Shown here: piece after piece, positions 1 through 64,000 of the stretch | Layout of the letters: the number at the start of each line of letters is the position of its first letter | Position numbering within the stretch: position 1 is the stretch's first letter | Source: an uncultured Cellulomonas sp. | GTDB lineage: Bacteria > Actinomycetota > Actinomycetes > Actinomycetales > Cellulomonadaceae | Assembly: GCF_947494015.1 (NCBI RefSeq) | Contig: NZ_CANLTL010000001.1 | Span: forward strand, 248,001-312,000 | Direction of reading: 5' to 3' | Length of the DNA stretch: 64,000 nucleotides | The notes under the pieces: model-generated | The model's input: only the letters and a program-made list of their open reading frames with translations | Databases searched by the model: none | What the model was told of the DNA's origin: nothing | Position numbers and translations under genes: made by a program

Positions 1-1179
1 GTGGTGGTCGGTGGCCGACGCGGCGGCCCGGCAGACGTCACCGCACGGGTCGACCAGGTCGTGGAGCCCGACGGGCCGCCCGGGTCCCTGCGCGCCGACC
101 TGCACCTCGGGGTCCCGTCCGGGGCCGACGCGGTCCGGGTCCGGGTGGACCGGCCGGGGTACCGGGCGGGCGAGGCGCTCGTGGCCGTGGCCGGGAGCCG
201 GACGCTGGAGGTCAGGGTGGCGTCCGTCCGGACCGGTCGCCAGCGGTTGTTCCGGGCGCAGCTGCAGGCCGTGGCCGGCGCCGGTCAGCACACCGGACCG
301 GTCCGCGAGGCCCCGGCCGGCGAGGCCGTCGTCCTGCCGCGCGGACGGGGGCTGGCCGAGCTGCCGCTGCCACCGCGGCTGCGCGGCTCGACCGGCCAGC
401 ACCGCTCGCGGCGCCCGGGCGACGGCGGCGACCTGCGTGACGTGCACCCGCTCGGCCCCGGGGACCCACCCCGGCGGGTCGACTGGCGGGTGACCGCCCG
501 CCGGGCCCCCGCCCTGGAGCAGCTGTACGTGCGCCGGACCCTCGCGCTCGCGGAGGCGACGGTGACGCTGGTCGTCGACTCCCGCGACGACCTCGGCCCC
601 GACCCGGCCACCTGGGGCGGCACCCAGCCGGCGCGGCCCGACGACTCGACGTCGGCGGACCTCGCCCGCCAGGCGGCCGCCTCGGTCGCCGAAGGTCACC
701 TGTCGCTCGGTGACCGGGTCGGCATGGAGGACCTGGGCGTGCGGCGCCGCACGCTGCGGGTCGGCACCGGGCGGCGACAGCTGGACCGGCTGGTCCAGCA
801 GCTCGCGCTGATCCGGCCGCAGGGACGCCCGCCGGACCGCGTGCGCGCGCCGCAGGTCACCGCCGGCAGCCTCGTGTACCTGTTCTCGACCTTCTTCGAC
901 GACGAACCCGTGCACCTGGCGCGGACGTGGCAGAGAACCGGTCACCGCGTCGTGGCCGTCGACGTGCTGCCGCAGCCCCGCCGGACCACCGACCCTCGGG
1001 TCGAGCTGGCCCTGCGCATGGTCCTGATCGACCGCACGGACCGGCTGGCTGCGGTGCGCGCCGCGGGCATCGACGTCGTCCGGTGGGCCGACGGCGCAGC
1101 CGCCACCCACCTGCTCGAGGTCGCCCGCCGGTCGCGCCGCGCACCCGCGCACGCCGGTCCCCGGCGGGGCCGGGGATGA
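1..1179 (+). CDS. DUF58 domain-containing protein, 5' truncated by window edge
   Basis: The reading frame is open from the first base, and the visible part begins after the two N-terminal membrane helices this family normally has, so the true start lies outside the window. The middle holds the DUF58 core (GDGGDLRDVHPLGPGDPPRRV, about residues 140-160), followed by a VWA-like region with VVDSRDD. DUF58 genes usually follow a MoxR AAA+ ATPase and pair with membrane or transglutaminase-like proteins. The stop overlaps the next ATG as ATGA, so the two are co-translated. The exact function of the family is not established. Confidence 0.8.
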   Translation: MVVGGRRGGPADVTARVDQVVEPDGPPGSLRADLHLGVPSGADAVRVRVDRPGYRAGEALVAVAGSRTLEVRVASVRTGRQRLFRAQLQAVAGAGQHTGPVREAPAGEAVVLPRGRGLAELPLPPRLRGSTGQHRSRRPGDGGDLRDVHPLGPGDPPRRVDWRVTARRAPALEQLYVRRTLALAEATVTLVVDSRDDLGPDPATWGGTQPARPDDSTSADLARQAAASVAEGHLSLGDRVGMEDLGVRRRTLRVGTGRRQLDRLVQQLALIRPQGRPPDRVRAPQVTAGSLVYLFSTFFDDEPVHLARTWQRTGHRVVAVDVLPQPRRTTDPRVELALRMVLIDRTDRLAAVRAAGIDVVRWADGAAATHLLEVARRSRRAPAHAGPRRGRG

Positions 1180-1919
1180 GCGGGGCGGACGCGCGCGGAG
1201 CGCGGCTGCGGGTGCGGCCGTCGGTGCTCGGCGGCCTCACGGGACGCGGAGTCGGGGTCGGCGCCCGCGGTGCGGGGCTCCGGGCGGCGCGCGGCGCCGT
1301 CGTCCGCCGGACCCGCACCGCGCCCGTCAGGCTGGGCCTGGGTCCGGCGCTGCCCGCTGCGGTACTCCGCCTGCTCCCCGGCGCGCTGGTCCTCGCCCTC
1401 GGTGCCCTGCTCGGTACCGGCGACGCGGTGCGGGTCCTCGCGGCGGCCGCTGCGGTGCTGGTCGTGGCACGCCCGGCATGGCCGATCGCCGGTCCGCTCG
1501 TGCTGCTCGCCGGACTGGCGGTCCTCACCGGGCCGGACCGGGTCACGACCGGCGGGGGTGCGGCCGACGCGCTGGGCGTCCCGGGCCCGGTCCGGCTCGC
1601 GGCCGTGCTGCTCCTGCTCGACGTGACCCTGCGCGCGCTGTCGCTGGCCGCGCACGCCGCGTGGGGCGGCCGGGTCGAGTGGGCGGTGCTGGGGCGGGCG
1701 GGCCGGGTGGCGCTGTCCACCCAGCTCGTGGTGCAGCCCGTCCTGCTGCTCGTGCTCGCCGTCCGCGCCATGTCCGACGGCGCCGGGCCCGGCTGGCTGC
1801 GGGTGCTCGCCCTGGCGACCGCGGGGCTCCTGCTCGGTCTGGCGCTGCCCCGCGCCCGTGCCGGGCGGGAGACCACCGCGCGGTGGCCACGCGGTCGTCG
1901 GACGCGCGGAGACGCGTAG
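1176..1919 (+). CDS. hydrophobic membrane protein co-translated with DUF58 gene
   Basis: A 247-residue protein rich in Leu, Ala and Val, with about six predicted membrane segments (for example LPAAVLRLLPGALVLALGAL and LVVQPVLLLVLAV) and Arg-rich ends. The start is the ATG that overlaps the DUF58 stop by four bases. The frame is open further upstream, but that stretch is Arg/Pro-rich shadow sequence of the previous gene. I do not recognise a family. It is probably the membrane partner of the MoxR-DUF58 type operon. It converges on the tRNA-Ser gene, with a strong hairpin between them. Confidence 0.65.
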   Translation: MSGADARGARLRVRPSVLGGLTGRGVGVGARGAGLRAARGAVVRRTRTAPVRLGLGPALPAAVLRLLPGALVLALGALLGTGDAVRVLAAAAAVLVVARPAWPIAGPLVLLAGLAVLTGPDRVTTGGGAADALGVPGPVRLAAVLLLLDVTLRALSLAAHAAWGGRVEWAVLGRAGRVALSTQLVVQPVLLLVLAVRAMSDGAGPGWLRVLALATAGLLLGLALPRARAGRETTARWPRGRRTRGDA

Positions 1920-1948
1920 GCGGCGCAGCGAGCGCGACCGCGACAGCA

Positions 1949-1981
1949 CGACGGCCCGGACCTGTCAGGTCCGAGCCGTCG
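1949..1981. terminator. hairpin between convergent genes, likely bidirectional terminator
   Basis: CGACGGC and CGGACCT (1949-1963) pair with AGGTCCG and GCCGTCG (1967-1981) around a GTC loop, with one unpaired base on each side. This gives a 14-bp GC-rich stem lying exactly between the convergent membrane-protein gene and tRNA-Ser. There is no T-tract, as is common in actinobacteria. Confidence 0.55.
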
Positions 1982-2006
1982 GCCATGTCCGCAGTCATCG
2001 TCGCGG

Positions 2007-2096
2007 TGGCGGTAGCGGTGGGATTTGAACCCACGGTGGACTTTCACCCACACACGCTTTCGAGGCGTGCTCCTTAGGCCGCTCGGACACGCTACC
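2007..2096 (-). tRNA. tRNA-Ser (anticodon CGA)
   Basis: Read on the minus strand, the acceptor arms GGTAGCG and CGCTACC close a cloverleaf with a D-arm (TCCGAGCGGCC), an anticodon stem CACGC/GCGTG around the loop CTCGAAA (anticodon CGA), a long variable arm (GGTGAAAGTCCACC) typical of class II tRNAs, and a T-arm with GGTTCAAATCC. A discriminator G and an encoded CCA follow at 2010-2007. It reads the UCG codon. Confidence 0.95.
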
Positions 2097-2177
2097 TCGG
2101 CGCAGACGATACCCGGTCCGCCGGTGCACGCCGAATCGGGGCCTGCGCCGAGGGGCCGGGGGGTCGGCCCCGGCCGC

Positions 2178-4406
2178 TCAGCGCACGGTCGCGTGCGCCG
2201 GCGGCCACACCTGGTCGGGTGGGCTGGGGTAGCCGTGCAGATACCCCTGGGTGTAATCGCAGCCGGCGTCGGTGAAGAAGTCGAGCTGCTCGGGCGTCTC
2301 GATGCCCTCGGCGACCGTGCGCACCCCCAGGTCCGTGGCCAGCCGCAGGATCGAGCGGACGATCGTGCGGGTCGCGGGCTCGTGCAGCGTGGACGTGAAG
2401 TCCCGGTCGAGCTTCAACGTGTCGACCGGCAGCCGCCGCAACCAGGTCAGCGCGGTGTTGCCCGCCCCGAAGTCGTCCAGTGCGATCCGGAACCCGTGCT
2501 CGCGCATCCGGGTCAGCTGCTCCGCGAGCCGGCACACGTCGGCGCCCAGCACGTCCTCGGCCACCTCGAACTGGATCCGGTGCGGCGCGACGCCGTACCG
2601 CTCGACCCGCTCGGCGAGCTCGTCGGCGAGCGCGGGCCGGCTCAGCTGGATCGGCGCGAGGTTGATGAAGACCTCCGGCACCCCTCCGGGCTCCTCCCAG
2701 CGGGCGGCTTGAGCGAGGGCCAGGTCGACCGCCCGGGTGCACAGCGCCGGGACCAGCCCGACGCCGACCGCGCCGGGCAGGAAGTCGGCCGCGGCGAGCA
2801 GCCCGCGGGTCGGGTGCCGCCAGCGCACCAGCGCCTCGGCCGCCACGTGTCGACGGTCGGAGGTCCGCACGATGGGCTGCCAGTGGACGACCAGCTCGTC
2901 CGCGTCGAGCGCCCGGTGCAGGTCGCTCTGCAGGTGGACGCGGCGCAGGACCCGCTCGCGCAGCTCGGGGTCGAACATGTGCACCCGGTTGCGACCCCGG
3001 CGCTTGGCCTCGTACAGGGCGGCGTCCGCGTCCGCCAGCAGGGACTCCGCAGCGGGGCTCGGCCGCTCGTCGACGTCGTCGTCGCGCTCGGCCCCGAGCG
3101 GCGCGCCGAGGTCGACGCCGTCGGCCGGGCCGGCGTCCGCGGGGCGACCCTCGCTGGTGACCGCCCCGAGGGACACCGTGACGTGCGCGGCCAGCGAGCC
3201 GATGTCGTAGCGGGTCCCGGCCGCCCCGGCGATCCGCTCGGCGACCGTGACCGCGTCGTCGGACGTGGCCAGGTCCTGCGCCAGCACGACGAACTCGTCA
3301 CCCCCCAGCCGGGCGATCGACTCCCCGGGGTGCAGCACGGACGCCATGCGACGCGACATCTCCACGAGCAGCCGGTCCCCCGCGGAGTGCCCGAGGCTGT
3401 CGTTGAGCATCTTGAAGTCGTCGACGTCGAGCAGCAGCAGGGCCAGCTGCCGTCCGGACCGGCGGCCGGCCTCCAGCGCCCGGTCGAGGGCCCGGGTGAA
3501 CCAGCGGCGGTTCGGCAGCCCGGTGAGCGCGTCGGACAGCGCCAGCGCCCGCAGCCGGCGCTGCGCCTCGAACTGCTCGGTGACGTCGAGCGCGTTGATG
3601 ATGACGCCGCCCACGACCGGGTCGTCGAGCCGGTTCGTGGCCACGTACGCGACCCGCCGCACCTGACCGGCCCCGTTGCGCACCTCGGCCTCCGCGCGCG
3701 CGGTGCCCCCGGCCGGCGCCCGCAGGACCCGGTCGAACAGGTCGTCGCCGACGGTGACGCCCGCCCGGTCGCTGAAGAAGTTGCCGAACCGCGTGCCCAG
3801 CAGCGTCTGCGGGTCCACGCCGAGGACGGCGGCGAGGGAGGGGCTCGCGTAGGTGATCAGCCGGTCCGCCGTGGTCACCACGATCGTGTCGCTGGCGTGC
3901 TCGAGGAGCCGTTCGAAGCGGGTGTTGGCGGCGAGCAGCTCGCGCTGCGCGGCCCGGGCCTGCGTCACGTCACGGGTGAGCACGACGACGTGGCCCGCCA
4001 CGGGGATGCGCAGCACGTCGGCCACGCCCGACGCCGCCTCCGGCGTCGTCGCCACCCCCACCGGGCTGCCGTCCGTGTCGGTCCGGAGCAGGAAGTCCTC
4101 GTGGCTGAGGGCACCGGTCACCAGCACCTGCTGGTTGAGCCCCACCAGCCGGTCGGCGAACGCGCGCGGCATGAGCTCGCGCAGGGTCCGACCCAGGCTC
4201 GGACGCCCCGCGAGCTGGGCCGTCAGCCCGGTGTCGGCGATCACCACGAAGTCCACCGGGGTGCCGTCGTCGCCGTTCACCGGCCGCAGCACGGTCAGCG
4301 AGTCCGTGCCCACCGTGGCGAACGACTGCAGGATGGTCGCCAGCAGGTCGACGTCACCGTCGCCCGGTGACACGGCGGCGAGGTGCGTCCCCGTGCGCTC
4401 GCCCAT
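2178..4406 (-). CDS. PAS-GGDEF-EAL cyclic-di-GMP signalling protein
   Basis: A 742-residue protein with two PAS-like sensor regions (about 1-150 and 160-280), a GGDEF domain (GGDEF at 368-372) and an EAL domain (EAL at 524-526). The diguanylate cyclase active site is intact. The EAL part keeps FEVAED, LDDFGAG, the KLDRDF lysine and the VAEGIETPEQ glutamate, so phosphodiesterase activity is plausible too. No inhibitory RxxD motif precedes GGDEF. It is predicted to be cytosolic, with no membrane helix seen. I chose the ATG at 4406; an open frame continues upstream but is Arg/Gly-rich and enters the divergent sirtuin promoter region. Confidence 0.9.
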   Translation of the reverse strand: MGERTGTHLAAVSPGDGDVDLLATILQSFATVGTDSLTVLRPVNGDDGTPVDFVVIADTGLTAQLAGRPSLGRTLRELMPRAFADRLVGLNQQVLVTGALSHEDFLLRTDTDGSPVGVATTPEAASGVADVLRIPVAGHVVVLTRDVTQARAAQRELLAANTRFERLLEHASDTIVVTTADRLITYASPSLAAVLGVDPQTLLGTRFGNFFSDRAGVTVGDDLFDRVLRAPAGGTARAEAEVRNGAGQVRRVAYVATNRLDDPVVGGVIINALDVTEQFEAQRRLRALALSDALTGLPNRRWFTRALDRALEAGRRSGRQLALLLLDVDDFKMLNDSLGHSAGDRLLVEMSRRMASVLHPGESIARLGGDEFVVLAQDLATSDDAVTVAERIAGAAGTRYDIGSLAAHVTVSLGAVTSEGRPADAGPADGVDLGAPLGAERDDDVDERPSPAAESLLADADAALYEAKRRGRNRVHMFDPELRERVLRRVHLQSDLHRALDADELVVHWQPIVRTSDRRHVAAEALVRWRHPTRGLLAAADFLPGAVGVGLVPALCTRAVDLALAQAARWEEPGGVPEVFINLAPIQLSRPALADELAERVERYGVAPHRIQFEVAEDVLGADVCRLAEQLTRMREHGFRIALDDFGAGNTALTWLRRLPVDTLKLDRDFTSTLHEPATRTIVRSILRLATDLGVRTVAEGIETPEQLDFFTDAGCDYTQGYLHGYPSPPDQVWPPAHATVR

Positions 4407-4519
4407 CCCACCTGCCCGTCGTCCACCGCCTGCCCGTCGGGCCTGGTCATGATGAGCATGCCGTACGCGGACGCCACCCGGCATCTGCACCGTCGCGGGC
4501 GCCTGCCTACACTCGAGCG

Positions 4520-5371
4520 GTGACTGAGCCGGTGACCCTGCTCGACGCCCTCGACCGGGCCGTCGAGGTCCTGGCCGGGCACCGGCTGGCGGTGCTGACC
4601 GGCGCGGGCGTCTCGACCGACTCCGGCATCCCGGACTACCGCGGCCCCGGGTCCCCACCGCGCAACCCCATGACGTACGGCCAGTTCGTCGGTGACCCCG
4701 CGTTCCGCCGGCACTACTGGGCGCGCAACCACGTCGGGTGGACGCACGTGCGCCGGGCGCAGCCGAACGCCGGGCACCGGGCGCTGGCGGCGATGGAGGC
4801 CCGGGGCGTGGTCGGCGGCCTGATCACACAGAACGTGGACGGGCTGCACGGCGACGCCGGGTCGCGCCGCGTCATCGACCTGCACGGCCGCTTCGATCGC
4901 GTGGTCTGCCTGCAGTGCGGGGCGGACACCCCCCGCGCCGAGCTCGCGCACCGCCTCGAGGCGCTCAACCCCGGCTTCGCGGAGTCGGTCGGCTCGGTCG
5001 CGGACGTCGAGATCGCCCCCGACGCCGACGCCGTCATCGAGTCCACCGCGGACTTCGTCGTCGCCCCGTGCGAGCGCTGCGGCGGGATGCTCAAACCGGA
5101 CATCGTCTACTTCGGCGAGAACGTGCCCAAGGACCGGGTGGCGCGGGCCTACGCCATGGTGGACGACGCCGGCGCGCTGCTCGTCGCCGGTTCGTCGTTG
5201 ACCGTGATGTCCGGCCTGCGGTTCGTCCGGCACGCCGCCAAGGCGGGCAGGCCGGTCGTCATCATCAACCGCGGCCAGACCCGCGGCGACCCCCTCGCGA
5301 CGGTCCGGGTGGACGCCGGGACGTCACCGACGCTGGTCACCCTCGCCCAGACGCTCCCGACACCCGCCTGA
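4520..5371 (+). CDS. NAD-dependent protein deacylase, Sir2 family
   Basis: A 283-residue sirtuin that removes acyl groups from protein lysines using NAD. The NAD-binding motifs GAGVSTDSGIPDYRG and TQNVDGLH are present, as is the catalytic His in DLHG. A four-Cys zinc site is formed by CLQCG and CERCG, with an unusually long insert between the pairs. The start is the GTG at 4520 (VTEPVTLLDAL); the longer frame is improbable sequence. It diverges from the GGDEF-EAL gene across a gap of about 110 bases and converges on tadA. Confidence 0.9.
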   Translation: MTEPVTLLDALDRAVEVLAGHRLAVLTGAGVSTDSGIPDYRGPGSPPRNPMTYGQFVGDPAFRRHYWARNHVGWTHVRRAQPNAGHRALAAMEARGVVGGLITQNVDGLHGDAGSRRVIDLHGRFDRVVCLQCGADTPRAELAHRLEALNPGFAESVGSVADVEIAPDADAVIESTADFVVAPCERCGGMLKPDIVYFGENVPKDRVARAYAMVDDAGALLVAGSSLTVMSGLRFVRHAAKAGRPVVIINRGQTRGDPLATVRVDAGTSPTLVTLAQTLPTPA

Positions 5372-5416
5372 GCCGCGCCCGTCGTCGTCGACCGGGGCGC
5401 ACCGGGTCGGACCGGC

Positions 5417-5878
5417 TCAGCGGTGCCCGGCGAAGAACCCGCGCAGCACCTCGCCGCACTCGGCCTCCCGCACACCGCCGACGACCTGGACCCGGTGGTT
5501 GAGCCGACGGTCCCGCACCACGTCCCACTGCGAGCCGCACGCACCCGCCTTGGGATCCCAGGCGCCGAGCACGAGCCGCGGCACCCGCGCCAGGACGGTC
5601 GCGCCCGCGCACATCAGGCACGGCTCGAGGGTCACCACGAGCGTGCAGTCGTCGAGCCGCCAGCGCCCCAGCGTGACCGAGGCCGCACGCAGCGCGAGCA
5701 CCTCGGCGTGCGCGGTGGGGTCGGCGCTCGCCTCCCGGCGGTTGCGTCCCCGGCCGACCACGTCGCCGCCCGGCCCGACGACGACCGCGCCCACCGGCAC
5801 GTCACCGGTCGCCAGCGCCGCGCGGGCCTCGTCGAGGGCGTCGGTCATCCAGCGGGCGTCATCGGGGGTGCCGGGCAC
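5417..5878 (-). CDS. tadA: tRNA adenosine-34 deaminase family protein
   Basis: A 153-residue cytidine/deoxycytidylate-deaminase fold enzyme. The zinc and catalytic motif HAEV and the second zinc motif PCLMC are intact, and the length is typical for TadA, which converts wobble adenosine of tRNA-Arg(ACG) to inosine. It lies three bases downstream of the GntR regulator on the same strand, so it may be co-transcribed. A related nucleoside deaminase of other substrate specificity cannot be excluded. Confidence 0.85.
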   Translation of the reverse strand: MPGTPDDARWMTDALDEARAALATGDVPVGAVVVGPGGDVVGRGRNRREASADPTAHAEVLALRAASVTLGRWRLDDCTLVVTLEPCLMCAGATVLARVPRLVLGAWDPKAGACGSQWDVVRDRRLNHRVQVVGGVREAECGEVLRGFFAGHR

Positions 5879-5881
5879 GCG

Positions 5882-6601
5882 TCAGTCCCAGACCGCGACG
5901 CTGCGCCGGGTGGGGACGGATCCGGCGTTGGACGCGAACAGCTCCGGTGAGCGCCGGCGGACCCGCTCGATGTCGGCGAACACCGCACGCAGGTGGGTTC
6001 GCATCAACGTGCGGGCCGCCGCCCGGTCGCCCCGCAGCAGGGCGTCCAGGACGGCTTCGTGCTGGTCGCGGAACACCGACATCGAGGCGTTCTCGGTCAG
6101 TCCGAGGCGCCGCGCCCGGTCGAGGTGGCCCTTGGCTGCGACGACGGTCGGCCACGTCCGCTCGTGCCCGGCCAGCCGGAGCAGCCCGTGGTGGAACTCC
6201 TCGTCGAGCGGGAAGAACGCGTCCGCGTCCTGGTCCACCGCCTCCTGGGCAGCGAGGTTGGCCCGCAGCTCGGCGACCAGGTCCGGGGCCGGGTCGGCCG
6301 GCACGTCGTCGAGCGAGGCGAGCTCGACGGCTTCGCGCAGGAACTGCGCGTCCGCGACGCGGTCGGGGTCCACGCGCGAGACGAACGAGCCGACCTTCGG
6401 GAAGACCTGCACCAGACCCTCCTGCGACAGCAGGATCAGGCTCTCGCGCACCGGCGTGCGGGAGATCCCGAGCTCGGCGGCGAGCTCGTTCTCCGACAGC
6501 GCTGCCCCGGGTGGCAGCTGCAGGGTCACCACGCGCCGTCGCAGCTCGTCGTAGACGGCTCGGCGGCTGGTCCGGGCGGGCAGGGTCGGCACGGAGACCA
6601 C
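5882..6601 (-). CDS. GntR-family (FadR-type) transcriptional regulator
   Basis: An N-terminal winged helix-turn-helix (AVYDELRRRVV through LAAELGISRTPVRESL) is followed by a helical FCD ligand-binding domain with conserved His near the end (HLRAVFADI). It diverges from the mannonate-dehydratase operon and very probably represses it in response to a sugar acid. I prefer the GTG at 6601 (239 residues, normal family length). An in-frame ATG at 6652 would give 256 residues but directly abuts the palindromic operator at 6653-6670. Neither start has a strong ribosome-binding site. Confidence 0.8.
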   Translation of the reverse strand: MVSVPTLPARTSRRAVYDELRRRVVTLQLPPGAALSENELAAELGISRTPVRESLILLSQEGLVQVFPKVGSFVSRVDPDRVADAQFLREAVELASLDDVPADPAPDLVAELRANLAAQEAVDQDADAFFPLDEEFHHGLLRLAGHERTWPTVVAAKGHLDRARRLGLTENASMSVFRDQHEAVLDALLRGDRAAARTLMRTHLRAVFADIERVRRRSPELFASNAGSVPTRRSVAVWD

Positions 6602-6652
6602 TGTAGTGAACAGGCCCCGGCCGCCGAGCTGGTTGACGTAGCGAACACACAT

Positions 6653-6670
6653 GCGCTTACATACAAGCGC
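6653..6670. promoter_or_regulatory. palindromic operator between GntR gene and manD operon
   Basis: Perfect inverted repeat GCGCTT-N6-AAGCGC in the divergent promoter region. Size and position suit a dimeric GntR regulator. Binding by the adjacent regulator is inferred. Confidence 0.55.
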
Positions 6671-6741
6671 CGTACTGCAGCCGCCGATCGCGCGGCACCC
6701 ATGCCCGCCGCGCCGATGCGGCCGCACAGGAACTGGACGCC

Positions 6742-7950
6742 ATGACCACGATCGAACGGGCCGAGGTGCTCGTCGCGGGCCCCGGCCGCAACTTCGTCAC
6801 GCTGCGCCTGACCACCTCCGACGGCGTGACCGGCCTCGGGGACGCCACCCTGAACGGCCGCGAGCTCGCCGTCGCGAGCTACCTGCGGGACCACGTGGTG
6901 CCGCTTCTCATCGGCAAGGACCCGGCCCGCATCGAGGACATGTGGCAGTACCTGTACCGCGGCGCGTACTGGCGCCGCGGGCCGGTGACGATGACCGCCA
7001 TCGCGGCGGTCGACACCGCACTGTGGGACGTCAAGGGCAAGGTCGCCGGCCTGCCGGTCTTCCAGCTGCTCGGCGGCCGGTCCCGCGAGGGCGTGCTGGT
7101 CTACTGCCATGCGAGCGGCACCGACACCGCCTCCCTCGTCGACGACGTCGCCCGGTTCCGCGACCTGGGGTACCAGGCGGTCCGCGCGCAGGCCGCCGTG
7201 CCCGAGGTCGGCGGCACCTACGGCGTGCGCAAGGGCCTCATCTACGAGCCCGCCGCGACGTCGCTGCCGGACGAGCAGCCGTGGTCGACCGAGGCCTACC
7301 TGCGGTTCGCGCCCACCTACCTCGAGGCGGTCCGCGACCGGCTGGGCTTCGACTTCCACCTCCTGCACGACGTCCACCACCGGCTGACGCCCATCGAGGC
7401 CGCCCGCTTCGGCAAGCGCGTGGAGGACGTCCAGCTGTTCTGGATGGAGGACCCCACCCCGGCCGAGAACCAGGAGTCGTTCCGTCTGATCCGCAGCCAC
7501 ACGACCACGCCGATCGCGGTGGGCGAGGTGCTGAACAGCATCTGGGACGTCCAGCACCTCATCACCGAGCAGCTCATCGACTACGTCCGCACCACGGTGG
7601 TGCACGCCGGCGGCATCACGCACCTGCGTCGCATCTTCGACCTGGCGGCCCTGTACGGCGTACGGACCGGCTCCCACGGCGCCACGGACCTGTCGCCGGT
7701 GACGCAGTCCGCGGCGGTCCACCTGGACCTGGTGGTGCCGAACTTCGGCATCCAGGAGTACATGGAGCACGCCCCGGAGACGATGGAGGTGTTCCGCAGC
7801 GGCGTGCGCTTCGAGAACGGGATGCTGCACCCGAGTGAGGAGCCCGGCCTCGGCGTCGAGTACGACGACGCGGCCGCGGAGCGCTTCCCCTACGACCCCC
7901 GGTACCTGCCCGTGGCCCGTCGGCTCGACGGTTCCCTGCACGACTGGTGA
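6742..7950 (+). CDS. manD: D-mannonate dehydratase family enzyme (ManD/RspA)
   Basis: A 402-residue enolase-superfamily protein: N-terminal capping domain, then a barrel with [10 protein letters not shown], the metal-ligand stretch AVGEVLN and [11 protein letters not shown]. Characteristic ManD regions [16 protein letters not shown] and [12 protein letters not shown] are present. The family dehydrates D-mannonate to 2-keto-3-deoxygluconate, although some members are slow or act on D-gluconate. It is the first gene of an operon with a sugar-acid permease and an idonate-type dehydrogenase, under the divergent GntR regulator, which supports hexonate catabolism. The exact substrate is inferred. 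Confidence 0.88.
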
Positions 7951-8163
7951 CGGCACGCCGGCCCACCCGGCCGGCACGCCACCGCACCCGCCCATACCGA
8001 CGGCCCGGCCCCGCACCCGTCTACCCGACGGCCCGGCCCGGGCACGTCCACACCGGCCCGACCGGACACCGGGGCGCACCCGACCCCGACGTCGACCCTC
8101 ACCGCCCTCGCGGGTGAGGCCACCCAGCATCGGCCGCGCCCGCGCGGCGCAAAGGAGCACACG

Positions 8164-9555
8164 ATGACCCAGGAGAGCACGGCGGTCCCGCCGCCGCACG
8201 TGGCGGAGCGCACCACAGGCGACCTGAAGAGGGCTGCCGTCTCCGGCTGGCTCGGCACGGCCATGGAGTTCATGGACTTCCAGCTGTACTCGCTGGCCGC
8301 TGCCATCGTCTTCAACGAGATCTTCTTCCCCGAGGTCGACCCTGCGGTCGGGCTGATCGCCGCCATGGGGACCTACGGCGTCGGCTACGTCGCCCGCCTC
8401 GTCGGGGCGATCTACTTCGGCCGGATGGGCGATCGGATCGGTCGCAAGAGGGTCCTGTTCATCACCATCGCGCTGATGGGCGCGTCGACGACCCTCATCG
8501 GCGTCCTGCCGACCTACGCGCAGATCGGCCTCGCCGCCCCCGCCCTGCTGGTCGCGCTCCGCCTCGTCCAGGGCTTCGGCGCCGGTGCCGAGATCGCCGG
8601 GGCCACCACGATGCTCGCCGAGTACGCCCCGGCGCCCCGCCGCGGGATCATCGCGTCGCTGGTCAGCCTGGGCACGAACACCGGCACACTCGCGGCCACC
8701 GGTCTGTGGGCGCTGCTGCTCGCCGTCTTGACCGAGGAGCAGCTGCTCTCCTGGGGCTGGCGCCTGCCGTTCCTGTTCAGCTTCGTGCTGATGATCTTCG
8801 CGATCTGGGTGCGTCGGCACCTCAAGGAGAGCCCGGTCTTCGAGAACCGCGCCGACGTGACCGCGGACGGCGTCGCGCTGAGCCGCGCCGAGCTCGAGCA
8901 GGCCGCGGCGGACGCGCACGAGACGAGCGTGCTGGAGGCCGCCCTCAAGCAGCGCAAGGGCAAGGCGTTCTTCATCGCCCTCGGCCTGCGCTTCGGCCAG
9001 GCCGGCAACTCGGGCCTCATCCAGACGTTCCTGGTCGGGTACCTCGCCACGACGCTCCTGCTGGACCGCAGCGTCGCCACGAGCGCGATCCTGTACAGCT
9101 CCGTCGTCGGGTTCGCCACCGTGCCGATCGTCGGCGCCCTCGGCGACCGGTTCGGCCGTCGTCCCGTCTACATGGCGCTCACCGCCGTGTCCGCGGTCCT
9201 CGCCTTCCCGCTGATCAACCTGATCCAGCAGGGCAGCACGGTCGCGCTGACGGTGTCGATGATCCTGCTGCACAACCTCGCCGTCCTGGGCCTGTTCTCC
9301 CTCGAGAGCGTCACGATGGCCGAGCTCTTCGGGGCCCGCACCCGGTTCACCCAGCTCGCGCTCGCCAAGGAGATCGGTGGCATCCTCGCCACCGCCATCG
9401 GCCCCGTCGTCGCCGCGGCCCTGACCGCCGCGACCGGGTCGTGGTGGCCCATCGCCGCGATGCTCGTCGTGTACTCGCTGATCACGCTGGTCTCGGCGTA
9501 CGTGTCCCCCGAGGTCCGGGGCCGCGACCTCGTGCGTCTGGAGGACGCGGCATGA
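8164..9555 (+). CDS. MFS metabolite:H+ symporter
   Basis: A 463-residue major-facilitator transporter with about 12 membrane segments. The start of the metabolite:H+ symporter subfamily (SGWLGTAMEFMDFQLYSLAAA) and the loop motif GRMGDRIGRKRVL are visible, and a second loop motif is GDRFGRRPVY. A good ribosome-binding site (AAAGGAG) precedes the ATG. Its position between manD and the dehydrogenase suggests uptake of a hexonate such as mannonate or idonate. Its stop overlaps the next ATG (ATGA). Confidence 0.85.
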   Translation: MTQESTAVPPPHVAERTTGDLKRAAVSGWLGTAMEFMDFQLYSLAAAIVFNEIFFPEVDPAVGLIAAMGTYGVGYVARLVGAIYFGRMGDRIGRKRVLFITIALMGASTTLIGVLPTYAQIGLAAPALLVALRLVQGFGAGAEIAGATTMLAEYAPAPRRGIIASLVSLGTNTGTLAATGLWALLLAVLTEEQLLSWGWRLPFLFSFVLMIFAIWVRRHLKESPVFENRADVTADGVALSRAELEQAAADAHETSVLEAALKQRKGKAFFIALGLRFGQAGNSGLIQTFLVGYLATTLLLDRSVATSAILYSSVVGFATVPIVGALGDRFGRRPVYMALTAVSAVLAFPLINLIQQGSTVALTVSMILLHNLAVLGLFSLESVTMAELFGARTRFTQLALAKEIGGILATAIGPVVAAALTAATGSWWPIAAMLVVYSLITLVSAYVSPEVRGRDLVRLEDAA

Positions 9556-10574
9556 GAGCGGTCGTCGTCCACGGGGCCGGCGACGTGCGGGTCGACGAGG
9601 TCCCCGACCCGACGCCCGCCCCCGGCGAGGTCGTCGTGGCGATGGAGTGGGGCGGCATCTGCGGCTCCGACCTCGCCTACTGGCGGCACGGTCGATCCGG
9701 CACGGCCGAGCTGCGCAGCCCCATGGTGCTCGGGCACGAGGCGGCCGGCCGGGTCGTCGAGCTCGGCGACAGCGTCGCCGACCTGCAGGTCGGCGACCCG
9801 GTCACCTTCCAGCCGGCCCTGCTGGTGGGCGACGGCACCATGCCGGACCGGCTCGCGGGCCGCACGAACCTGTACCCGCACGTGCGGTACTTCGGCTCGG
9901 CCGCGTTCTCCCCGCACACCGACGGCGCCTTCAGCGGGCGCCGGGCGGTGGCGGCGCACCAGGTCCGCCGGCTGCCGGACGGCGTCAGCACGCAGCGCGG
10001 CGCGCTCGCCGAGCCGCTCGCGGTGGCGATGCACGCCGTCGGGCGCGCCGGGGACCTGACCGGGCGGACGGTGCTCGTGAACGGTGCGGGTCCGATCGGG
10101 GCGCTCGTGGTGGCCGCGGCCAAGTTCGCCGGGGCCGGGACCGTCATCGCGGCCGACGTCGCCGCCACGTCGCTCGAGATCGCCGAGGCGATGGGGGCGG
10201 ACAGCACCGTGGATGTGTCCAGCCAGCCGCTGCCGGACGACGTCGAGCTCGTCGTCGAGGCCTCCGGCGCGCCGGCGGCGCTCGGCGCGGTGCTGCGAGC
10301 CACGGCGAAGGGCGGGACGGTGATCCAGGTGGGCAACCTGCCCGGCACCGCCGTGTCGGCCGTGCTCGGCGACCTCGTCACGCGCGAGCTCACGTGGATC
10401 GGCTCCTACAGGTTCGCCGGCGAGATCGACGACGCGATCGCGGCGATCGCCGCGGGCCTCGTGGTCGATCCACTGATGACCCACGTGTTCGACATCGGCG
10501 AGGCCGAGGAGGCGCTGCGCGTCGCAGCCGACCGCAGCACGGGCAGCAGCAAGGTCATGCTGCGCCTGGGCTGA
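9552..10574 (+). CDS. zinc-dependent alcohol dehydrogenase, L-idonate 5-dehydrogenase-like
   Basis: A 340-residue medium-chain dehydrogenase. Catalytic zinc residues are in GGICGSDLAYWRHG and GHEAAGRV, and the Rossmann motif is VNGAGPIGALV. The four-Cys structural zinc lobe is not evident; the lobe region instead reads PHVRYFGSAAFSPHTDGAFS, as in L-idonate 5-dehydrogenases. The likely reaction is oxidation of L-idonate to 5-ketogluconate or a similar hexonate step, feeding the manD pathway. It is translationally coupled to the MFS gene and followed by a strong terminator hairpin. Confidence 0.75.
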   Translation: MRAVVVHGAGDVRVDEVPDPTPAPGEVVVAMEWGGICGSDLAYWRHGRSGTAELRSPMVLGHEAAGRVVELGDSVADLQVGDPVTFQPALLVGDGTMPDRLAGRTNLYPHVRYFGSAAFSPHTDGAFSGRRAVAAHQVRRLPDGVSTQRGALAEPLAVAMHAVGRAGDLTGRTVLVNGAGPIGALVVAAAKFAGAGTVIAADVAATSLEIAEAMGADSTVDVSSQPLPDDVELVVEASGAPAALGAVLRATAKGGTVIQVGNLPGTAVSAVLGDLVTRELTWIGSYRFAGEIDDAIAAIAAGLVVDPLMTHVFDIGEAEEALRVAADRSTGSSKVMLRLG

Positions 10575-10611
10575 CCCCCGCCGGACCACGTGCGGTCCCA
10601 CCGCCCGATCC

Positions 10612-10644
10612 AGCGGCGCCGTCCGGCACGACGACGGCGCCGCT
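10612..10644 (+). terminator. 12-bp perfect hairpin after the hexonate operon
   Basis: AGCGGCGCCGTC (10612-10623) pairs perfectly with GACGGCGCCGCT (10633-10644) around a 9-nt loop. No T-tract follows. It separates the dehydrogenase gene from upp. Confidence 0.65.
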
Positions 10645-10678
10645 CGGTCGCCGGCAGGGTGGACGGTAGGTTGGCGAC

Positions 10679-11314
10679 ATGCGCCTGCACGTCGCGGACC
10701 ACCCGCTCGTCGCCCACAAGCTCACCGTCCTGCGGAACCGCGACACCGCCTCGCCCACGTTCCGACTGCTCGTCGACGAGCTGGTCACCCTGCTCGCCTA
10801 CGAGGCGACGCGCGAGGTCCGCACCGAGCCGCATCCCATCGTCACCCCGGTCACCGAGACCGTCGGCACGAAGATCGCCGCCCCGAGGCCGCTCGTCGTG
10901 CCGATCCTGCGCGCGGGGCTCGGCATGCTGGACGGCATGACGCGGCTGCTGCCGACGGCCGAGGTCGGGTTCCTCGGGATGCAGCGCGACGAGACGACGC
11001 TGGAGGCCATCACCTACGCCAACCGCCTGCCGGAGGACCTGTCCGGGCGCCAGTGCTTCCTGCTGGACCCGATGCTCGCGACCGGCGGCACGCTGGTGGC
11101 GGCCATCGACTACCTGTTCGCCCGCGGCGCCCGGGACGTCACCGCCGTGTGCCTGCTGGCCGCGCCCGAGGGCCTGAAGGTGCTCGAGAAGGCGGTCGGG
11201 GACCGGGTGGACGTCAAGGTCGTCGTCGCCGCCGTCGACGAGCGGCTCGACGAGAAGGCGTACATCGTCCCGGGGCTCGGCGACGCGGGCGACCGCCTCT
11301 ACGGCATCGTCTGA
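10679..11314 (+). CDS. upp: uracil phosphoribosyltransferase
   Basis: A 211-residue enzyme that makes UMP from uracil and PRPP in pyrimidine salvage. The PRPP-binding motif DPMLATGGT, the [10 protein letters not shown] segment and the uracil-site end [12 protein letters not shown] are present, and the length is that of the family. It is a monocistronic gene between two hairpins. Confidence 0.96.
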
Positions 11315-11321
11315 CCGGGCA

Positions 11322-11340
11322 CCGCCCGTCCCCGGGGCGG
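11322..11340. terminator. hairpin between convergent upp and metQ
   Basis: CCGCCC (11322-11327) pairs with GGGCGG (11335-11340) just after the upp stop. Further GC-rich complementarity follows up to metQ. No T-tract. Confidence 0.4.
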
Positions 11341-11398
11341 GCCCGCCGCCGGCGCCCTCGCGGGCACGACGACGGGCCCGACGACCGGCGCCGACCCG

Positions 11399-12271
11399 TC
11401 AGAAGGCGGGCAGGACCTCACCGGCCGGCCACCGGTCCTCGATGAACGCCTTGACCTCCGGGGAGTGCAGCAGGTCGTCCAGCGCCACGATCGACGGGTC
11501 CTCGGCGTCCTCGGAGCGCACCGCGAGGAAGTTCGCGTACGGGTTGGCCTCGCCGGACTCCAGCAGCAGCGAGTCCGTGGCCGGGTTGAGCCCCGCCTCG
11601 AGCGCGTAGTTGCCGTTGATGACCGCGGCGTCCACGTCCTCCAGCGCCCGCACGAGCTGCTCGGGGGCGGTCTCGATGAACTCCAGGCCGTGGGGGTTCT
11701 CGGCGATGTCGAGCAGCGTCGCCAGCTCGTCGCCGGTGTCCTCGAGGGTGAGCAGGTCGTTCGCGACCAGCAGGTCCAGGGCGCGGGCCTGGTTGCCCGG
11801 GTCGTTGGTGATGCCGATGGTGGCGCCGTCGGGCAGGTCGTCGATCGACGTCAGGTCGGCGGAGTACAGCGCGTACGGCTCGATGTGCACGCCGTCGAAG
11901 TGCGCGAAGTCGTAGCCCTGGTCGGCGACCTGCGCCTCGAAGTAGGGCAGGTGCTGGAAGTAGTTGGCGTCGAGGTCGCCCTCGGCCAGGGCGGTGTTCG
12001 GCAGCACGTAGTCGTCGAACGTCTCGATCTCCAGGTCGAGCCCGGCGTCGGCGGCCAGCTCGGCGTCCACGAACTCCAGGATCTCGGCGTGCGGGGTCGG
12101 GCTCGCGCCGACCGTGAGGGTGGTGACGCCGTCGACCGTGGTGCCGGCGGCCTCGGTGGCGCCGTCCGCGCCGGCGTCCGAGCCGCCGCACGCGCCGAGG
12201 GTGAGCGCTGCGGCGGCGACGACGGCGGCGTGCGCCAGGCGCGGGGTCCGCGCGTGGGTCCGGTTGGTCAT
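11399..12271 (-). CDS. metQ: methionine ABC transporter substrate-binding lipoprotein
   Basis: A 290-residue NlpA/MetQ lipoprotein. A signal peptide ends in a lipobox (LTLGAC), so Cys anchors it outside the membrane. The family pattern ANYFQHLPYFEAQ and the later NGNYALEAGLNP are clear. It captures methionine for the MetNI importer. It is the last gene of metN-metI-metQ, after a gap of about 120 bases from metI. The start ATG at 12271 places the signal peptide correctly; the longer open frame upstream is the antisense-like tail of metI. Confidence 0.93.
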   Translation of the reverse strand: MTNRTHARTPRLAHAAVVAAAALTLGACGGSDAGADGATEAAGTTVDGVTTLTVGASPTPHAEILEFVDAELAADAGLDLEIETFDDYVLPNTALAEGDLDANYFQHLPYFEAQVADQGYDFAHFDGVHIEPYALYSADLTSIDDLPDGATIGITNDPGNQARALDLLVANDLLTLEDTGDELATLLDIAENPHGLEFIETAPEQLVRALEDVDAAVINGNYALEAGLNPATDSLLLESGEANPYANFLAVRSEDAEDPSIVALDDLLHSPEVKAFIEDRWPAGEVLPAF

Positions 12272-12393
12272 GGGTACGTCCTTCCGTACGGCCCCCACGT
12301 CCGGGGGCGTGCATGGTGTGGTGCCCGGGTGCGGGCCGGTGGTCGGTGGTGCATCGGCAGTGGCGGTCGGCGGGGGCGGGTGGCGGTGGTGGG

Positions 12394-13071
12394 TCAGCGG
12401 TGGTCGAGCCGGCGGGTGAGGGCGTCGCCGACGATCTGCACCGCCTGCACGACGACGAGGATCAGCACGACGCAGGCGATCATCACCGGGGTGTTGAACC
12501 GCTGGTAGCCGTAGGAGATGGCCAGCGCGCCGAGCCCACCGCCGCCGATCACGCCGGCCATCGCGGAGAAGGACACCAGCGCGATCACGGTGACGGTCGC
12601 GGCGGCGACGATCGCCGGCAGCGCCTCGCGCACCAGCACGGAGCCCAGGATCTTGCGCCGGGTGGACCCCATCACGCGGGCCGCCTCGACCTTGCCGGGG
12701 CTCACCTCGCGCAACGCCGACTCGACCAGCCGGGCGAAGAACGGCACCGCTCCGAGCGTCAGCGGCACCACGGCGGCCTGCCAGCCGAGGGTGGTGCCCA
12801 CGACCCACCGGGTGAACGGCAGCACCGCGATCATGAGGATGACGAACGGCAGCGAGCGGCCGATGTTGACCACGAACCCGGTGACCGCGCTGACGGCGCG
12901 CTGGGGTGTCAGCCCGCCGGCGGAGGTGGTGTGCAGCAGCACGCCGAGGGGCAGTCCGAGCACCAGGGTCAGCAGCGAGGCGACGCCGACCATCTGCAGG
13001 GTCTCCAGGGTCGCCTGCGGCACCTTCTCGCGGATCACGGGGTCGGCCAGCACGTCGTCCCACCAGGTCAT
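12394..13071 (-). CDS. metI: methionine ABC transporter permease
   Basis: A 225-residue permease with five to six membrane segments and the coupling-helix EAA motif (EAARVMGSTRRKILGSVLVRE). LGLPLGVLL and NIGRSLPFVILM are typical of MetI. It overlaps the metN stop by four bases. It forms the membrane channel of the MetNIQ importer. Confidence 0.94.
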   Translation of the reverse strand: MTWWDDVLADPVIREKVPQATLETLQMVGVASLLTLVLGLPLGVLLHTTSAGGLTPQRAVSAVTGFVVNIGRSLPFVILMIAVLPFTRWVVGTTLGWQAAVVPLTLGAVPFFARLVESALREVSPGKVEAARVMGSTRRKILGSVLVREALPAIVAAATVTVIALVSFSAMAGVIGGGGLGALAISYGYQRFNTPVMIACVVLILVVVQAVQIVGDALTRRLDHR

Positions 13072-14057
13072 CGGGTCACCTCCGCGTGCACGCCGGCGGC
13101 GCGCAGCCGGGTCAGTGCGGCGTCGACGTCACCGGCCGGGACGTCCAGCTGGAGCCTGCCGACCCGGCGACCGGCGAGGGTCTCGATCGTGCCGGCGGCG
13201 ATCTCCACGCCGTCACCCAGGGCGGCGACCGCGCCCAGCACGTCCTGCGTGGCGACGTCGTCGGTGGTGTAGGCGACCTCGACCAGGGACCGGGCGTCGT
13301 CCAGCGGCAGCTCCGGGACGGGGATGAGCTCGCGCGCCAGCCGGGAGCCGTACACCGCGACGACGTCCCCGACCGGGCCGGTCTCCACGACCCGCCCGTG
13401 CTCGAGCAGCGACACGGAGTCGCAGATCTCGCGGACCACCGCCATCTCGTGCGTGATGATCAGCACCGTGATGCCGAGCCGGTCCCGCAGGTCGCGGATG
13501 AGGCCGAGGATCTGCCGGGTGGTGGCCGAGTCCAGCGCCGAGGTCGGCTCGTCGCACAGCAGCACGGCGGGCTCCGTGGCGAGCGCCCGGGCGATGCCGA
13601 CCCGCTGCTTCTGCCCGCCGGACAGCTGCGCGGGGTAGGCGTCGCCGCGACCGGCCAGCCCGACGAGCTCGAGCAGCTCGGCGACGCGCGCGGCGCGCCG
13701 CTCCCGCGGCATCCCGGCGACCTCGAGCGGGTAGGCCACGTTGGCCGCGATCGTGCGCGAGTCGAGCAGGTTGACGTGCTGGAACACCATCCCGATGCGG
13801 CGGCGGGCGCTGCGCAACCGCGCCTCGGACAGGTCGGAGAGCACCTCGCCGTCGACCGTCACCGTGCCGGACGTCGGCCGCTCGAGCACCGTCAGGCACC
13901 GGATGAGCGTCGACTTGCCGGCGCCGGACCGTCCGACGATGCCGTGGATGGCGCCGCGTGCCACGGCGAGGTCGATGCCGTCGAGCGCGACGACGTCGCC
14001 GCCACGGGCCGGGTACACCTTGCGCAGCGCGGCGAGCTCGATGTGAGCGGGGGGCAT
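13068..14057 (-). CDS. metN: methionine ABC transporter ATP-binding protein
   Basis: A 329-residue ATPase with Walker A (GRSGAGKST), Q-loop (VFQHVNLL), signature (LSGGQKQR), Walker B (VLLCDEPTSALD) and H-loop (ITHEMAVV). A C-terminal NIL domain, the ligand-sensing domain of MetN, occupies about residues 255-329. I chose the ATG at 14057, which has GAGGAG upstream; a further 29 codons of Pro/Arg-rich sequence are open above it. It is the first gene of metNIQ, behind a long leader that carries a possible regulatory peptide. Confidence 0.94.
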   Translation of the reverse strand: MPPAHIELAALRKVYPARGGDVVALDGIDLAVARGAIHGIVGRSGAGKSTLIRCLTVLERPTSGTVTVDGEVLSDLSEARLRSARRRIGMVFQHVNLLDSRTIAANVAYPLEVAGMPRERRAARVAELLELVGLAGRGDAYPAQLSGGQKQRVGIARALATEPAVLLCDEPTSALDSATTRQILGLIRDLRDRLGITVLIITHEMAVVREICDSVSLLEHGRVVETGPVGDVVAVYGSRLARELIPVPELPLDDARSLVEVAYTTDDVATQDVLGAVAALGDGVEIAAGTIETLAGRRVGRLQLDVPAGDVDAALTRLRAAGVHAEVTR

Positions 14058-14180
14058 GGGACTCCTCGGGACGGCCGCCCGCGCACGGCCCGACGGGGGA
14101 CGCGGCAGACGGGCGGCAGCGGTGCCGGGTGGGGTGGGCGGCACGGGGCCGCAGGGGCCGCGTCAGCGGCCGGGGCGCGC

Positions 14181-14219
14181 TCAGCTGCGACAGCTGGAGC
14201 GCTCGGTCATGCAGCCCAT
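14181..14219 (-). CDS. possible Cys-containing leader peptide of metNIQ
   Basis: The 315-base gap between metN and the divergent gene holds a tiny minus-strand ORF, MGCMTERSSCRS, ending 123 bases before metN (an ATG at 14210 would give nine residues; an in-frame ATG further up gives 32). Its last codons lie in a hairpin in which GCGCTC/GAGCGC and AGCTG/CAGCT pair around 14178-14203. Actinobacterial sulfur-assimilation genes are often preceded by short peptides ending in CRS-like tails, thought to act by attenuation. No SAM riboswitch pattern was recognised. Translation is unproven. Confidence 0.35.
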   Translation of the reverse strand: MGCMTERSSCRS

Positions 14220-14372
14220 CCGCCGCGCACGGGGCGCGAGCGGCGACGGGGACGTGCACGGACCGGACATGTGCTCCATTGCATCACACGGGCGGTGGTG
14301 CGCCGGACGCCCGTCCACGCCGGCGACGACTCCCCCGCGCGGTCGCCGCGGCGCCCGCCTAACGTGGCCGTC

Positions 14373-15101
14373 ATGATCATCGCCATCGCCGGCGGGCACG
14401 GCCAGATCGCCCTGCGCCTCGCCCGCATCCTCACCGACCGTGGGCACGACGTGATCTCCGTCGTGCGCAACCCCGACCACGTCGACGACGTCCGGGCGAC
14501 GGGCGCGAGGCCCGCCGTCTGCGACCTGGAGTCCGCGACCGCTGCGGAGCTCGCCGGCCACCTGACCGGCGCCGACGCCGTCGTCTTCGCCGCGGGCGCG
14601 GGGCCGGCCAGCGGCGCGGCCCGCAAGGACAGCGTCGACCGGGCCGGCGCGGCGCTGCTCGCCGACGCCGCCGAGAGCGTCGGGGCGCGCCGGTACGTGC
14701 TGGTGTCCTCGATGGGCGCGGGGGCGGAGCCGCCCGCGGGGACCGACGAGACGTTCGCCGCCTACCTGCGCGCCAAGACCGCCGCCGAGGAGGACCTGCG
14801 CCGGCGCGACCTGGACTGGACCGTCCTGCGTCCCGGCGGGCTCACCGACGACGCCGGGGCGGACCGGGTCCGGCTGCAGCCGGACGTCCCCCGCGGCCAG
14901 GTGCCCCGCGACGACGTCGCACTCGTGCTCGCGCACCTGCTCGAGGAACCCCGCACCGCCGGGCAGGTGCTCGAGCTGGTGGCCGGGGACTGGCCGGCCG
15001 AGGCGGCCGTCGCCGACCTCGTGCGCGACCACGGCACCGGTGACGCGGACGACCTGGGCACGGCGCCGGCGACGGGGCCGAGCGACCCGGTCAGCCCGTA
15101 G
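14373..15101 (+). CDS. NAD(P)H-binding atypical SDR protein
   Basis: A 242-residue protein with an N-terminal Rossmann glycine motif (AIAGGHGQIALRLA) and the atypical-SDR pattern YVLVSSMGAG ... YLRAKTAAEEDLRRRDLDWTVLRPGGL. It resembles YwnB/NmrA-like proteins of unknown substrate. The ATG at 14373 gives the Rossmann motif at the very N-terminus, as in the family; the much longer open frame upstream belongs to antisense sequence of metN. It is divergent from metNIQ. Confidence 0.8.
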   Translation: MIIAIAGGHGQIALRLARILTDRGHDVISVVRNPDHVDDVRATGARPAVCDLESATAAELAGHLTGADAVVFAAGAGPASGAARKDSVDRAGAALLADAAESVGARRYVLVSSMGAGAEPPAGTDETFAAYLRAKTAAEEDLRRRDLDWTVLRPGGLTDDAGADRVRLQPDVPRGQVPRDDVALVLAHLLEEPRTAGQVLELVAGDWPAEAAVADLVRDHGTGDADDLGTAPATGPSDPVSP

Positions 15102-15140
15102 CGCAGCCCCGGCAGGACGGCGCCGCGGCCGAGCCCCTGC

Positions 15141-18100
15141 TCAGCCGGCGCCGGGTGCTCCCGGCGTCGAGGGCGACGGTGACGGCGCCGGCGGGGGGAC
15201 GGGCGTGCTGGAGGCGTCGGACTCGACGGTCCCGCGGTCGGTGACCTGGACGGCCGCACGCCGGGTGGTCGTGCTGCCGCTGGCGTCGGTCACGGTGAGC
15301 ACGAGGTCGCCCCCGCCCGCACCGACCGCCGCCGGCTCGGCGACCAGGGTCAGGGACAGGCCCGCCGACGACGGCTCGTCACCGACCCCGGCGGCCAGCC
15401 GGTCCAGGCGGCACAGCACGAGCGGGCCGTCGGAGGCGCACCGCCACGGCAGGGACTCCTCGGCCGAGCCGTCCCAGCGCACCCCCGGCGGGAGCGTCAC
15501 GGCGGCCACGACGTCGGACGCCTCGGCACCGCCGGCGTTGAGGACCGCGAACCGGACGACGCTCGGCTGGTTGACGACCAGCGCCACGCTGTCCGGCACG
15601 GACAGCGTGACCTGCGGGAGGAGCAGCGCCGTCGGCACCGACCGGACCACGGTCACCAGCCCGGCACCCTGGACCCGCACGCCGATGGCCGATCCCGGCG
15701 GCAGGATCGCGCCGGCACGCGGCCCGACGACCGCGGTCAGCTGGGCACTGGCGCCGCCGGCCAGTGCCGGCATGCAGAACTCGAACGGCGTGCCCGGCGC
15801 GTCGTCCGCGCACGGCGCCCACCCGTCGGGACCGACGGGCGGGACCGTGCCCAGGCCGAGCGCGGCGGGCAGGTCCAGGATCGCGCGCAGGTCCGTCGCG
15901 CCGCTCTGACCGGTGTTCGCGACGGTCACCCGCACGCGACGGGTCGACCCGGGCACGAGCACGACGGCGTCGGTCAGCTCGGTGATGGACAGGCTGGCGG
16001 GGGCCGGCTCGGCCGGAACGACGGGACCCGGGTCAGGCAGCGGATCCGGGTCCGGGACGGGGTCGGGCACCGGGTCGGGCGCCGGCACCGGCTCGGCGGG
16101 TACCGGGTCCGTCACGACATCGGGCCGCGGTTCGGGCTGCGGGGCGGGCTCGGTGACCGGCCCGGTGACCTGCGGCGCCGGGGCGGGCTGCGGGACCACC
16201 GGCGTCACAGCGGGGTCCGGCGCGGGGATCACGGTGGCCGGTGCGACCGGGACGACGGGCGTCGTCTCCGGCGGCGTCCCGGGCTGCGGCGACGGTGCGG
16301 GTGTCGCGGCGGGTGGCTGCGGGGTCGGCTGCAGGGTCGGCTGCACCTGGCCGACGACCTGCGACGACGGCGACGTCGGGGCGGGCTCGGTCACGATGGC
16401 GCCGCCCACGGCGAGCGACACCCCGACGACCCCTGCGGTCACGGCCCCTGCGACGCCACCGGGCAGCGCGCCGACCAGGGCACCGACGCCCCCACCAGCC
16501 AGTGCGCCGGCGCCCGCGGCACCAGCACCCATCGCCGTGGCACCCGCCGCCGTCGCCCCCACCACGGAGGCGCCCGCAGCCGTGGCACCGGCCGCCGTCG
16601 CACCGGCTGCGGTGGCACCCGCCCCGATGGCGGTCGCACCCATCGCTGTCGCACCCGAGGCCGTAGCGCCGGCGGCCACCGAGCCCACGGCGCCCGCCGC
16701 CGTGGCACCCGCGGCCGTGGTCCCGGCGGCGGCTGCCGACCCGGCGCCCAGCGCACCGGCGCCCAGCGCACCGGCACCTGCCGTGCCGCCCACCACCGAG
16801 CCGCCGACCACGGAGCCGCCCACCACGGAGGTACCGAGCACGGACCCGCCGGCCACCGAGGCCGCGGCCGCGGACCCGGCGGCTGCCGTACCCGTCACCG
16901 CGCCACCGACCGATGCAGCACCTGCGCCGGCACCGACCGCTCCGGTCCCCGCGGTCGCCGCCCCGGCGGCAGCCGTGGTGCCCGCGGTGACCGCGCCGGT
17001 CCCGGCGGCGCCCGCCACCCCGGCGGATGCGCTCCCACCACCGACCGCCGCGCCGGTGGTGGCGCCCGCACCCAGCGACCCCGCGGTGGCGCCGGACGTC
17101 CCGGCAGCCGCACCGCCGACGGCGCCGCCTCCGGCCGACCCCGCCGCGACGCCCGAGCCGGTGCCCGCCGCCACACCGGACCCGGCTCCGGCGGCAGCCC
17201 CCGAGCCGCTGCCGACGGCGCCACCACCACCGACCGCCGCGCCGGTACCCGCCGCACCACCCACGCCGGAGGTCGCCGCCGCGGACCCGGCGGCGCCCGC
17301 CGAGCCGGCAGCGCCCGCCGAGGCCAGCACCCCGACCGGCAGCGGCGCGGACAGGACGCCGAGCCCGGCCACGCCCAGCACCAGGGGGGCGATGATCCCG
17401 CGCAGCCCGTGGTTGACGTCCCCGAGCTCGAGCACCAGGTCGCGGCAGGTCGCGCAGATCTCGAGGTGCTCACGCACGTGCGCGGTCTCGCGCTTGGCGA
17501 GCCCGCCCCGGACGTACGCGCCGAGCTTGCCGTTGACGCTGCGGCAGGCCTCGGTCGGCGCGCCGACCAGGTGCTGCTGCAGGTACGCCTCGCGCAGACC
17601 CTCACGCGCCCGGTAGGCCAGCGCGGCGACGCCGTTCGCGGTCAGCCCGAGCAGCGGGGCGATCTGCGCCGGCGCGAGCCGCTCGATCTCCGTGTACCAC
17701 AGGACCGCCTGCCACCGTTCGGGCAGCGAGCCGTAGGCACGGGCGACCACGCCGCGCTCGAAGCCGGCCAGCGCCGGGTCGTCGACCCCGCCGACCGGAC
17801 CGAACGCGGTCTCGAACGTGGCCATGTCGTCGGTGGGCTGGACGCGGCGACCGCTCTCGGCGCGCGCGTGGGCGAGCCGGCGGATCACCGTGAACAGGTA
17901 CGCGCGGAAGGCCACGTCCGGGCCGCCGCCGCCGCGGACCACCGTGTAGACCTTGGCGAACGCGTCCCCCACGACGTCCTCGGCGTCGGCGGAGGATCGC
18001 GTGTACTGCCGCGCGACCGTGCGGGCCGCTGCCGCATGCCGGGTGTACAGGGCACCGAACGCCTCGGAGTCCCCCACGCGGGCAGCAGTGATGAGCTCAG

Positions 18101-18143
18101 CGTCGGAGCAGTCGTCTCCCCACGCTGCGGCTGTCTCGCTCAC
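15141..18143 (-). CDS. ECF sigma factor fused to zinc finger, membrane segments and surface Ig-like domains
   Basis: A 1000-residue fusion. Residues 12-95 are sigma region 2, 135-190 region 4 (LLGLTANGVAALAYRAREGL), and 220-235 a zinc-finger anti-sigma motif (HLEICATC). Residues 250-275 form a membrane helix. Residues 273-583 are almost only Ala, Gly, Ser, Thr and Val in pentapeptide-like repeats ending in a second hydrophobic segment (553-584). Residues 585-714 are a Pro-rich linker, and 717-970 two beta-rich CARDB/DUF11-like domains, followed by a Ser/Pro tail. ECF families with long C-terminal extensions containing a zinc finger and membrane segments are known in actinobacteria; this arrangement suggests a membrane-tethered sigma factor sensing the surface. 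The start ATG opens directly with the sigma domain. Confidence 0.85.
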   Translation of the reverse strand: MSETAAAWGDDCSDAELITAARVGDSEAFGALYTRHAAAARTVARQYTRSSADAEDVVGDAFAKVYTVVRGGGGPDVAFRAYLFTVIRRLAHARAESGRRVQPTDDMATFETAFGPVGGVDDPALAGFERGVVARAYGSLPERWQAVLWYTEIERLAPAQIAPLLGLTANGVAALAYRAREGLREAYLQQHLVGAPTEACRSVNGKLGAYVRGGLAKRETAHVREHLEICATCRDLVLELGDVNHGLRGIIAPLVLGVAGLGVLSAPLPVGVLASAGAAGSAGAAGSAAATSGVGGAAGTGAAVGGGGAVGSGSGAAAGAGSGVAAGTGSGVAAGSAGGGAVGGAAAGTSGATAGSLGAGATTGAAVGGGSASAGVAGAAGTGAVTAGTTAAAGAATAGTGAVGAGAGAASVGGAVTGTAAAGSAAAASVAGGSVLGTSVVGGSVVGGSVVGGTAGAGALGAGALGAGSAAAAGTTAAGATAAGAVGSVAAGATASGATAMGATAIGAGATAAGATAAGATAAGASVVGATAAGATAMGAGAAGAGALAGGGVGALVGALPGGVAGAVTAGVVGVSLAVGGAIVTEPAPTSPSSQVVGQVQPTLQPTPQPPAATPAPSPQPGTPPETTPVVPVAPATVIPAPDPAVTPVVPQPAPAPQVTGPVTEPAPQPEPRPDVVTDPVPAEPVPAPDPVPDPVPDPDPLPDPGPVVPAEPAPASLSITELTDAVVLVPGSTRRVRVTVANTGQSGATDLRAILDLPAALGLGTVPPVGPDGWAPCADDAPGTPFEFCMPALAGGASAQLTAVVGPRAGAILPPGSAIGVRVQGAGLVTVVRSVPTALLLPQVTLSVPDSVALVVNQPSVVRFAVLNAGGAEASDVVAAVTLPPGVRWDGSAEESLPWRCASDGPLVLCRLDRLAAGVGDEPSSAGLSLTLVAEPAAVGAGGGDLVLTVTDASGSTTTRRAAVQVTDRGTVESDASSTPVPPPAPSPSPSTPGAPGAG
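16395..17327 (-). repeat. Ala/Gly-rich repeat region within the sigma-factor fusion
   Basis: Encodes about 310 residues of near-pure A/G/S/T/V. Clear five-residue units are seen, for example ATAAG repeated several times and SVVGG three times in a row. The repeats lie between the two putative membrane segments. The DNA is correspondingly repetitive, and a long antisense frame through it is a compositional artefact. Confidence 0.75.
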
Positions 18144-18281
18144 CTCGCCGCCTCTCCGCCCCCGGGCCTGTCACCCGACAGGGTGCCACGGATGCAGGCG
18201 CGCTGGCGATGCGCCGCCCTGGTGAAAAAATCGCCGTCCCATGTCGCGTCATACCGGACGCCTCGGACACTCTCATCCACC

Positions 18282-19049
18282 GTGAGGACCACCTACCGGT
18301 CGGCCGGCATGCCGCCCGACGTGCGCGAGCGCTGGCAGTCCAGCAGCGTCGCGTCCGTCTGGCTGCGCCCCGCGGACTGGTACCACCCGGCGGTGGACGC
18401 CCTCGTCGAGGCCGTCCTCGACGGCTCGGACCCGGTGCCCGCCGCCGAACGGCTGGGTGCCGCGCGCGCCGCCGCCGGGGTCGGCATCAGCGAGACGATC
18501 GACGACCTGGCGTGCCTGTTCCGCGCGCTCGGGGACGACGCCCCGCCGCTCGAGCTCGTCCGCGCCGTCTGCGAGGGCTGGGCTGCCGACCACGCCGCCG
18601 CGCCGGCGCTGACGCACTGCATCGACCCCGACTCGGGGCTGCCGACCGCCGAGTACCTCGGCGTGCGGCTCGGGGAGACGTACGGGTCCGCCCAGCGCGC
18701 CGGTGCCCGGGCCACCGAGACCCACGCGCTGCTGGTCGTCGACGTCGAGGCCCAACCCCTGGCGCCGTGGTCGCGGATCGTCCGGTCGGCGATCGTCGGG
18801 GAGGGGCTCACGCTGCTGTACGGCGAGGGCTACCCGATGGCGGCGCTGGGGCGGGGCGTGTTCGCCGTGCTCGTGGAGCGCGCGTCGGACCTCGGCCCGC
18901 AGGCGCTCGAGCTGCGCACACGCCTGGCCGAGCACGCCCGCTCGCACGGTGCCCAGGACCTGGTCCGCCAGCCGCCGCGGGTGTGGCTCGAACCGCTGCC
19001 GGACTCACGCACGCGCGCCGTCGAGCTGCTCGAGCACCTCGGCCGCTGA
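18282..19049 (+). CDS. degenerate GGDEF-like protein of unknown function
   Basis: About 255 residues. The second half resembles a decayed GGDEF domain: DPDSGLPTAEYLGVRL matches the usual DxLTGLPNRxxLxxRL entry, and ALGRGVFAVLVE lies where RLGGDEFAVLL is expected, so the catalytic GGDEF residues are lost. The first half (DWYHPAVDALVEAVLDG ...) is helical and unrecognised. It could bind a nucleotide or act as a scaffold; that is speculative. The start may be the GTG at 18282 or the ATG at 18309; neither has a clear ribosome-binding site. It is divergent from the sigma-factor fusion. Confidence 0.6.
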   Translation: MRTTYRSAGMPPDVRERWQSSSVASVWLRPADWYHPAVDALVEAVLDGSDPVPAAERLGAARAAAGVGISETIDDLACLFRALGDDAPPLELVRAVCEGWAADHAAAPALTHCIDPDSGLPTAEYLGVRLGETYGSAQRAGARATETHALLVVDVEAQPLAPWSRIVRSAIVGEGLTLLYGEGYPMAALGRGVFAVLVERASDLGPQALELRTRLAEHARSHGAQDLVRQPPRVWLEPLPDSRTRAVELLEHLGR

Positions 19050-19139
19050 CTGAGCGTCCCGGCCGCCGCGTTCTGCCGGTGGTCGGCCGGGGGTCGGCCG
19101 CCACGGGACATCGGCGACAGCCGGTACTACCGTCATGTC

Positions 19140-19832
19140 ATGAGGTCATCGGAAGCCACAGACCCCGACGCGGGCCCGGGCCCCGTGCTCACGGTGGGCT
19201 CCACCGCCGTCATCTACCTGCTCGACGACGAGCGGGTGGTGCGCCGGTACCGCGAGCAGCACGACCTGTCCCGCGAGGTCGAGATCATGCGCCACCTCGG
19301 CGCGCACGGCTTCCCGGTGCCCGAGGTGTTCGCCGCCCACGGGCTCGACCTGGAGATGGAGCGGCTGCACGGACCCACGCTGCTGCAGTCGCTGGCCGCC
19401 GGCGAGACCGGCATCCCGGAGGCCGGCCACCTGCTGGCCGACCTGCACCGGCGCCTGCACGCGGTCCCCCCGCCCCCCGGTGAGCGCGACGGCGTCGTGC
19501 ACCTCGCGCTGCACCCGGCGAACGTGATCCTCAGCGAGCGCCACGGGCCGGTGCTCGTCGACTGGGAGGTGGCCCGGACCGGCCCGGCCGCCCTGGACGT
19601 CGCCGTGACCGCGGTCATCATCGCGGAGGTCGCGGTCGACGAGGACGACGTCGAGTACTCCAAGGCCGCGCGGGCCCTGCTGGCCGCCTTCCTCACCGCC
19701 GCCGACGACGACCCGGTGCCCCACCTGGCGCAGGCGGTGCGGATCCGCGGTGAAGACCCGTCGCTGGTGCCGGGAGAGACGGCGCTGGTCGAGCCCGCCG
19801 CCGAGCTGGTCCGGCACTTCTGCACCCTGTAG
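19140..19832 (+). CDS. aminoglycoside phosphotransferase-fold protein lacking catalytic Asp
   Basis: A 230-residue kinase-like protein of the APH/choline-kinase fold. The catalytic loop, normally HxDxHxxN, reads HLALHPANVIL, so the catalytic Asp is Ala. The metal-binding Asp is kept in VLVDWEVA. It may be a pseudokinase or bind a nucleotide only. It follows the GGDEF-like gene on the same strand after about 90 bases. Substrate unknown. Confidence 0.65.
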   Translation: MRSSEATDPDAGPGPVLTVGSTAVIYLLDDERVVRRYREQHDLSREVEIMRHLGAHGFPVPEVFAAHGLDLEMERLHGPTLLQSLAAGETGIPEAGHLLADLHRRLHAVPPPPGERDGVVHLALHPANVILSERHGPVLVDWEVARTGPAALDVAVTAVIIAEVAVDEDDVEYSKAARALLAAFLTAADDDPVPHLAQAVRIRGEDPSLVPGETALVEPAAELVRHFCTL

Positions 19833-19860
19833 GCGCACCACGCACCCGGGCACCTTGCAC

Positions 19861-20253
19861 CTACGCCCGGGGCAGGACCGCAGGCGTCGGCCCCGACCCG
19901 TGCGAGGCACGGGTGGATGCGTGCAGGCACGCGCTGAGCACCGCGGCGTTGACCACCGTCCCCGTCCACGCGTCCGGCCACGCCGACACGACCGCCACCT
20001 GGGACACGAGCGCCGCCGCGCCACCCAGCGCCCACCAGTGACGCGAACGCACCGCCACCAGCACGGCGGTGTCCAGGACCATCAGCCCGGCGACGAACCA
20101 CAGCACCGCGCCGGCCGCGTCCGCCGCACCCGCCGGAGCCGCGCCGGACCACCCGAGTCGCGACCCGACCGAGAGACCGTGGACGGCCGCATGCCCCGAC
20201 AGCAGCCCGACGACGGCCAGCCGGAGGAGCAGGTCAGCATGGCGTGAGCTCAT
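19861..20253 (-). CDS. small four-helix membrane protein, unknown
   Basis: A 130-residue protein with about four hydrophobic helices (for example AVLWFVAGLMVLDTAVLVAV) and a short Ser/Pro tail. The ATG at 20253 opens with MSSRHADLLLRLAVVGLL. It lies 47 bases downstream of the DHA2 exporter on the same strand and may be in its operon. I do not recognise a family. Confidence 0.55.
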   Translation of the reverse strand: MSSRHADLLLRLAVVGLLSGHAAVHGLSVGSRLGWSGAAPAGAADAAGAVLWFVAGLMVLDTAVLVAVRSRHWWALGGAAALVSQVAVVSAWPDAWTGTVVNAAVLSACLHASTRASHGSGPTPAVLPRA

Positions 20254-20300
20254 GGCCCCAGCCTCCCTCGAGGGCGACCCGCCGCTTCGGGACCGAAGGC

Positions 20301-21758
20301 CTACCCGGACCGGCGCGCCGCCCCGGACGGCGCGGGACGCTCGGGGGCCGCCTCGTCGCGGCGTCGTCGGACGAGGTCGACCAGACCGATCACGAGCGCC
20401 GCGCCGGTGAGCGCGATCGCGGCGCGCAGGCCGTGGGCGGCCCCGGCGGACTGGTCCCCGTCGGCCGCGCCGGCGAAGTAGAGCGCGCCGACCAGGGCGA
20501 TCCCCGCAGCAGCCCCCAGTCGTTGCCCCGTCTGCAGCACCCCACCGGCGGCACCGGCCTGGTCCACCGGCACCTGGGCGAGGGTGATGGTCTGGTTCGG
20601 CGAGATGACCAGCCCGCTGCCGAGCCCGGCCAGCAGCAGCGGCACGACCGTCCACAGCCCCGTGCGGGACGACTCGCCCTGGGTCGCGATGAGGACGTCG
20701 GTCGCGGTGAGCCCGACGACCACGAGCAGCAGACCCACGACGACGACCTGCCGCCCGCGGCGGTGCACCAGCCGCCCGCCGACCCAGGCCATCACCGCGG
20801 ACCCGAGGGCGAACGGCGTGATCGCGGCTCCGGCCTGGAGCGGCGTGTACCCGAGACCGGTCTGGAAGAACAGCGTGAGCACGAAGAAGATCCCGGTGAA
20901 CCCGGAGAAGTAGACCAGTGCGAGCAGTGCGCCGGTCGCGTAGCCGGGTCGTCTGAACAGGGACAGCTGGACCATCGGCGTCCCACCGCGCCCGCTCACC
21001 CGTCGCTCCCACAGGACGAACGCCACCAGGAGCACGACGCCGGCAGCGAGGAGCGCGGCCTCCGGCGCCGCCCACCGCTCCGACACCAGCGGCCACAGGA
21101 TCCCGGTCACACCCCCGCCGAGCAGGACGGCGCCGAGCGGGTCCAGGTCGGCGGCGCGCGCCCGCTCGGAGGTCCGGTCCAGGTACCGCAGAGCGAGGAC
21201 GACGGCCAGGGCGCCCACCGGCAGATTGACCAGGAAGATCCACCGCCAGCCGTCGTCCGGCCCGAAGGCCGCGATGAGCAGCCCACCGAGCACTGGTCCG
21301 ACGGCGGTGGAGATCCCGATGGTCGTCCCCAGCCGCCCGAACGCACGCCCGCGCTCGGCACCCCGGAACAGCTGCTGGATCAGCCCGGAGACCTGCGGGT
21401 TGATGATGCCGCCGCCCACGCCCTGGACCAGGCGGGCGGCCACCAGCCACGCGGCGGTCTGCGCCACCCCGGCGAGCAGGCTGGCCACGGTGAACACGAC
21501 GACACCGACGAGGAACATCGTGCGCCGGCCGCGGGCGTCGCCCAGCCGGCCGGCGGCCACGAGCACGAGCCCGAAGCTCAGCGCGTACCCCGAGACGACC
21601 CACTGCAGCGCCGCGTCGGACGCGCCGAGCGAGTCGCGGATCGACGGCAGGGCGACGTTGACGATGCTCACGTCCAGCAGCGTCATGAAGCCGGCCGTCA
21701 GGCAGACCGACAGCGCCTTCCAGCGGCGCGGGTCGTCGTCGTGGTCGATGTCGCTCAT
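20301..21758 (-). CDS. MFS drug exporter, DHA2 (14-TMS) family
   Basis: A 485-residue exporter with about 14 membrane segments. Motif D1/A region MTLLDVSIVNVALPSIRDSL and GRLGDARGRRTMFLVG are typical of DHA2 drug:H+ antiporters (EmrB/QacA type), as is motif C-like GISTAVGPVLGGLL. Substrate unknown. It sits downstream of nrdF on the same strand with only about 55 bases between, but there is no obvious functional link to ribonucleotide reduction. Confidence 0.85.
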   Translation of the reverse strand: MSDIDHDDDPRRWKALSVCLTAGFMTLLDVSIVNVALPSIRDSLGASDAALQWVVSGYALSFGLVLVAAGRLGDARGRRTMFLVGVVVFTVASLLAGVAQTAAWLVAARLVQGVGGGIINPQVSGLIQQLFRGAERGRAFGRLGTTIGISTAVGPVLGGLLIAAFGPDDGWRWIFLVNLPVGALAVVLALRYLDRTSERARAADLDPLGAVLLGGGVTGILWPLVSERWAAPEAALLAAGVVLLVAFVLWERRVSGRGGTPMVQLSLFRRPGYATGALLALVYFSGFTGIFFVLTLFFQTGLGYTPLQAGAAITPFALGSAVMAWVGGRLVHRRGRQVVVVGLLLVVVGLTATDVLIATQGESSRTGLWTVVPLLLAGLGSGLVISPNQTITLAQVPVDQAGAAGGVLQTGQRLGAAAGIALVGALYFAGAADGDQSAGAAHGLRAAIALTGAALVIGLVDLVRRRRDEAAPERPAPSGAARRSG

Positions 21759-21813
21759 CCCGCCGGGACGCGACGGCCCCGCGGGCCGGCGCGCCCGCCG
21801 CGGTGCGGGACGG

Positions 21814-25063
<3,250 letters not shown>

Positions 25064-25579
25064 AGCTGTCCCAATCCTTCACGGACGCGCGTGACGTCCT
25101 CTGGTGTGCCCATGAGCTCGAAGCCGTAGAGGAACGGCACCGCGCACTTGGCGGAGATGATGTGTGCGGCGAGGAGGTAGGCCTCGCCGAAGTTGGTGTT
25201 GCCGGCACCGATCACGCCGCGCAGCAGCGACCGGTTCGACTCGTCGTTCAGGAACTTCACGACCTGGCGCGGGACCGCGCCCGCACCGTTGCCACCGCCG
25301 TACGTCGGGACGACGAGCACGTACGGCTCGGTCACCCGCAGCGGGGCCTGGTGGGGCAGCAGCGGGATGCGCTGCGCGGGGAGCCCGAGCTTCTCGACGA
25401 AGCGGTGGGTGTTCTCCGACGCGCTCGAGAAGTAGACCAGCGAGCTCATGGCGCAGCCCTCTCCTCGTGCAGCGGGGGCCGGTGCGGGCGGCCGGTCGGA
25501 CGGCTCGCGCCGGGTGCGGCGCGGCGGGTGTGCAGGCGTCGGGTGGTGCGCGGTGCGGGCGCCCGCGTGGTGGCGGCCG

Positions 25580-25825
25580 TCAGGCGACCGCGACGGCCGA
25601 GCTCTCGACGAGGGAGCGGATCCGGTCCGGGCGGTAGCCCGACCAGTGCTCGGCGCCGGCCACGACGACGGGCGCCTGCATGTGCCCGAGGGACATCACG
25701 TAGTCGCGGGCGTCGGGGTCCATGCTGATGTCCACGATCGTGTAGTCCAGACCCGCCTTGTCCAGGGCGCGGTAGGTCGCGTTGCACTGGACGCAAGCGG
25801 GCTTGCTGTACACGGTGATGCTCAT
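25580..25825 (-). CDS. nrdH: NrdH-redoxin
   Basis: An 81-residue glutaredoxin-like protein with thioredoxin-type activity. The redox site is CVQC, and the SGYRPDRI motif near the end is diagnostic for NrdH. It is the electron donor to NrdE. It is the first gene of nrdHIEF and has the probable NrdR boxes about 85-130 bases upstream. The ATG at 25825 gives the expected [14 protein letters not shown] start. Confidence 0.96.
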
Positions 25826-25909
25826 CGTTCCCCCACGAGGTCGGCGGCCGCGGGGGCTCCCCGCATGACGTCCACAGTAGCCCCACCCGGGGGGAATCAC
25901 AACGGTGCA

Positions 25910-25959
25910 ACACCAGACCTGGGGGTCAGCCCGCCCCCCGACCACTAGGTGTAGTGGTC
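25910..25959 (-). promoter_or_regulatory. tandem NrdR-box-like sites upstream of nrdH
   Basis: CCACTAGGTGTAGTGG (25942-25957, arms extending to 25940-25959) is a 16-bp palindrome of NrdR-box type. A weaker match, ACACCAGACCTGGGGG, lies at 25910-25925. Their starts are 32 bases apart, the same face of the helix, which is the usual spacing for paired NrdR boxes. nrdR itself is not in the window. The rest of the 401-base gap 25826-26226 shows no gene or other clear element. Confidence 0.7.
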
Positions 25960-26226
25960 GCTGTGGACGGACCGTCCCCAGCCTGGGGACAGCGCGACAC
26001 ACCGCGCTCACCTGCAGGATCACCGGGCCGGGCCCGCGTCCGACGTCCCGTCGTCCCCAGCCACCCCCAGCGTGGCCCCCAGGCGAGCACACAGCCGCCC
26101 CACCCACGCGGCACCCGCAGCCGCCGGGTCGCGCCGGGCACGACGACCGGCGTGGCGGACGTCGTCGGCGTGTCGCCCGGGGCCGGGCGTTTGCCCCCAC
26201 GCCGCGGACGGACGAATGATGCCCGG

Positions 26227-28344
26227 GTGGACACCGACCCCTACGCATGGCTCGAGGACGTCGAGGGCGCAGACGCCCTGGCCTGGGTGCGCGAGCGCAA
26301 CGCCGACGCCCTGGACCGACTCGCCGAGAGTCCCGGCTTCACCGACATCCGGCGGGAGGTCCTCGAGGTCCTCGACTCCGACGCCAAGATCCCGATGGTC
26401 GGCCGCGCCGGGGAGCACCTGTACAACTTCTGGCGCGACGCCGAGCACGAGCGGGGGGTGTGGCGGCGCACCACGCTCGACCAGTACCGCACCGACGACC
26501 CGGCCTGGGAGACGCTGCTCGACCTCGACGCGCTGAGCGCGGCGGAGGGCGAGAGCTGGGTGTGGCACGGCGCGCAGGTGCTGCGGCCGGACCTCCGACG
26601 CGCCCTGGTGTCGCTGTCGCGGGGCGGCTCGGACGCCGACGTCACGCGCGAGCTCGACCTGCAGACCCTGGAGTGGGTCGCGGACGGGTTCGTGCGCGAG
26701 GAGGCCAAGGGCGGGCTCGGCTGGGTGGACCGGGACACCGTCTTCGCCTACACCGACGTCGGACCGGGCACCATGACGACGTCGGGCTACCCCCGCACGG
26801 TGCGCCGGTGGACCCGCGGCACGGCGCTGGCCGACGCCCCGGTCGTCTTCGAGGGCCGGCCGGACGACCTGTACATCTCCGCGCACCACGACCGGACGCC
26901 GGGCTTCGAGCGGGACCTCGTCGTGCGCGCGATCGCGTTCTACCGCCAGCAGGTCTTCCTGCTCGGCGCCGACGACGCCCTGACGCTGATCGACGTGCCG
27001 CAGAGCGCCGAGGTGAGCCTGCAGCGCGAGTGGCTGCTGGTCGAGCCGCGCGAGGACTGGTCCGTCGGCGGGCGGTCGTACCCGGCCGGCTCCCTGCTGG
27101 CCGCCCGGCTCGACGACTACCTCGCCGGGTCGCGCGACCTGGAGGTGCTGTTCACCCCGACCGCGACCACGTCGCTGGCCGGGCTGACCTGGACCCGGTC
27201 GCACCTCGTGCTGACCCTGCTCGACGACGTCCGGCACCGGCTCCAGGTCCTCACCCCCGGCGAGGCGGGCTGGGCGACGTCGGACCTGCCGGGCGTGCCC
27301 GAGCTGACCACCGTGTCGGTGGCCGGCGTGGATCCCGACGAGTCCGACGACCTGTGGATGACCACCACCGGGTACCTGACCCCCACGACGCTGTCCCTGG
27401 TCACCGTGGGTGGCGCGGCCGAGGCGCTGAAGTCGACGCCGACCTTCTTCGACGGGTCCGGGCACACCGTCAGCCAGCACATGGCGACGTCGGACGACGG
27501 CACCCGGGTGCCGTACTTCCTGGTGCGGCCGGACGGCCTGCCGGACGGCGGACCCACCCTGCTGTACGGGTACGGCGGCTTCGAGGTGTCGCTGACGCCC
27601 TCCTACTCGGGTGCGCTCGGCCGCGGCTGGCTCGCGCGCGGCGGGGTGTACGCGGTCGCGAACATCCGCGGCGGCGGGGAGTACGGGCCGCGGTGGCACC
27701 AGCTCGCGCTGCGGGAGAACCGGCACCGCGCGTACGAGGACTTCGCCGCCGTCGCGCGGGACCTGGTCGACCGTGGGGTCACCACACCGCAGCGGCTCGG
27801 CGTGCAGGGCGGCAGCAACGGCGGTCTGCTCACCGGCAACATGCTGGTCCGCTACCCCGAGCTCATCGGCGCGGCCGTCGTGCAGGTGCCGCTGCTGGAC
27901 ATGCGGCGCTACAGCCACCTGCTCGCGGGCGCGTCCTGGATGGCCGAGTACGGCGACCCGGACGACCCGGACGACTGGGCGTTCCTGCGCACGTTCTCGC
28001 CCTACCACCTCCTCGACGCCGACCGGGCCTACCCGCCGGTGCTGCTGACGACGTCGACCCGGGACGACCGCGTGCACCCGGGCCACGCGCGCAAGATGAC
28101 CGCGCGGCTGCTGGAGCTGGGCAAGGACGTCACGTACTTCGAGAACATCGAGGGCGGCCACGGCGGGGCGGCGACCAACGCCCAGGCGGCGCACATGACC
28201 GCGCTGGCGTACACGTTCCTGTGGCAGCGCCTGGCCGGCGGGGTGCCGGACGGCAGGGCGCCGGGTGGTCTGGCCGTGGCCGGTCGCCCGGCGGCCGGTC
28301 ACGCGGCGGACGGTCGCCCGGTGGACGGCCCCGCGGCGCCGTGA
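26227..28344 (+). CDS. prolyl oligopeptidase family serine peptidase (S9A)
   Basis: A 705-residue enzyme: N-terminal beta-propeller (DPYAWLEDVEG ... ) and C-terminal alpha/beta hydrolase. The nucleophile Ser is in GGSNGGLLTGN, the Asp is probably in TRDDRVHPGHARK, and the His is in ENIEGGHGG. It cleaves short peptides, typically after Pro. The start is the GTG at 26227 (VDTDPYAWLED), matching the family N-terminus. The final 30 residues are a Gly/Pro/Ala-rich low-complexity tail. It is coupled to the next gene by a GTGA overlap. Confidence 0.88.
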   Translation: MDTDPYAWLEDVEGADALAWVRERNADALDRLAESPGFTDIRREVLEVLDSDAKIPMVGRAGEHLYNFWRDAEHERGVWRRTTLDQYRTDDPAWETLLDLDALSAAEGESWVWHGAQVLRPDLRRALVSLSRGGSDADVTRELDLQTLEWVADGFVREEAKGGLGWVDRDTVFAYTDVGPGTMTTSGYPRTVRRWTRGTALADAPVVFEGRPDDLYISAHHDRTPGFERDLVVRAIAFYRQQVFLLGADDALTLIDVPQSAEVSLQREWLLVEPREDWSVGGRSYPAGSLLAARLDDYLAGSRDLEVLFTPTATTSLAGLTWTRSHLVLTLLDDVRHRLQVLTPGEAGWATSDLPGVPELTTVSVAGVDPDESDDLWMTTTGYLTPTTLSLVTVGGAAEALKSTPTFFDGSGHTVSQHMATSDDGTRVPYFLVRPDGLPDGGPTLLYGYGGFEVSLTPSYSGALGRGWLARGGVYAVANIRGGGEYGPRWHQLALRENRHRAYEDFAAVARDLVDRGVTTPQRLGVQGGSNGGLLTGNMLVRYPELIGAAVVQVPLLDMRRYSHLLAGASWMAEYGDPDDPDDWAFLRTFSPYHLLDADRAYPPVLLTTSTRDDRVHPGHARKMTARLLELGKDVTYFENIEGGHGGAATNAQAAHMTALAYTFLWQRLAGGVPDGRAPGGLAVAGRPAAGHAADGRPVDGPAAP

Positions 28345-29369
28345 TCCGGTACCCCGCGCCGCTGCGGCCGGGCGACCGCATCGGCGTCACCTCCCCGTCC
28401 GCCGGGGTCGCGGACGCCCTGCGCCCGCGGCTGGACCACGCCGTGCGCACGCTGCGGGACCTGGGCTACGACGTCGTCGTCGGCCGCTGCATGGCCGGGG
28501 ACGGCGTGGTCAGCGCGCCGGCCTGCGAGCGCGCGAGCGAGCTGATGGCCATGCTGCTGGACCCGGCCGTCCGCGCCGTCGTGCCGCCGTGGGGTGGCGA
28601 GCTCGCGATCGACCTGCTGCCGCACCTGGACTGGGACGCGGTCGCGGCCGCGGAGCCGACCTGGCTGGTCGGGTACTCGGACATCTCGACGCTGCTCGCG
28701 GCGATGACCCTGCGCACGGGGATCGCCACGCTGCACGGGCCGAACCTCATGGACACCCCGTACGCCGTGCCGGAGCCGTTGCTCGCGTGGCACGCCGTGG
28801 CGTCCGCGGCGCCCGGGGCGCCCCTGCGGCAGGGCCCGGCGGCGCGCTACCGCTCGACCGGGTGGGACGACTACGTCCGCACGCCCCAGGTGGACGAGTA
28901 CCACCTGGATGCGCCCGGTGGCTGGCGGCTGCTGGACGGGACGGCAGGTGACGTGCTCCTGCGCGGCCGGCTCATCGGTGGCTGCCTGGAGACGGTGGCG
29001 AACCTCTCCGGGACGCCGTACGGGCCGGCGGCGGAATTCGCGGGGCGGCACGCCCCCGAGGGCACCGTCGTCTACCTGGAGGTCGCCGAGGCGGACGCGT
29101 TCGAGGCCGCGCGCCGGCTGCACGGGATGCGCCTGGCCGGGTGGTTCGACGCGGCGACGGGCGTCCTGGTCGGCCGGACCGCGGCCCCGGACTCGCCGGG
29201 ACTCACCCAGCAGGACGCCGTCCGGGACGCGCTGGGCACCCTCGGCGTCCCGGTGGTGCTCGACGTCGACTGCGGGCACGTGCCTCCGCAGCTCGCGCTG
29301 GTCAACGGCGCCCGGACCGTGGTCGCGCGGACCGCCGGCCGGTGGACGCTCGAGCAGGTCATGGACTGA
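28341..29369 (+). CDS. LD-carboxypeptidase family protein (S66)
   Basis: A 342-residue MccF/LdcA-family serine peptidase. The nucleophile region VGYSDISTLL, the PPWGGELAIDLLPHLDW stretch and the later Glu/His part (CGHVPPQLALVNGA) follow the S66 pattern. Members remove the terminal D-Ala from peptidoglycan tetrapeptides or inactivate microcin C-type toxins. The GTG start at 28341 overlaps the prolyl oligopeptidase stop. Confidence 0.88.
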   Translation: MIRYPAPLRPGDRIGVTSPSAGVADALRPRLDHAVRTLRDLGYDVVVGRCMAGDGVVSAPACERASELMAMLLDPAVRAVVPPWGGELAIDLLPHLDWDAVAAAEPTWLVGYSDISTLLAAMTLRTGIATLHGPNLMDTPYAVPEPLLAWHAVASAAPGAPLRQGPAARYRSTGWDDYVRTPQVDEYHLDAPGGWRLLDGTAGDVLLRGRLIGGCLETVANLSGTPYGPAAEFAGRHAPEGTVVYLEVAEADAFEAARRLHGMRLAGWFDAATGVLVGRTAAPDSPGLTQQDAVRDALGTLGVPVVLDVDCGHVPPQLALVNGARTVVARTAGRWTLEQVMD

Positions 29370-29406
29370 CGAGCTCCTGGACCGATCAGCCGATGGACGG
29401 ATCAGC

Positions 29407-29733
29407 TCACGGACTGACCGGGCGCCCCGCCGGTCCGCCGAAGAGGGCGATCAGCTCGTCGACGTCGTGGTCGGCGGTCGCCGGGTGCCGGAACGGTCGG
29501 TGCGGCTGGAGGGTGTAGTGGTTGCGCCGCCCGGTCCGGGTGCGGCCCAGGTACCCCGCCTCCTCCAGGTCCTGCAGGATCGTCAGGGCGGCGCGGTCGC
29601 TGATCTGCACGACGGCGGCCAGGTCGTGCACGCGGGCGTCGGGGTCCCGGGCCACCGCGAGCAGCATGTGGGCGTGGTTGGTCAGGAAGGTCCATCGTGG
29701 CTGGGTCGACGTCCTCACCTCCGGCGGGGTCAC
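29407..29733 (-). CDS. winged-helix HTH transcriptional regulator
   Basis: A 108-residue protein with a MarR/ArsR-like winged helix: NHAHMLLAVARDP, helix-turn-helix AAVVQISDRAALTILQDLEEAGYL and wing RTRTGRRNHYTL. The GTG at 29733 overlaps the upstream sdhD-like stop (GTGA), which decides the start. It is the third gene of a terC / sdhD-like / HTH run and may autoregulate it. Ligand unknown. Confidence 0.75.
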   Translation of the reverse strand: MTPPEVRTSTQPRWTFLTNHAHMLLAVARDPDARVHDLAAVVQISDRAALTILQDLEEAGYLGRTRTGRRNHYTLQPHRPFRHPATADHDVDELIALFGGPAGRPVSP

Positions 29734-30206
29734 GGGCGGGCACCGGGAGCCCGGCTGTCGGCCTCCGCGCAGAAGGATGGCAGCAGGCCGGGGTCCGCGG
29801 TCGGCGGGCACGGGTCGAAGGTGAGGACGACCAGCGAGCCGAGCACCAGCGTGACCACGGTCGCCGCGAGCAGCAGCCCCTTCAGCCACAGCCTGGTCCG
29901 GGGCGTCTCGGCGTAGTCGTCGATGATCGTGCTCATCCCGTGGGCGCCGTGCAGCATGGCCAGCCACAGCATGACCAGGCTCCACAGCTGCCAGAACGGG
30001 TTCGACCAGCGGCCGGCGACCAGGGCGAAGTTGATCGCGTTGATCCCGTCCCCCAGCACGAGGTTCACGGTCAGGTGGGCCAGGACGAGGACGACGAGGA
30101 CGGCCCCGGACACCCGCATCCAGACCCATCCGACCAGGTGGCGTCCGGTCCGCCCGGACCGGCCCGGACCGGCGGCGCGCGGCGGTGGCACGGACAGGTC
30201 CCGCAT
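29730..30206 (-). CDS. orphan succinate dehydrogenase membrane-anchor-like protein
   Basis: A 158-residue protein with three membrane helices matching SdhD: RVSGAVLVVLVLAHLTVNLV, then WSLVMLWLAMLHGAHGMSTI with the heme-ligand-type His, then DDYAETPRTRLWLKGLLL. No sdhA, sdhB or sdhC genes lie nearby. I chose the ATG at 30206 (GAGGG upstream); an ATG at 30248 would overlap terC. It may be an SDH subunit with partners elsewhere, or a repurposed heme/quinone membrane protein. Confidence 0.7.
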   Translation of the reverse strand: MRDLSVPPPRAAGPGRSGRTGRHLVGWVWMRVSGAVLVVLVLAHLTVNLVLGDGINAINFALVAGRWSNPFWQLWSLVMLWLAMLHGAHGMSTIIDDYAETPRTRLWLKGLLLAATVVTLVLGSLVVLTFDPCPPTADPGLLPSFCAEADSRAPGARP

Positions 30207-30234
30207 CGGACTCAGCCCTCTCCCGCGCCCGCCG

Positions 30235-31440
30235 TCAGGCCCGGTCACGGTCGTGCGGCGACCCGGCCGGCGTGGGGGCCGTCGCGGCGGGCTCGGGCGT
30301 CCCGGGCTGCGCCGCCGGAGCCCCGAGCTCGCTCAGGACGCCGTCGCCGACCGCCCGCTGACGCCCACCGGACCGCCCTCGCCCGCCGACGACGTCCTGG
30401 TCCGCGTGCGGCGACCGTGGCCCCGGCCGCTCCGCGCCCCGGCGCCAGGTCGGCTCGAGCGCGGCCAGCTCCGCCGCGGACGCCACGGCGAACGGCGGCG
30501 TGGCCGGGGCGGGCGGCGCCTGACGGACCTGCCCCCGGGTCGCCCTCAGGCTGAGCCCGATGGAGATGGCGATGATGCTCGCGACGACGGCCAGCGAGAG
30601 CGTGGTCGGCACGTAGAGGACGTCGATCTTGAGCATCATCTTGATGCCGACCCAGATCAGCACGAGCGCCAGGCCGAGCTTGAGGTAGATGAAGCGGTGG
30701 ATCAGGTCCGCCAGCAGGAAGTACATCGCCCGCAGCCCCAGGACGGCGAAGGCGTTGGCGGTGAAGACGAGGAAGGGCTCGTCGGTGACCGCGAAGATCG
30801 CCGGGATGGAGTCGACGGCGAACACGATGTCGGTCACCTCGATCAGCACCAGGACGAGCAGCAGCGGGGTGGCCAGCAGCGTCCCGCCCCGGCGGATCAC
30901 GAGCCGCTGACCGTGGTACCGGTCGGTCATCGGCACGTACCGACGGAACAGGCGCAGCACCCGTGACGCCTCGGGATCCAGGTGCTCGTCGCGCCGGCGG
31001 ATCATCCGCACGCCCGTGTACAGCAGGAACGCGGCGAAGACGTACAGCACCCAGCTGAAGTTCGCGATGAGGACCGACCCGGCGGCGATGAAGGCTCCCC
31101 GGAACACCAGCGCACCGACGACGCCCAGGAACAGCACCCGGTGCTGGTACTCGCGCGGCACGGCGAAGTAGGTCAGCAGGATCGCCCACACGAAGACGTT
31201 GTCGACCGCCAGCGACTTCTCGATGAGGTAGCCGGCGAAGTACTGCTGGCCGTGCTCGGCGCCGAACAGCCGCCAGACCACGGCGCCGAAGCCGACCCCG
31301 AACAGCACCCACACGCCCGACCACACCGCGGCCTCGCGCACGCCGATCACGTGCGCGCGCCGGTGGGCGAACAGGTCGACCATCAGCATCGCGAGGATGA
31401 CACCGAGCACCGCCACCCAGCCCCACACCGGCACACTCAT
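30235..31440 (-). CDS. TerC family membrane protein, probable manganese exporter
   Basis: A 401-residue protein with about nine membrane helices and the conserved TerC acidic motifs EKSLAVDNVFVWAI and EVTDIVFAVDSIPAIFAVTDEP. A disordered Pro/Arg/Ala tail of about 90 residues follows. TerC-family proteins export Mn(II), often in support of secreted metalloenzymes, and the gene is preceded by a probable Mn riboswitch. SD GGGAGGTGG lies seven bases before the ATG. Confidence 0.92.
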   Translation of the reverse strand: MSVPVWGWVAVLGVILAMLMVDLFAHRRAHVIGVREAAVWSGVWVLFGVGFGAVVWRLFGAEHGQQYFAGYLIEKSLAVDNVFVWAILLTYFAVPREYQHRVLFLGVVGALVFRGAFIAAGSVLIANFSWVLYVFAAFLLYTGVRMIRRRDEHLDPEASRVLRLFRRYVPMTDRYHGQRLVIRRGGTLLATPLLLVLVLIEVTDIVFAVDSIPAIFAVTDEPFLVFTANAFAVLGLRAMYFLLADLIHRFIYLKLGLALVLIWVGIKMMLKIDVLYVPTTLSLAVVASIIAISIGLSLRATRGQVRQAPPAPATPPFAVASAAELAALEPTWRRGAERPGPRSPHADQDVVGGRGRSGGRQRAVGDGVLSELGAPAAQPGTPEPAATAPTPAGSPHDRDRA

Positions 31441-31450
31441 CGCTGGACCA

Positions 31451-31572
31451 CCTCCCGGTCACGTGACGACCACGACCGGAGGTCTCTCCCAGCCCGCACC
31501 GGGCTCGCTGCGCCGGGCCCCACGGGGGGCCGTCCTGACGACGCAGGCGTCAGGGATACTCCCCTCCCACCT
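31451..31572 (-). ncRNA. probable yybP-ykoY manganese riboswitch with SD-sequestering switch
   Basis: In the terC leader the conserved GGGGAGTA loop (about 31554-31566) and the L3-like GTCGTCAGGACG precede a closing GAGACCTCC (31479-31487). GGAGG before GGAGTA pairs with CCTCC to form P1. The same CCTCCGGTC strand can instead pair with GACCGGGAGG (31451-31460), which contains the terC ribosome-binding site. P1 formation with Mn(II) would therefore free the SD and turn terC on. The match was made by eye against the known consensus. Confidence 0.7.
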
Positions 31573-31678
31573 CTGCCCGACAAGTGAAGCGAACTTCACC
31601 TTTGACGTCAACCGGGGCCGGGTCACCGGGACGGCACCCCTGCCCGCGCCGGGGGGTCGCGGCGGCGCGGCCGCGCCG

Positions 31679-33019
31679 TCAGACCCCGATGACGCGCACG
31701 GAGAGCCACAGGGCCGCCGTCGCGGTCAGGATCGTCGCGGGCACGGCGAGGGCGCCCACGGCGGTGAACTCGCCGACCACCGGCGGGTGGGCCCGCGCGC
31801 TCAGCACCCGGCGCCACAGCAGCGTCGCGAGCGAGCCCACGTAGGTGAGGTTGGGGCCGAGGTTCACCCCGACGAGGACGGCGAGGACCGCGGGCGCGCC
31901 GCCCGCCGCGGCCGCCAGCGGCGTCAGGACGAGGGCGGCCGGCAGGTTGTTGACGAGGTTGGCGACCACCGCGGCAACCGCAGCGACCCCCAGCAGAGCG
32001 GGGAACGTCGCGCCCGCGGGCAGCGCTCGGCCCAGCGCCGCACCCAGCCCCGAGCCGGCGACGGCGCTCACGACGACCCCCAGGGCGAGGACGAAGGCGG
32101 CGAACGGCAGGCTCGCCGCGCGCGCCACGGACCGGACCGTGGCACGTCCCCGCGACAGCGCCCGCGCGCCCAGCACTACGACGGCGCCGAGGGCCGCCGC
32201 AGCGGGCGGGACGCCGGCGACGGCGGCCACGACGAACCCGGCCAGGACCGCCACCCCGAGTCGCACGGAGCTCGGGTCGGTGTCGTCGCCCGGGCGCGGG
32301 GCGGACGGCCCGAGGGGCGGCCCGGGGGTCGGTCCGGGCGGTCCCACGGTCGGCTCGGGAGGCGGCGCGGCCGTCGGCCCGAGCGACGGCGCGGCGGTCG
32401 ACGGCCGCAGGTCGTCCGCGAAGTACCGGCTCAGCACGACGTACTCCGTGGCCACCGCGGCGGCCCATGGCAGCGCCATGAGTGCGGTGAAGCGGGCGAC
32501 GCTCAGGCCCGTGGCCGGCAGGGCCAGCAGGTTCGTGAGGTTGGAGATGGGCAGGAGCAGGGACGCGGAGTTGGCCAGGTGGGCGCACGCGTAGACGTGC
32601 ACGCGGGCGGGCATCCGCGCGCGAGCGGCGGCGGCCAGGACGACCGGGGTCAGCAGCACCACCGTGGCGTCCAGGCTCAGCACGACCGTGACCAGGGCCG
32701 CCACGACGAACACCGACCGGAGCATCGCCCGCGGTCGGTGGCCGCAGACCCGGACCATCGCCGACCCCGCCGCGGCGAACAGCCCCTCGCTGTCGCACAG
32801 GTGCGACAGGGCCAGCACCGCGACGAGGAACGCGACCACCGGCGCCAGCTCGACGACCTCCGCCCACGCGTCGGCCGGGGAGACGACCCCACCCGCCACC
32901 AGCAGCCCGGCGACGGGGATCGCCACGGCGGCCTCCGGCACGCCGCCGGGACGCAGCACGGCGGCGACGAGCACGGCGACGAGGGCGAGGACCGAGACCG
33001 CCGTACCCGCGTCGATCAC
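31679..33019 (-). CDS. ArsB/NhaD (SLC13-like) family ion transporter
   Basis: A 446-residue transporter with about 11-12 membrane helices. Two inverted-repeat halves each carry an Asn-rich hairpin: ISNLTNLLALPATGLS and GVNLGPNLTYVGSLATLLW, the pattern of ArsB/ArsP-type and NhaD ion transporters. A Pro-rich loop of about 50 residues joins the halves. It could export arsenite or antiport Na+, but no arsenate reductase is adjacent. It lies downstream of hspR on the same strand. Confidence 0.8.
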   Translation of the reverse strand: MIDAGTAVSVLALVAVLVAAVLRPGGVPEAAVAIPVAGLLVAGGVVSPADAWAEVVELAPVVAFLVAVLALSHLCDSEGLFAAAGSAMVRVCGHRPRAMLRSVFVVAALVTVVLSLDATVVLLTPVVLAAAARARMPARVHVYACAHLANSASLLLPISNLTNLLALPATGLSVARFTALMALPWAAAVATEYVVLSRYFADDLRPSTAAPSLGPTAAPPPEPTVGPPGPTPGPPLGPSAPRPGDDTDPSSVRLGVAVLAGFVVAAVAGVPPAAAALGAVVVLGARALSRGRATVRSVARAASLPFAAFVLALGVVVSAVAGSGLGAALGRALPAGATFPALLGVAAVAAVVANLVNNLPAALVLTPLAAAAGGAPAVLAVLVGVNLGPNLTYVGSLATLLWRRVLSARAHPPVVGEFTAVGALAVPATILTATAALWLSVRVIGV

Positions 33020-33099
33020 GCCGTCATCACGCGGTCATCCTGCCCCGGCCGGCGACGCCGGGCGCTCCGGCGCGGAGGTCGGGGGCTGCCGCGCGGCCG

Positions 33100-33576
33100 T
33101 CAGGACCGGCCGCTGGGCCGCCACAGCACGAGTGCACCTGCCGTCGACCGCTCCACGCGTCGGCCGCGGTGACCGCGCGGCACGGCGACGACCTCGCCGC
33201 CGGGACCGGCGGTGAAGACGCGGTGCCCCGGCTCGGCGAGCGCCCGCAGCACCTCGACCTGCGCCTCGAGTCGCTCGACCTCCTGCTCCAGGCGCAGGAT
33301 CCGCTTGATGCCGGCGAGGTTGATGCCCTCCTCCTGGGACAGCCGCTGCACCTCGCGCAGGGTCGCGATGTCGCGCAGGGAGTAGCGCCGCCCCCGGCCG
33401 CGGGCCCGGCTGGGTGAGACGAGACCGAGGCGGTCGTACTGGCGCAGCGTCTGCGGGTGCATGCCGGCGAGCTCGGCCGCGACCGAGATGACGAAGACCT
33501 GGGCGTCGTCCTGCATGTCGTCGACCCTTTCCGCCGGGTCCCGGGCCGGCGTACCGGCCCGGGACGTGTCGGTCAC
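33100..33576 (-). CDS. hspR: heat-shock repressor HspR, MerR family
   Basis: A 158-residue protein: MerR-type HTH (VAAELAGMHPQTLRQYDRLG), wing with basic RARGRGRRYS, then a coiled coil (LEQEVERLEAQVEVL). HspR represses the dnaK operon by binding HAIR sites with DnaK as co-repressor. It is the last gene of dnaK-grpE-dnaJ-hspR, overlapping dnaJ by four bases. Two HAIR sites lie upstream of dnaK. Confidence 0.95.
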   Translation of the reverse strand: MTDTSRAGTPARDPAERVDDMQDDAQVFVISVAAELAGMHPQTLRQYDRLGLVSPSRARGRGRRYSLRDIATLREVQRLSQEEGINLAGIKRILRLEQEVERLEAQVEVLRALAEPGHRVFTAGPGGEVVAVPRGHRGRRVERSTAGALVLWRPSGRS

Positions 33577-34583
33577 TCGCGGGCGCGTGCTGCCATCTCG
33601 GCGCGCGGGTCCTCGCCGGCCGTGGCGGTGGCGAACGCCTCGACGGCGTCGCGCGCCGTGCCGCTGAGCCGCTGCGGGACGGCGACCTGGACCGTGACCA
33701 GGAGGTCGCCGGTGCCCTTGCCGGTGGTCACGCCCTTGCCGCGGGCGCGCAGGACCCGCCCGGACGGCGTGCCCTCCGGCACGCGCATGCGCACGGTGCC
33801 GCCGTCGAGCGTCGGGACGTCGACGGTCGCGCCCAGCGCGGCCTCGGCGAAGCTCACCGGGACGGTGACCCGCAGGTCGTTGCCGTCCAGGGAGAACACC
33901 GGGTGCGGCAGCACCGTGACGGTGACGACGAGGTCACCGGGCTGGCCGCCGGGCTCGGCGGCCCTGCCCTTGCCTCGCATCCGGATCCGCTGGCCGTCGT
34001 GGACGCCCGCGGGGATGCGGACGGTCAGGTTCTTGCCGTCGACGCTCAGGGTCACCGTGGAGCCCTCGACCGCCTGCCGGAACGGCAGCGTGGCCGTCGC
34101 GGACAGGTCGATGCCCGGCTGCGGCTGGCGGAAGCCCGCGCCCTGGCCGAACAGGCCACCGAGGATGTCCTCGAACCCGGCGCCACCGCCCGCTCCCCCG
34201 GCGCGTGGGCCGCCGGCGCCGGTCGACTGGTAGCGGACCCGGGGACCCGCACCGCCGCCGCCGCCGCCGAACATCCCGCCGAACAGGTCCTCGAACCCGG
34301 CGCCACCGGCGCCTGCGCCGCCGCTGCCCGCGGAGAAGCGCGCGCCACCGGCCATCGCCCGCAGCTGGTCGTACTGGCGGCGCTGCTCGGGGTCGGAGAG
34401 CACGGCGTACGCCTCACCGACCTCCTTGAACCGCGACTCCGAGCGCGCGTCCCCGGGGTTGTGGTCGGGGTGCAGTGTGCGGGCGAGCTTGCGGTACGCC
34501 TTCTTGATCTCCGCGGCGTCCGCGGTCTTGGAGACGCCGAGCACGGCGTAGAAGTCCTTCTCCAACCAATCCTGGCCGGTCAT
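33573..34583 (-). CDS. dnaJ: DnaJ co-chaperone without zinc finger (CbpA-like)
   Basis: A 336-residue J-protein. The J domain carries HPD (HPDHNPGD) near residue 40. A Gly/Phe-rich linker (GFEDLFGGMFGGGGG and GFEDILGGLFG) is followed by two C-terminal substrate-binding domains. There are no CxxCxGxG repeats, so it is a type II (CbpA-like) protein, as found in many actinobacterial dnaK operons. It stimulates DnaK ATPase. Confidence 0.94.
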   Translation of the reverse strand: MTGQDWLEKDFYAVLGVSKTADAAEIKKAYRKLARTLHPDHNPGDARSESRFKEVGEAYAVLSDPEQRRQYDQLRAMAGGARFSAGSGGAGAGGAGFEDLFGGMFGGGGGGAGPRVRYQSTGAGGPRAGGAGGGAGFEDILGGLFGQGAGFRQPQPGIDLSATATLPFRQAVEGSTVTLSVDGKNLTVRIPAGVHDGQRIRMRGKGRAAEPGGQPGDLVVTVTVLPHPVFSLDGNDLRVTVPVSFAEAALGATVDVPTLDGGTVRMRVPEGTPSGRVLRARGKGVTTGKGTGDLLVTVQVAVPQRLSGTARDAVEAFATATAGEDPRAEMAARARE

Positions 34584-34680
34584 GACGCCTCCCTCCTCGA
34601 TCGTGCGTGCGGTGCTGGGTGGTGCCGGACGCCGTCCGCCGCCGGTGTGGCGTGCGGACGGCGTCCGGGGCGTGCGGTGC

Positions 34681-35406
34681 TCAGGCGTCCGGGCTGGTGA
34701 CGGCGACCCGCGCGGCGCGGACCACCCGGCCGGCGACGCGGTGGCCCGGCTGCATGACCATGGAGACGGTCGGCTCGGTGACGTCGTCCGAGTGCTGGTG
34801 CATGAGCGCCTCGTGCACCTGCGGGTCGAACGCCTCGCCGACCGCCCCGAACCGCTCCCAGCCGAACCGGCCGAGGGTCGTCTCGAGCTTGTCGGCGACC
34901 GCCGCGAACGGCGTGCCCTCCAGCTCGCCGTGCTGGCGGGCCAGGTCGACGTCGTCCAGCACGGGGACCAGCGCCTCGAGCACGCCGGCGACCGCCTGGT
35001 CGCGGGCCACGGACCGGTCCCGGTCGACCCGCTTGCGGTAGTTGACGTACTCGGCCTGCAGCCGCTGCAGGTCCTCGAGCCGCTCGGCCGCGGCCGCCTG
35101 CGCCTGGATCAGCTCCGCGTCGGCGCCGGACGGCTCGAAGTCGAGCCCGGCCAGCGGGTCGGCGTCGCCGGCCGTGCCCGCTGCGTCGTTCGTGCCCGTG
35201 GCGTCGTCCGTGCCGCCTGCGTCGTTCGTCGCGTCCTGCACGCTGCTCGCCTCCTGTGCGTCGCCGGCGGTCCCGGCACCGGCCGGTGCGCCGGGGCGCA
35301 CCGCACCGGTCTGCGGGTCGATCCGTCGCTTGTCGGTGAACCGGGTCTCGGCCGCCGGGTCGCCCGTGGGCTCGGGCGCCGCGGCACGCGTCGGGTCCTG
35401 GCTCAC
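34681..35406 (-). CDS. grpE: GrpE nucleotide exchange factor
   Basis: A 241-residue protein with an acidic, low-complexity N-terminus (Asp/Ala/Thr repeats), a long coiled coil ([27 protein letters not shown]) and the C-terminal beta domain ending in [20 protein letters not shown]. It releases ADP from DnaK. It overlaps dnaK by four bases. Confidence 0.95.
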
Positions 35407-37280
35407 TTGACCTCGTCCTCCTCCACGATCTCCGCGTCGACGATGTCGTCGTCGGCCGCGCCGGACGGCGTGCCGTTCGACGAGGCGTCGGCGCCGTCGG
35501 CCCCGGCCGGCGCACCGGCGCCCGCCTGGTCGGCGGAGTACAGCGCCTCGCCGATCCGCTGGCTGACCGTCACCAGCGCCGCCTGCTTGGCCTTGACCTG
35601 CTCGACGTCGCTGCCCTCGAGCGCGGTGCGCAGCTCGGCGACGGCCGACTCGACGTCGGTGGTGACGTCCTCGGGGAGCTTGTCGCGGTTGTCGACGAGG
35701 AGCTTCTCCGTCGAGTAGACGAGCTGCTCGGCGGAGTTGCGGGTCTCGGCCTCCTCGCGGCGGGCCTTGTCCTCGGCGGCGTGCGCCTCGGCCTCCTTGA
35801 CCATGCGGTCGATCTCGTCCTTCGGCAGGGCGGACCCGCCGGTGATCGTCATCGACTGCTCCTTGTTCGTGCCGCGGTCCTTGGCGGACACGTGCACGAT
35901 GCCGTTCGCGTCGATGTCGAAGGTCACCTCGATCTGCGGCACGCCGCGCGGGGCGGGCGCGATACCGGTCAGCTCGAAGGTGCCCAGCGGCTTGTTGTCC
36001 CGGGCGAACTCACGCTCGCCCTGGAACACCTGGATCAGCACCGACGGCTGGTTGTCGTCGGCGGTGGAGAAGATCTCGCTGCGCTTGGTCGGGATGGCGG
36101 TGTTGCGCTCGATGAGCTTGGTCATCACCCCACCCTTGGTCTCGATGCCCAGGCTCAGCGGCGTGACGTCGATGAGGAGGACGTCCTTGCGCTCGCCCTT
36201 GATGACGCCGGCCTGCAGCGCCGCGCCGATCGCGACGACCTCGTCCGGGTTGACGCCCTTGTTGGGCTCCTTGCCCCCGGTGAGCTCGCGCACGACGTCG
36301 GCCACGGCCGGCATGCGGGTGGAGCCACCGACGAGGACGACGTGGTCGATGTCGTTGACCGAGATGCCGGCGTCGCGGATGACGGCGTGGAACGGTGCCT
36401 TGGTCCGGTCGAGCAGGTCGGACGTCATCTGCTGGAACTGCGCCCGGGTGATCTTCTCGTCCAGGTGGATGGGGCCGTTCTCGCTCATCGACAGGTACTG
36501 CATCGAGATGTTGGTGCTCGTCGCGGACGAGAGCTCCTTCTTGGCCTGCTCGGCCGCCTCGCGCAGACGCTGCAGCGCGATCTTGTCCTTGGACAGGTCG
36601 ACGCCGTTGTTGTTCTTCACCTGCTTGATGAGGTGCTCGACGATGCGGTTGTCCCAGTCGTCGCCGCCGAGGCGGTTGTCACCCGAGGTCGCGCGGACCT
36701 GGATGGTGGAGAACTGGTCCTCGTCCTTGCCCACCTCGAGCAGGGAGACGTCGAAGGTCCCGCCGCCGAGGTCGAAGACGAGGATCAGCTCGTCCTCCTT
36801 GCCCTTCTCCAGGCCGTAGGCCAGCGCGGCCGCGGTGGGCTCGTTGACGATGCGCAGGACGTTCAGGCCGGCGATCTGGCCGGCGTCCTTGGTCGCCTGG
36901 CGCTCGGCGTCGTTGAAGTACGCGGGCACCGTGACGACGGCGTCGGTGACGGGCTCACCGAGGTACTCCTCGGCGTCGCGCTTGAGCTTGCCGAGGATGC
37001 GCGCGGAGATCTCCTGCGCGGAGTAGGTGCTCTCGTCGATCGACACCTTCCAGTCGGTGCCCATGTGGCGCTTGACCGAGCTGATGGTGCGGTCGACGTT
37101 GGTGACCGCCTGACGCTTGGCGACCTCGCCGACGAGCACCTCACCCGTCTTGGAGAACGCGACGACCGACGGCGTCGTGCGCGCACCCTCGGCGTTGGCG
37201 ATGACGGTGGGCTCGCCGCCCTCGAGGACGGAGACGACGGAGTTGGTGGTGCCGAGGTCGATGCCGACTGCTCGTGCCAT
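35403..37280 (-). CDS. dnaK: Hsp70 chaperone DnaK
   Basis: A 625-residue Hsp70. The nucleotide-binding domain starts [11 protein letters not shown] and includes [12 protein letters not shown] and [13 protein letters not shown]. The substrate-binding domain includes [17 protein letters not shown], and the lid ends in a disordered acidic tail, [16 protein letters not shown]. The ATG at 37280 matches the family start; an upstream open frame is shadow. It heads the heat-shock operon. Confidence 0.98.
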
Positions 37281-37346
37281 GAGTGCTGCCTCTTTCCGTA
37301 CCGGTGATGTGCCCGACGCCGCTCGTGGCGGCGCGGTGCGCCTCGT

Positions 37347-37367
37347 GTTGAGTCCTGCTGGCTCAAG
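37347..37367 (-). promoter_or_regulatory. HAIR element 1 (HspR operator)
   Basis: GTTGAGT-N7-GCTCAAG fits the HspR consensus CTTGAGT-N7-ACTCAAG with one mismatch at each outer edge. It lies about 70 bases upstream of the dnaK ATG. Confidence 0.85.
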
Positions 37368-37409
37368 TCTGCGCGCCCGTCGCGGAGCAAGCAAATTCGG
37401 GACGCTGAA

Positions 37410-37430
37410 CTTGAGTCCGACTGGCTCAAC
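37410..37430 (-). promoter_or_regulatory. HAIR element 2 (HspR operator)
   Basis: CTTGAGT-N7-GCTCAAC is a second HAIR match, 63 bases from the first. Its last base is also part of the stop codon of the upstream acetyltransferase gene. Confidence 0.8.
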
Positions 37431-37996
37431 TACGCGCGGCGGCTCGGCATTCCCGGCCGGTGGGTGCTGCGGGTCCCCGCTCCCGGCGCCGGCGCCTCGG
37501 CCGAGTCGCCGGTGAGGGCACGCTCGTAGCGGAGCAGCTCGGCGAACGGAGCGGTCGAACCGCGGGTGCGGTCGCCGGTGGGGTGCCAACCGAGACGTTC
37601 GTAGAAGCGCCGGCCCCGTCGGTTCGCGGTGTAGACCGTGAGCCACGCACGTCCGACTCCGCGGCCGCGCATCTCGTCGAGCACCGCGTCGTGCGTCCAC
37701 TGCGCCAGTCCGGTGCCCCACTGCTCGACGGCGATGCCGAAGTGCAGCAGCTCGTCGCCCCGCACGGCAGCGAACCCGGCGATCACCGCGTCCCGCACGA
37801 CGACGTAGCAGTCGGTCCCCGGCGTCTGGAGCTCCCGCAACCAGCGCTCGGCGACGTCGCGCCGGGGGAACGGGTACAGGTGCTGAGGGAACACCTCCGC
37901 CAGGCCGGTCACAGCTCCCGGCTCCTGCACGTCCAGCACGGTGTCGACATCATCGGCCGCCATCGGCCGCAGGACGTACCGGTCACCGGGGTGCAT
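37430..37996 (-). CDS. GNAT family N-acetyltransferase
   Basis: A 188-residue acetyltransferase with the fold's start [18 protein letters not shown], acetyl-CoA loop region [28 protein letters not shown] and a disordered tail. Substrate unknown. It is in tandem upstream of dnaK, and its stop codon overlaps the second HAIR site, so its 3' end may be occluded by HspR. Confidence 0.82.
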
Positions 37997-38110
37997 CCGC
38001 TCGACCCTAGTCGCGACCCGCGCACTCGGTCATCGGCGACCACGGGGCGCCGTGCGATCGCTCGTCGACGCGGCCACGGACACCCGCGTCCGACCGACGT
38101 GCGACGGTCG

Positions 38111-39466
38111 TCAGGTGGCGGCCGTGAACGCCGGCGGGCCGGCGTGCCGGGTCACCCGGTGCGGCTCGGGGACGCTGCCGCAGCACGACCCGCCGCCCAC
38201 CTCCAGGTCGGTCGAGCAGACCCCGGTCCCGGGCAGGTGCAGCCGGACGGCGTCCGCGCCCGCACGGTCCCCGGCCAACGCGGCAGCGATCGAGCGGACC
38301 TGCTCGTACCCGGTGGCGAGCAGGAACGTCGGGGCGCGCCCGTAGGACTTCGTCCCGACGAGGTAGAACCCGTCGTCCGGGTGGGACAGCACGGCCTCCC
38401 CGTGCGGCGGCACGGTCCCGCACGAGTGGACGTTCGGGTCGATCAGCTCAGCGAGGCGCGCCGGGGACTCCACCACCGGGTCCACGTCCAGGCGCACCTC
38501 GCGCAGCATGTCCAGGTCCGGTCGGAAGCCGGTCGCGTTGACGATCGCGTGCACCTCCAGCTCCAGCGCCCCGTCGCGGGCGCGGCCGCGCACGCGCACC
38601 ACCTCGCCGGCCGGCTCGAGCTGCTCGATCGACACCTGCGTCACCAGCGTCAGCCGGCCGGCGTCCAGCGCCGCCCGCAGCCGGGTGCCGAGCAACCCCC
38701 GGGCGGGCAGCTCGTCGGCCGCGCCGCCGCCGAACAGCCGCCGCGGCGACCCGCCGCGCACGGCCCACGTGATGGTCGTGCCCGGTGCCGACTCGGCCAG
38801 CTCCACCAGGCTCAGCAGCGTGTTCGCCGCCGAGTGGCCCGTCCCGACGACGAGGGTGTGCCGGCCGGCGAACCGGTCGCGGTGCGCGCCGAGCACGTCG
38901 GGCAGCGGCCCGGCCAGGTAGGGCGCGGCGTCGCCCTCCCCGATGGCCGGCAGCCCGCTCGCGCCCAGGGGGTTGGAGGTGGACCAGGTGCCCGACGCGT
39001 CGATCACCGCACGCGCCACCAGATCCTGGACGCGCCCGTCCGCGGTGAGCGTGCGCACCCGGTAACCACGGCGCGCCCGGCCCAGGCTGCGCGCCTTGTC
39101 CGCGCCGTCACGGGCGACCGCCAGCACCCGGGTGCCGGTGCGCAGCCGCGCGGAGATCGCGGGTGTCGCGGCGAGCGGCTCCAGGTAGTCCCGGACGAGG
39201 TCGGCCCCCGTCGGCAGCGCGTCCTCGTCCGGCGCGACCCAGCCGGTGGCGTCCAGCAGGCGGCGCGCCGCCGCGTCGATGTCGTGACGCCACGGCGAGA
39301 ACAGCCGTACGTGTCCCCACGACGCCACCGCCGCCCCGGGCCCCTCGCCGGCCTCCAGCACCAGCGGTTCCACCCCGCGCTCGAGCAGGTGCGCCGCGGC
39401 GGCCAGGCCCACCGGTCCGGCGCCGATCACGACGACCGGCTGCTCACTGCGCACGAACCCGACCAT
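38111..39466 (-). CDS. FAD-dependent monooxygenase-like protein, ArsO-like
   Basis: A 451-residue flavoprotein. It has an FAD motif (VVVIGAGPVGLAAAAHLLERG), an NADPH motif (TLVVGTGHSAANTLLSLVEL) and an ATGY-like NATGFRPDLDML. The Cys-rich end (SCCGSVPEPHRV) is typical of the ArsO-type proteins found in actinobacterial arsenic operons. The ATG at 39466 follows AGGGAG. Two ArsR-type operators lie immediately upstream. The substrate is unproven; members may oxidise organoarsenicals or thiols. Confidence 0.75.
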   Translation of the reverse strand: MVGFVRSEQPVVVIGAGPVGLAAAAHLLERGVEPLVLEAGEGPGAAVASWGHVRLFSPWRHDIDAAARRLLDATGWVAPDEDALPTGADLVRDYLEPLAATPAISARLRTGTRVLAVARDGADKARSLGRARRGYRVRTLTADGRVQDLVARAVIDASGTWSTSNPLGASGLPAIGEGDAAPYLAGPLPDVLGAHRDRFAGRHTLVVGTGHSAANTLLSLVELAESAPGTTITWAVRGGSPRRLFGGGAADELPARGLLGTRLRAALDAGRLTLVTQVSIEQLEPAGEVVRVRGRARDGALELEVHAIVNATGFRPDLDMLREVRLDVDPVVESPARLAELIDPNVHSCGTVPPHGEAVLSHPDDGFYLVGTKSYGRAPTFLLATGYEQVRSIAAALAGDRAGADAVRLHLPGTGVCSTDLEVGGGSCCGSVPEPHRVTRHAGPPAFTAAT

Positions 39467-39479
39467 GACCACTCCCTAG

Positions 39480-39529
39480 ATCGAAGACTGTCGATATCTG
39501 ACGGGAGCAACATATTGAGAACTGTCGAT
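39480..39529. promoter_or_regulatory. two ArsR/SmtB-type operators
   Basis: ATCGA-N6-TCGAT (39480-39495) and ATTGA-N6-TCGAT (39514-39529), 34 bases apart, lie just before the ArsO-like gene. The inverted-repeat form suits ArsR/SmtB repressors. No arsR gene is in the window. Confidence 0.55.
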
Positions 39530-39622
39530 TCTTCGCAAGCGTGCCGCCGGGGCCCGTCGGCGGGCCCGTGGGCCGCGGTCGCAGCGACGTGACCAGGACC
39601 ACCCGGCCCGGGAGTCGACTCT

Positions 39623-39640
39623 GATACCCCCCGGGGTATC
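39623..39640. promoter_or_regulatory. CsoR/CstR-type operator
   Basis: GATACCCC-CC-GGGGTATC is a perfect inverted repeat with the C/G-tract arms that CsoR/CstR-family tetramers bind. It ends eight bases before the first gene of the persulfide cassette, whose last gene encodes a CstR-like repressor. Confidence 0.75.
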
Positions 39641-39648
39641 GTTGCGCC

Positions 39649-41373
39649 ATGCCCACCACGTCTCTTCCCAGCACGCCCGCGCGACGACGCATCGTCGTGG
39701 TCGGCGGCGTCGCGGGCGGCATGAGCGCCGCCGCGCGGGTCCGCCGGCTCGACGAGACGGCGTCGGTCGTCGTGCTCGAGCAGTCCCCGTACGTGTCGTT
39801 CGCGAACTGCGGGCTGCCGTACCACCTGTCCGGCGAGATCGAGAGCCGTGACTCCCTGCTGCTGCACACCCCCGAGTCGCTGCGCGAGGCGCTGGCGCTC
39901 GACGTGCGCACCGGCAGCCGGGTCACCGCGATCGACCGCGCCGCCCGGACCGTCACGGTGCGGACGGCCGACGACGAGTACCGGCTCGGCTACGACGCCC
40001 TGTTGCTGGCTCCCGGTGCCGTCGCGGTCCGGCCGCCGGTCGACGGGCTGGACCACCCGGCGGTGCACGCACTGCGCACCGTGCCCGACCTGGACGCGCT
40101 GACCGCGCGCGTCGCCTCGCTCCCCGCCGACGGCCCCCGCCGAGCGGTCGTCGTCGGTGCCGGCTTCATCGGCCTGGAGGCCGTCGAGGCGCTCGTCGAG
40201 CGCGGCCTGGAGGTCACGCTCGTGGAGCTGGCCGACCACGTGCTGCCCCCGCTGGACGCCGAGCTGGCGCCGCTCCTCGCCGACGAGCTGCGGGCCCACG
40301 GCGTCGCGCTGCACCTCGGCGTCTCCGCGAGCGCCATCACGTCGACCGACGACGGCGGCGCCCTCGTCGCGCTCTCCGACGGGACCCGGCTGGCGGCCGA
40401 CGTCGTCGTCGTGAACGTGGGCGTACGACCGGCCAGCGACCTGGCGCGGGATGCCGGGCTCAGGCTGGGCGCCCGCGGCGCGATCACGGTGGACGGCGAC
40501 CAGCGCACGTCCGACCCGCACGTCTGGGCCGTCGGTGACGCCGTCGAGGTGACGCACGCGGTCACCGGCGAGACGGGGCCCGTGCCCCTCGCCGGCCCGG
40601 CGAACCGCCAGGGCCGCCGGGCGGCGGACGCCATGCTCGGTCGCCGCACCACGCCGCAGGCCCCCGTGCTCGGCACCGCGATCGTGCGGGTGTTCGGGCT
40701 CACCGCTGCGGTGACCGGGGCGAGCCAGGCCACGCTCGAGCGCGCGCAGACCGAGCACAGCACGGTCCGGATCCACGCCGGCCACCACGCCGGCTACTTC
40801 CCCGGCGCCGAGCAGGTCCACGTGGTGGCGAGCTTCGCCCCCGACGGGCGCCTCCTCGGCGCCCAGGCGGTCGGCCGGGAGGGGGTCGACAAGCGGATCG
40901 ACGTCCTGGCCACCGCCCTGCGCGCCGGGATGACCGCCGACGACCTGGCCGAGCTCGAGCTCGCCTACGCCCCGCCGTACGGCTCGGCGAAGGACCCGGT
41001 CAACATGCTCGGCTTCGTCGCCCAGAACGTGCTCGACGGCACGATGCCGCAGTGGCGGGCCGCCGACGTCGACGACGTCCTGGCCACGAGCCTGGTCCTG
41101 GACGTCCGCACCCGCGGGGAGTTCGACCGAGGGCACCTCGACGGCGCTCTCAACATCCCGCACACCGAGCTGCGCGACCGGCTCGACGAGGTGGGCGACG
41201 CCGCCGACGGCCGCCCGGTCGCCGTGCACTGCGCCAGCGGCGTCCGGTCCCACATCGCCACCCGCGTCCTGCTGGCGGCCGGCCTGGACGCCCGCAACCT
41301 CTCGGGCGGTTGGCTCAGCCTCACCACCACCCGCCCCGACCTCGCCCGCACCCCTGAAGGAGCACACGCATGA
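39649..41373 (+). CDS. CoA-disulfide reductase-rhodanese fusion
   Basis: A 574-residue flavoprotein. The FAD-binding start VVVGGVAGGMSAAARVRRL is followed by the single redox Cys in SFANCGLPYH, typical of CoA-disulfide/persulfide reductases. The NADH motif is VVVGAGFIGLEAVEAL, and the dimerisation domain has the CoADR pattern YAPPYGSAKDPVNMLGF. A C-terminal rhodanese domain carries Cys in VHCASGVRSH. Such fusions reduce CoA or other low-molecular-weight persulfides. It is the first gene of a cassette behind a CstR-type operator. Confidence 0.92.
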   Translation: MPTTSLPSTPARRRIVVVGGVAGGMSAAARVRRLDETASVVVLEQSPYVSFANCGLPYHLSGEIESRDSLLLHTPESLREALALDVRTGSRVTAIDRAARTVTVRTADDEYRLGYDALLLAPGAVAVRPPVDGLDHPAVHALRTVPDLDALTARVASLPADGPRRAVVVGAGFIGLEAVEALVERGLEVTLVELADHVLPPLDAELAPLLADELRAHGVALHLGVSASAITSTDDGGALVALSDGTRLAADVVVVNVGVRPASDLARDAGLRLGARGAITVDGDQRTSDPHVWAVGDAVEVTHAVTGETGPVPLAGPANRQGRRAADAMLGRRTTPQAPVLGTAIVRVFGLTAAVTGASQATLERAQTEHSTVRIHAGHHAGYFPGAEQVHVVASFAPDGRLLGAQAVGREGVDKRIDVLATALRAGMTADDLAELELAYAPPYGSAKDPVNMLGFVAQNVLDGTMPQWRAADVDDVLATSLVLDVRTRGEFDRGHLDGALNIPHTELRDRLDEVGDAADGRPVAVHCASGVRSHIATRVLLAAGLDARNLSGGWLSLTTTRPDLARTPEGAHA

Positions 41374-41729
41374 GCCTGCGCGACATCCTCGGTCGCCTCG
41401 TCGGCCGCGCCGACGACGGATCCCTCGCCGTCACGGTGGACGGTCCGACCGCGGTCCAGCTGGTCCGCGACGGCGCGAGCCTGCTCGACGTGCGCGAGCG
41501 TGCCGAGTGGACCAGCGGTCACGCACCCCAGGCGGTGCACGTGCCGCTCGGGGGCGTCGCAGACGCCCCTCGTCGCCTGACCCGGGACGCGCCGGTCGTC
41601 GTCATGTGCGCCTCCGGCATGCGCTCGCGCACCGCGGCCAAGCAGCTCCGCGCCCTCGGCCTGCAGGCGACGAGCCTGTCCGGCGGCATGGGCGCCTGGC
41701 AGGCCGCCGGCGGCGCCGTCCGGCGCTGA
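41370..41729 (+). CDS. single-domain rhodanese-like protein
   Basis: A 119-residue rhodanese with active-site loop CASGMRSRTA (Cys present). It overlaps the CoADR-rhodanese stop by four bases (ATGA). It probably carries or transfers sulfane sulfur within the persulfide cassette. Confidence 0.92.
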   Translation: MSLRDILGRLVGRADDGSLAVTVDGPTAVQLVRDGASLLDVRERAEWTSGHAPQAVHVPLGGVADAPRRLTRDAPVVVMCASGMRSRTAAKQLRALGLQATSLSGGMGAWQAAGGAVRR

Positions 41730-41892
41730 CGCCGCGACCTCGGGACCTGGACCCGTGACCCCTCCCTCGGCCCGACGCAGCACGGCCCGGGGCGGCCCAG
41801 TGCGACGCCCCCCGGCCCGACCCGCCCGAGGCCGACCCACCCACGACCGACGTACCCCCACCCCGACGAACCCCACCCCGAGAGGACCCACC

Positions 41893-42009
41893 ATGTGCAG
41901 CCCCGTCCGATGCCGCGCCTGCGGCAAGATCACCTGGACCGGCTGCGGCATGCACGTCGAGGCCGTCATGGCCGACGTGCCCCGCAGCGAGCGGTGCACG
42001 TGCCGATGA
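41893..42009 (+). CDS. small Cys-rich, probably zinc-binding protein (38 aa)
   Basis: Starts MCSPVRCRACGKITWTGCG and ends in RCTC. The six Cys residues, with a CxxC pair and a final CxC, suggest a zinc or thiolate site. AGAGGA precedes the ATG. Similar tiny proteins accompany rhodanese genes in actinobacteria. It is too short for routine gene calling. The 163 bases before it are C-rich and hold nothing else I can identify. Confidence 0.7.
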   Translation: MCSPVRCRACGKITWTGCGMHVEAVMADVPRSERCTCR

Positions 42010-42082
42010 TGACCCCACGGCCGACCAGCACCCCGGACGCCGTCCCCGGTGACCCGCGAGCCACCCCCGAAGGAGATCAGCG

Positions 42083-42478
42083 ATGAGCTACGCACTGAGC
42101 ACCACCGTGACCGCCGGCTTCGACGACACCGTCGGCGCCGTCCGGACGGCGCTGGCCGAGCAGGGCTTCGGCATCCTCACCGAGTTCAACCTCGCCGCGA
42201 CGCTCAAGCAGAAGCTCGACGTCGACGTCCCCCGCCAGGTCGTCCTCGGTGCCTGCAACCCGCCGCTCGCCCACGCGGCGCTGGGGGTGGAGCCGAGCAT
42301 CGGCCTGCTGCTGCCCTGCAACGTCGTCGTGCGCGACGGCGCTGACGGACAGGTCGCCGTCGAGGCGCTCGACCCTGCTGTGATGGTCGACGTCACCGAC
42401 AACGAGCAGCTGCGCGCCGTCGCCGACGACGCGGCCACGCGGTTGCGCGCCGCGCTCGCGACGATCGCCGGCCACTGA
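42083..42478 (+). CDS. DUF302 domain-containing protein
   Basis: A 131-residue protein with the DUF302 pattern: FDDTVGAVRTALAEQGFGILTEF, then LKQKLDVD, then LGACNPPLAHAAL and LPCNVVV. The two Cys-containing motifs are conserved in cassette-associated members. GAAGGAGAT precedes the ATG. DUF302 proteins commonly occur with sulfur/persulfide and copper genes; the function is unknown. Confidence 0.88.
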   Translation: MSYALSTTVTAGFDDTVGAVRTALAEQGFGILTEFNLAATLKQKLDVDVPRQVVLGACNPPLAHAALGVEPSIGLLLPCNVVVRDGADGQVAVEALDPAVMVDVTDNEQLRAVADDAATRLRAALATIAGH

Positions 42479-42527
42479 CCCACCGCTGCGCCCACCCCGG
42501 GCCGGCCGACATCCCCAGGAGGACCCC

Positions 42528-42800
42528 GTGGACCTCGATCCCGACGAGATGACCAGGGTCGGCAACCGGCTCAAGCGCGCCCAGGGCCAGCTCACCGCCG
42601 TCATCCGCATGCTCGACGAGGGCGCGAACTGTGAGGACGTCGTCACGCAGCTCGCCGCCGTCTCGCGGGCGCTCGACCGGGCCGGCTTCGCGATCATCGC
42701 GTCCGGCATGAAGCAGTGCCTGACCCAGCCGGAGGCCGCGACGGACGCCCCGACCCTCGACGTGGCGAAGCTCGAGAAGCTGTTCCTGTCCCTCGCCTGA
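42528..42800 (+). CDS. cstR: CsoR-family repressor, CstR (persulfide-sensing) subtype
   Basis: A 90-residue all-helical repressor starting at a GTG with AGGAGG upstream. NRLKRAQGQLTAVIRML is the family DNA-binding helix. Cys35 and Cys64 are present, but the copper-ligand His expected four residues before the second Cys is Gly. Two Cys without that His is the CstR pattern, which forms di- and polysulfide cross-links. It closes the cassette and probably represses it through the operator at 39623-39640. Confidence 0.8.
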   Translation: MDLDPDEMTRVGNRLKRAQGQLTAVIRMLDEGANCEDVVTQLAAVSRALDRAGFAIIASGMKQCLTQPEAATDAPTLDVAKLEKLFLSLA

Positions 42801-42846
42801 GCGCGGCCCGCGGCGAAGGCGGGTCCCGCGCCCCGCTGCGTCGCCG

Positions 42847-43938
42847 TCAGGGCTGCGGGCCGGCGGTCGGCGCCGACGGCTGGTACACCTCGATCTCGGT
42901 GGCCTTCGCCGACAGCCACACCTGGCCGCCGGCGACGATCCCCAGCTCGGCGACGGCGGCGGGTGTGACGTCGACGAGCGCGGACGGCGCCCCGACGAGG
43001 TCCAGGCGGACCCGGTCGGCGAGCATCGTCAGGCCGGCGACCGTGGCCGGCCACGTGTTGCGGGCGCTGGAGGCGTCGGGCCGGTGCGGGCTGACGACGA
43101 TCGCCGACGGCCGCAGGGCGACCAGCACGGGCCCGTGCTCGCCGTGCTGGGGGACGACCAGCGTGCCGCCGCCGTCGAGGCGGACCTCGTCGCCGTCGGC
43201 GGTCCCGGGGTAGAGGTTCAGGCCGATCAGCCGGGCGACGTACTCGGTGGCCGGGCGCCGGGCGACGTGCGCCGGGGTGCCCTCCTGCACGACGCGGCCG
43301 TGCTCGACGACGACGAGCCGGTCGGCCAGCACGAGCGCCTCCACCGGGTCGTGGGTGACCACCAGGCTCGGCCCGGCGAACCCCGACAGGTGACGCTTGA
43401 GCTCGCCCTGGACGTCCAGGCGGGTGCGGGCGTCCAGCGCCGACAGCGGCTCGTCCAGGAGCAGGACCGCCGGGTCGCCGGCCAGGGCCCGGGCGAGCGC
43501 GACGCGCTGCGCCTGCCCGCCGGACAGGGCGCCGGGGCGCCGGTCAGCCAGCTCGACCAGGCCCAGCCGGCTGATCCAGTCGTGCGCGACGGCCCGGGAC
43601 CGCGCCCGGCCCGCGCCGCGGGCACGCGGCGCGAAGGCGACGTTGTCCAGGACGCTCAGGTGGGGGAACAGGCGCAGGCCCTGGAACACCACGCCCACCG
43701 GGCGGTGGGCGGCGTCGAGGAACGCACCGGAGCCGGCGTCGTCCAGCACCTGCCCGTCGAGCAGGATGCGCCCCGCGGAGACCGGGGTCAGGCCGGCGAC
43801 CGCGCTGAGCAGCGTGGACTTCCCGGCGCCGTTGGGGCCGAGGACGGCCACGACCTCGCCCGGCGCGGCGCGCAGCCGGGCGTCCAGGGTGAAGGCGCCG
43901 CGCACGACCCGGGCGTCGACGACGAGCCCGTCGATCAT
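42847..43938 (-). CDS. modC: molybdate ABC transporter ATP-binding protein
   Basis: A 363-residue ATPase: Walker A GPNGAGKST, signature LSGGQAQR, Walker B VLLLDEPLSALD, H-loop VVTHD. A C-terminal TOBE/MOP domain (NTWPATVAGLTMLADRVRLDL ... ) binds molybdate or tungstate. It is the last gene of modABC and overlaps modB by four bases. Confidence 0.92.
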   Translation of the reverse strand: MIDGLVVDARVVRGAFTLDARLRAAPGEVVAVLGPNGAGKSTLLSAVAGLTPVSAGRILLDGQVLDDAGSGAFLDAAHRPVGVVFQGLRLFPHLSVLDNVAFAPRARGAGRARSRAVAHDWISRLGLVELADRRPGALSGGQAQRVALARALAGDPAVLLLDEPLSALDARTRLDVQGELKRHLSGFAGPSLVVTHDPVEALVLADRLVVVEHGRVVQEGTPAHVARRPATEYVARLIGLNLYPGTADGDEVRLDGGGTLVVPQHGEHGPVLVALRPSAIVVSPHRPDASSARNTWPATVAGLTMLADRVRLDLVGAPSALVDVTPAAVAELGIVAGGQVWLSAKATEIEVYQPSAPTAGPQP

Positions 43939-44780
43939 GCGGCCGACCCGGCGCGCAGCCACCGGTCGCGCAGCGCCAGCAGCACCGCGACCGAGACCAG
44001 CAGCAGGACGAGGCTGAGCAGGATCGCGGCGTCGGGGTCGGCCTCCAGGGCGTAGTAGACGGCGATCGGCATGGTCTGCGTCCGGCCGGGGAAGCTGCCG
44101 GCGAACGTGATCGTGGCACCGAACTCCCCCAGCGCCCGGGCCCAGCACAGGACCGCGCCGGCGGCCAGGGACGGTCCGATCAACGGGAGCGTGACCCGGC
44201 GGAACACCGTCATCCGCCCCGCCCCCAGCGTCTCGGCGGCCTCCTCGAAGCCGCGGTCGGCTGCTCGCAGTGCGCCCTCGACGGTCACGACGAGGAACGG
44301 CATCGCTACGAACGTCTCGGCGATCACGACCGCGGCCGGGGTGAACGGCAGGGTGACCCCGAACCACCGGTCCAGGTGCTGCCCGATGAAGCCGCTGCGC
44401 CCGAACGCCATGAGCAGCGCGACGCCGCCGACCACCGGCGGGAGCACCAGCGGCAGGGTCACCAGGGCGCGCACGAGGCGCTGGCCCGGGAACACGGTCC
44501 GGGCCAGCAGCCACGCCAGGGGCACGCCGACCAGCAGCGAGATCACGGTCGCGACCGTGGAGGTCCACAGCGACAGGCGCAGCGCCTCACCGGCCGCAGA
44601 CCCGCGCAGGCTCGTCCAGGCGTCGGCCCACGGTGCCCGCAGCAGCAGACCGACCAACGGCAGGACGAGGAACAGGATCCCCACGAGCGCCGGGGCCAGC
44701 AGCGGCACGGGCGCCGACCGCGACCCGGCGCCGGTCCTCGCCCGGCGGGTGCGTTCTCGCGGGCTCAGCGTCGTCGGCAC
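43935..44780 (-). CDS. modB: molybdate ABC transporter permease
   Basis: A 281-residue permease with about six membrane segments and the EAA loop EEAAETLGAGRMTVFRRVTLPLIGPSL. TLPLVLPPVVGGVALLMAFG is typical of ModB/CysT-type permeases. It forms the channel of the ModABC importer. Confidence 0.92.
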   Translation of the reverse strand: MPTTLSPRERTRRARTGAGSRSAPVPLLAPALVGILFLVLPLVGLLLRAPWADAWTSLRGSAAGEALRLSLWTSTVATVISLLVGVPLAWLLARTVFPGQRLVRALVTLPLVLPPVVGGVALLMAFGRSGFIGQHLDRWFGVTLPFTPAAVVIAETFVAMPFLVVTVEGALRAADRGFEEAAETLGAGRMTVFRRVTLPLIGPSLAAGAVLCWARALGEFGATITFAGSFPGRTQTMPIAVYYALEADPDAAILLSLVLLLVSVAVLLALRDRWLRAGSAA

Positions 44781-44804
44781 GATTCGGGGCTCCCTGGATG
44801 CCGG

Positions 44805-45626
44805 TCAGCGTGGCGCGAAGCCCGCGGCGGACAGCACGCCGGCCCCGGTCGGGGACAGCACGAGGTCGACGAACGCCGCGGCGACGTCCGGGTGCTGGCT
44901 GCGCGACAGGGTGGCGATCGGGTAGTCGGTGGTCGCGTTGACGGCGCCGGGGATCTCGACGCCCTCGACGTCGTCGCCCGCGGCGAGGACGTCGGTCACG
45001 TACACGACCCCGGCGTCGACCTCACCGAGCCGGACCTTGCTGAGCACGGCCTTGACGTTCGGCTCGAGCGTGACGGGTCGCACCGTGAGCCCCGCGTGGG
45101 TCAGGACCTGGGCCGCGGTCGCCCCGCAGGGGACCTCCGGCTGGCACAGGGCGGTCGTGACGGCCGGATCGGCCAGGTCCTCCACACCGGTGACGTCCCC
45201 CGGGTTCCCGGGCGGGACGGCGATCTGCATGCTGTTGACGGCGAACACGACCGGGTCGTCCGCGTGCCCGGCCGCCGTGACGTCGTCCATCGTCGTCGCG
45301 CTGGCCGAGGCGTAGACGTCCGCCGGGGCGCCGTCGGCGATCTGAGCGGCGAGCGTCGAGCTGGCGGCGAAGCTGACCGTGACCGACACCCCGGGGTGGG
45401 CGGCCTCGAACCGCTCCGCGAGGGTGGTGAACGACTCGGTCAGGGACGCCGCCGCCAGCACGGTGATGTCGCCGCTCAGGTCCGACGTCGGGGAGCCGGC
45501 CGTGGTCGTGCCCCGCGTCGCCGAGGCGCCCGTGGCGCCGGCGCCGGGGCCCGGCGCGCCACCACCGCACGCGGCGAGGGCCAGGCCGGCGACCGCGGTG
45601 ACCAGCGCGAGGGCGGGACGACGCAT
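44805..45626 (-). CDS. modA: molybdate ABC transporter substrate-binding lipoprotein
   Basis: About 273 residues. The signal peptide ends in a lipobox (LALAAC). VLAAASLTESFTTLAERFE and the later GVVYVTDVLAAGDDVEGVEIP are ModA hallmarks. I prefer the ATG at 45626, which has GGAG eight bases upstream; an ATG at 45638 is also in frame. First gene of modABC. Confidence 0.92.
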   Translation of the reverse strand: MRRPALALVTAVAGLALAACGGGAPGPGAGATGASATRGTTTAGSPTSDLSGDITVLAAASLTESFTTLAERFEAAHPGVSVTVSFAASSTLAAQIADGAPADVYASASATTMDDVTAAGHADDPVVFAVNSMQIAVPPGNPGDVTGVEDLADPAVTTALCQPEVPCGATAAQVLTHAGLTVRPVTLEPNVKAVLSKVRLGEVDAGVVYVTDVLAAGDDVEGVEIPGAVNATTDYPIATLSRSQHPDVAAAFVDLVLSPTGAGVLSAAGFAPR

Positions 45627-45657
45627 GGTGTGCTCCATGTCTGAGGCCGACCCGCGG

Positions 45658-46068
45658 TCAGCGCGCCCGCGGGATCTCGACGGACACGTTCGTCGCCTTG
45701 ACGGCCGCGACCGCGAGCACGCCCGGCTCCAGACCGAGCTCGTCGGCGGCTTCGCGGCTCATCAGCGACACGACGCGGTGCGGACCGGACTGGATCTCGA
45801 CCTGGGCCATGACGGTGTCCTTGACGACGCGGGTCACCAGGCCGGTGAAGCGGTTGCGCGCCGAGGCCGCCGCGACCTCGCCGAGGTGCGGCTGCGTCGC
45901 GTCCCGGGCCGCCTGCGCGGCGAACCTGGCCAGCTCCGCCCCGTCGACGACCGCCCGCCCGGACGCATCGGTCGTCGTAGTGATCCGGCCGCTGTCCGCC
46001 CAGCGCCGCACGGTGTCGTCGCTCACGCCGAACAGGTCGGCTGCCTCCTTGATGCGGAAGACGGTCAC
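45658..46068 (-). CDS. HTH-TOBE molybdate-responsive regulator
   Basis: A 136-residue protein: MerR/excisionase-like HTH (FRIKEAADLFGVSDDTVRRW) plus a TOBE/MOP domain (NRFTGLVTRVVKDTVMAQVEIQ ... VKATNVSVEIPR). TOBE domains bind molybdate oxyanion. It is immediately upstream of modA on the same strand. It probably plays the ModE role with a different DNA-binding domain. Confidence 0.85.
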   Translation of the reverse strand: MTVFRIKEAADLFGVSDDTVRRWADSGRITTTTDASGRAVVDGAELARFAAQAARDATQPHLGEVAAASARNRFTGLVTRVVKDTVMAQVEIQSGPHRVVSLMSREAADELGLEPGVLAVAAVKATNVSVEIPRAR

Positions 46069-46288
46069 ACCTGGAGGCTACCCGCACATCCGGCTGATGC
46101 GCGCCGCTCCTGGCGCGTCTGCCGCTGCAGGGGCCGCCCGGAAGCCGCAGACGCGTCCCGGCGTCCGTCGGCCTCAGGCGCCCCCTACGGGCCATCGGAT
46201 CGCCCAGGCCGGGACCCGGCCCGGGACCCGGGCCGCGACCTGGCTGGACCACGTCACCGACGAGGAGCACCACTCGCGGATCCGGCAC

Positions 46289-46317
46289 TTGCCGGACTGG
46301 AAACCTCTCCCTATGCT
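46289..46317 (+). promoter_or_regulatory. strong housekeeping-type promoter, leaderless mRNA
   Basis: TTGCCG (46289-46294), a 17-base spacer and TATGCT (46312-46317). The ATG of the next gene begins eight bases after the -10 box, so the transcript is probably leaderless. Confidence 0.6.
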
Positions 46318-46324
46318 TTCTCAC

Positions 46325-46780
46325 ATGGAAAGCGCTGAGATCCTCCGTCAGTCCGATCGTGCAGCGGCCTCGCCGTTCATCGACCACCCGCGCAGCCCGG
46401 GGTGGTACAGCCCCGCCGTCGGCCTCTGGTGGGCCGGCCTGGCGGTGATGGTCCACCTCTACCTCGACGGCCGAACCGTGGCGGCGTCGATCCTGCTGGC
46501 CGCCCTCCTGGTCTCGGAGATGGCCGTCATCGCCTGGCTCCGGCGCCGTTGGGGCGTGTGGCCGCGGATGGCGCAGGCGCCGGCCGAGGTCAAGAGCACG
46601 TACCACCGGTTCGTGGTCGGCGTCGTGCTCGTCGCCCTGGTGGCCGCGCTCGCGTGGTGGCAGCTGGGCTGGGTGGTCGGCGTCGTGGTGATCGCGGTGG
46701 CGATGACCGCCCTGCACGCCTTCTACCGCCTGCGCGCCTACCCGGCAGCGGCCGAGCGGGTCAGGGAGCGTCTGCGGTGA
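46325..46780 (+). CDS. small membrane protein paired with HTH regulator
   Basis: A 151-residue protein with four membrane helices in two pairs (LWWAGLAVMVHLYL, VAASILLAALLVSEMAVIAWL, FVVGVVLVALVAALAWWQL, GVVVIAVAMTALHAFY). No known domain is recognised. It has no ribosome-binding site but a well-placed promoter just upstream. It is co-translated with the following winged-helix gene (GTGA). Confidence 0.7.
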   Translation: MESAEILRQSDRAAASPFIDHPRSPGWYSPAVGLWWAGLAVMVHLYLDGRTVAASILLAALLVSEMAVIAWLRRRWGVWPRMAQAPAEVKSTYHRFVVGVVLVALVAALAWWQLGWVVGVVVIAVAMTALHAFYRLRAYPAAAERVRERLR

Positions 46781-47079
46781 GCTCCCCCCTCGACGAGCTC
46801 GACCCGGTCCTGAACGCGCCGAAGCGGCTCGCCGCACTGGCGATGGTGAGCTCCACCGAGAGCGTGGACTTCGCGTACCTGCGGACCCGGCTGGGGCTGA
46901 ACGACTCCGACCTGTCCAAGCAGATGGCGTCCCTGGACGACGCCGGCTACGTGCGGGTCACCAAGTCCGGGCGGGGACCCGGGGCCACCACGACCTACGC
47001 GGTGACGGCGAGCGGGCGCAAGGCCCTGGTGCGGCACCGCCGGGCGCTGCAGGCCGTGCTCGGCCTGCAGGCCGGCTGA
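46777..47079 (+). CDS. winged-helix transcriptional regulator
   Basis: A 100-residue MarR/ArsR-like winged helix: LNAPKRLAALAMVSS, recognition part LGLNDSDLSKQMASLDDAGYV, wing KSGRGPGATTTYAVT. The GTG start overlaps the membrane-protein stop. Membrane-protein/winged-helix pairs of this kind are common in actinobacteria; the ligand and target are unknown. Confidence 0.82.
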   Translation: MSSPLDELDPVLNAPKRLAALAMVSSTESVDFAYLRTRLGLNDSDLSKQMASLDDAGYVRVTKSGRGPGATTTYAVTASGRKALVRHRRALQAVLGLQAG

Positions 47080-47090
47080 GCCCGACCGAC

Positions 47091-47130
47091 GTCCGACCAC
47101 GTCCGACCACGTCCGACCACGTCCGACCAC
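47091..47130. repeat. 10-bp tandem repeat, four copies
   Basis: GTCCGACCAC is repeated four times without mismatch, followed by a decayed unit. It lies between the HTH gene and the start of the sugar cassette. No gene overlaps it. Confidence 0.9.
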
Positions 47131-47250
47131 GTCCACCGACGCCCGACGGCGTCGTGGGCGGGGATCGACCGCCCGTCGCGTCGACGGCGGTGTGTTCAAG
47201 AATCCGCAAGTCCGTAGGTCCGGCCGAAGGGCCGGACCTACGGTCACCGC

Positions 47251-48465
47251 ATGCCAACCTGTCGGGCCTGCGGGGACCGGGCCGAGCAGTTCCTGGACCT
47301 CGGGCGCCAGCCCCTGTCGGACGCGTTCCTGCGGCCCGAGGAGGTCGCTACCGAGTTCACCTACGACCTGACGGTGACGTGCTGCCAGGGGTGCGGCATG
47401 GTGCAGCTGGGCAGCGAGGTGCCGCGCGAGCGGATGTTCCACAGCGAGTACCCGTTCCGCACGGCGAGTTCGCACCGGATGACGCAGCACTTCCGAGCCG
47501 TGGCGGACCGGCTGGTCGCGCACAGCAGCACCGCGGACCCCTTCGTCGTCGAGGTCGGCTGCAACGACGGGACCATGCTGCGCCGGCTCGCGGAGACCGG
47601 CGTCCGCCACCTCGGCGTGGACGCCTCCGCGGACGCCGTGCGGGACGCCACCGCCGCCGGCGTGCAGGCGCAGTGCGCGTTCTTCGAGCTGGAGACCGCC
47701 CGCCGCATCGCCGCCGAGCACGGCCGCGCCGACGTCGTCTACGCGGCCAACACGATGTGCCACATCCCGTACCTGGACTCGGTGCTCGCCGGCGCCGCCG
47801 CCCTGCTGACCGACGACGGCGTCCTGGTCTTCGAGGACCCCTCGTGGGAGGACGTGTTCCGGCTCGCGTCGTTCGACCAGATCTACGACGAGCACTTCTA
47901 CCTGTTCTCCGCGACGTCGGTGAGCGCGCTCGCCCTGCGGCACGGGTTCCGGCTGGTCGACGTCGAGCACCTGGACGTGCACGGCGGGGAGCTGCGCTAC
48001 ACGCTGGCACGCTCGGGAGCCCGTGAGCCCGGGCCGGCGCCCGCGGCGCAGGTCGCACGCGAGCGGGCGCTCGGGCTGACCGACCCGGACGTCCTGGCCG
48101 GGTTCGCCGAGCGAGTGGCGGCCAAGCGGACCGCGCTGCTGGACCTGCTGCGGTCGACCCGGGCGCAGGGGCGCAGCGTCGCCGGCTACGCGGCGACCGC
48201 CAAGAGCGCCACGGTGCTCAACTACTGCGGCATCGGTCCGGACCTCATCCCGTGCGTCTACGACACCACGCCGGAGAAGCAGGGCCGGCTGACCCCGGGC
48301 ACCCACATCCCGGTGCTGCCGTTCCCGGACTCTCCTGACGACCTGCCGGACACGTTCGTGCTGTTCGCCTGGAACCACACCGCCGAGGTGCTCGACAAGG
48401 AGTCGGCCTTCAGGGCCGACGGCGGCCGGTGGATCCGGTACGTCCCGGACGTGGAAGAGGTCTGA
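47251..48465 (+). CDS. NDP-sugar C-methyltransferase (EvaC/TylC3-like)
   Basis: A 404-residue SAM-dependent enzyme. An N-terminal zinc-binding region (CRACGDRAEQFLDLG and CCQGCG) precedes the SAM domain (VVEVGCNDGTMLRRL), and a C-terminal SAM-MT-associated domain contains AGYAATAKSATVLNYCGI. This layout is that of 3-C-methyltransferases acting on 3-keto-2,3,6-trideoxysugars in vancosamine, mycarose and noviose pathways. First gene of a four-gene sugar cassette. Confidence 0.88.
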   Translation: MPTCRACGDRAEQFLDLGRQPLSDAFLRPEEVATEFTYDLTVTCCQGCGMVQLGSEVPRERMFHSEYPFRTASSHRMTQHFRAVADRLVAHSSTADPFVVEVGCNDGTMLRRLAETGVRHLGVDASADAVRDATAAGVQAQCAFFELETARRIAAEHGRADVVYAANTMCHIPYLDSVLAGAAALLTDDGVLVFEDPSWEDVFRLASFDQIYDEHFYLFSATSVSALALRHGFRLVDVEHLDVHGGELRYTLARSGAREPGPAPAAQVARERALGLTDPDVLAGFAERVAAKRTALLDLLRSTRAQGRSVAGYAATAKSATVLNYCGIGPDLIPCVYDTTPEKQGRLTPGTHIPVLPFPDSPDDLPDTFVLFAWNHTAEVLDKESAFRADGGRWIRYVPDVEEV

Positions 48466-48466
48466 C

Positions 48467-49966
48467 GTGGTCGACGCCGTGCTGGTCCCCGGGCAGGTCG
48501 AGCGGCCGGTCGAGCGGCCGGTCGGGCCGCAGGTCGCGTCGGGGGTGCCGGTCAGCCGGCCGCGAATGCCCCGGCCGAGGCCGGCCGGCCGGGCGGACGT
48601 CGTGGCCGCCACCCGCGACTGGCTGCGGTCGGTCCCGCCCCGGCTGCACGCGACCCCGACCCGGGTCCCGCTGGACGAGGTCGTCGGCTGGCTCACCGAT
48701 CCGCAGGCCGACGACATCCGGCACGGCACCGGACGCTTCTTCCGCATCATGGGCATCGAGGCCCACGTCGAGGTCGAGGAGCGGTGGAGCTGGACCCAGC
48801 CGATCATCGACCAGCCGGACGTGGGCGTCCTGGCCCTGGTCAGCCGGATGGGCCGCTCGGGGCTGGAGCTGCTCGTCCAGGGCAAGCCCGAGCCGGGCAA
48901 CCCCACCGGGCTCCAGCTGGCACCGACCGTGCAGGCGACGCGGAGCAACTACATGCGAGCGCACGGCGGCCGCCCGGTCCCGATGCTCGACGTCCTGCAG
49001 GCCGCGCGGCCGAGCGACGTCCTCGTCGACGTCCGGCAGTCCGAGCACGGGACCGTGTTCTTCCGCAAGCGCAACCGCAACATGGTCGTGCTCACCGAGC
49101 GCCCGCCGCAGGCCCCCGAGCACTTCCGCTGGCTCCGCCTCCCCGAGCTGCACCACCTGTTCCTCGCCGACGACCGGGTCAACATGGACACCCGCACCGT
49201 GCTGTCCTGCCTCCCGTGGGGACTGGTCCCCGTCGACCCGCACGACCACGACCCGGTGGTCGCCGCGCTGGCCCGCTCCGGCCGGGTCGGGTCGCCGAGC
49301 CGCCACACCCTGCAGGCGATCCTCAACTGGGTCACCGAGGTCCGGTCGAGCACGTACGTGCGGGTCGACGTGCGCCCGCTGCACACCCTCGAGGGATGGT
49401 CGCGGACCGCCGCCGGGCTGAGCCACGAGGACGACGCCTGGTTCGACGTGATCGGGGTCAGCGTGGAGGCCGCCGGGCGCGAGATCGACCGGTGGTCGCA
49501 GCCGATGATCGAGCCGCACGCCGACGGGACGCTCGGTCTGCTCGTCGCCCGCTTCGGGGACGTGCTGCACGTGCTCGTGCACCTGCGCACGGAGCCGGGC
49601 CTGGTGGACGCCGTGGAGATCGCACCGACGGTGCAGCACCGCCCGATGGAGCCCGCGGACCTCGCCAATCCCGGCACGCAGCGCCACCTGGAGCCGCTGA
49701 CCAGCGCCCCCGCGGACCGGGTGCTGTACGACCGGGTGCACTCCGACGAGGGCGGTCGGTTCTTCCGGTCGGCCAACCGGCACCTGATCGTCGAGGTGGA
49801 CCCGGACCCGGCCGTGGAGGGCCCGGGCTTCCGCTGGGTGACGGTGCACCAGCTCGAGGAGCTGCTGCGCCACAGCCACTACGTCAACCTCCAGCTGCGC
49901 AGCCTGCTCAGCTGCCTGCAGGCCGTGGGCACCATCGGGCGTGCGCCCGCATGGCGCACGGAGTGA
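48467..49966 (+). CDS. NDP-hexose 2,3-dehydratase (EvaA/TylX3-like)
   Basis: A 499-residue enzyme built of two homologous halves, as usual for the family. Compare QPIIDQPDVGVLALV with QPMIEPHADGTLGLLV, and LQLAPTVQATRSNY with VEIAPTVQHRPMEP. It removes the C2 hydroxyl from NDP-4-keto-6-deoxyglucose. It starts at a GTG one base after the preceding stop. The first 40 residues are Pro/Val/Arg-rich and may be untranslated or disordered. Confidence 0.9.
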   Translation: MVDAVLVPGQVERPVERPVGPQVASGVPVSRPRMPRPRPAGRADVVAATRDWLRSVPPRLHATPTRVPLDEVVGWLTDPQADDIRHGTGRFFRIMGIEAHVEVEERWSWTQPIIDQPDVGVLALVSRMGRSGLELLVQGKPEPGNPTGLQLAPTVQATRSNYMRAHGGRPVPMLDVLQAARPSDVLVDVRQSEHGTVFFRKRNRNMVVLTERPPQAPEHFRWLRLPELHHLFLADDRVNMDTRTVLSCLPWGLVPVDPHDHDPVVAALARSGRVGSPSRHTLQAILNWVTEVRSSTYVRVDVRPLHTLEGWSRTAAGLSHEDDAWFDVIGVSVEAAGREIDRWSQPMIEPHADGTLGLLVARFGDVLHVLVHLRTEPGLVDAVEIAPTVQHRPMEPADLANPGTQRHLEPLTSAPADRVLYDRVHSDEGGRFFRSANRHLIVEVDPDPAVEGPGFRWVTVHQLEELLRHSHYVNLQLRSLLSCLQAVGTIGRAPAWRTE

Positions 49967-50970
49967 GCGGAGCGCACCCGGTCGCCGTGCTCGGGGGCAG
50001 CGGCCTGCTGGGCAGCGCCGTCTGCCGGCGGTTCGCCGACGCCGGCCGGCCCGTCCGAGCGGTGTCCCGCAGCGGGTGGGGGGTTCCGGGGGGCGGCGTG
50101 CACGGCGTGCGGGCGGACGTCACCCGCCGCGCCGAGCTCGAGGCCGCCCTGATCGGTGCGCACACCGTGGTGGTCGCGGTCTCGCACCGCGCAGCCGGTG
50201 CGCAGGGCTGGCGGGTCGACGGGACGGGGCCCGAGCGCGGCGTCTACGTCGACGTGTGCGAGCACCTGGCGTACTGGGCCGGTCGGCAGCGCCGGCCGGT
50301 CGTCCTGCTGCACGCCGGCAGCTCGAGCCAGTCGGGCGGGTCACCGACCACGGCCTACGACGCCCTGAAGAGCCGCGGTGAGGCCCTGGTCCTGGGGGCG
50401 TCGTCCGGCGGCGTGGACGCGGTCGGCCTGCGGTTGAGCACCCTCTACGGTCAGCGTCCCGGCACCCCCGACACCGGTGTGGTGGCGACGATGATCCGCA
50501 CCGCGCTGCGCGGGGAGCCGCTGAGCGTCTGGGCCGACGGCGCGATGACCCGTGACCTGCTGTGGGCCGACGACGCCGCCGAGGCCTTCCTCGCGGCCGC
50601 CGCCCACGCGGGCGCGCTGGCCGGGCGGCCCTGGACGGTCGGCCACGGCCGGGCGCATGCGGTCGCGGACATCGCCGCGACCGTCGCCCGGGAGGTCGCG
50701 GCGGCCACCGGCCGCACACCCGTCCCCGTGCGGCGCACCGACCCTCCCCCGTGGGCGACCGGGCACGACCTGACCGGCCACGTCGCCGACCCGGCCGACT
50801 TCGTCCGGGCCACCGGCTGGCGCCCCCGCACCACCTGGCACGACGGCGTCCGGCGGCTCGTCGACGTCCTCGCCGCGCGGACCCTCCCGGGTGCGCCTGC
50901 GCCGGACGCCGTACCCGTCCCCCTACCCCTACCCCTACCGCCGGCCCCGGCCCCGGCCCCGGCCCCTTGA
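49951..50970 (+). CDS. NAD-dependent epimerase/dehydratase, probable NDP-sugar 4-ketoreductase
   Basis: A 339-residue extended SDR: VAVLGGSGLLGSAVCRRF at the N-terminus, then the catalytic region SSSQSGG ... TTAYDALKSRGEAL (YxxxK) and WADGAMTRDLLWADDAAEAF. By context it is the C4-ketoreductase of deoxysugar synthesis (EvaE-like). The ATG at 49951 or the GTG at 49963 (GTGA overlap with the previous stop) may be the start. The C-terminus is a Pro/Ala repeat tail. Confidence 0.82.
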   Translation: MAHGVSGAHPVAVLGGSGLLGSAVCRRFADAGRPVRAVSRSGWGVPGGGVHGVRADVTRRAELEAALIGAHTVVVAVSHRAAGAQGWRVDGTGPERGVYVDVCEHLAYWAGRQRRPVVLLHAGSSSQSGGSPTTAYDALKSRGEALVLGASSGGVDAVGLRLSTLYGQRPGTPDTGVVATMIRTALRGEPLSVWADGAMTRDLLWADDAAEAFLAAAAHAGALAGRPWTVGHGRAHAVADIAATVAREVAAATGRTPVPVRRTDPPPWATGHDLTGHVADPADFVRATGWRPRTTWHDGVRRLVDVLAARTLPGAPAPDAVPVPLPLPLPPAPAPAPAP

Positions 50971-50979
50971 GGATGTGAC

Positions 50980-52113
50980 ATGTCCGTCGACGTCAACCAG
51001 CACGATCCCGTCCGGGTCTGGGACTACCTGCCCGAGTACGAGGCCGAGCGCGCCGACCTGCTCCAGGCGGTCCAGACCGTGTTCGCCTCCGGCCAGCTGG
51101 TCCTGGGACCGAGCGTCGCGGCGTTCGAGCGCGAGTTCGCGGCGTTCCACGGCCGCCGGCACGCGATCGGCGTCGACAACGGCACCAACGCGCTGGTGCT
51201 GGCACTGCGGGCGGTCGGCGTCGGGCCCGGTGACGAGGTCGTCACGGTGTCCAACACGGCCGCGCCGACCGTCGTGGCGATCGAGGCGGTCGGCGCCCGC
51301 GCCGTGTTCGTCGACGTGGACCCCGACACCTACCTCATGGACGTCACCCAGCTCAGCGGGGCCGTGACCCCGCAGACGCGGTGCGTGCTGCCGGTGCACC
51401 TGTACGGCCAGGCGGTCGCGATGGAGCCCGTCATGGCCGTCGCCGCCGACCACGGGCTGTCGGTCGTCGAGGACTGCGCACAGGCGCACGGTGCGACCCG
51501 GAACGGGTCGGTCGTCGGCTCCCTCGGAGATGCCGCGGCGTTCTCGTTCTACCCCACGAAGGTGCTGGGCGCGTATGGCGACGGCGGCGCGGTGCTGACC
51601 GACGACGCCGCGGTGGACGCGTCGGTACGCCGGCAGCGGTACTACGGCATGGAGGACCGCTACTACGTGGTCAGCACGCCCGGCGGCAACTCCCGGCTGG
51701 ACGAGGTGCAGGCCGAGATCCTGCGCCGGAAGCTGGGCCGGATCGACCAGTACATCGCCGGCCGGCGGGAGATCGCCGACCGGTACGACCGCGCCCTGGC
51801 CGGGTCCGCGCTCACCCTCCCGGTCACCGCGCCGGGCAACACGCACGTGTACTACCTGTACGTCGTCCGGCACCCGGCGCGCGAGGAGATCCTGGCCCGG
51901 CTCGCCGAGCGGGGCATCGAGCTCAACGTCAGCTACCGCTGGCCGGTGCACACGATGTCCGGCTTCGCCCACCTGGGGGTGCCGGCCGGGTCGCTCCCGG
52001 TCACCGAGCGGCTCGCCGACGAGATCTTCTCCCTGCCGATGTACCCGTCGCTGCCGGTGGACCGGCAGCGACGGGTCGTCGACGAGCTCACCGACGTGCT
52101 GGACCGGGTCTAG
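50980..52113 (+). CDS. DegT/DnrJ/EryC1/StrS sugar aminotransferase
   Basis: A 377-residue PLP enzyme. [33 protein letters not shown] and the PLP lysine in [16 protein letters not shown] are canonical. It aminates an NDP-keto-sugar; with the 2,3-dehydratase and C3-methyltransferase, C3 amination (EvaB-like) is most likely. Its TAG stop shares the palindrome CTAG with the convergent LanKC gene. Confidence 0.92.
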
Positions 52114-54782
52114 CTGCGCCGAACAGGTGCAGGTCCGAACAGGTGCAGGGGCAGGTCCTGGCCGGCTCGGCCGGTCAGGACCCGGTCGAGCACGGCCAGC
52201 ACGCCGGCCGCCCCGGTGGCCAGGTCGCAGGACTGGCGCAGCAGCACGTCCCCCAGGAACCCCAGCCCCTGCTCACCGCGCACCTCCGCGATCGCCAGCG
52301 CCGGGGCGTGGGCGGCCAGCGTCGCACCGACCGCCGCCCGCCCCGGTCGTAGCGTCGTGCCGACCAGGAGCTCGCCGCTCCGTCCGCGCAGCAGCCCCGG
52401 GATGAGCCGGACCGAGGTGGTGCCGCGGTCGGCGACCGTGTCCAGCACGGGGGCGAGAGCCGGGTCCGGCTGCCGGGCGAGCAGCATCCGCAGAGCGAGC
52501 GCGACGCCGCCCGCCTCCGCCACCGCCGCACCGGGCACCGGTCGGCCGTCCGGTGCCGCGGCGTCGTCCGGTCCCCCGCCGCCGGGCAGCAGCCCGAACG
52601 CGGACAGGTCGGAGGTGATCGCCGTCCGTGCGGCGGTCAGCAGGACCGGGTCCGCGGTGAGGTCGTGCAGGGCGAGCAGGAAGACGGCCTCGCCGGACGG
52701 TCCCCGCAGCAGACCCTGGGCGGGCCGCCCGGCCGGCCCGCGCGCCGGCTCGGCCGCCCGCCGGCCCGTCGGCTGGTCCGCCCGCTGGTCCGCCCGCTGG
52801 TCACCCGGGTGGTCCGCGGCCAGCAGCCGGTCCGCGACCTCCCGCGCCGCGTCCAGGTGCTCACCGGACCCGGTGCGGGCGGCGAACCAGGCCAGGGTCG
52901 CCCCCAGACCGGCCAGCCCGGAGAACAGGCTGCGGTCCCCGGTGCGCTCGACGGCGGCGGGCAGGCCGGCGGCGAGCGAGCGCCCGGCGTCCTGCGCACC
53001 GAGCGACTCCAGCGCGTAGGCGAGGCCGGCGGCGCCGTCGTGCAGGCCGACGGGCAGCAGGACGGCGCGCCGGGAGGCCTCGACCAGCCAGTCGACGTGC
53101 CCCGCCGGGACCTCGACACCGGCGTCCCGCAGCGCCAGCAGCACGCCGGCGGCGCCGTACGCCAGTCCCAGCCCACCGGCGGGGTGGGCGAACTGGGCGA
53201 CGTCGCCGGGGAACAGCCGGTCGGACCGCTCGGGCGTGGCCTGTGCGCAGATCCATCCCGCGACCGCGTCCCGGACCGCCGGCCACGTCGCCTCCTCGGC
53301 GGTGCGGACCGACGGCCGGGCCACCGGTGGCGCGTCGGCCGCGGAGCCGTCCCCGCCCAGGCCGGTCGCGGAGCGATCGACGCCCATGTCGCGCCGGACC
53401 AGGCCGTCGTAGTCGGCCGGTACCGGGAACCGTGCGTGCACGAGGCTCAGCACCGCCGTCAGGGCCTCGGGATCCCAGGCGAGCGGAACGGTGGACTCGG
53501 GCAGGAGGACCGCCAGCCGCAGGCAGCCCAGCGCGTAGCGGTCGAGCCGGCGACCCCGGGACCCCGGCGGCGCGCGGAACCCGGGGGCGGCGAACACCTG
53601 CTGCGCGTTCTCGGCGACGGGGGTCGCCGTCTCCAGGTCGATCAGGCGGACCGAGTCGTCGTCCTGCACGAGGATGTTGCCCGGGTGCAGGTCGCCGAAC
53701 ACGACCCCGGCGGCGTGCATCTCCTCGATCCCCCGGTCCACCTGCGCGACGATCGCCAGCACACGCCGGGTGTACTGCTCCAGCTCGGTGGGGTCCGCGG
53801 AGCCGTGCAGCATCGGGTGGTGCCGCCCGACGAAGTCGAGCAGGTTCAAACCCTCGACGAACTCGCGCGCCAGGAACTCGTGCTCGTGCCCGTGCACGTG
53901 CGCCACCAGCCCCGGCACGATCGACACGTCGGCGAGCTGCTCGAGCGCCCACAGCTCCCGGCGCTGGCGGGCGACGGCGTCCCGGTCGCCCTCGTCCAGC
54001 CCGGCGAACGGGCGTGCCTCCTTCAGCAGCACGGTCCGGCCGGTGGGCCGGTGCGTCGCCCGGTAGACGCCGCCGCCGTTGGAGAAGTACAGCGCCCGCT
54101 CCACCGCGAACGGGAAGTCGGCGAGCACCCCCGCCTGGCGGGCGGCCAGGGCCTCGTGCAGGCAGTCGGGGACCGGCGCCCACGCCGGCGGGCGGAACGA
54201 CGGTGTGCGCCGGTCCTCCACGAGCCGGCCTTCGGGGTCGCGGATGCAGTGCAGCACGCGGCCGCCGTCGGTCTCGACGACCTCGCTGACGAACGCCCCG
54301 TACCGCACGTACAGCGGACCGCCACCCCACCGCAGGTCGCTGAGGATGTAGGGGCCCCGCTCGCCCTCGAGCCGGGTGCCGAGCTCGCGCAGGGTCTTCT
54401 CCAGCACGGCGTCGTCCGGCGGGTAGATGGTGATGAACTTGCCGCTGCCGCCGCGGTGGGCGTCCTTCGCGTTGCGCCGCCGCAGGACCGCCGGTCCGCT
54501 GAGCACCTTCAGCTGGAGCTGGTGGGCCACGCAGTACTCGATCACCACGTCGAGGACGCGCTCGGCGTTGTCCGGGCACGCCGACACGTGGATCTTCCAG
54601 CCCTGCCGCACGAGCGGGACCCCGGTCGGCACCAGGTGGGTCCACTCCGGCTCCCGCCGGCGCTCCCAGCCCGGCGGCACCGGCCCGGCGAGCGCCGGGA
54701 ACGTGGGCTGGTGGACCTGTGCCGGTCCCAGGTCGTAGAAGGGCGTCCCGCCGTGGCAGAAGGCCAGGTACTGACGATTCAC
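52110..54782 (-). CDS. class III lanthipeptide synthetase LanKC
   Basis: An 890-residue three-domain enzyme. Residues 1-225 are the lyase domain ([10 protein letters not shown] start). Residues 230-500 are the kinase, with Lys254, the catalytic loop [12 protein letters not shown] (Asp364, Asn369) and metal Asp382. About 560-890 is a LanC-like cyclase whose zinc-ligand positions are not Cys/Cys/His (LLRGPSGE where CHG is expected), as in class III. It phosphorylates and eliminates Ser/Thr of a leader-bound precursor. The GTG start overlaps the upstream protease stop. It is the last gene of the RiPP operon. Confidence 0.9.
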
Positions 54783-56428
54783 TCGAACCCCGCTGCGATG
54801 TAGGTGAGATAGAGCCACTGCCCGAGCGGGCGCAGCCCGGCGTCGACCACGGCGGCGCCGTCGTCCGGCCGGCGACCGCCGTCGAGGCGCACCTCCCAGG
54901 CCTGTGCCGGGAGGGTGACGTCGCTGGTCACGGTGACCGGCAGGAACGCCGCGGCGGGCGCGTCCACCAGTCCGTCGACCGGGCCGACGACCTGCCCGGT
55001 GGCCCGGGTGCGGGTCAGCACCAGCCCTGCCTGCGCGACCTCGACCGGCGCTCCGGGGTCGATCCGGGGCACGCCGACGCCCTCGGGGACCGCGAAGAGG
55101 AGGCGGCCGTCGACGGCGACGTACGCCCCGGGCACCGCGAGCGGGAGCCGGACGGTGGTCAGGCCCACGGCGACCACCGCCGCGACCGCGGTGAGCGCCG
55201 CCGCGGTCCGCCCGGGACGGGCCCCGTTGCGGCGACCGGCGGCCACCAGCCGGACCGCGCCCTGCACGACGAGAGCGGCCAGGTACACCGCGCCGACCAC
55301 GAGGACGGCCACCCCGAGCGGCCCGGTCCTGCTGAGCAGCCCGACGTACAGGCCCAGGACCGTCAGGGCGAGGTACCAGGGGAACAGGACGCTGGCCCAC
55401 CCGAACGCGGCACCCCAGCGCGGCACGCCCGCCGGGCGGACCGGGCGGCCGCCGCCGAGCAGCGCCCAGGCGGTCGTCGCCCGGGCCCAGTCGATGCACA
55501 GCGCCCGCAGGTTGGGCCGGTCCAGGTGGGTCATGAGCGCGATGTACCCGTCGAGCTTGACCAGCGGGACCAGGTTGAGCAGCCCGACGGCGTAGCTGCC
55601 CGCGGCGAACACCAGCAACCAGTCCCGCACCGGGCCGGGCACGGGCAGACCGGCCGCCAACGCGCTGACCGCGCCGATGACCGCCTGGGTCAGCACCCCG
55701 GCCAGCGCCACCCGCACGCGCTGCGCCGGCCGCGGCAGGCGCCAGGCGTCCGACACGTCGCAGAACATCGCCGGCATGAGGTAGAAGAGCATCCAGCCCA
55801 TCCGGCTCGGGCGGCCGCCCTCGTGCACCAGCGCGACACCGTGGGACACCTCGTGCACGGTCGTCGCGGCGCCCGCGGCCAGCACCAGCAGGACGACGGA
55901 CTGCCAGGGCACCGGTGTGCTCAGCGCCTCGACCAGTGCACCGCCCTGCATCACCAGGGCCAGCAGCCCGAGTGCGACCACCGCGACGACGACGCTGCGT
56001 GTGCGGTGGTCCGCGAGCGACGGGACGACCCGCGCCAGCCGCTGCATCCCCCGGCCGGGCCGGACCAGGGTGAGCTGCACCGACAGCGGCGGGACGAACA
56101 CCACGCGCCGCGCCGTGGCCGCCGGTCGGGTGCGCCCGTCGTCGAGCAGACCCGCGCTGCCGAGCCGGTCCACCGCCAGCTCGACCGCCTCGGGCGACCA
56201 GGGCGGCCCGAGGCGGTCGGCGAGCGTGGCCCGGTCTGCGTGCCCGTCCAGGCCGGCCGCGAGCCGGCCCAGGTCCGCACCCACCCGCAGGTACCCCGCA
56301 CCCCGGCGGATGACCCAGGGCGCGCCCGGCTCCCCGGGCGCGATCACCTCGACGCCGGCAGCCAGCGCCGGCCGGTCCAGCAGGGCAGGGTCGGTGGCTG
56401 CTCGCGGGGAGCCGGCCCGGGCGGCCAT
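54779..56428 (-). CDS. M50-type intramembrane metalloprotease with PqqD-like N-terminus
   Basis: A 549-residue membrane protein. Residues 30-100 look like a PqqD/RRE winged helix (WVIRRGAGYLRVGADL, LDG, LADRLGPPW, LGSAGLL), the fold that binds RiPP leaders. Membrane helices follow with the zinc motif HEVSH (192-196) and the second site NLVPLVKLDGY. The C-terminal part is extracytoplasmic and beta-rich. In daptide clusters such a protease is thought to remove the leader. ATGA/GTGA overlaps link it to its neighbours. Confidence 0.85.
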   Translation of the reverse strand: MAARAGSPRAATDPALLDRPALAAGVEVIAPGEPGAPWVIRRGAGYLRVGADLGRLAAGLDGHADRATLADRLGPPWSPEAVELAVDRLGSAGLLDDGRTRPAATARRVVFVPPLSVQLTLVRPGRGMQRLARVVPSLADHRTRSVVVAVVALGLLALVMQGGALVEALSTPVPWQSVVLLVLAAGAATTVHEVSHGVALVHEGGRPSRMGWMLFYLMPAMFCDVSDAWRLPRPAQRVRVALAGVLTQAVIGAVSALAAGLPVPGPVRDWLLVFAAGSYAVGLLNLVPLVKLDGYIALMTHLDRPNLRALCIDWARATTAWALLGGGRPVRPAGVPRWGAAFGWASVLFPWYLALTVLGLYVGLLSRTGPLGVAVLVVGAVYLAALVVQGAVRLVAAGRRNGARPGRTAAALTAVAAVVAVGLTTVRLPLAVPGAYVAVDGRLLFAVPEGVGVPRIDPGAPVEVAQAGLVLTRTRATGQVVGPVDGLVDAPAAAFLPVTVTSDVTLPAQAWEVRLDGGRRPDDGAAVVDAGLRPLGQWLYLTYIAAGFE

Positions 56429-57192
56429 CACCCGACGACGTCTCGCCTGCGCAGCAGCACCGCAGCGAGCGCCGCCGCGGCGGCCAGCCACGCCACCGCG
56501 GCCGTGTAGGCCAGCGGAAGGCCCAGCAGCCCGTCCTTGCCGTCGAGGTAGATGGCGCTCAGCACGATCGAGAACGTCCAGCTGAACCGGTCCGGCGAGA
56601 TGGTCTGCAGCAGCGGCTCGATCATCAGCGTCGTCACCAGCAGGACCACGATCGTGACCACCTGGTTGCGGAAGACCCAGGCCAGCAGGGACCCCCACAG
56701 GGCGCCGAGCACGCTGACCGCGAAGACGCCCACCAGGGTCAGCCACAGCTCCCGGCTGACGGTCGGGGCCACGTCCAGGACGCCCAGCGACACCCAGGTG
56801 CTGACCACCGAGCCGACCACCGCGACCAGGCCGTACGCGGCGCCGATCCCGGCGGCGACGAGCACCTTGGCGGCGAACAGGCGGGTCCGGTCACCGGCCA
56901 GCAGCACGCTGCGGGTCACGGTGTGGGCGGAGTACTCGCGGGTGACCGCGATCGCCGCCAGCAGGCTCGTGACGAGATGCATCTGGAACCACTGCCGGGC
57001 GACCACCGCGGTGAGCGCGGCGGGCTCCACCGGGGCGGCGCCGGCGGGCACACCCTCCGGCGGCGACACCTCGAGCACCCCGAACGAGTACGCGATGTAG
57101 GAGCACCACAGCAGTGCGATCGCCCCCATCACCCACCACGTCCTGCCCGTCCACACCTTCTGCCACTCCGCCCGGAGCACCCGGCCGGTCAT
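56428..57192 (-). CDS. ABC-2 type transporter permease
   Basis: A 254-residue protein with six membrane helices and the ABC-2 pattern TREYSAHTVTRSVLLAGDRTRLFAAKVL. It pairs with the adjacent ATPase (four-base overlap) to export or give immunity to the peptide. The ATG at 57192 is chosen by the overlap; a longer frame is shadow of the ATPase tail. Confidence 0.88.
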   Translation of the reverse strand: MTGRVLRAEWQKVWTGRTWWVMGAIALLWCSYIAYSFGVLEVSPPEGVPAGAAPVEPAALTAVVARQWFQMHLVTSLLAAIAVTREYSAHTVTRSVLLAGDRTRLFAAKVLVAAGIGAAYGLVAVVGSVVSTWVSLGVLDVAPTVSRELWLTLVGVFAVSVLGALWGSLLAWVFRNQVVTIVVLLVTTLMIEPLLQTISPDRFSWTFSIVLSAIYLDGKDGLLGLPLAYTAAVAWLAAAAALAAVLLRRRDVVG

Positions 57193-58040
57193 CGGACCCC
57201 GCCCACCGTCGCCGCGGAGCCTGCGGTCGAACCCGCGACCGGGCCTGCGACCGGGCCTGCGACCGGGCTCGGGGACGAGGTCAGGGACGAGGGCGGGGGC
57301 GAGCTCGGGGACGAGCTCGGCCGGGGCTCGACGAGGTCGAAGAACGCCTCCTCCAGCCGGCGGCTGCCGCCGCCGGTCAGGTCGGCCAGGGACCCGGAGT
57401 ACCGCACGGTGCTCTGCAGGATGACGACGTCCTGGACCGTCTGCTCGACCTCGGCCAGCAGGTGGCTGGACACGATGACCGTGCGGCCGTCGGCGGCCAG
57501 CCGCTGCAGCAGGTCCCGCAGCCACCGGATGCCGTCCGGGTCCAGACCGTTGGCCGGCTCGTCGAGGATGACGACCTCCGGGTCGGCCAGCAGCGCGACC
57601 GCGAGGTCCAGCCGCTGCCGCATGCCGGTGGAGTAGGCGGACACCGCCTTGCGCTCGGCTCCGGACAGCCCCACCAGGTCGATGACCTCACCGACCCGGG
57701 ACCCGGGCAGCCCGAGCATGGTCGCCCAGACGCGCAGCGCCTTCGCGCCGCTGACGCCCGGCGGCTGGCCGTCGCCGTCGAACGTCGTGCCGACCCGGCG
57801 CGGACCGTCCGGCAGCTGCGGGTACGGGTGGCCCAGCACGGTCGCGGTGCCGGAGGTCGGGCTGGTCAGCCCGAGCATGATGCGCAGGGCCGTCGTCTTG
57901 CCCGCGCCGTTGCGGCCGAGCAACCCCAGCACGCGACCCGTGCGGGCCTCGAAGCTCACGTCGTCCAGCGCCGTGGTGTCCTTGTACTGCTTGGTCACGC
58001 GGTCCAGCACGACGCTCGACCCGTTCTGCCTGCCACTCAT
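57189..58040 (-). CDS. ABC transporter ATP-binding protein
   Basis: About 283 residues: Walker A GRNGAGKTT, signature YSTGMRQRLDLA, Walker B VVILDEPANGLD, H-loop VSSHLL. The last 50 residues are a Ser/Pro then AGPVAG-repeat tail that is unusual for this family. I prefer the ATG at 58040, which has GGAGGA six bases upstream; an ATG at 58058 is also in frame. It lies after the RiPP precursor genes, behind a strong hairpin. Confidence 0.9.
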   Translation of the reverse strand: MSGRQNGSSVVLDRVTKQYKDTTALDDVSFEARTGRVLGLLGRNGAGKTTALRIMLGLTSPTSGTATVLGHPYPQLPDGPRRVGTTFDGDGQPPGVSGAKALRVWATMLGLPGSRVGEVIDLVGLSGAERKAVSAYSTGMRQRLDLAVALLADPEVVILDEPANGLDPDGIRWLRDLLQRLAADGRTVIVSSHLLAEVEQTVQDVVILQSTVRYSGSLADLTGGGSRRLEEAFFDLVEPRPSSSPSSPPPSSLTSSPSPVAGPVAGPVAGSTAGSAATVGGVR

Positions 58041-58071
58041 CCCGTTCTCCTCCGCCATGCGGGTCCGTCGG

Positions 58072-58106
58072 GGCCTGTGGGGCGGCGCAGGGCCGCCCCA
58101 CAGGCC
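58072..58106 (-). terminator. 15-bp perfect hairpin between precursor genes and exporter
   Basis: GGCCTGTGGGGCGGC (58072-58086) pairs without mismatch with GCCGCCCCACAGGCC (58092-58106) around a five-base loop. It lies between the second precursor gene and the ABC ATPase. It probably acts as a partial terminator or 3' stabiliser, giving more precursor mRNA than exporter mRNA. Confidence 0.75.
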
Positions 58107-58160
58107 GTCACACGAGCACGGACCCCTCGGACGGGCCGTGCCTGGGCGTTCCTGGCTCGA

Positions 58161-58322
58161 TCAGGTGATCGCGCTGACCGCGATCGCGCTGGCCAGGTAG
58201 GCCGCGCCGCCAGCCGAGCTGACGGCGACGCCGGCGCTGAACGAGTCCCAGAATCCGGGCGCCTCGAGGTCCTCCAGCTCCTGCAGGTCCAGCTCCAGCG
58301 GAGCCAGATCGGTGTTCGGCAT
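58161..58322 (-). CDS. RiPP precursor peptide 2 (daptide/class III lanthipeptide type)
   Basis: A 53-residue peptide. The leader has APLELDLQELEDLEAPG, and the core region begins near GFWDSFSAG and ends in SAIAVSAIT. The LxLQ-type motif is that recognised by class III LanKC enzymes. The C-terminal Thr is the residue daptide enzymes convert to a diamine. It has no Cys; the part after EAPG holds six Ser and one Thr. GGAGGGAAG precedes the ATG. It is too short for routine gene calling but conserved with the next gene. Confidence 0.85.
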   Translation of the reverse strand: MPNTDLAPLELDLQELEDLEAPGFWDSFSAGVAVSSAGGAAYLASAIAVSAIT

Positions 58323-58369
58323 GTCTTCCCTCCCCTCCGGGTGCGATCCGTCGTCGGTCGGTCAGGCGC

Positions 58370-58534
58370 TCACGTGATGGCGCTGACCGCCAGGGCGGAG
58401 CCGATGTAGGTCACGGCGCTGCTGGCGACCGCGCCCAGCGAGAACCCGACCACGTCGATCCAGCCCGGGGCCTCGAGCTCCTCGAGCTCCTGGAGACCGA
58501 GCTCCAGGGGTGCTGCACTCGCGTCGATGCTCAT
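58370..58534 (-). CDS. RiPP precursor peptide 1 (daptide/class III lanthipeptide type)
   Basis: A 54-residue peptide. The leader has APLELGLQELEELEAPG, and the core region begins near GWIDVVGFS and ends in SALAVSAIT. It shares the leader motif, the EAPG junction and the C-terminal AVSAIT with the second precursor, but the middle of the core differs. It has no Cys. AAGGAGGG precedes the ATG. It lies directly between the dehydrogenase gene and the second precursor. Confidence 0.87.
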   Translation of the reverse strand: MSIDASAAPLELGLQELEELEAPGWIDVVGFSLGAVASSAVTYIGSALAVSAIT

Positions 58535-58569
58535 GTCGTCCCTCCTTCCTCTCTCGTTCAGACCTGCTC

Positions 58570-59814
58570 TCACCGGGTGGTGAGGACAGGCGTCGTCCCG
58601 GCCGTGGTCACGGCCGGGAATCCGTGGTCCGGGCGGGGCGCGGGCGCGCACCGCTCGAAGAGCGTGGTCAGCTCGTCCAGGCGCACCCCGGCGAGCATGG
58701 GCAGTCCGGCACCCCAGCGCCGACGGGCCCGGCGGGCGGTCCGGTCGGCGTCCTCGGCGACCGCAAGCCGTGCCGGCAGCCCCCAGCGGTCGAACAGCGC
58801 GCCCAGCCCGGGGCCGGGGTCGGCGGGCAGGTCCGGGGTGTCGCCCGCTGCCGTGCGCATGGCCGCCCACAGGGCCGCCGCCCGGTCCGCCGACCCGAGC
58901 GCGGGTACCGCCGCGCACTGCGCCCACAGCACCGGGAGCAGCACCGCGAGCGCCTCGGGCTTCGCGCAGCCGGCCGACCGGGCCAGCTCTGTCGCGAGGA
59001 ACCAGGTCCGGCTGGCGAACGGATCGCGTCCCTCGTTGAGCCACTGGTCGTGGCTGCGGCCGCTGATCCGGGCGACCTCCAGCCGGACGTCGTCATCGGC
59101 CGGCGCGCCCCGCCGGTCGGCGGCCGCGGCGACGTCCCCGAGCTGGACGAGCCGCCGCACGAGCACCTCGGTGATGCCGTCCTGCACGGGGGCCGGGCGT
59201 GACGTGCCGATGTAGGGCGCGGTCACGCGGCCGAGGATCTCGACGACGGCAGCCGTCACCTGCCCCGGCGGCAGGCCACGGGTCGCCGCCGGGTCCAGCA
59301 GCGCCAGGTCGGGCTGCAGGGCGTCGCCCTGCACGAGCTGCGTGCCCTGCGGGCCGCCGAAGCAGGCGAACCGGCTGGCCTCGCTGCCGGTCCCGAGCGT
59401 GGTGGGCACCGCGACCAGCGGACGGCGCGCGGCCGTCGACGGCGGCAGCGGCACCCACCCGCACCGCTCGCGGGGCTCGATGCGCTGCCGCACCCCGGGC
59501 TCGCCGGCGCAGGCCGCGTAGAGCTTCGCCCGGTCGATGACGCTGCCGCCGCCCACCGCGACGACCGCGTCCGGCAGCGGCCGGGCCAGGGCGGCGTCCA
59601 GCCAGTCCAGCGGCCGGTCGGGTGTCGCTGGGACGAACGGCTGCTCCGTCACGGCGACGCCGTCCCGGCGCAGCAGGTCGGCCACGGTCCGGCTCGCGGC
59701 CGCCCGGGGGTCCGTCCAGAGGACGACCGTCCGCGCGTCCTTGGCGGCCAGCCACGCCGGCAGCCCACCCAGGCCGAGCATGGTCGCGGACTCGCGCACC
59801 ACCCGCCACGTCAC
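58570..59814 (-). CDS. mpaB: iron-containing alcohol dehydrogenase-fold oxidative decarboxylase, daptide MpaB-like
   Basis: A 414-residue Fe-ADH-superfamily protein. The nucleotide-binding GGGS motif (VVAVGGGSVIDRAKLYA) and PTTLGTGSEAS are clear. The usual metal ligands (DALTHxxE and the later His motifs) cannot be recognised: the region reads QVTAAVVEILGRV, and CAKPEALAVLLP replaces a His-containing motif. In daptide synthesis the homologue oxidises and decarboxylates the C-terminal Thr to a ketone. It overlaps the aminotransferase gene by four bases and directly precedes the precursors. Confidence 0.82.
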   Translation of the reverse strand: MTWRVVRESATMLGLGGLPAWLAAKDARTVVLWTDPRAAASRTVADLLRRDGVAVTEQPFVPATPDRPLDWLDAALARPLPDAVVAVGGGSVIDRAKLYAACAGEPGVRQRIEPRERCGWVPLPPSTAARRPLVAVPTTLGTGSEASRFACFGGPQGTQLVQGDALQPDLALLDPAATRGLPPGQVTAAVVEILGRVTAPYIGTSRPAPVQDGITEVLVRRLVQLGDVAAAADRRGAPADDDVRLEVARISGRSHDQWLNEGRDPFASRTWFLATELARSAGCAKPEALAVLLPVLWAQCAAVPALGSADRAAALWAAMRTAAGDTPDLPADPGPGLGALFDRWGLPARLAVAEDADRTARRARRRWGAGLPMLAGVRLDELTTLFERCAPAPRPDHGFPAVTTAGTTPVLTTR

Positions 59815-61106
59815 GCCGCGTCACCCCGCGCCGCCGCGCCCAGGAAGGACGCCATCCCGTCGGCGACCCGCGACAGCAGCTCCGTGACCTCGTCCGCGGT
59901 GTAGACCAGCGCCGGCACCAGCTGGATGCCGGCCGGCCCCGGCTGGACGACGGCGCCGGCGGCCAGGACGTGCCGGACCACCGCGGGCACGTCGCCGGGT
60001 GCGAGCACGTCGCCGTCCGGCCCGCGCAGGGTCAGCCCCCGGAAGCAGCCGCGCCCCGTGACGCCGGCCAGCCACGGCTGCGCGGACAGCTCGGTCAGGC
60101 CCTCGTCCAGCGCGGCCGCCACGGCGCGGCCCGCGCCGACCAGGTCCAGGTCGCCCATCCGGTCGATCACCGCCAGGGCCGCCGCGCACGCCATCGGTGT
60201 ACCGGCCTGCGTCTCGGCGTGCACGACCGTCGCGTCGGCGCGGGTCAGCGCCCCGGCGACACGGTCGCCGATCAGGACCGCGGACGCGGCCGCGGTGCCG
60301 TTGGTCAGCGCCTTGGACACCAGCAGCAGGTCGGGGCGCGCCGGCCACCGGTCGGACGCGAACGCCTCCCCGGTGCGGCCGAACCCGGTGGCCACCTCGT
60401 CGGCGACCAGCAGCACGTCGTGCTGGTCGCGCAAGCGGACGAGCTCGGCGACGTACTCCGCGGAGAGCTCCACCGCGCCCGTGCCCAGCACGGGCTCGAC
60501 GACGACGGCCGCGACCGTGTCGGCGTGCCGGTCCAGGAAGCCGCGCAGCGCGGTGACGTCGTTGACCGGCAGGTGTCGCACCAGGCGGGTGTCGACGCCG
60601 TAGAGCCCCTGGCCCAGCGCCTCGCCGGTCAGCGCATGCGCCCCGAAGGTCAGGCCGTGGTAGCTGCCCTGCAGGCCCACCACCACCCGCCGGCGGCTGC
60701 GCCCGGCCACCGCCTGGTACTGGCGGGCGACCTTCATCGCGAGGTCGTTCGCCGACCCGCCGGAGGTGGCGAACATGACCCGGCGGTACCAGTGGGGCCC
60801 GCACAGCTCGACCAGGGCGTCCGCCGCGGCGCGGGCGTAGCGGTGCTCGCGACGGAACAGGGACAGGTAGGACGCCTCGCGCAGAGCGGCGACGACCGCG
60901 GACTCCACCGCGGGGTCCCCGTACCCGAGGTTGACGTTCCACAGGCCGCTGGTGCCGCACAGCACGGTCCGCCCGTCGGCGAGTGCCACCCGGGTGCCGC
61001 GGGCCGACACCGCGCACAGGTCGTCCTGCCCGTGCTGGGACGGCGGGAGCAGGGCCGGCCACAGGGCCGATCGAGCCGCACCTGGCCGGGCTGCGGTGAC
61101 GGTCAT
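59811..61106 (-). CDS. mpaC: class III PLP aminotransferase, daptide MpaC-like
   Basis: A 431-residue enzyme of the omega-aminotransferase fold. GTSGLWNVNLGYGDP, SGGSANDLAMKVARQY, DEVATGFGRTG and the PLP lysine in SKALTNGT are present. In daptide synthesis it converts the C-terminal ketone left by MpaB to an amine. The ATG at 61106 overlaps the methyltransferase stop. Confidence 0.87.
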   Translation of the reverse strand: MTVTAARPGAARSALWPALLPPSQHGQDDLCAVSARGTRVALADGRTVLCGTSGLWNVNLGYGDPAVESAVVAALREASYLSLFRREHRYARAAADALVELCGPHWYRRVMFATSGGSANDLAMKVARQYQAVAGRSRRRVVVGLQGSYHGLTFGAHALTGEALGQGLYGVDTRLVRHLPVNDVTALRGFLDRHADTVAAVVVEPVLGTGAVELSAEYVAELVRLRDQHDVLLVADEVATGFGRTGEAFASDRWPARPDLLLVSKALTNGTAAASAVLIGDRVAGALTRADATVVHAETQAGTPMACAAALAVIDRMGDLDLVGAGRAVAAALDEGLTELSAQPWLAGVTGRGCFRGLTLRGPDGDVLAPGDVPAVVRHVLAAGAVVQPGPAGIQLVPALVYTADEVTELLSRVADGMASFLGAAARGDAA

Positions 61107-62068
61107 GACGGCACCGCCTCGAGCAGCTCGAGCGCGTGCCGGGTCCGGACGTCCGAGCGGACCCGCTGCACCCGGACGACCCGCAGGCCCGCCCGCTCCA
61201 GGTCGGCCCGCAGGCGCTCGACCGGCAGCACCCGGACCGTGGAGGTGAACACCTCGAGGGGTCCGGCACCATCGGCACCGTCGGCACCATCGGCACCATC
61301 GGCACCGTCGGCGGGGGCCGGGAAGACCGTCACGGTCCGCTCCGGTGCGCCCACCGGCCAGTACTCGTGGACGACGCCACCATCGGGCAGCGGCGTGACC
61401 TCCTCGGCGTCGTCGGCCGCGGTCCCGGCGGCGTCGTCCGCGGCGGTGCCAGACCTGCCGTGCGCCCCGTCCCCACCGGCGCCGCCGCGCACGGCGGTGG
61501 ACAGCAGCAGCACGCCGTCCGGCGCCAGGTGCCGCCGCACCCGGTCGAGCATCCGGGCGCGGCCGTCGTCGTCCAGCAGGGACGTCGAGCTCGCGCCGAC
61601 CACCACGGTCGTGAAGCGCCCGCGGACCCGGAACCGCGTCATGTCGGCGCGCACGACCCGGCATCGCGCGCCGCGGCCGGACGGCAGGGCCGCCAGCTCG
61701 GCCCGCAGGATGGCCAGCATGGGGTCCGACAGGTCGATCGCCGTGACGTCGAACCCGGCCGCGACCAGGGGCAGCGTGAGCCGGCCGGACCCCGCGGCGA
61801 GCTCCAGCACCGGTCCCGGGCGGCTGCGGACCGACGCCAGGACCTCCCGCACCTCGGAATGGTCCCCGCGGACCAGCTCGTGGTAGCGCTGCGCGCCGCC
61901 GCCGTCGTACAGGTCCAGGACCACCGCCCGGTCGCCCAGCTCCGCGAGCCGCTGCGCGGCACGGCCCTGCACCCGCTGGGCGCGGTCGCGGCGGGCGGCG
62001 ACGACCGCGGCGCTCATCGCCGCGGACCCCGACGCCGCCACCGCGGCCGCCGCGCCGGCGATGCTCAC
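61103..62068 (-). CDS. mpaM: SAM-dependent methyltransferase, daptide MpaM-like
   Basis: A 321-residue class I methyltransferase with motif I VLELAAGSGRLTLPL and VTAIDLSDPMLAILRAEL. An unusual GAD repeat (four to five copies) and an acidic insert lie in the C-terminal half. By context it dimethylates the new C-terminal amine. The GTG start at 62068 overlaps the upstream stop (GTGA). The first 20 residues are an Ala-rich segment. Confidence 0.83.
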   Translation of the reverse strand: MSIAGAAAAVAASGSAAMSAAVVAARRDRAQRVQGRAAQRLAELGDRAVVLDLYDGGGAQRYHELVRGDHSEVREVLASVRSRPGPVLELAAGSGRLTLPLVAAGFDVTAIDLSDPMLAILRAELAALPSGRGARCRVVRADMTRFRVRGRFTTVVVGASSTSLLDDDGRARMLDRVRRHLAPDGVLLLSTAVRGGAGGDGAHGRSGTAADDAAGTAADDAEEVTPLPDGGVVHEYWPVGAPERTVTVFPAPADGADGADGADGADGAGPLEVFTSTVRVLPVERLRADLERAGLRVVRVQRVRSDVRTRHALELLEAVPS

Positions 62069-63153
62069 GCGCCCACCGCCAGCGGGCGCGGGGCGGCGGC
62101 GATCCCGACGGCGGCGAGCTGGTCCGCGGCCTGGGCCGCCGACGTCGCCGGGACCCACTCCGCGGCCGCGGCGACCGACCCGGTCACCAGGACCGCCTCC
62201 ACCGCCGCGGCCGCGTCCCGGTTGAACCGGAACGTCCGGCGGCGCGCAGGGTCGCGCAGGAACGCCTCCTGCGCGGTCCAGGCCAGGACCACCCCGGACG
62301 CGCCGGGCGCACCGGACGCGCCGGCGGTCCCGGTCGTCCGGGGCGGGCCGGCGGTGTCGGGCGTCGCCGCGTGCAGCCCGGGGACGAGGGTGTGGCCCCA
62401 TCCGGAGACCCGGGCGCCGGTGACCCCACGCACCGTGAGGTCGCGCAGCGCGTCGACCGCATCGAGGTAGCCGCGCAGCCACGGCCGGTCGAGCAGGGCG
62501 CGGTCCCGCACGGTCGCCGGGACGGCGTCGCCGAGGCAGACGGCGCACGGCGCGGCGGCGGCGTCGTTCAGCGCCTGCCACCGGCCCTCGAGCGCGTCCA
62601 GCCCGTCGCCGACCGTGCCGAGCGGCGAGCCGGTCGGCGACGTCGTCACCGTGCCGTCGGGCCGGACGAACACGCGCCGACGCGGACCGTCCCCGGACGC
62701 GTCGCCACCGAGTCCCGGCAGGTCGGCGAGTCGGGCGGCGGGGGCCAGCAGGAAGTCCGGGAAGACGCCGTCGGCCCGGGCCCGGTCCGCATCCGCGACG
62801 AAGGCCGCGAGGTCCTCCTCGCCGAAGACGCGCACGAGGGTCGGTCCGATCACCGACAGGTACGCGCTGGTGCTGTAGTCCTGGGTGAACAGGTAGAACT
62901 CGTCGCAGACCGTCGCCTCGCTGCCCGACTCGGTCAGCTCGCCGGTGTACGTCACGGCGCCGTCCGTGGCGGCACCGTCCCCCTCGGGCACCAGCACGAC
63001 GGTCCGGTCGGTGACCAGGCCGGACGCCACGGCAGGCGCCAACGCGGACCGGTCGGCCAGCACCGCCACCCCGGTCCCCGGCCCGGTGGCGGCGCCACCA
63101 CGGCCCTCGCCCCACACCAGCAGGGCGTCGAAGAGGTCAGTGAGCTGCGGCAT
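62065..63153 (-). CDS. probable daptide RiPP-recognition protein (MpaD-like)
   Basis: A 362-residue protein without a confident catalytic motif. Notable features are an aromatic CDEFYLFTQDYSTSAYL segment, a CAVCLGD pair and a long variable Gly/Ala loop. Its place between the LLM oxidoreductase and the methyltransferase matches the recognition protein of daptide clusters, which presents precursors to the tailoring enzymes. The assignment rests mainly on synteny. The ATG at 63153 has GGGAG upstream and overlaps the preceding gene by 17 bases. Confidence 0.6.
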   Translation of the reverse strand: MPQLTDLFDALLVWGEGRGGAATGPGTGVAVLADRSALAPAVASGLVTDRTVVLVPEGDGAATDGAVTYTGELTESGSEATVCDEFYLFTQDYSTSAYLSVIGPTLVRVFGEEDLAAFVADADRARADGVFPDFLLAPAARLADLPGLGGDASGDGPRRRVFVRPDGTVTTSPTGSPLGTVGDGLDALEGRWQALNDAAAAPCAVCLGDAVPATVRDRALLDRPWLRGYLDAVDALRDLTVRGVTGARVSGWGHTLVPGLHAATPDTAGPPRTTGTAGASGAPGASGVVLAWTAQEAFLRDPARRRTFRFNRDAAAAVEAVLVTGSVAAAAEWVPATSAAQAADQLAAVGIAAAPRPLAVGA

Positions 63154-64000
63154 GGAGCACTCCCGTCGTGGATCTGCTGTCGGCCGGGACCGCGGCAGGA
63201 CGCCGCTCCCGGGCCAGGTAGGCGTGGTGGATCGCCTGCGCCTCGGCCAGTGCGGCCGGCACCCCGCGCAGGGCACAGCTCGCCGCGAGGTTCAGGACGA
63301 CCTCGTCCACCCCGGCGGCCTCGAACCCGGCCAGGCCGGCGGCGACCGTGTCCGGGTCACCGTGCAGGAAGCCACCGCCCTCGGCGAGCGCGACGGCCAT
63401 GTCCCGGAAGCCCGAGCGCGGCAGCCGGACCCCGGCCTGCTCCAGCATCGAGCGGTAGTGCGGGCCGCGCAGGTGCCGGCCGTGGGCGGCCATCACGAGC
63501 TGCGCCAGGTCGGCGTCCGGCCCCTCGACGGCGACGCCGATCATCGCGGCCACCCGTGGTGTGGCGCGCCCCGCGCCTGCGGCGCCCTCCGCGAGCGCCT
63601 GGGCGATCGGGCCGGCGAGGTAGCCCGCCGGTGTCATCCAGGTGATGGCGACGTCGGCGCACTCCCCGGCCACCCGGGCCATGCCCGGACGCAGCACGCC
63701 CGCACCGACCTCCACCGGATGGCTCGGCGGCCCGGTCAGCGCGCCCTCGCAGTGCAGCTCGGCGCCGCGCACGGACACCGCCCGGCCGGCGACCAGCTCG
63801 CGGACCACGCCCAGGTACTCACGCATGACGTCGAGCGGGCGGGGGTACGGCGCACCGAGCAGCGCGGCCTGGAACGCCCGGGAGCCGGGCCCGAAGCCGG
63901 CGACCACGGGCATCCCGGTGACCTCGGCCAGCGACCGGGCCTGGACCGCGGCGTCGAAGGGGTGCCGCAGCGGGGTCAGCGTGACGCCGATGCCTGCGGG
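63137..64000 (-). CDS. LLM-class flavin-dependent oxidoreductase, 5' end outside window
   Basis: The frame stays open to the right edge (visible part 287 residues), so the start is missing. The luciferase-like pattern is GVTLTPLRHPFDAAVQARSLAEVTG, then VVAGFGPGSRAFQ, then PVEVGAGVLRPGMARVAGECADVAITW. It uses FMN or F420. It overlaps the next gene by 17 bases, so it belongs to the RiPP operon. It may hydroxylate or oxidise the peptide, or act on the sugar; unknown. Confidence 0.85.
   Translation of the reverse strand, partial: PAGIGVTLTPLRHPFDAAVQARSLAEVTGMPVVAGFGPGSRAFQAALLGAPYPRPLDVMREYLGVVRELVAGRAVSVRGAELHCEGALTGPPSHPVEVGAGVLRPGMARVAGECADVAITWMTPAGYLAGPIAQALAEGAAGAGRATPRVAAMIGVAVEGPDADLAQLVMAAHGRHLRGPHYRSMLEQAGVRLPRSGFRDMAVALAEGGGFLHGDPDTVAAGLAGFEAAGVDEVVLNLAASCALRGVPAALAEAQAIHHAYLARERRPAAVPADSRSTTGVLHAAAH

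Follow-up and report, generated by a model that had tools for sequence, protein, structure and literature searches.

Organization of the locus

The window (the whole 64,000-nucleotide stretch analyzed here, from an uncultured Cellulomonas sp.) carries a minus-strand operon in which five daptide enzymes and two precursors ending in Thr are encoded together with a full-length LanKC of class III and an ABC exporter (Table 1). Most adjacent genes in the operon overlap, by between 1 and 17 bases; gaps occur only next to the two precursors and measure 35, 47 and 102 bases. The operon extends past the window edge. The gene of a LanJ-like oxidoreductase has its first (5') 171 bases outside the window; the genome contains it in full, and it overlaps by 4 bases the GT2 gene upstream of it. 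Convergent with the operon tail, the plus-strand genes at 47251-52113 form an amino-deoxysugar set; the stop of the DegT-family aminotransferase gene overlaps the LanKC stop.

All five daptide enzymes score above the cut-offs of the NCBIfam equivalogs that define daptide clusters of the Actinomycetota type. Likewise, both precursors exceed the NF041808 cut-off, end in a C-terminal Thr and have ELExMEAP-like leaders (ELEELEAP and ELEDLEAP). The first-pass annotation had described one overlapping operon with the daptide trio, two Thr-terminated precursors, an exporter, an M50 protease and a LanKC; all of these were found, and the families behind the proposed hybrid of daptide enzymes and class III LanKC pass their NCBIfam cut-offs. 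Against PF02163, DapP scores 23.7, under the 27.2 cut-off. LanJ at the window edge, the GT2 and the sugar genes had been overlooked in that annotation.

Table 1. Genes of the operon and the neighboring sugar set, with profile scores as bits/curated cut-off (NCBIfam, Pfam)
Feature	Position	Strand	Profile match
GT2 family glycosyltransferase, operon start	64168-65262, wholly outside window (contig 312168-313262)	-	PF00535 73.5/23.3
LanJ (LanJC-like), F420-dependent luciferase-family reductase	63137..64171, continued window numbering (63137..64000 in window)	-	PF00296 84.8/27.9
DapB, RRE leader-binding protein	62065..63153	-	NF041823 333.5/150
DapM, N-methyltransferase, GTG start	61103..62068	-	NF041820 242/175
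DapD, class III aminotransferase	59811..61106	-	NF041821 573/450
DapC, Fe-ADH-fold oxidative decarboxylase	58570..59814	-	NF041822 333/300
Precursor A1, core after Pro GWIDVVGFSLGAVASSAVTYIGSALAVSAIT	58370..58534	-	NF041808 31.3/25
Precursor A2, core after Pro GFWDSFSAGVAVSSAGGAAYLASAIAVSAIT	58161..58322	-	NF041808 29.9/25
ABC exporter ATPase	57189..58058	-	PF00005 90.5/25
ABC-2 permease	56428..57192	-	PF12730 39.4/27
DapP, intramembrane metalloprotease (HEVSH), predicted leader removal	54779..56428	-	NF041824 395/300
Class III LanKC, GTG start; lyase, kinase and cyclase-like regions	52110..54782	-	NF038151 808/575; PF25816 251/27; PF00069 50/31.7
DegT-family sugar aminotransferase	50980..52113	+	PF01041 361/19.8
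NAD-dependent epimerase-family protein, read as sugar ketoreductase	49951..50970	+	PF01370 98.8/20.9
NDP-hexose 2,3-dehydratase	48467..49966	+	PF03559 420.7/25
Sugar C-methyltransferase	47251..48465	+	PF08484 166.7/23.5; PF08421 69.5/31.3

Daptide_RRE was found in 0/4 genus mates, and in a sample of 396 genomes from the order all matching genomes except the window's own lay outside the family. An empty-site comparison within the genus found the modA/modB neighbors kept in three genomes (G002, G003 and G004) and resolved no clean junction, while a contig scan with the LanKC protein returned 0 relatives out of 403 pattern matches. The comparisons below draw on a survey of 50 daptide loci, from which L056 and L057 (weak RRE matches without daptide genes) were excluded beforehand; a second partial match in G515, a fragment in G536 and a weak match in G1098 lie outside it. 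Precursors were located by a motif regex that misses atypical ones, and 5/50 survey loci yielded none.

The LanKC and LanJ pair and the predicted fate of core Ser

The window LanKC belongs to class III, since its NF038151 match spans model positions 1-832 of 833 and Pfam recognizes both lyase and kinase domains. It has the conserved residue at 116 positions that are nearly invariant among daptide LanKCs, and a profile search found no PF05147 match anywhere in the genome. LanKC is present in 33/50 surveyed daptide loci. A LanJ homologue accompanies it in 32 of these 33, the same pairing of reductase and dehydratase as in the window. We note that at L082, the sole LanKC locus without LanJ, the contig ends just past DapB. 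The best NCBIfam match of the window LanJ is TIGR03564 (115.5 bits, below the 234 cut-off), and the F420 biosynthesis gene CofD is present in the genome (306/257 bits).

Precursors differ with the presence of this pair. The leader motif L.[LM]Q occurs in 92/93 precursors from loci with LanKC/LanJ versus 1/28 from loci without, and LxLQ is described for class III precursors (PMC7268733). Distinct cores hold on average 4.17 Ser with the pair (0/66 Ser-free) versus 0.74 without it (14/27 Ser-free). Cys occurs in neither window core and in 0/93 distinct daptide cores of the core survey. A lanthionine product was ruled out by this lack of Cys in both window cores, and because no core Cys is available for lanthionine or labionin, we do not class the product as a lanthipeptide.

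With LanJ in the operon, Ser is therefore expected to end as D-Ala (-16 Da each) rather than dehydrated, which replaces the earlier expectation of a product keeping 18-Da losses. The Dmp and Ser-to-D-Ala steps are known from homologues, and by analogy they would take place here as well. Expression of the sca cluster gave a Dmp daptide end and five Ser-to-Ala changes, with D-Ala detected by Marfey analysis (PMC10036551). Moreover, LanKC/LanJC pairs in daptide clusters were reported by Ren 2023 (PMC10036551), and TfDapKC and TfDapJ were described by Dommaraju 2025 (PMC12670281), so that the combination of LanKC with daptide enzymes is not undescribed, as had been supposed. The pairing of the amine end with D-alanines in small peptides, already reported, is what this cluster most likely produces.

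A daptide-associated GT2 and core Tyr

Residues D94-D95 and E177-D178 of the GT2 are invariant across three aligned sequences, the window protein included. Its closest matches among the named GT2 families, all of them under cut-off, are for the most part enzymes of cell-surface polymers. Among 392 Streptomyces genomes, 16 carry a GT2 relative at E<=1e-20, and 14 of these 16 are among the 24 daptide_RRE-positive genomes (Fisher 1e-17); 2/16 Streptomyces relatives lie apart from daptide genes.

At loci with LanKC/LanJ, Tyr is found in the cores of 15/15 loci with GT2 versus 1/18 without, and by distinct core in 26/30 versus 1/36. Trp is near-universal whatever the GT2 status (97% and 100% of distinct cores). 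In the one exception without GT2 (L063), no obvious glycosyltransferase of another type was seen when a heuristic gene list was inspected by eye. Loci lacking both LanKC and GT2 often have Tyr as well (12/25 distinct cores). The 36 best loci of a GT2 scan gave precursors by the same regex in 26 cases, 17 after removal of 9 repeats of clusters already counted, and Tyr is present in 17/17. With a looser regex, cores were recovered at L120 and L122-L126 and none at L114; the one core seen at the GT2 locus L120 is Tyr-free. The contig scan relies on two peptide patterns (one of them missing from the GT2 of G715) and retained 80 of 194 relatives, so it is not a census.

On a DapD tree, two well-supported independent pairs among LanKC loci test the link between GT2 and Tyr (on average 1.9 agree, 0 oppose), and with only two such pairs the link falls short of significance. 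The window GT2 sits on a long branch with unsure placement, and the AU test (p 0.455) decides neither for nor against grouping it with the sugar-linked clade.

The amino-deoxysugar cassette

The GT2 and the sugar gene set occur together in the window and in eight Streptomyces clusters, in two gene arrangements, the window's differing from that of Streptomyces. A daptide operon is in view at all of these clusters except L107, whose contig starts at its GT2. Named strains in which the set is visible include Streptomyces amritsarensis MTCC 11845 and Streptomyces sp. ISL-1, TSRI0107, A108, SID5910 and JJ38. At 12/15 survey loci with both LanKC and GT2, the cassette is missing.

The vancosamine/epivancosamine pathway consists of five Eva-type enzymes (EvaA-E). 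Four of the five enzyme families are found in the window; the 3,5-epimerase, which belongs to the Streptomyces set and not to the window cassette, occurs only elsewhere in the genome, in two copies, and RmlB is likewise encoded elsewhere (463/365 bits). Inspection by eye of a heuristic gene list, only a minority of whose genes were family-scanned, showed no other natural-product genes adjoining the cassette. The sugar aminotransferase was rejected as a daptide-specific marker, as homologues at E<=1e-100 are common in Streptomyces (62/391 genomes); the two linked to daptides (G281, G541) rank 30th and 31st among the places listed.

Proposed biosynthesis and alternatives

We propose that the cluster probably makes two glycosylated, D-Ala-containing daptides with a Dmp end and the sugar on the core Tyr. 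In the order that we infer, DapB would bind the ELExLEAP part of the leader, and LanKC the overlapping LxLQ motif. LanKC would phosphorylate Ser in the cores, and possibly a single Thr, and carry out the elimination that leaves dehydro residues; LanJ, using F420H2, would reduce these to D-Ala. DapC, with DapB, would turn the C-terminal Thr into a ketone by oxidative decarboxylation, and amination by DapD followed by dimethylation by DapM would complete the Dmp. The plus-strand genes, together with RmlB and a putative RmlA, may supply dTDP-3-amino-2,3,6-trideoxy-3-C-methylhexose, a sugar of the vancosamine type whose stereochemistry cannot be read from sequence, and the GT2 would transfer it to the single core Tyr. 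Finally, DapP would cleave behind Pro to remove the leader, and the product would leave the cell through the ABC pair. With that cleavage, a Dmp end and conversion of every Ser assumed, A1 is predicted at [M+H]+ 2885.67 when unglycosylated and 3028.76 when it bears one C7H13NO2 sugar (143.09 Da), and A2 at 2791.53 and 2934.62.

The cluster may instead encode a plain, unglycosylated daptide of the sca type with Dmp and D-Ala, in which case the neighboring GT2 and sugar genes would serve a cell-surface glycan or another metabolite. The sca and tfDap precedents, the wide spread of the sugar aminotransferase and the 17/33 LanKC loci that have LanJ without GT2 are consistent with this reading. We nevertheless consider it unlikely, since the GT2 heads the operon and overlaps its next gene, the GT2 and four-gene sugar set recur in the eight Streptomyces clusters in another arrangement, and no further natural-product genes next to the cassette were seen in the gene list inspected by eye.

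The sugar might also sit elsewhere, on Ser, Thr, Trp or the Dmp end, or be another one that the cell provides and to which the cassette contributes only in part. This reading would fit the many GT2 loci that lack the cassette, and NAI-112 is N-glycosylated on Trp (PMC8068269). It seems quite improbable given that Trp is near-universal, whereas Tyr follows the GT2. To a product that, like hominicin, retains dehydrated or lanthionine residues beside the daptide end we give very little credence. Such a product would accord with the conserved positions of the LanKC, and hominicin, named as a possible precedent in the first-pass annotation, indeed has Dmp and dehydrobutyrines (PMC10036551); it is opposed by LanJ in the same operon and at nearly all LanKC loci, by CofD in the genome and by the absence of Cys from both cores.

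In sum, we favor, by a modest degree, a triple-tailored daptide sub-family present in at least two actinomycete genera, which would combine Dmp, several D-Ala installed by LanKC/LanJ and a vancosamine-type branched amino-deoxysugar on Tyr in a linear helical peptide with a second basic center mid-helix, its daptide-associated GT2 family marking the Tyr acceptor. If so, amino-deoxysugars otherwise linked to glycopeptide antibiotics and polyketides could also occur on ribosomal peptides, where a GT2 found mostly with daptide clusters would attach them. The amino sugar that the cluster probably adds is a rare one, and on peptides of this kind it is unreported in the searchable literature. For daptide mining, the LxLQ/LxMQ leader motif may predict D-Ala installation, and a GT2 with core Tyr may predict glycosylation.

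Comparison with known systems

The cassette shares with the vancosamine/epivancosamine pathway a 2,3-dehydratase, a 3-aminotransferase, a C-methyltransferase and a ketoreductase, and differs from it in having no local 5-epimerase. Compared by description rather than by genes, sca (Streptomyces capuensis NRRL B-3501, Ren 2023) likewise combines daptide enzymes with LanKC/LanJC; the available part of that report mentions neither a sugar pathway nor glycosylation for it. Similarly, tfDap (Thermobifida fusca, Dommaraju 2025) has DapBCDMP, a transporter, DapKC and DapJ in the part available, but it also has a YcaO (TfDapY), and its main text mentions no glycosyltransferase (PMC12670281). Hominicin, from Staphylococcus, joins a Dmp end to lanthipeptide dehydratase chemistry, but keeps its dehydrobutyrines, has a dimethylated N-terminus and comes from a Bacillota cluster (PMC10036551). 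Cacaoidin, a class V lanthipeptide (lanthidin), is unlike the window in its lanthipeptide ring, AviMeCys end, rhamnose and 6-deoxygulose and lack of a daptide end; as far as the available description goes, and with the GT2 likeness one of family description, it resembles the proposed product in having D-amino acids with an F420-dependent oxidoreductase, a Tyr O-glycoside and GT2-family enzymes (PMC8068269).

The daptide operon and its published relatives

The minus-strand operon at the end of the window encodes, from 5' to 3', a glycosyltransferase (GT2), a LanJ-like F420 reductase, DapB (RRE), DapM, DapD, DapC, the precursors A1 and A2, an ABC ATPase, a permease, the DapP metalloprotease and LanKC. 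Adjacent genes share 1 to 17 bases, with short gaps beside the precursors as the exception; GT2 as a whole, along with the initial 171 bases of LanJ, falls beyond the window edge, and both were taken from the genome. Each of the five daptide enzymes scores above its NCBIfam equivalog cut-off, as A1 and A2 do for NF041808. LanKC scores 808 against the class III profile (cut-off 575) over almost the full model length, and the solved structures nearest to it in sequence are those of LanKCs, 8sao among them. In an alignment with 32 other daptide LanKCs, it matches at 116 near-invariant positions and differs at 7; LanJ, aligned with 33 others, matches at 55 and differs at 6.

The first-pass annotation had regarded the arrangement of daptide genes with a class III LanKC as apparently undescribed; it is, in fact, already in print (PMC10036551; PMC12670281). 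Ren 2023 counts both LanKC/LanJC pairs and glycosyltransferases as ancillary genes of daptide clusters, and reports for the sca product a Dmp end and five Ser-to-Ala conversions, with D-Ala detected in hydrolysates (PMC10036551). LanJC had been named by Walker 2020 (PMC7268733), and TfDapKC and TfDapJ are described in Dommaraju 2025 (PMC12670281). Given the precedents of 2023 and 2025, the window cluster is a further member of a published combination.

Coordinates of features in the window, its source genome and compared loci
Feature	Location	Strand	Remark
modA (NCBIfam) and transport permease taken as modB	window 43935-45638		molybdate transport; flanking the sugar cassette
Amidase-like protein (by eye)	66140-68548		past the operon
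Example match to its C-terminal repeat	source genome, C1:209619-211769		
Seven tandem daptide precursors	L047, 14034-15610		identical cores in two pairs
LanKC-like gene	L065, 7546-9183	-	
LanKC-like gene	L065, 18101-	+	

The C-terminal part (about 180 residues) of the amidase-like protein is repeated, with 31 matches in the source genome.

LanKC and precursor traits across daptide loci

In overlapping samples, the DapB profile daptide_RRE scores above cut-off in 17 of 394 genomes of the class, 24 of 392 Streptomyces genomes and 12 of 396 genomes of the order; within the window's genus, the source genome is the only one of five. Neighborhoods were compared for 49 loci plus the window (n = 50), where LanKC occurs in 33, LanJ in 34 and both in 32; the three loci with one gene unpaired (L041, L060 and L082) all stop at contig ends. 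Locus L065 has two LanKC-like genes, one scoring 184 bits ahead of the operon and another 471 bits at the operon end, with LanJ farther along.

The leader motif L.[LM]Q is present in 92 of 93 precursors accompanied by LanKC/LanJ and in 1 of 28 without, and distinct cores hold on average 4.17 versus 0.74 Ser. Both traits are what would be needed for LanKC to bind the class III LxLQ motif and for LanJ to use Ser. We regard this link as a strong pattern that represents few independent events, since LanKC status changes only twice on the DapD tree.

The sugar genes and their association with GT2

A plus-strand set of four genes, namely a C-methyltransferase, an NDP-hexose 2,3-dehydratase, an epimerase-family ketoreductase and a DegT aminotransferase, abuts the LanKC stop. 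The set has no local 3,5-epimerase, and other copies occur elsewhere in the genome; consequently, the sugar may belong to the D series or may depend on those copies. The aminotransferase is widespread, with a copy at E<=1e-100 in 62 of 391 Streptomyces genomes. Its two daptide-linked copies are not the closest to that of the window, so that the cassette looks to have been recruited from a shared pool; its sequence alone gives no tie to daptides. Homologues of modA and modB are adjacent to each other in three genus mates (G002, G003 and G004), all without a daptide cluster.

Relatives of the window GT2 (at least 100 bits, tblastn) occur in 17 of the 50 loci, and the four sugar genes stand together in exactly three (the window, L040 and L074), all with GT2. 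A scan of 84,980 species genomes based on an alignment of three GT2 sequences yielded 194 relatives, and 80 loci were retained for comparison. In the best 36 of these 80 (116 bits or more against the window GT2), a daptide aminotransferase lies nearby in 30. These 36 also include the far sides of already counted clusters (L100 and L106), short contigs bearing a LanKC or M50 piece (L110, L113 and L114), and a contig that begins at GT2 with sugar genes next (L107). From L127 on (94 bits or less), no daptide-specific genes appeared among the ten matches listed. The full sugar set including a 3,5-epimerase is found in seven of the best 36, giving, with L040 and the window, nine clusters with sugar set and GT2 (L074 and L093 being the same cluster).

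In a sample chosen without regard to daptide context, GT2 was found at E<=1e-20 in 16 of 392 Streptomyces genomes, 14 of them among the 24 daptide_RRE-positive ones; in two GT2-positive genomes (G715 and G765) it lies outside daptide clusters. In the seven Streptomyces clusters with both in view, GT2 is first in the sugar operon and divergent from LanJ; in the window it is first in the daptide operon, and it is the tail of that operon towards which the sugar genes converge. This recurrence of one gene set in two arrangements is our main reason for joining them. Eight Streptomyces sugar-linked GT2s form one clade (100/100); that of the window has a long branch and an unsure placement.

Tyrosine in the cores of loci with GT2

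Among loci with LanKC/LanJ, Tyr is present in 26 of 30 distinct cores accompanied by GT2 and in 1 of 36 without, or, by locus, in 15 of 15 versus 1 of 18; Trp and Thr show no such split. Asp occurs in 47% versus 3% of these distinct cores, for which we offer no explanation. All 17 further GT2 clusters from the genome scan have at least one Tyr core. A looser precursor search gave at least one for each of L122 to L126 and a single core, lacking Tyr, for L120; no precursor was found at L107, L110, L113 and L114. Relatedness is a caveat on this sequence-level link: for LanKC-positive loci the tree offers only two independent pairs with good support and, over 200 pairings, a mean of 1.9 agree and none opposes. 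In loci with neither LanKC nor GT2, 12 of 25 distinct cores contain Tyr, and Tyr alone is therefore no predictor.

Comparison with known glycosylated peptides

None of the papers listed describes a glycosylated daptide in its title or the opening of its abstract, which falls short of proving absence. The main text of Ren 2023 mentions glycosyltransferases twice and the word "sugar" nowhere (PMC10036551), and the string "glycos" is absent from the main text of Dommaraju 2025 (PMC12670281). Two clusters, in Streptomyces sp. SID5910 (L093/L106) and A108 (L100/L101), each carry two GT2 paralogues from different clades, one in the sugar operon and another after LanKC. The product of these two clusters may carry a disaccharide, as cacaoidin does. 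Cacaoidin, whose cluster encodes GT2 enzymes, shows that Tyr can be O-glycosylated in a RiPP rich in D-amino acids (PMC8068269).
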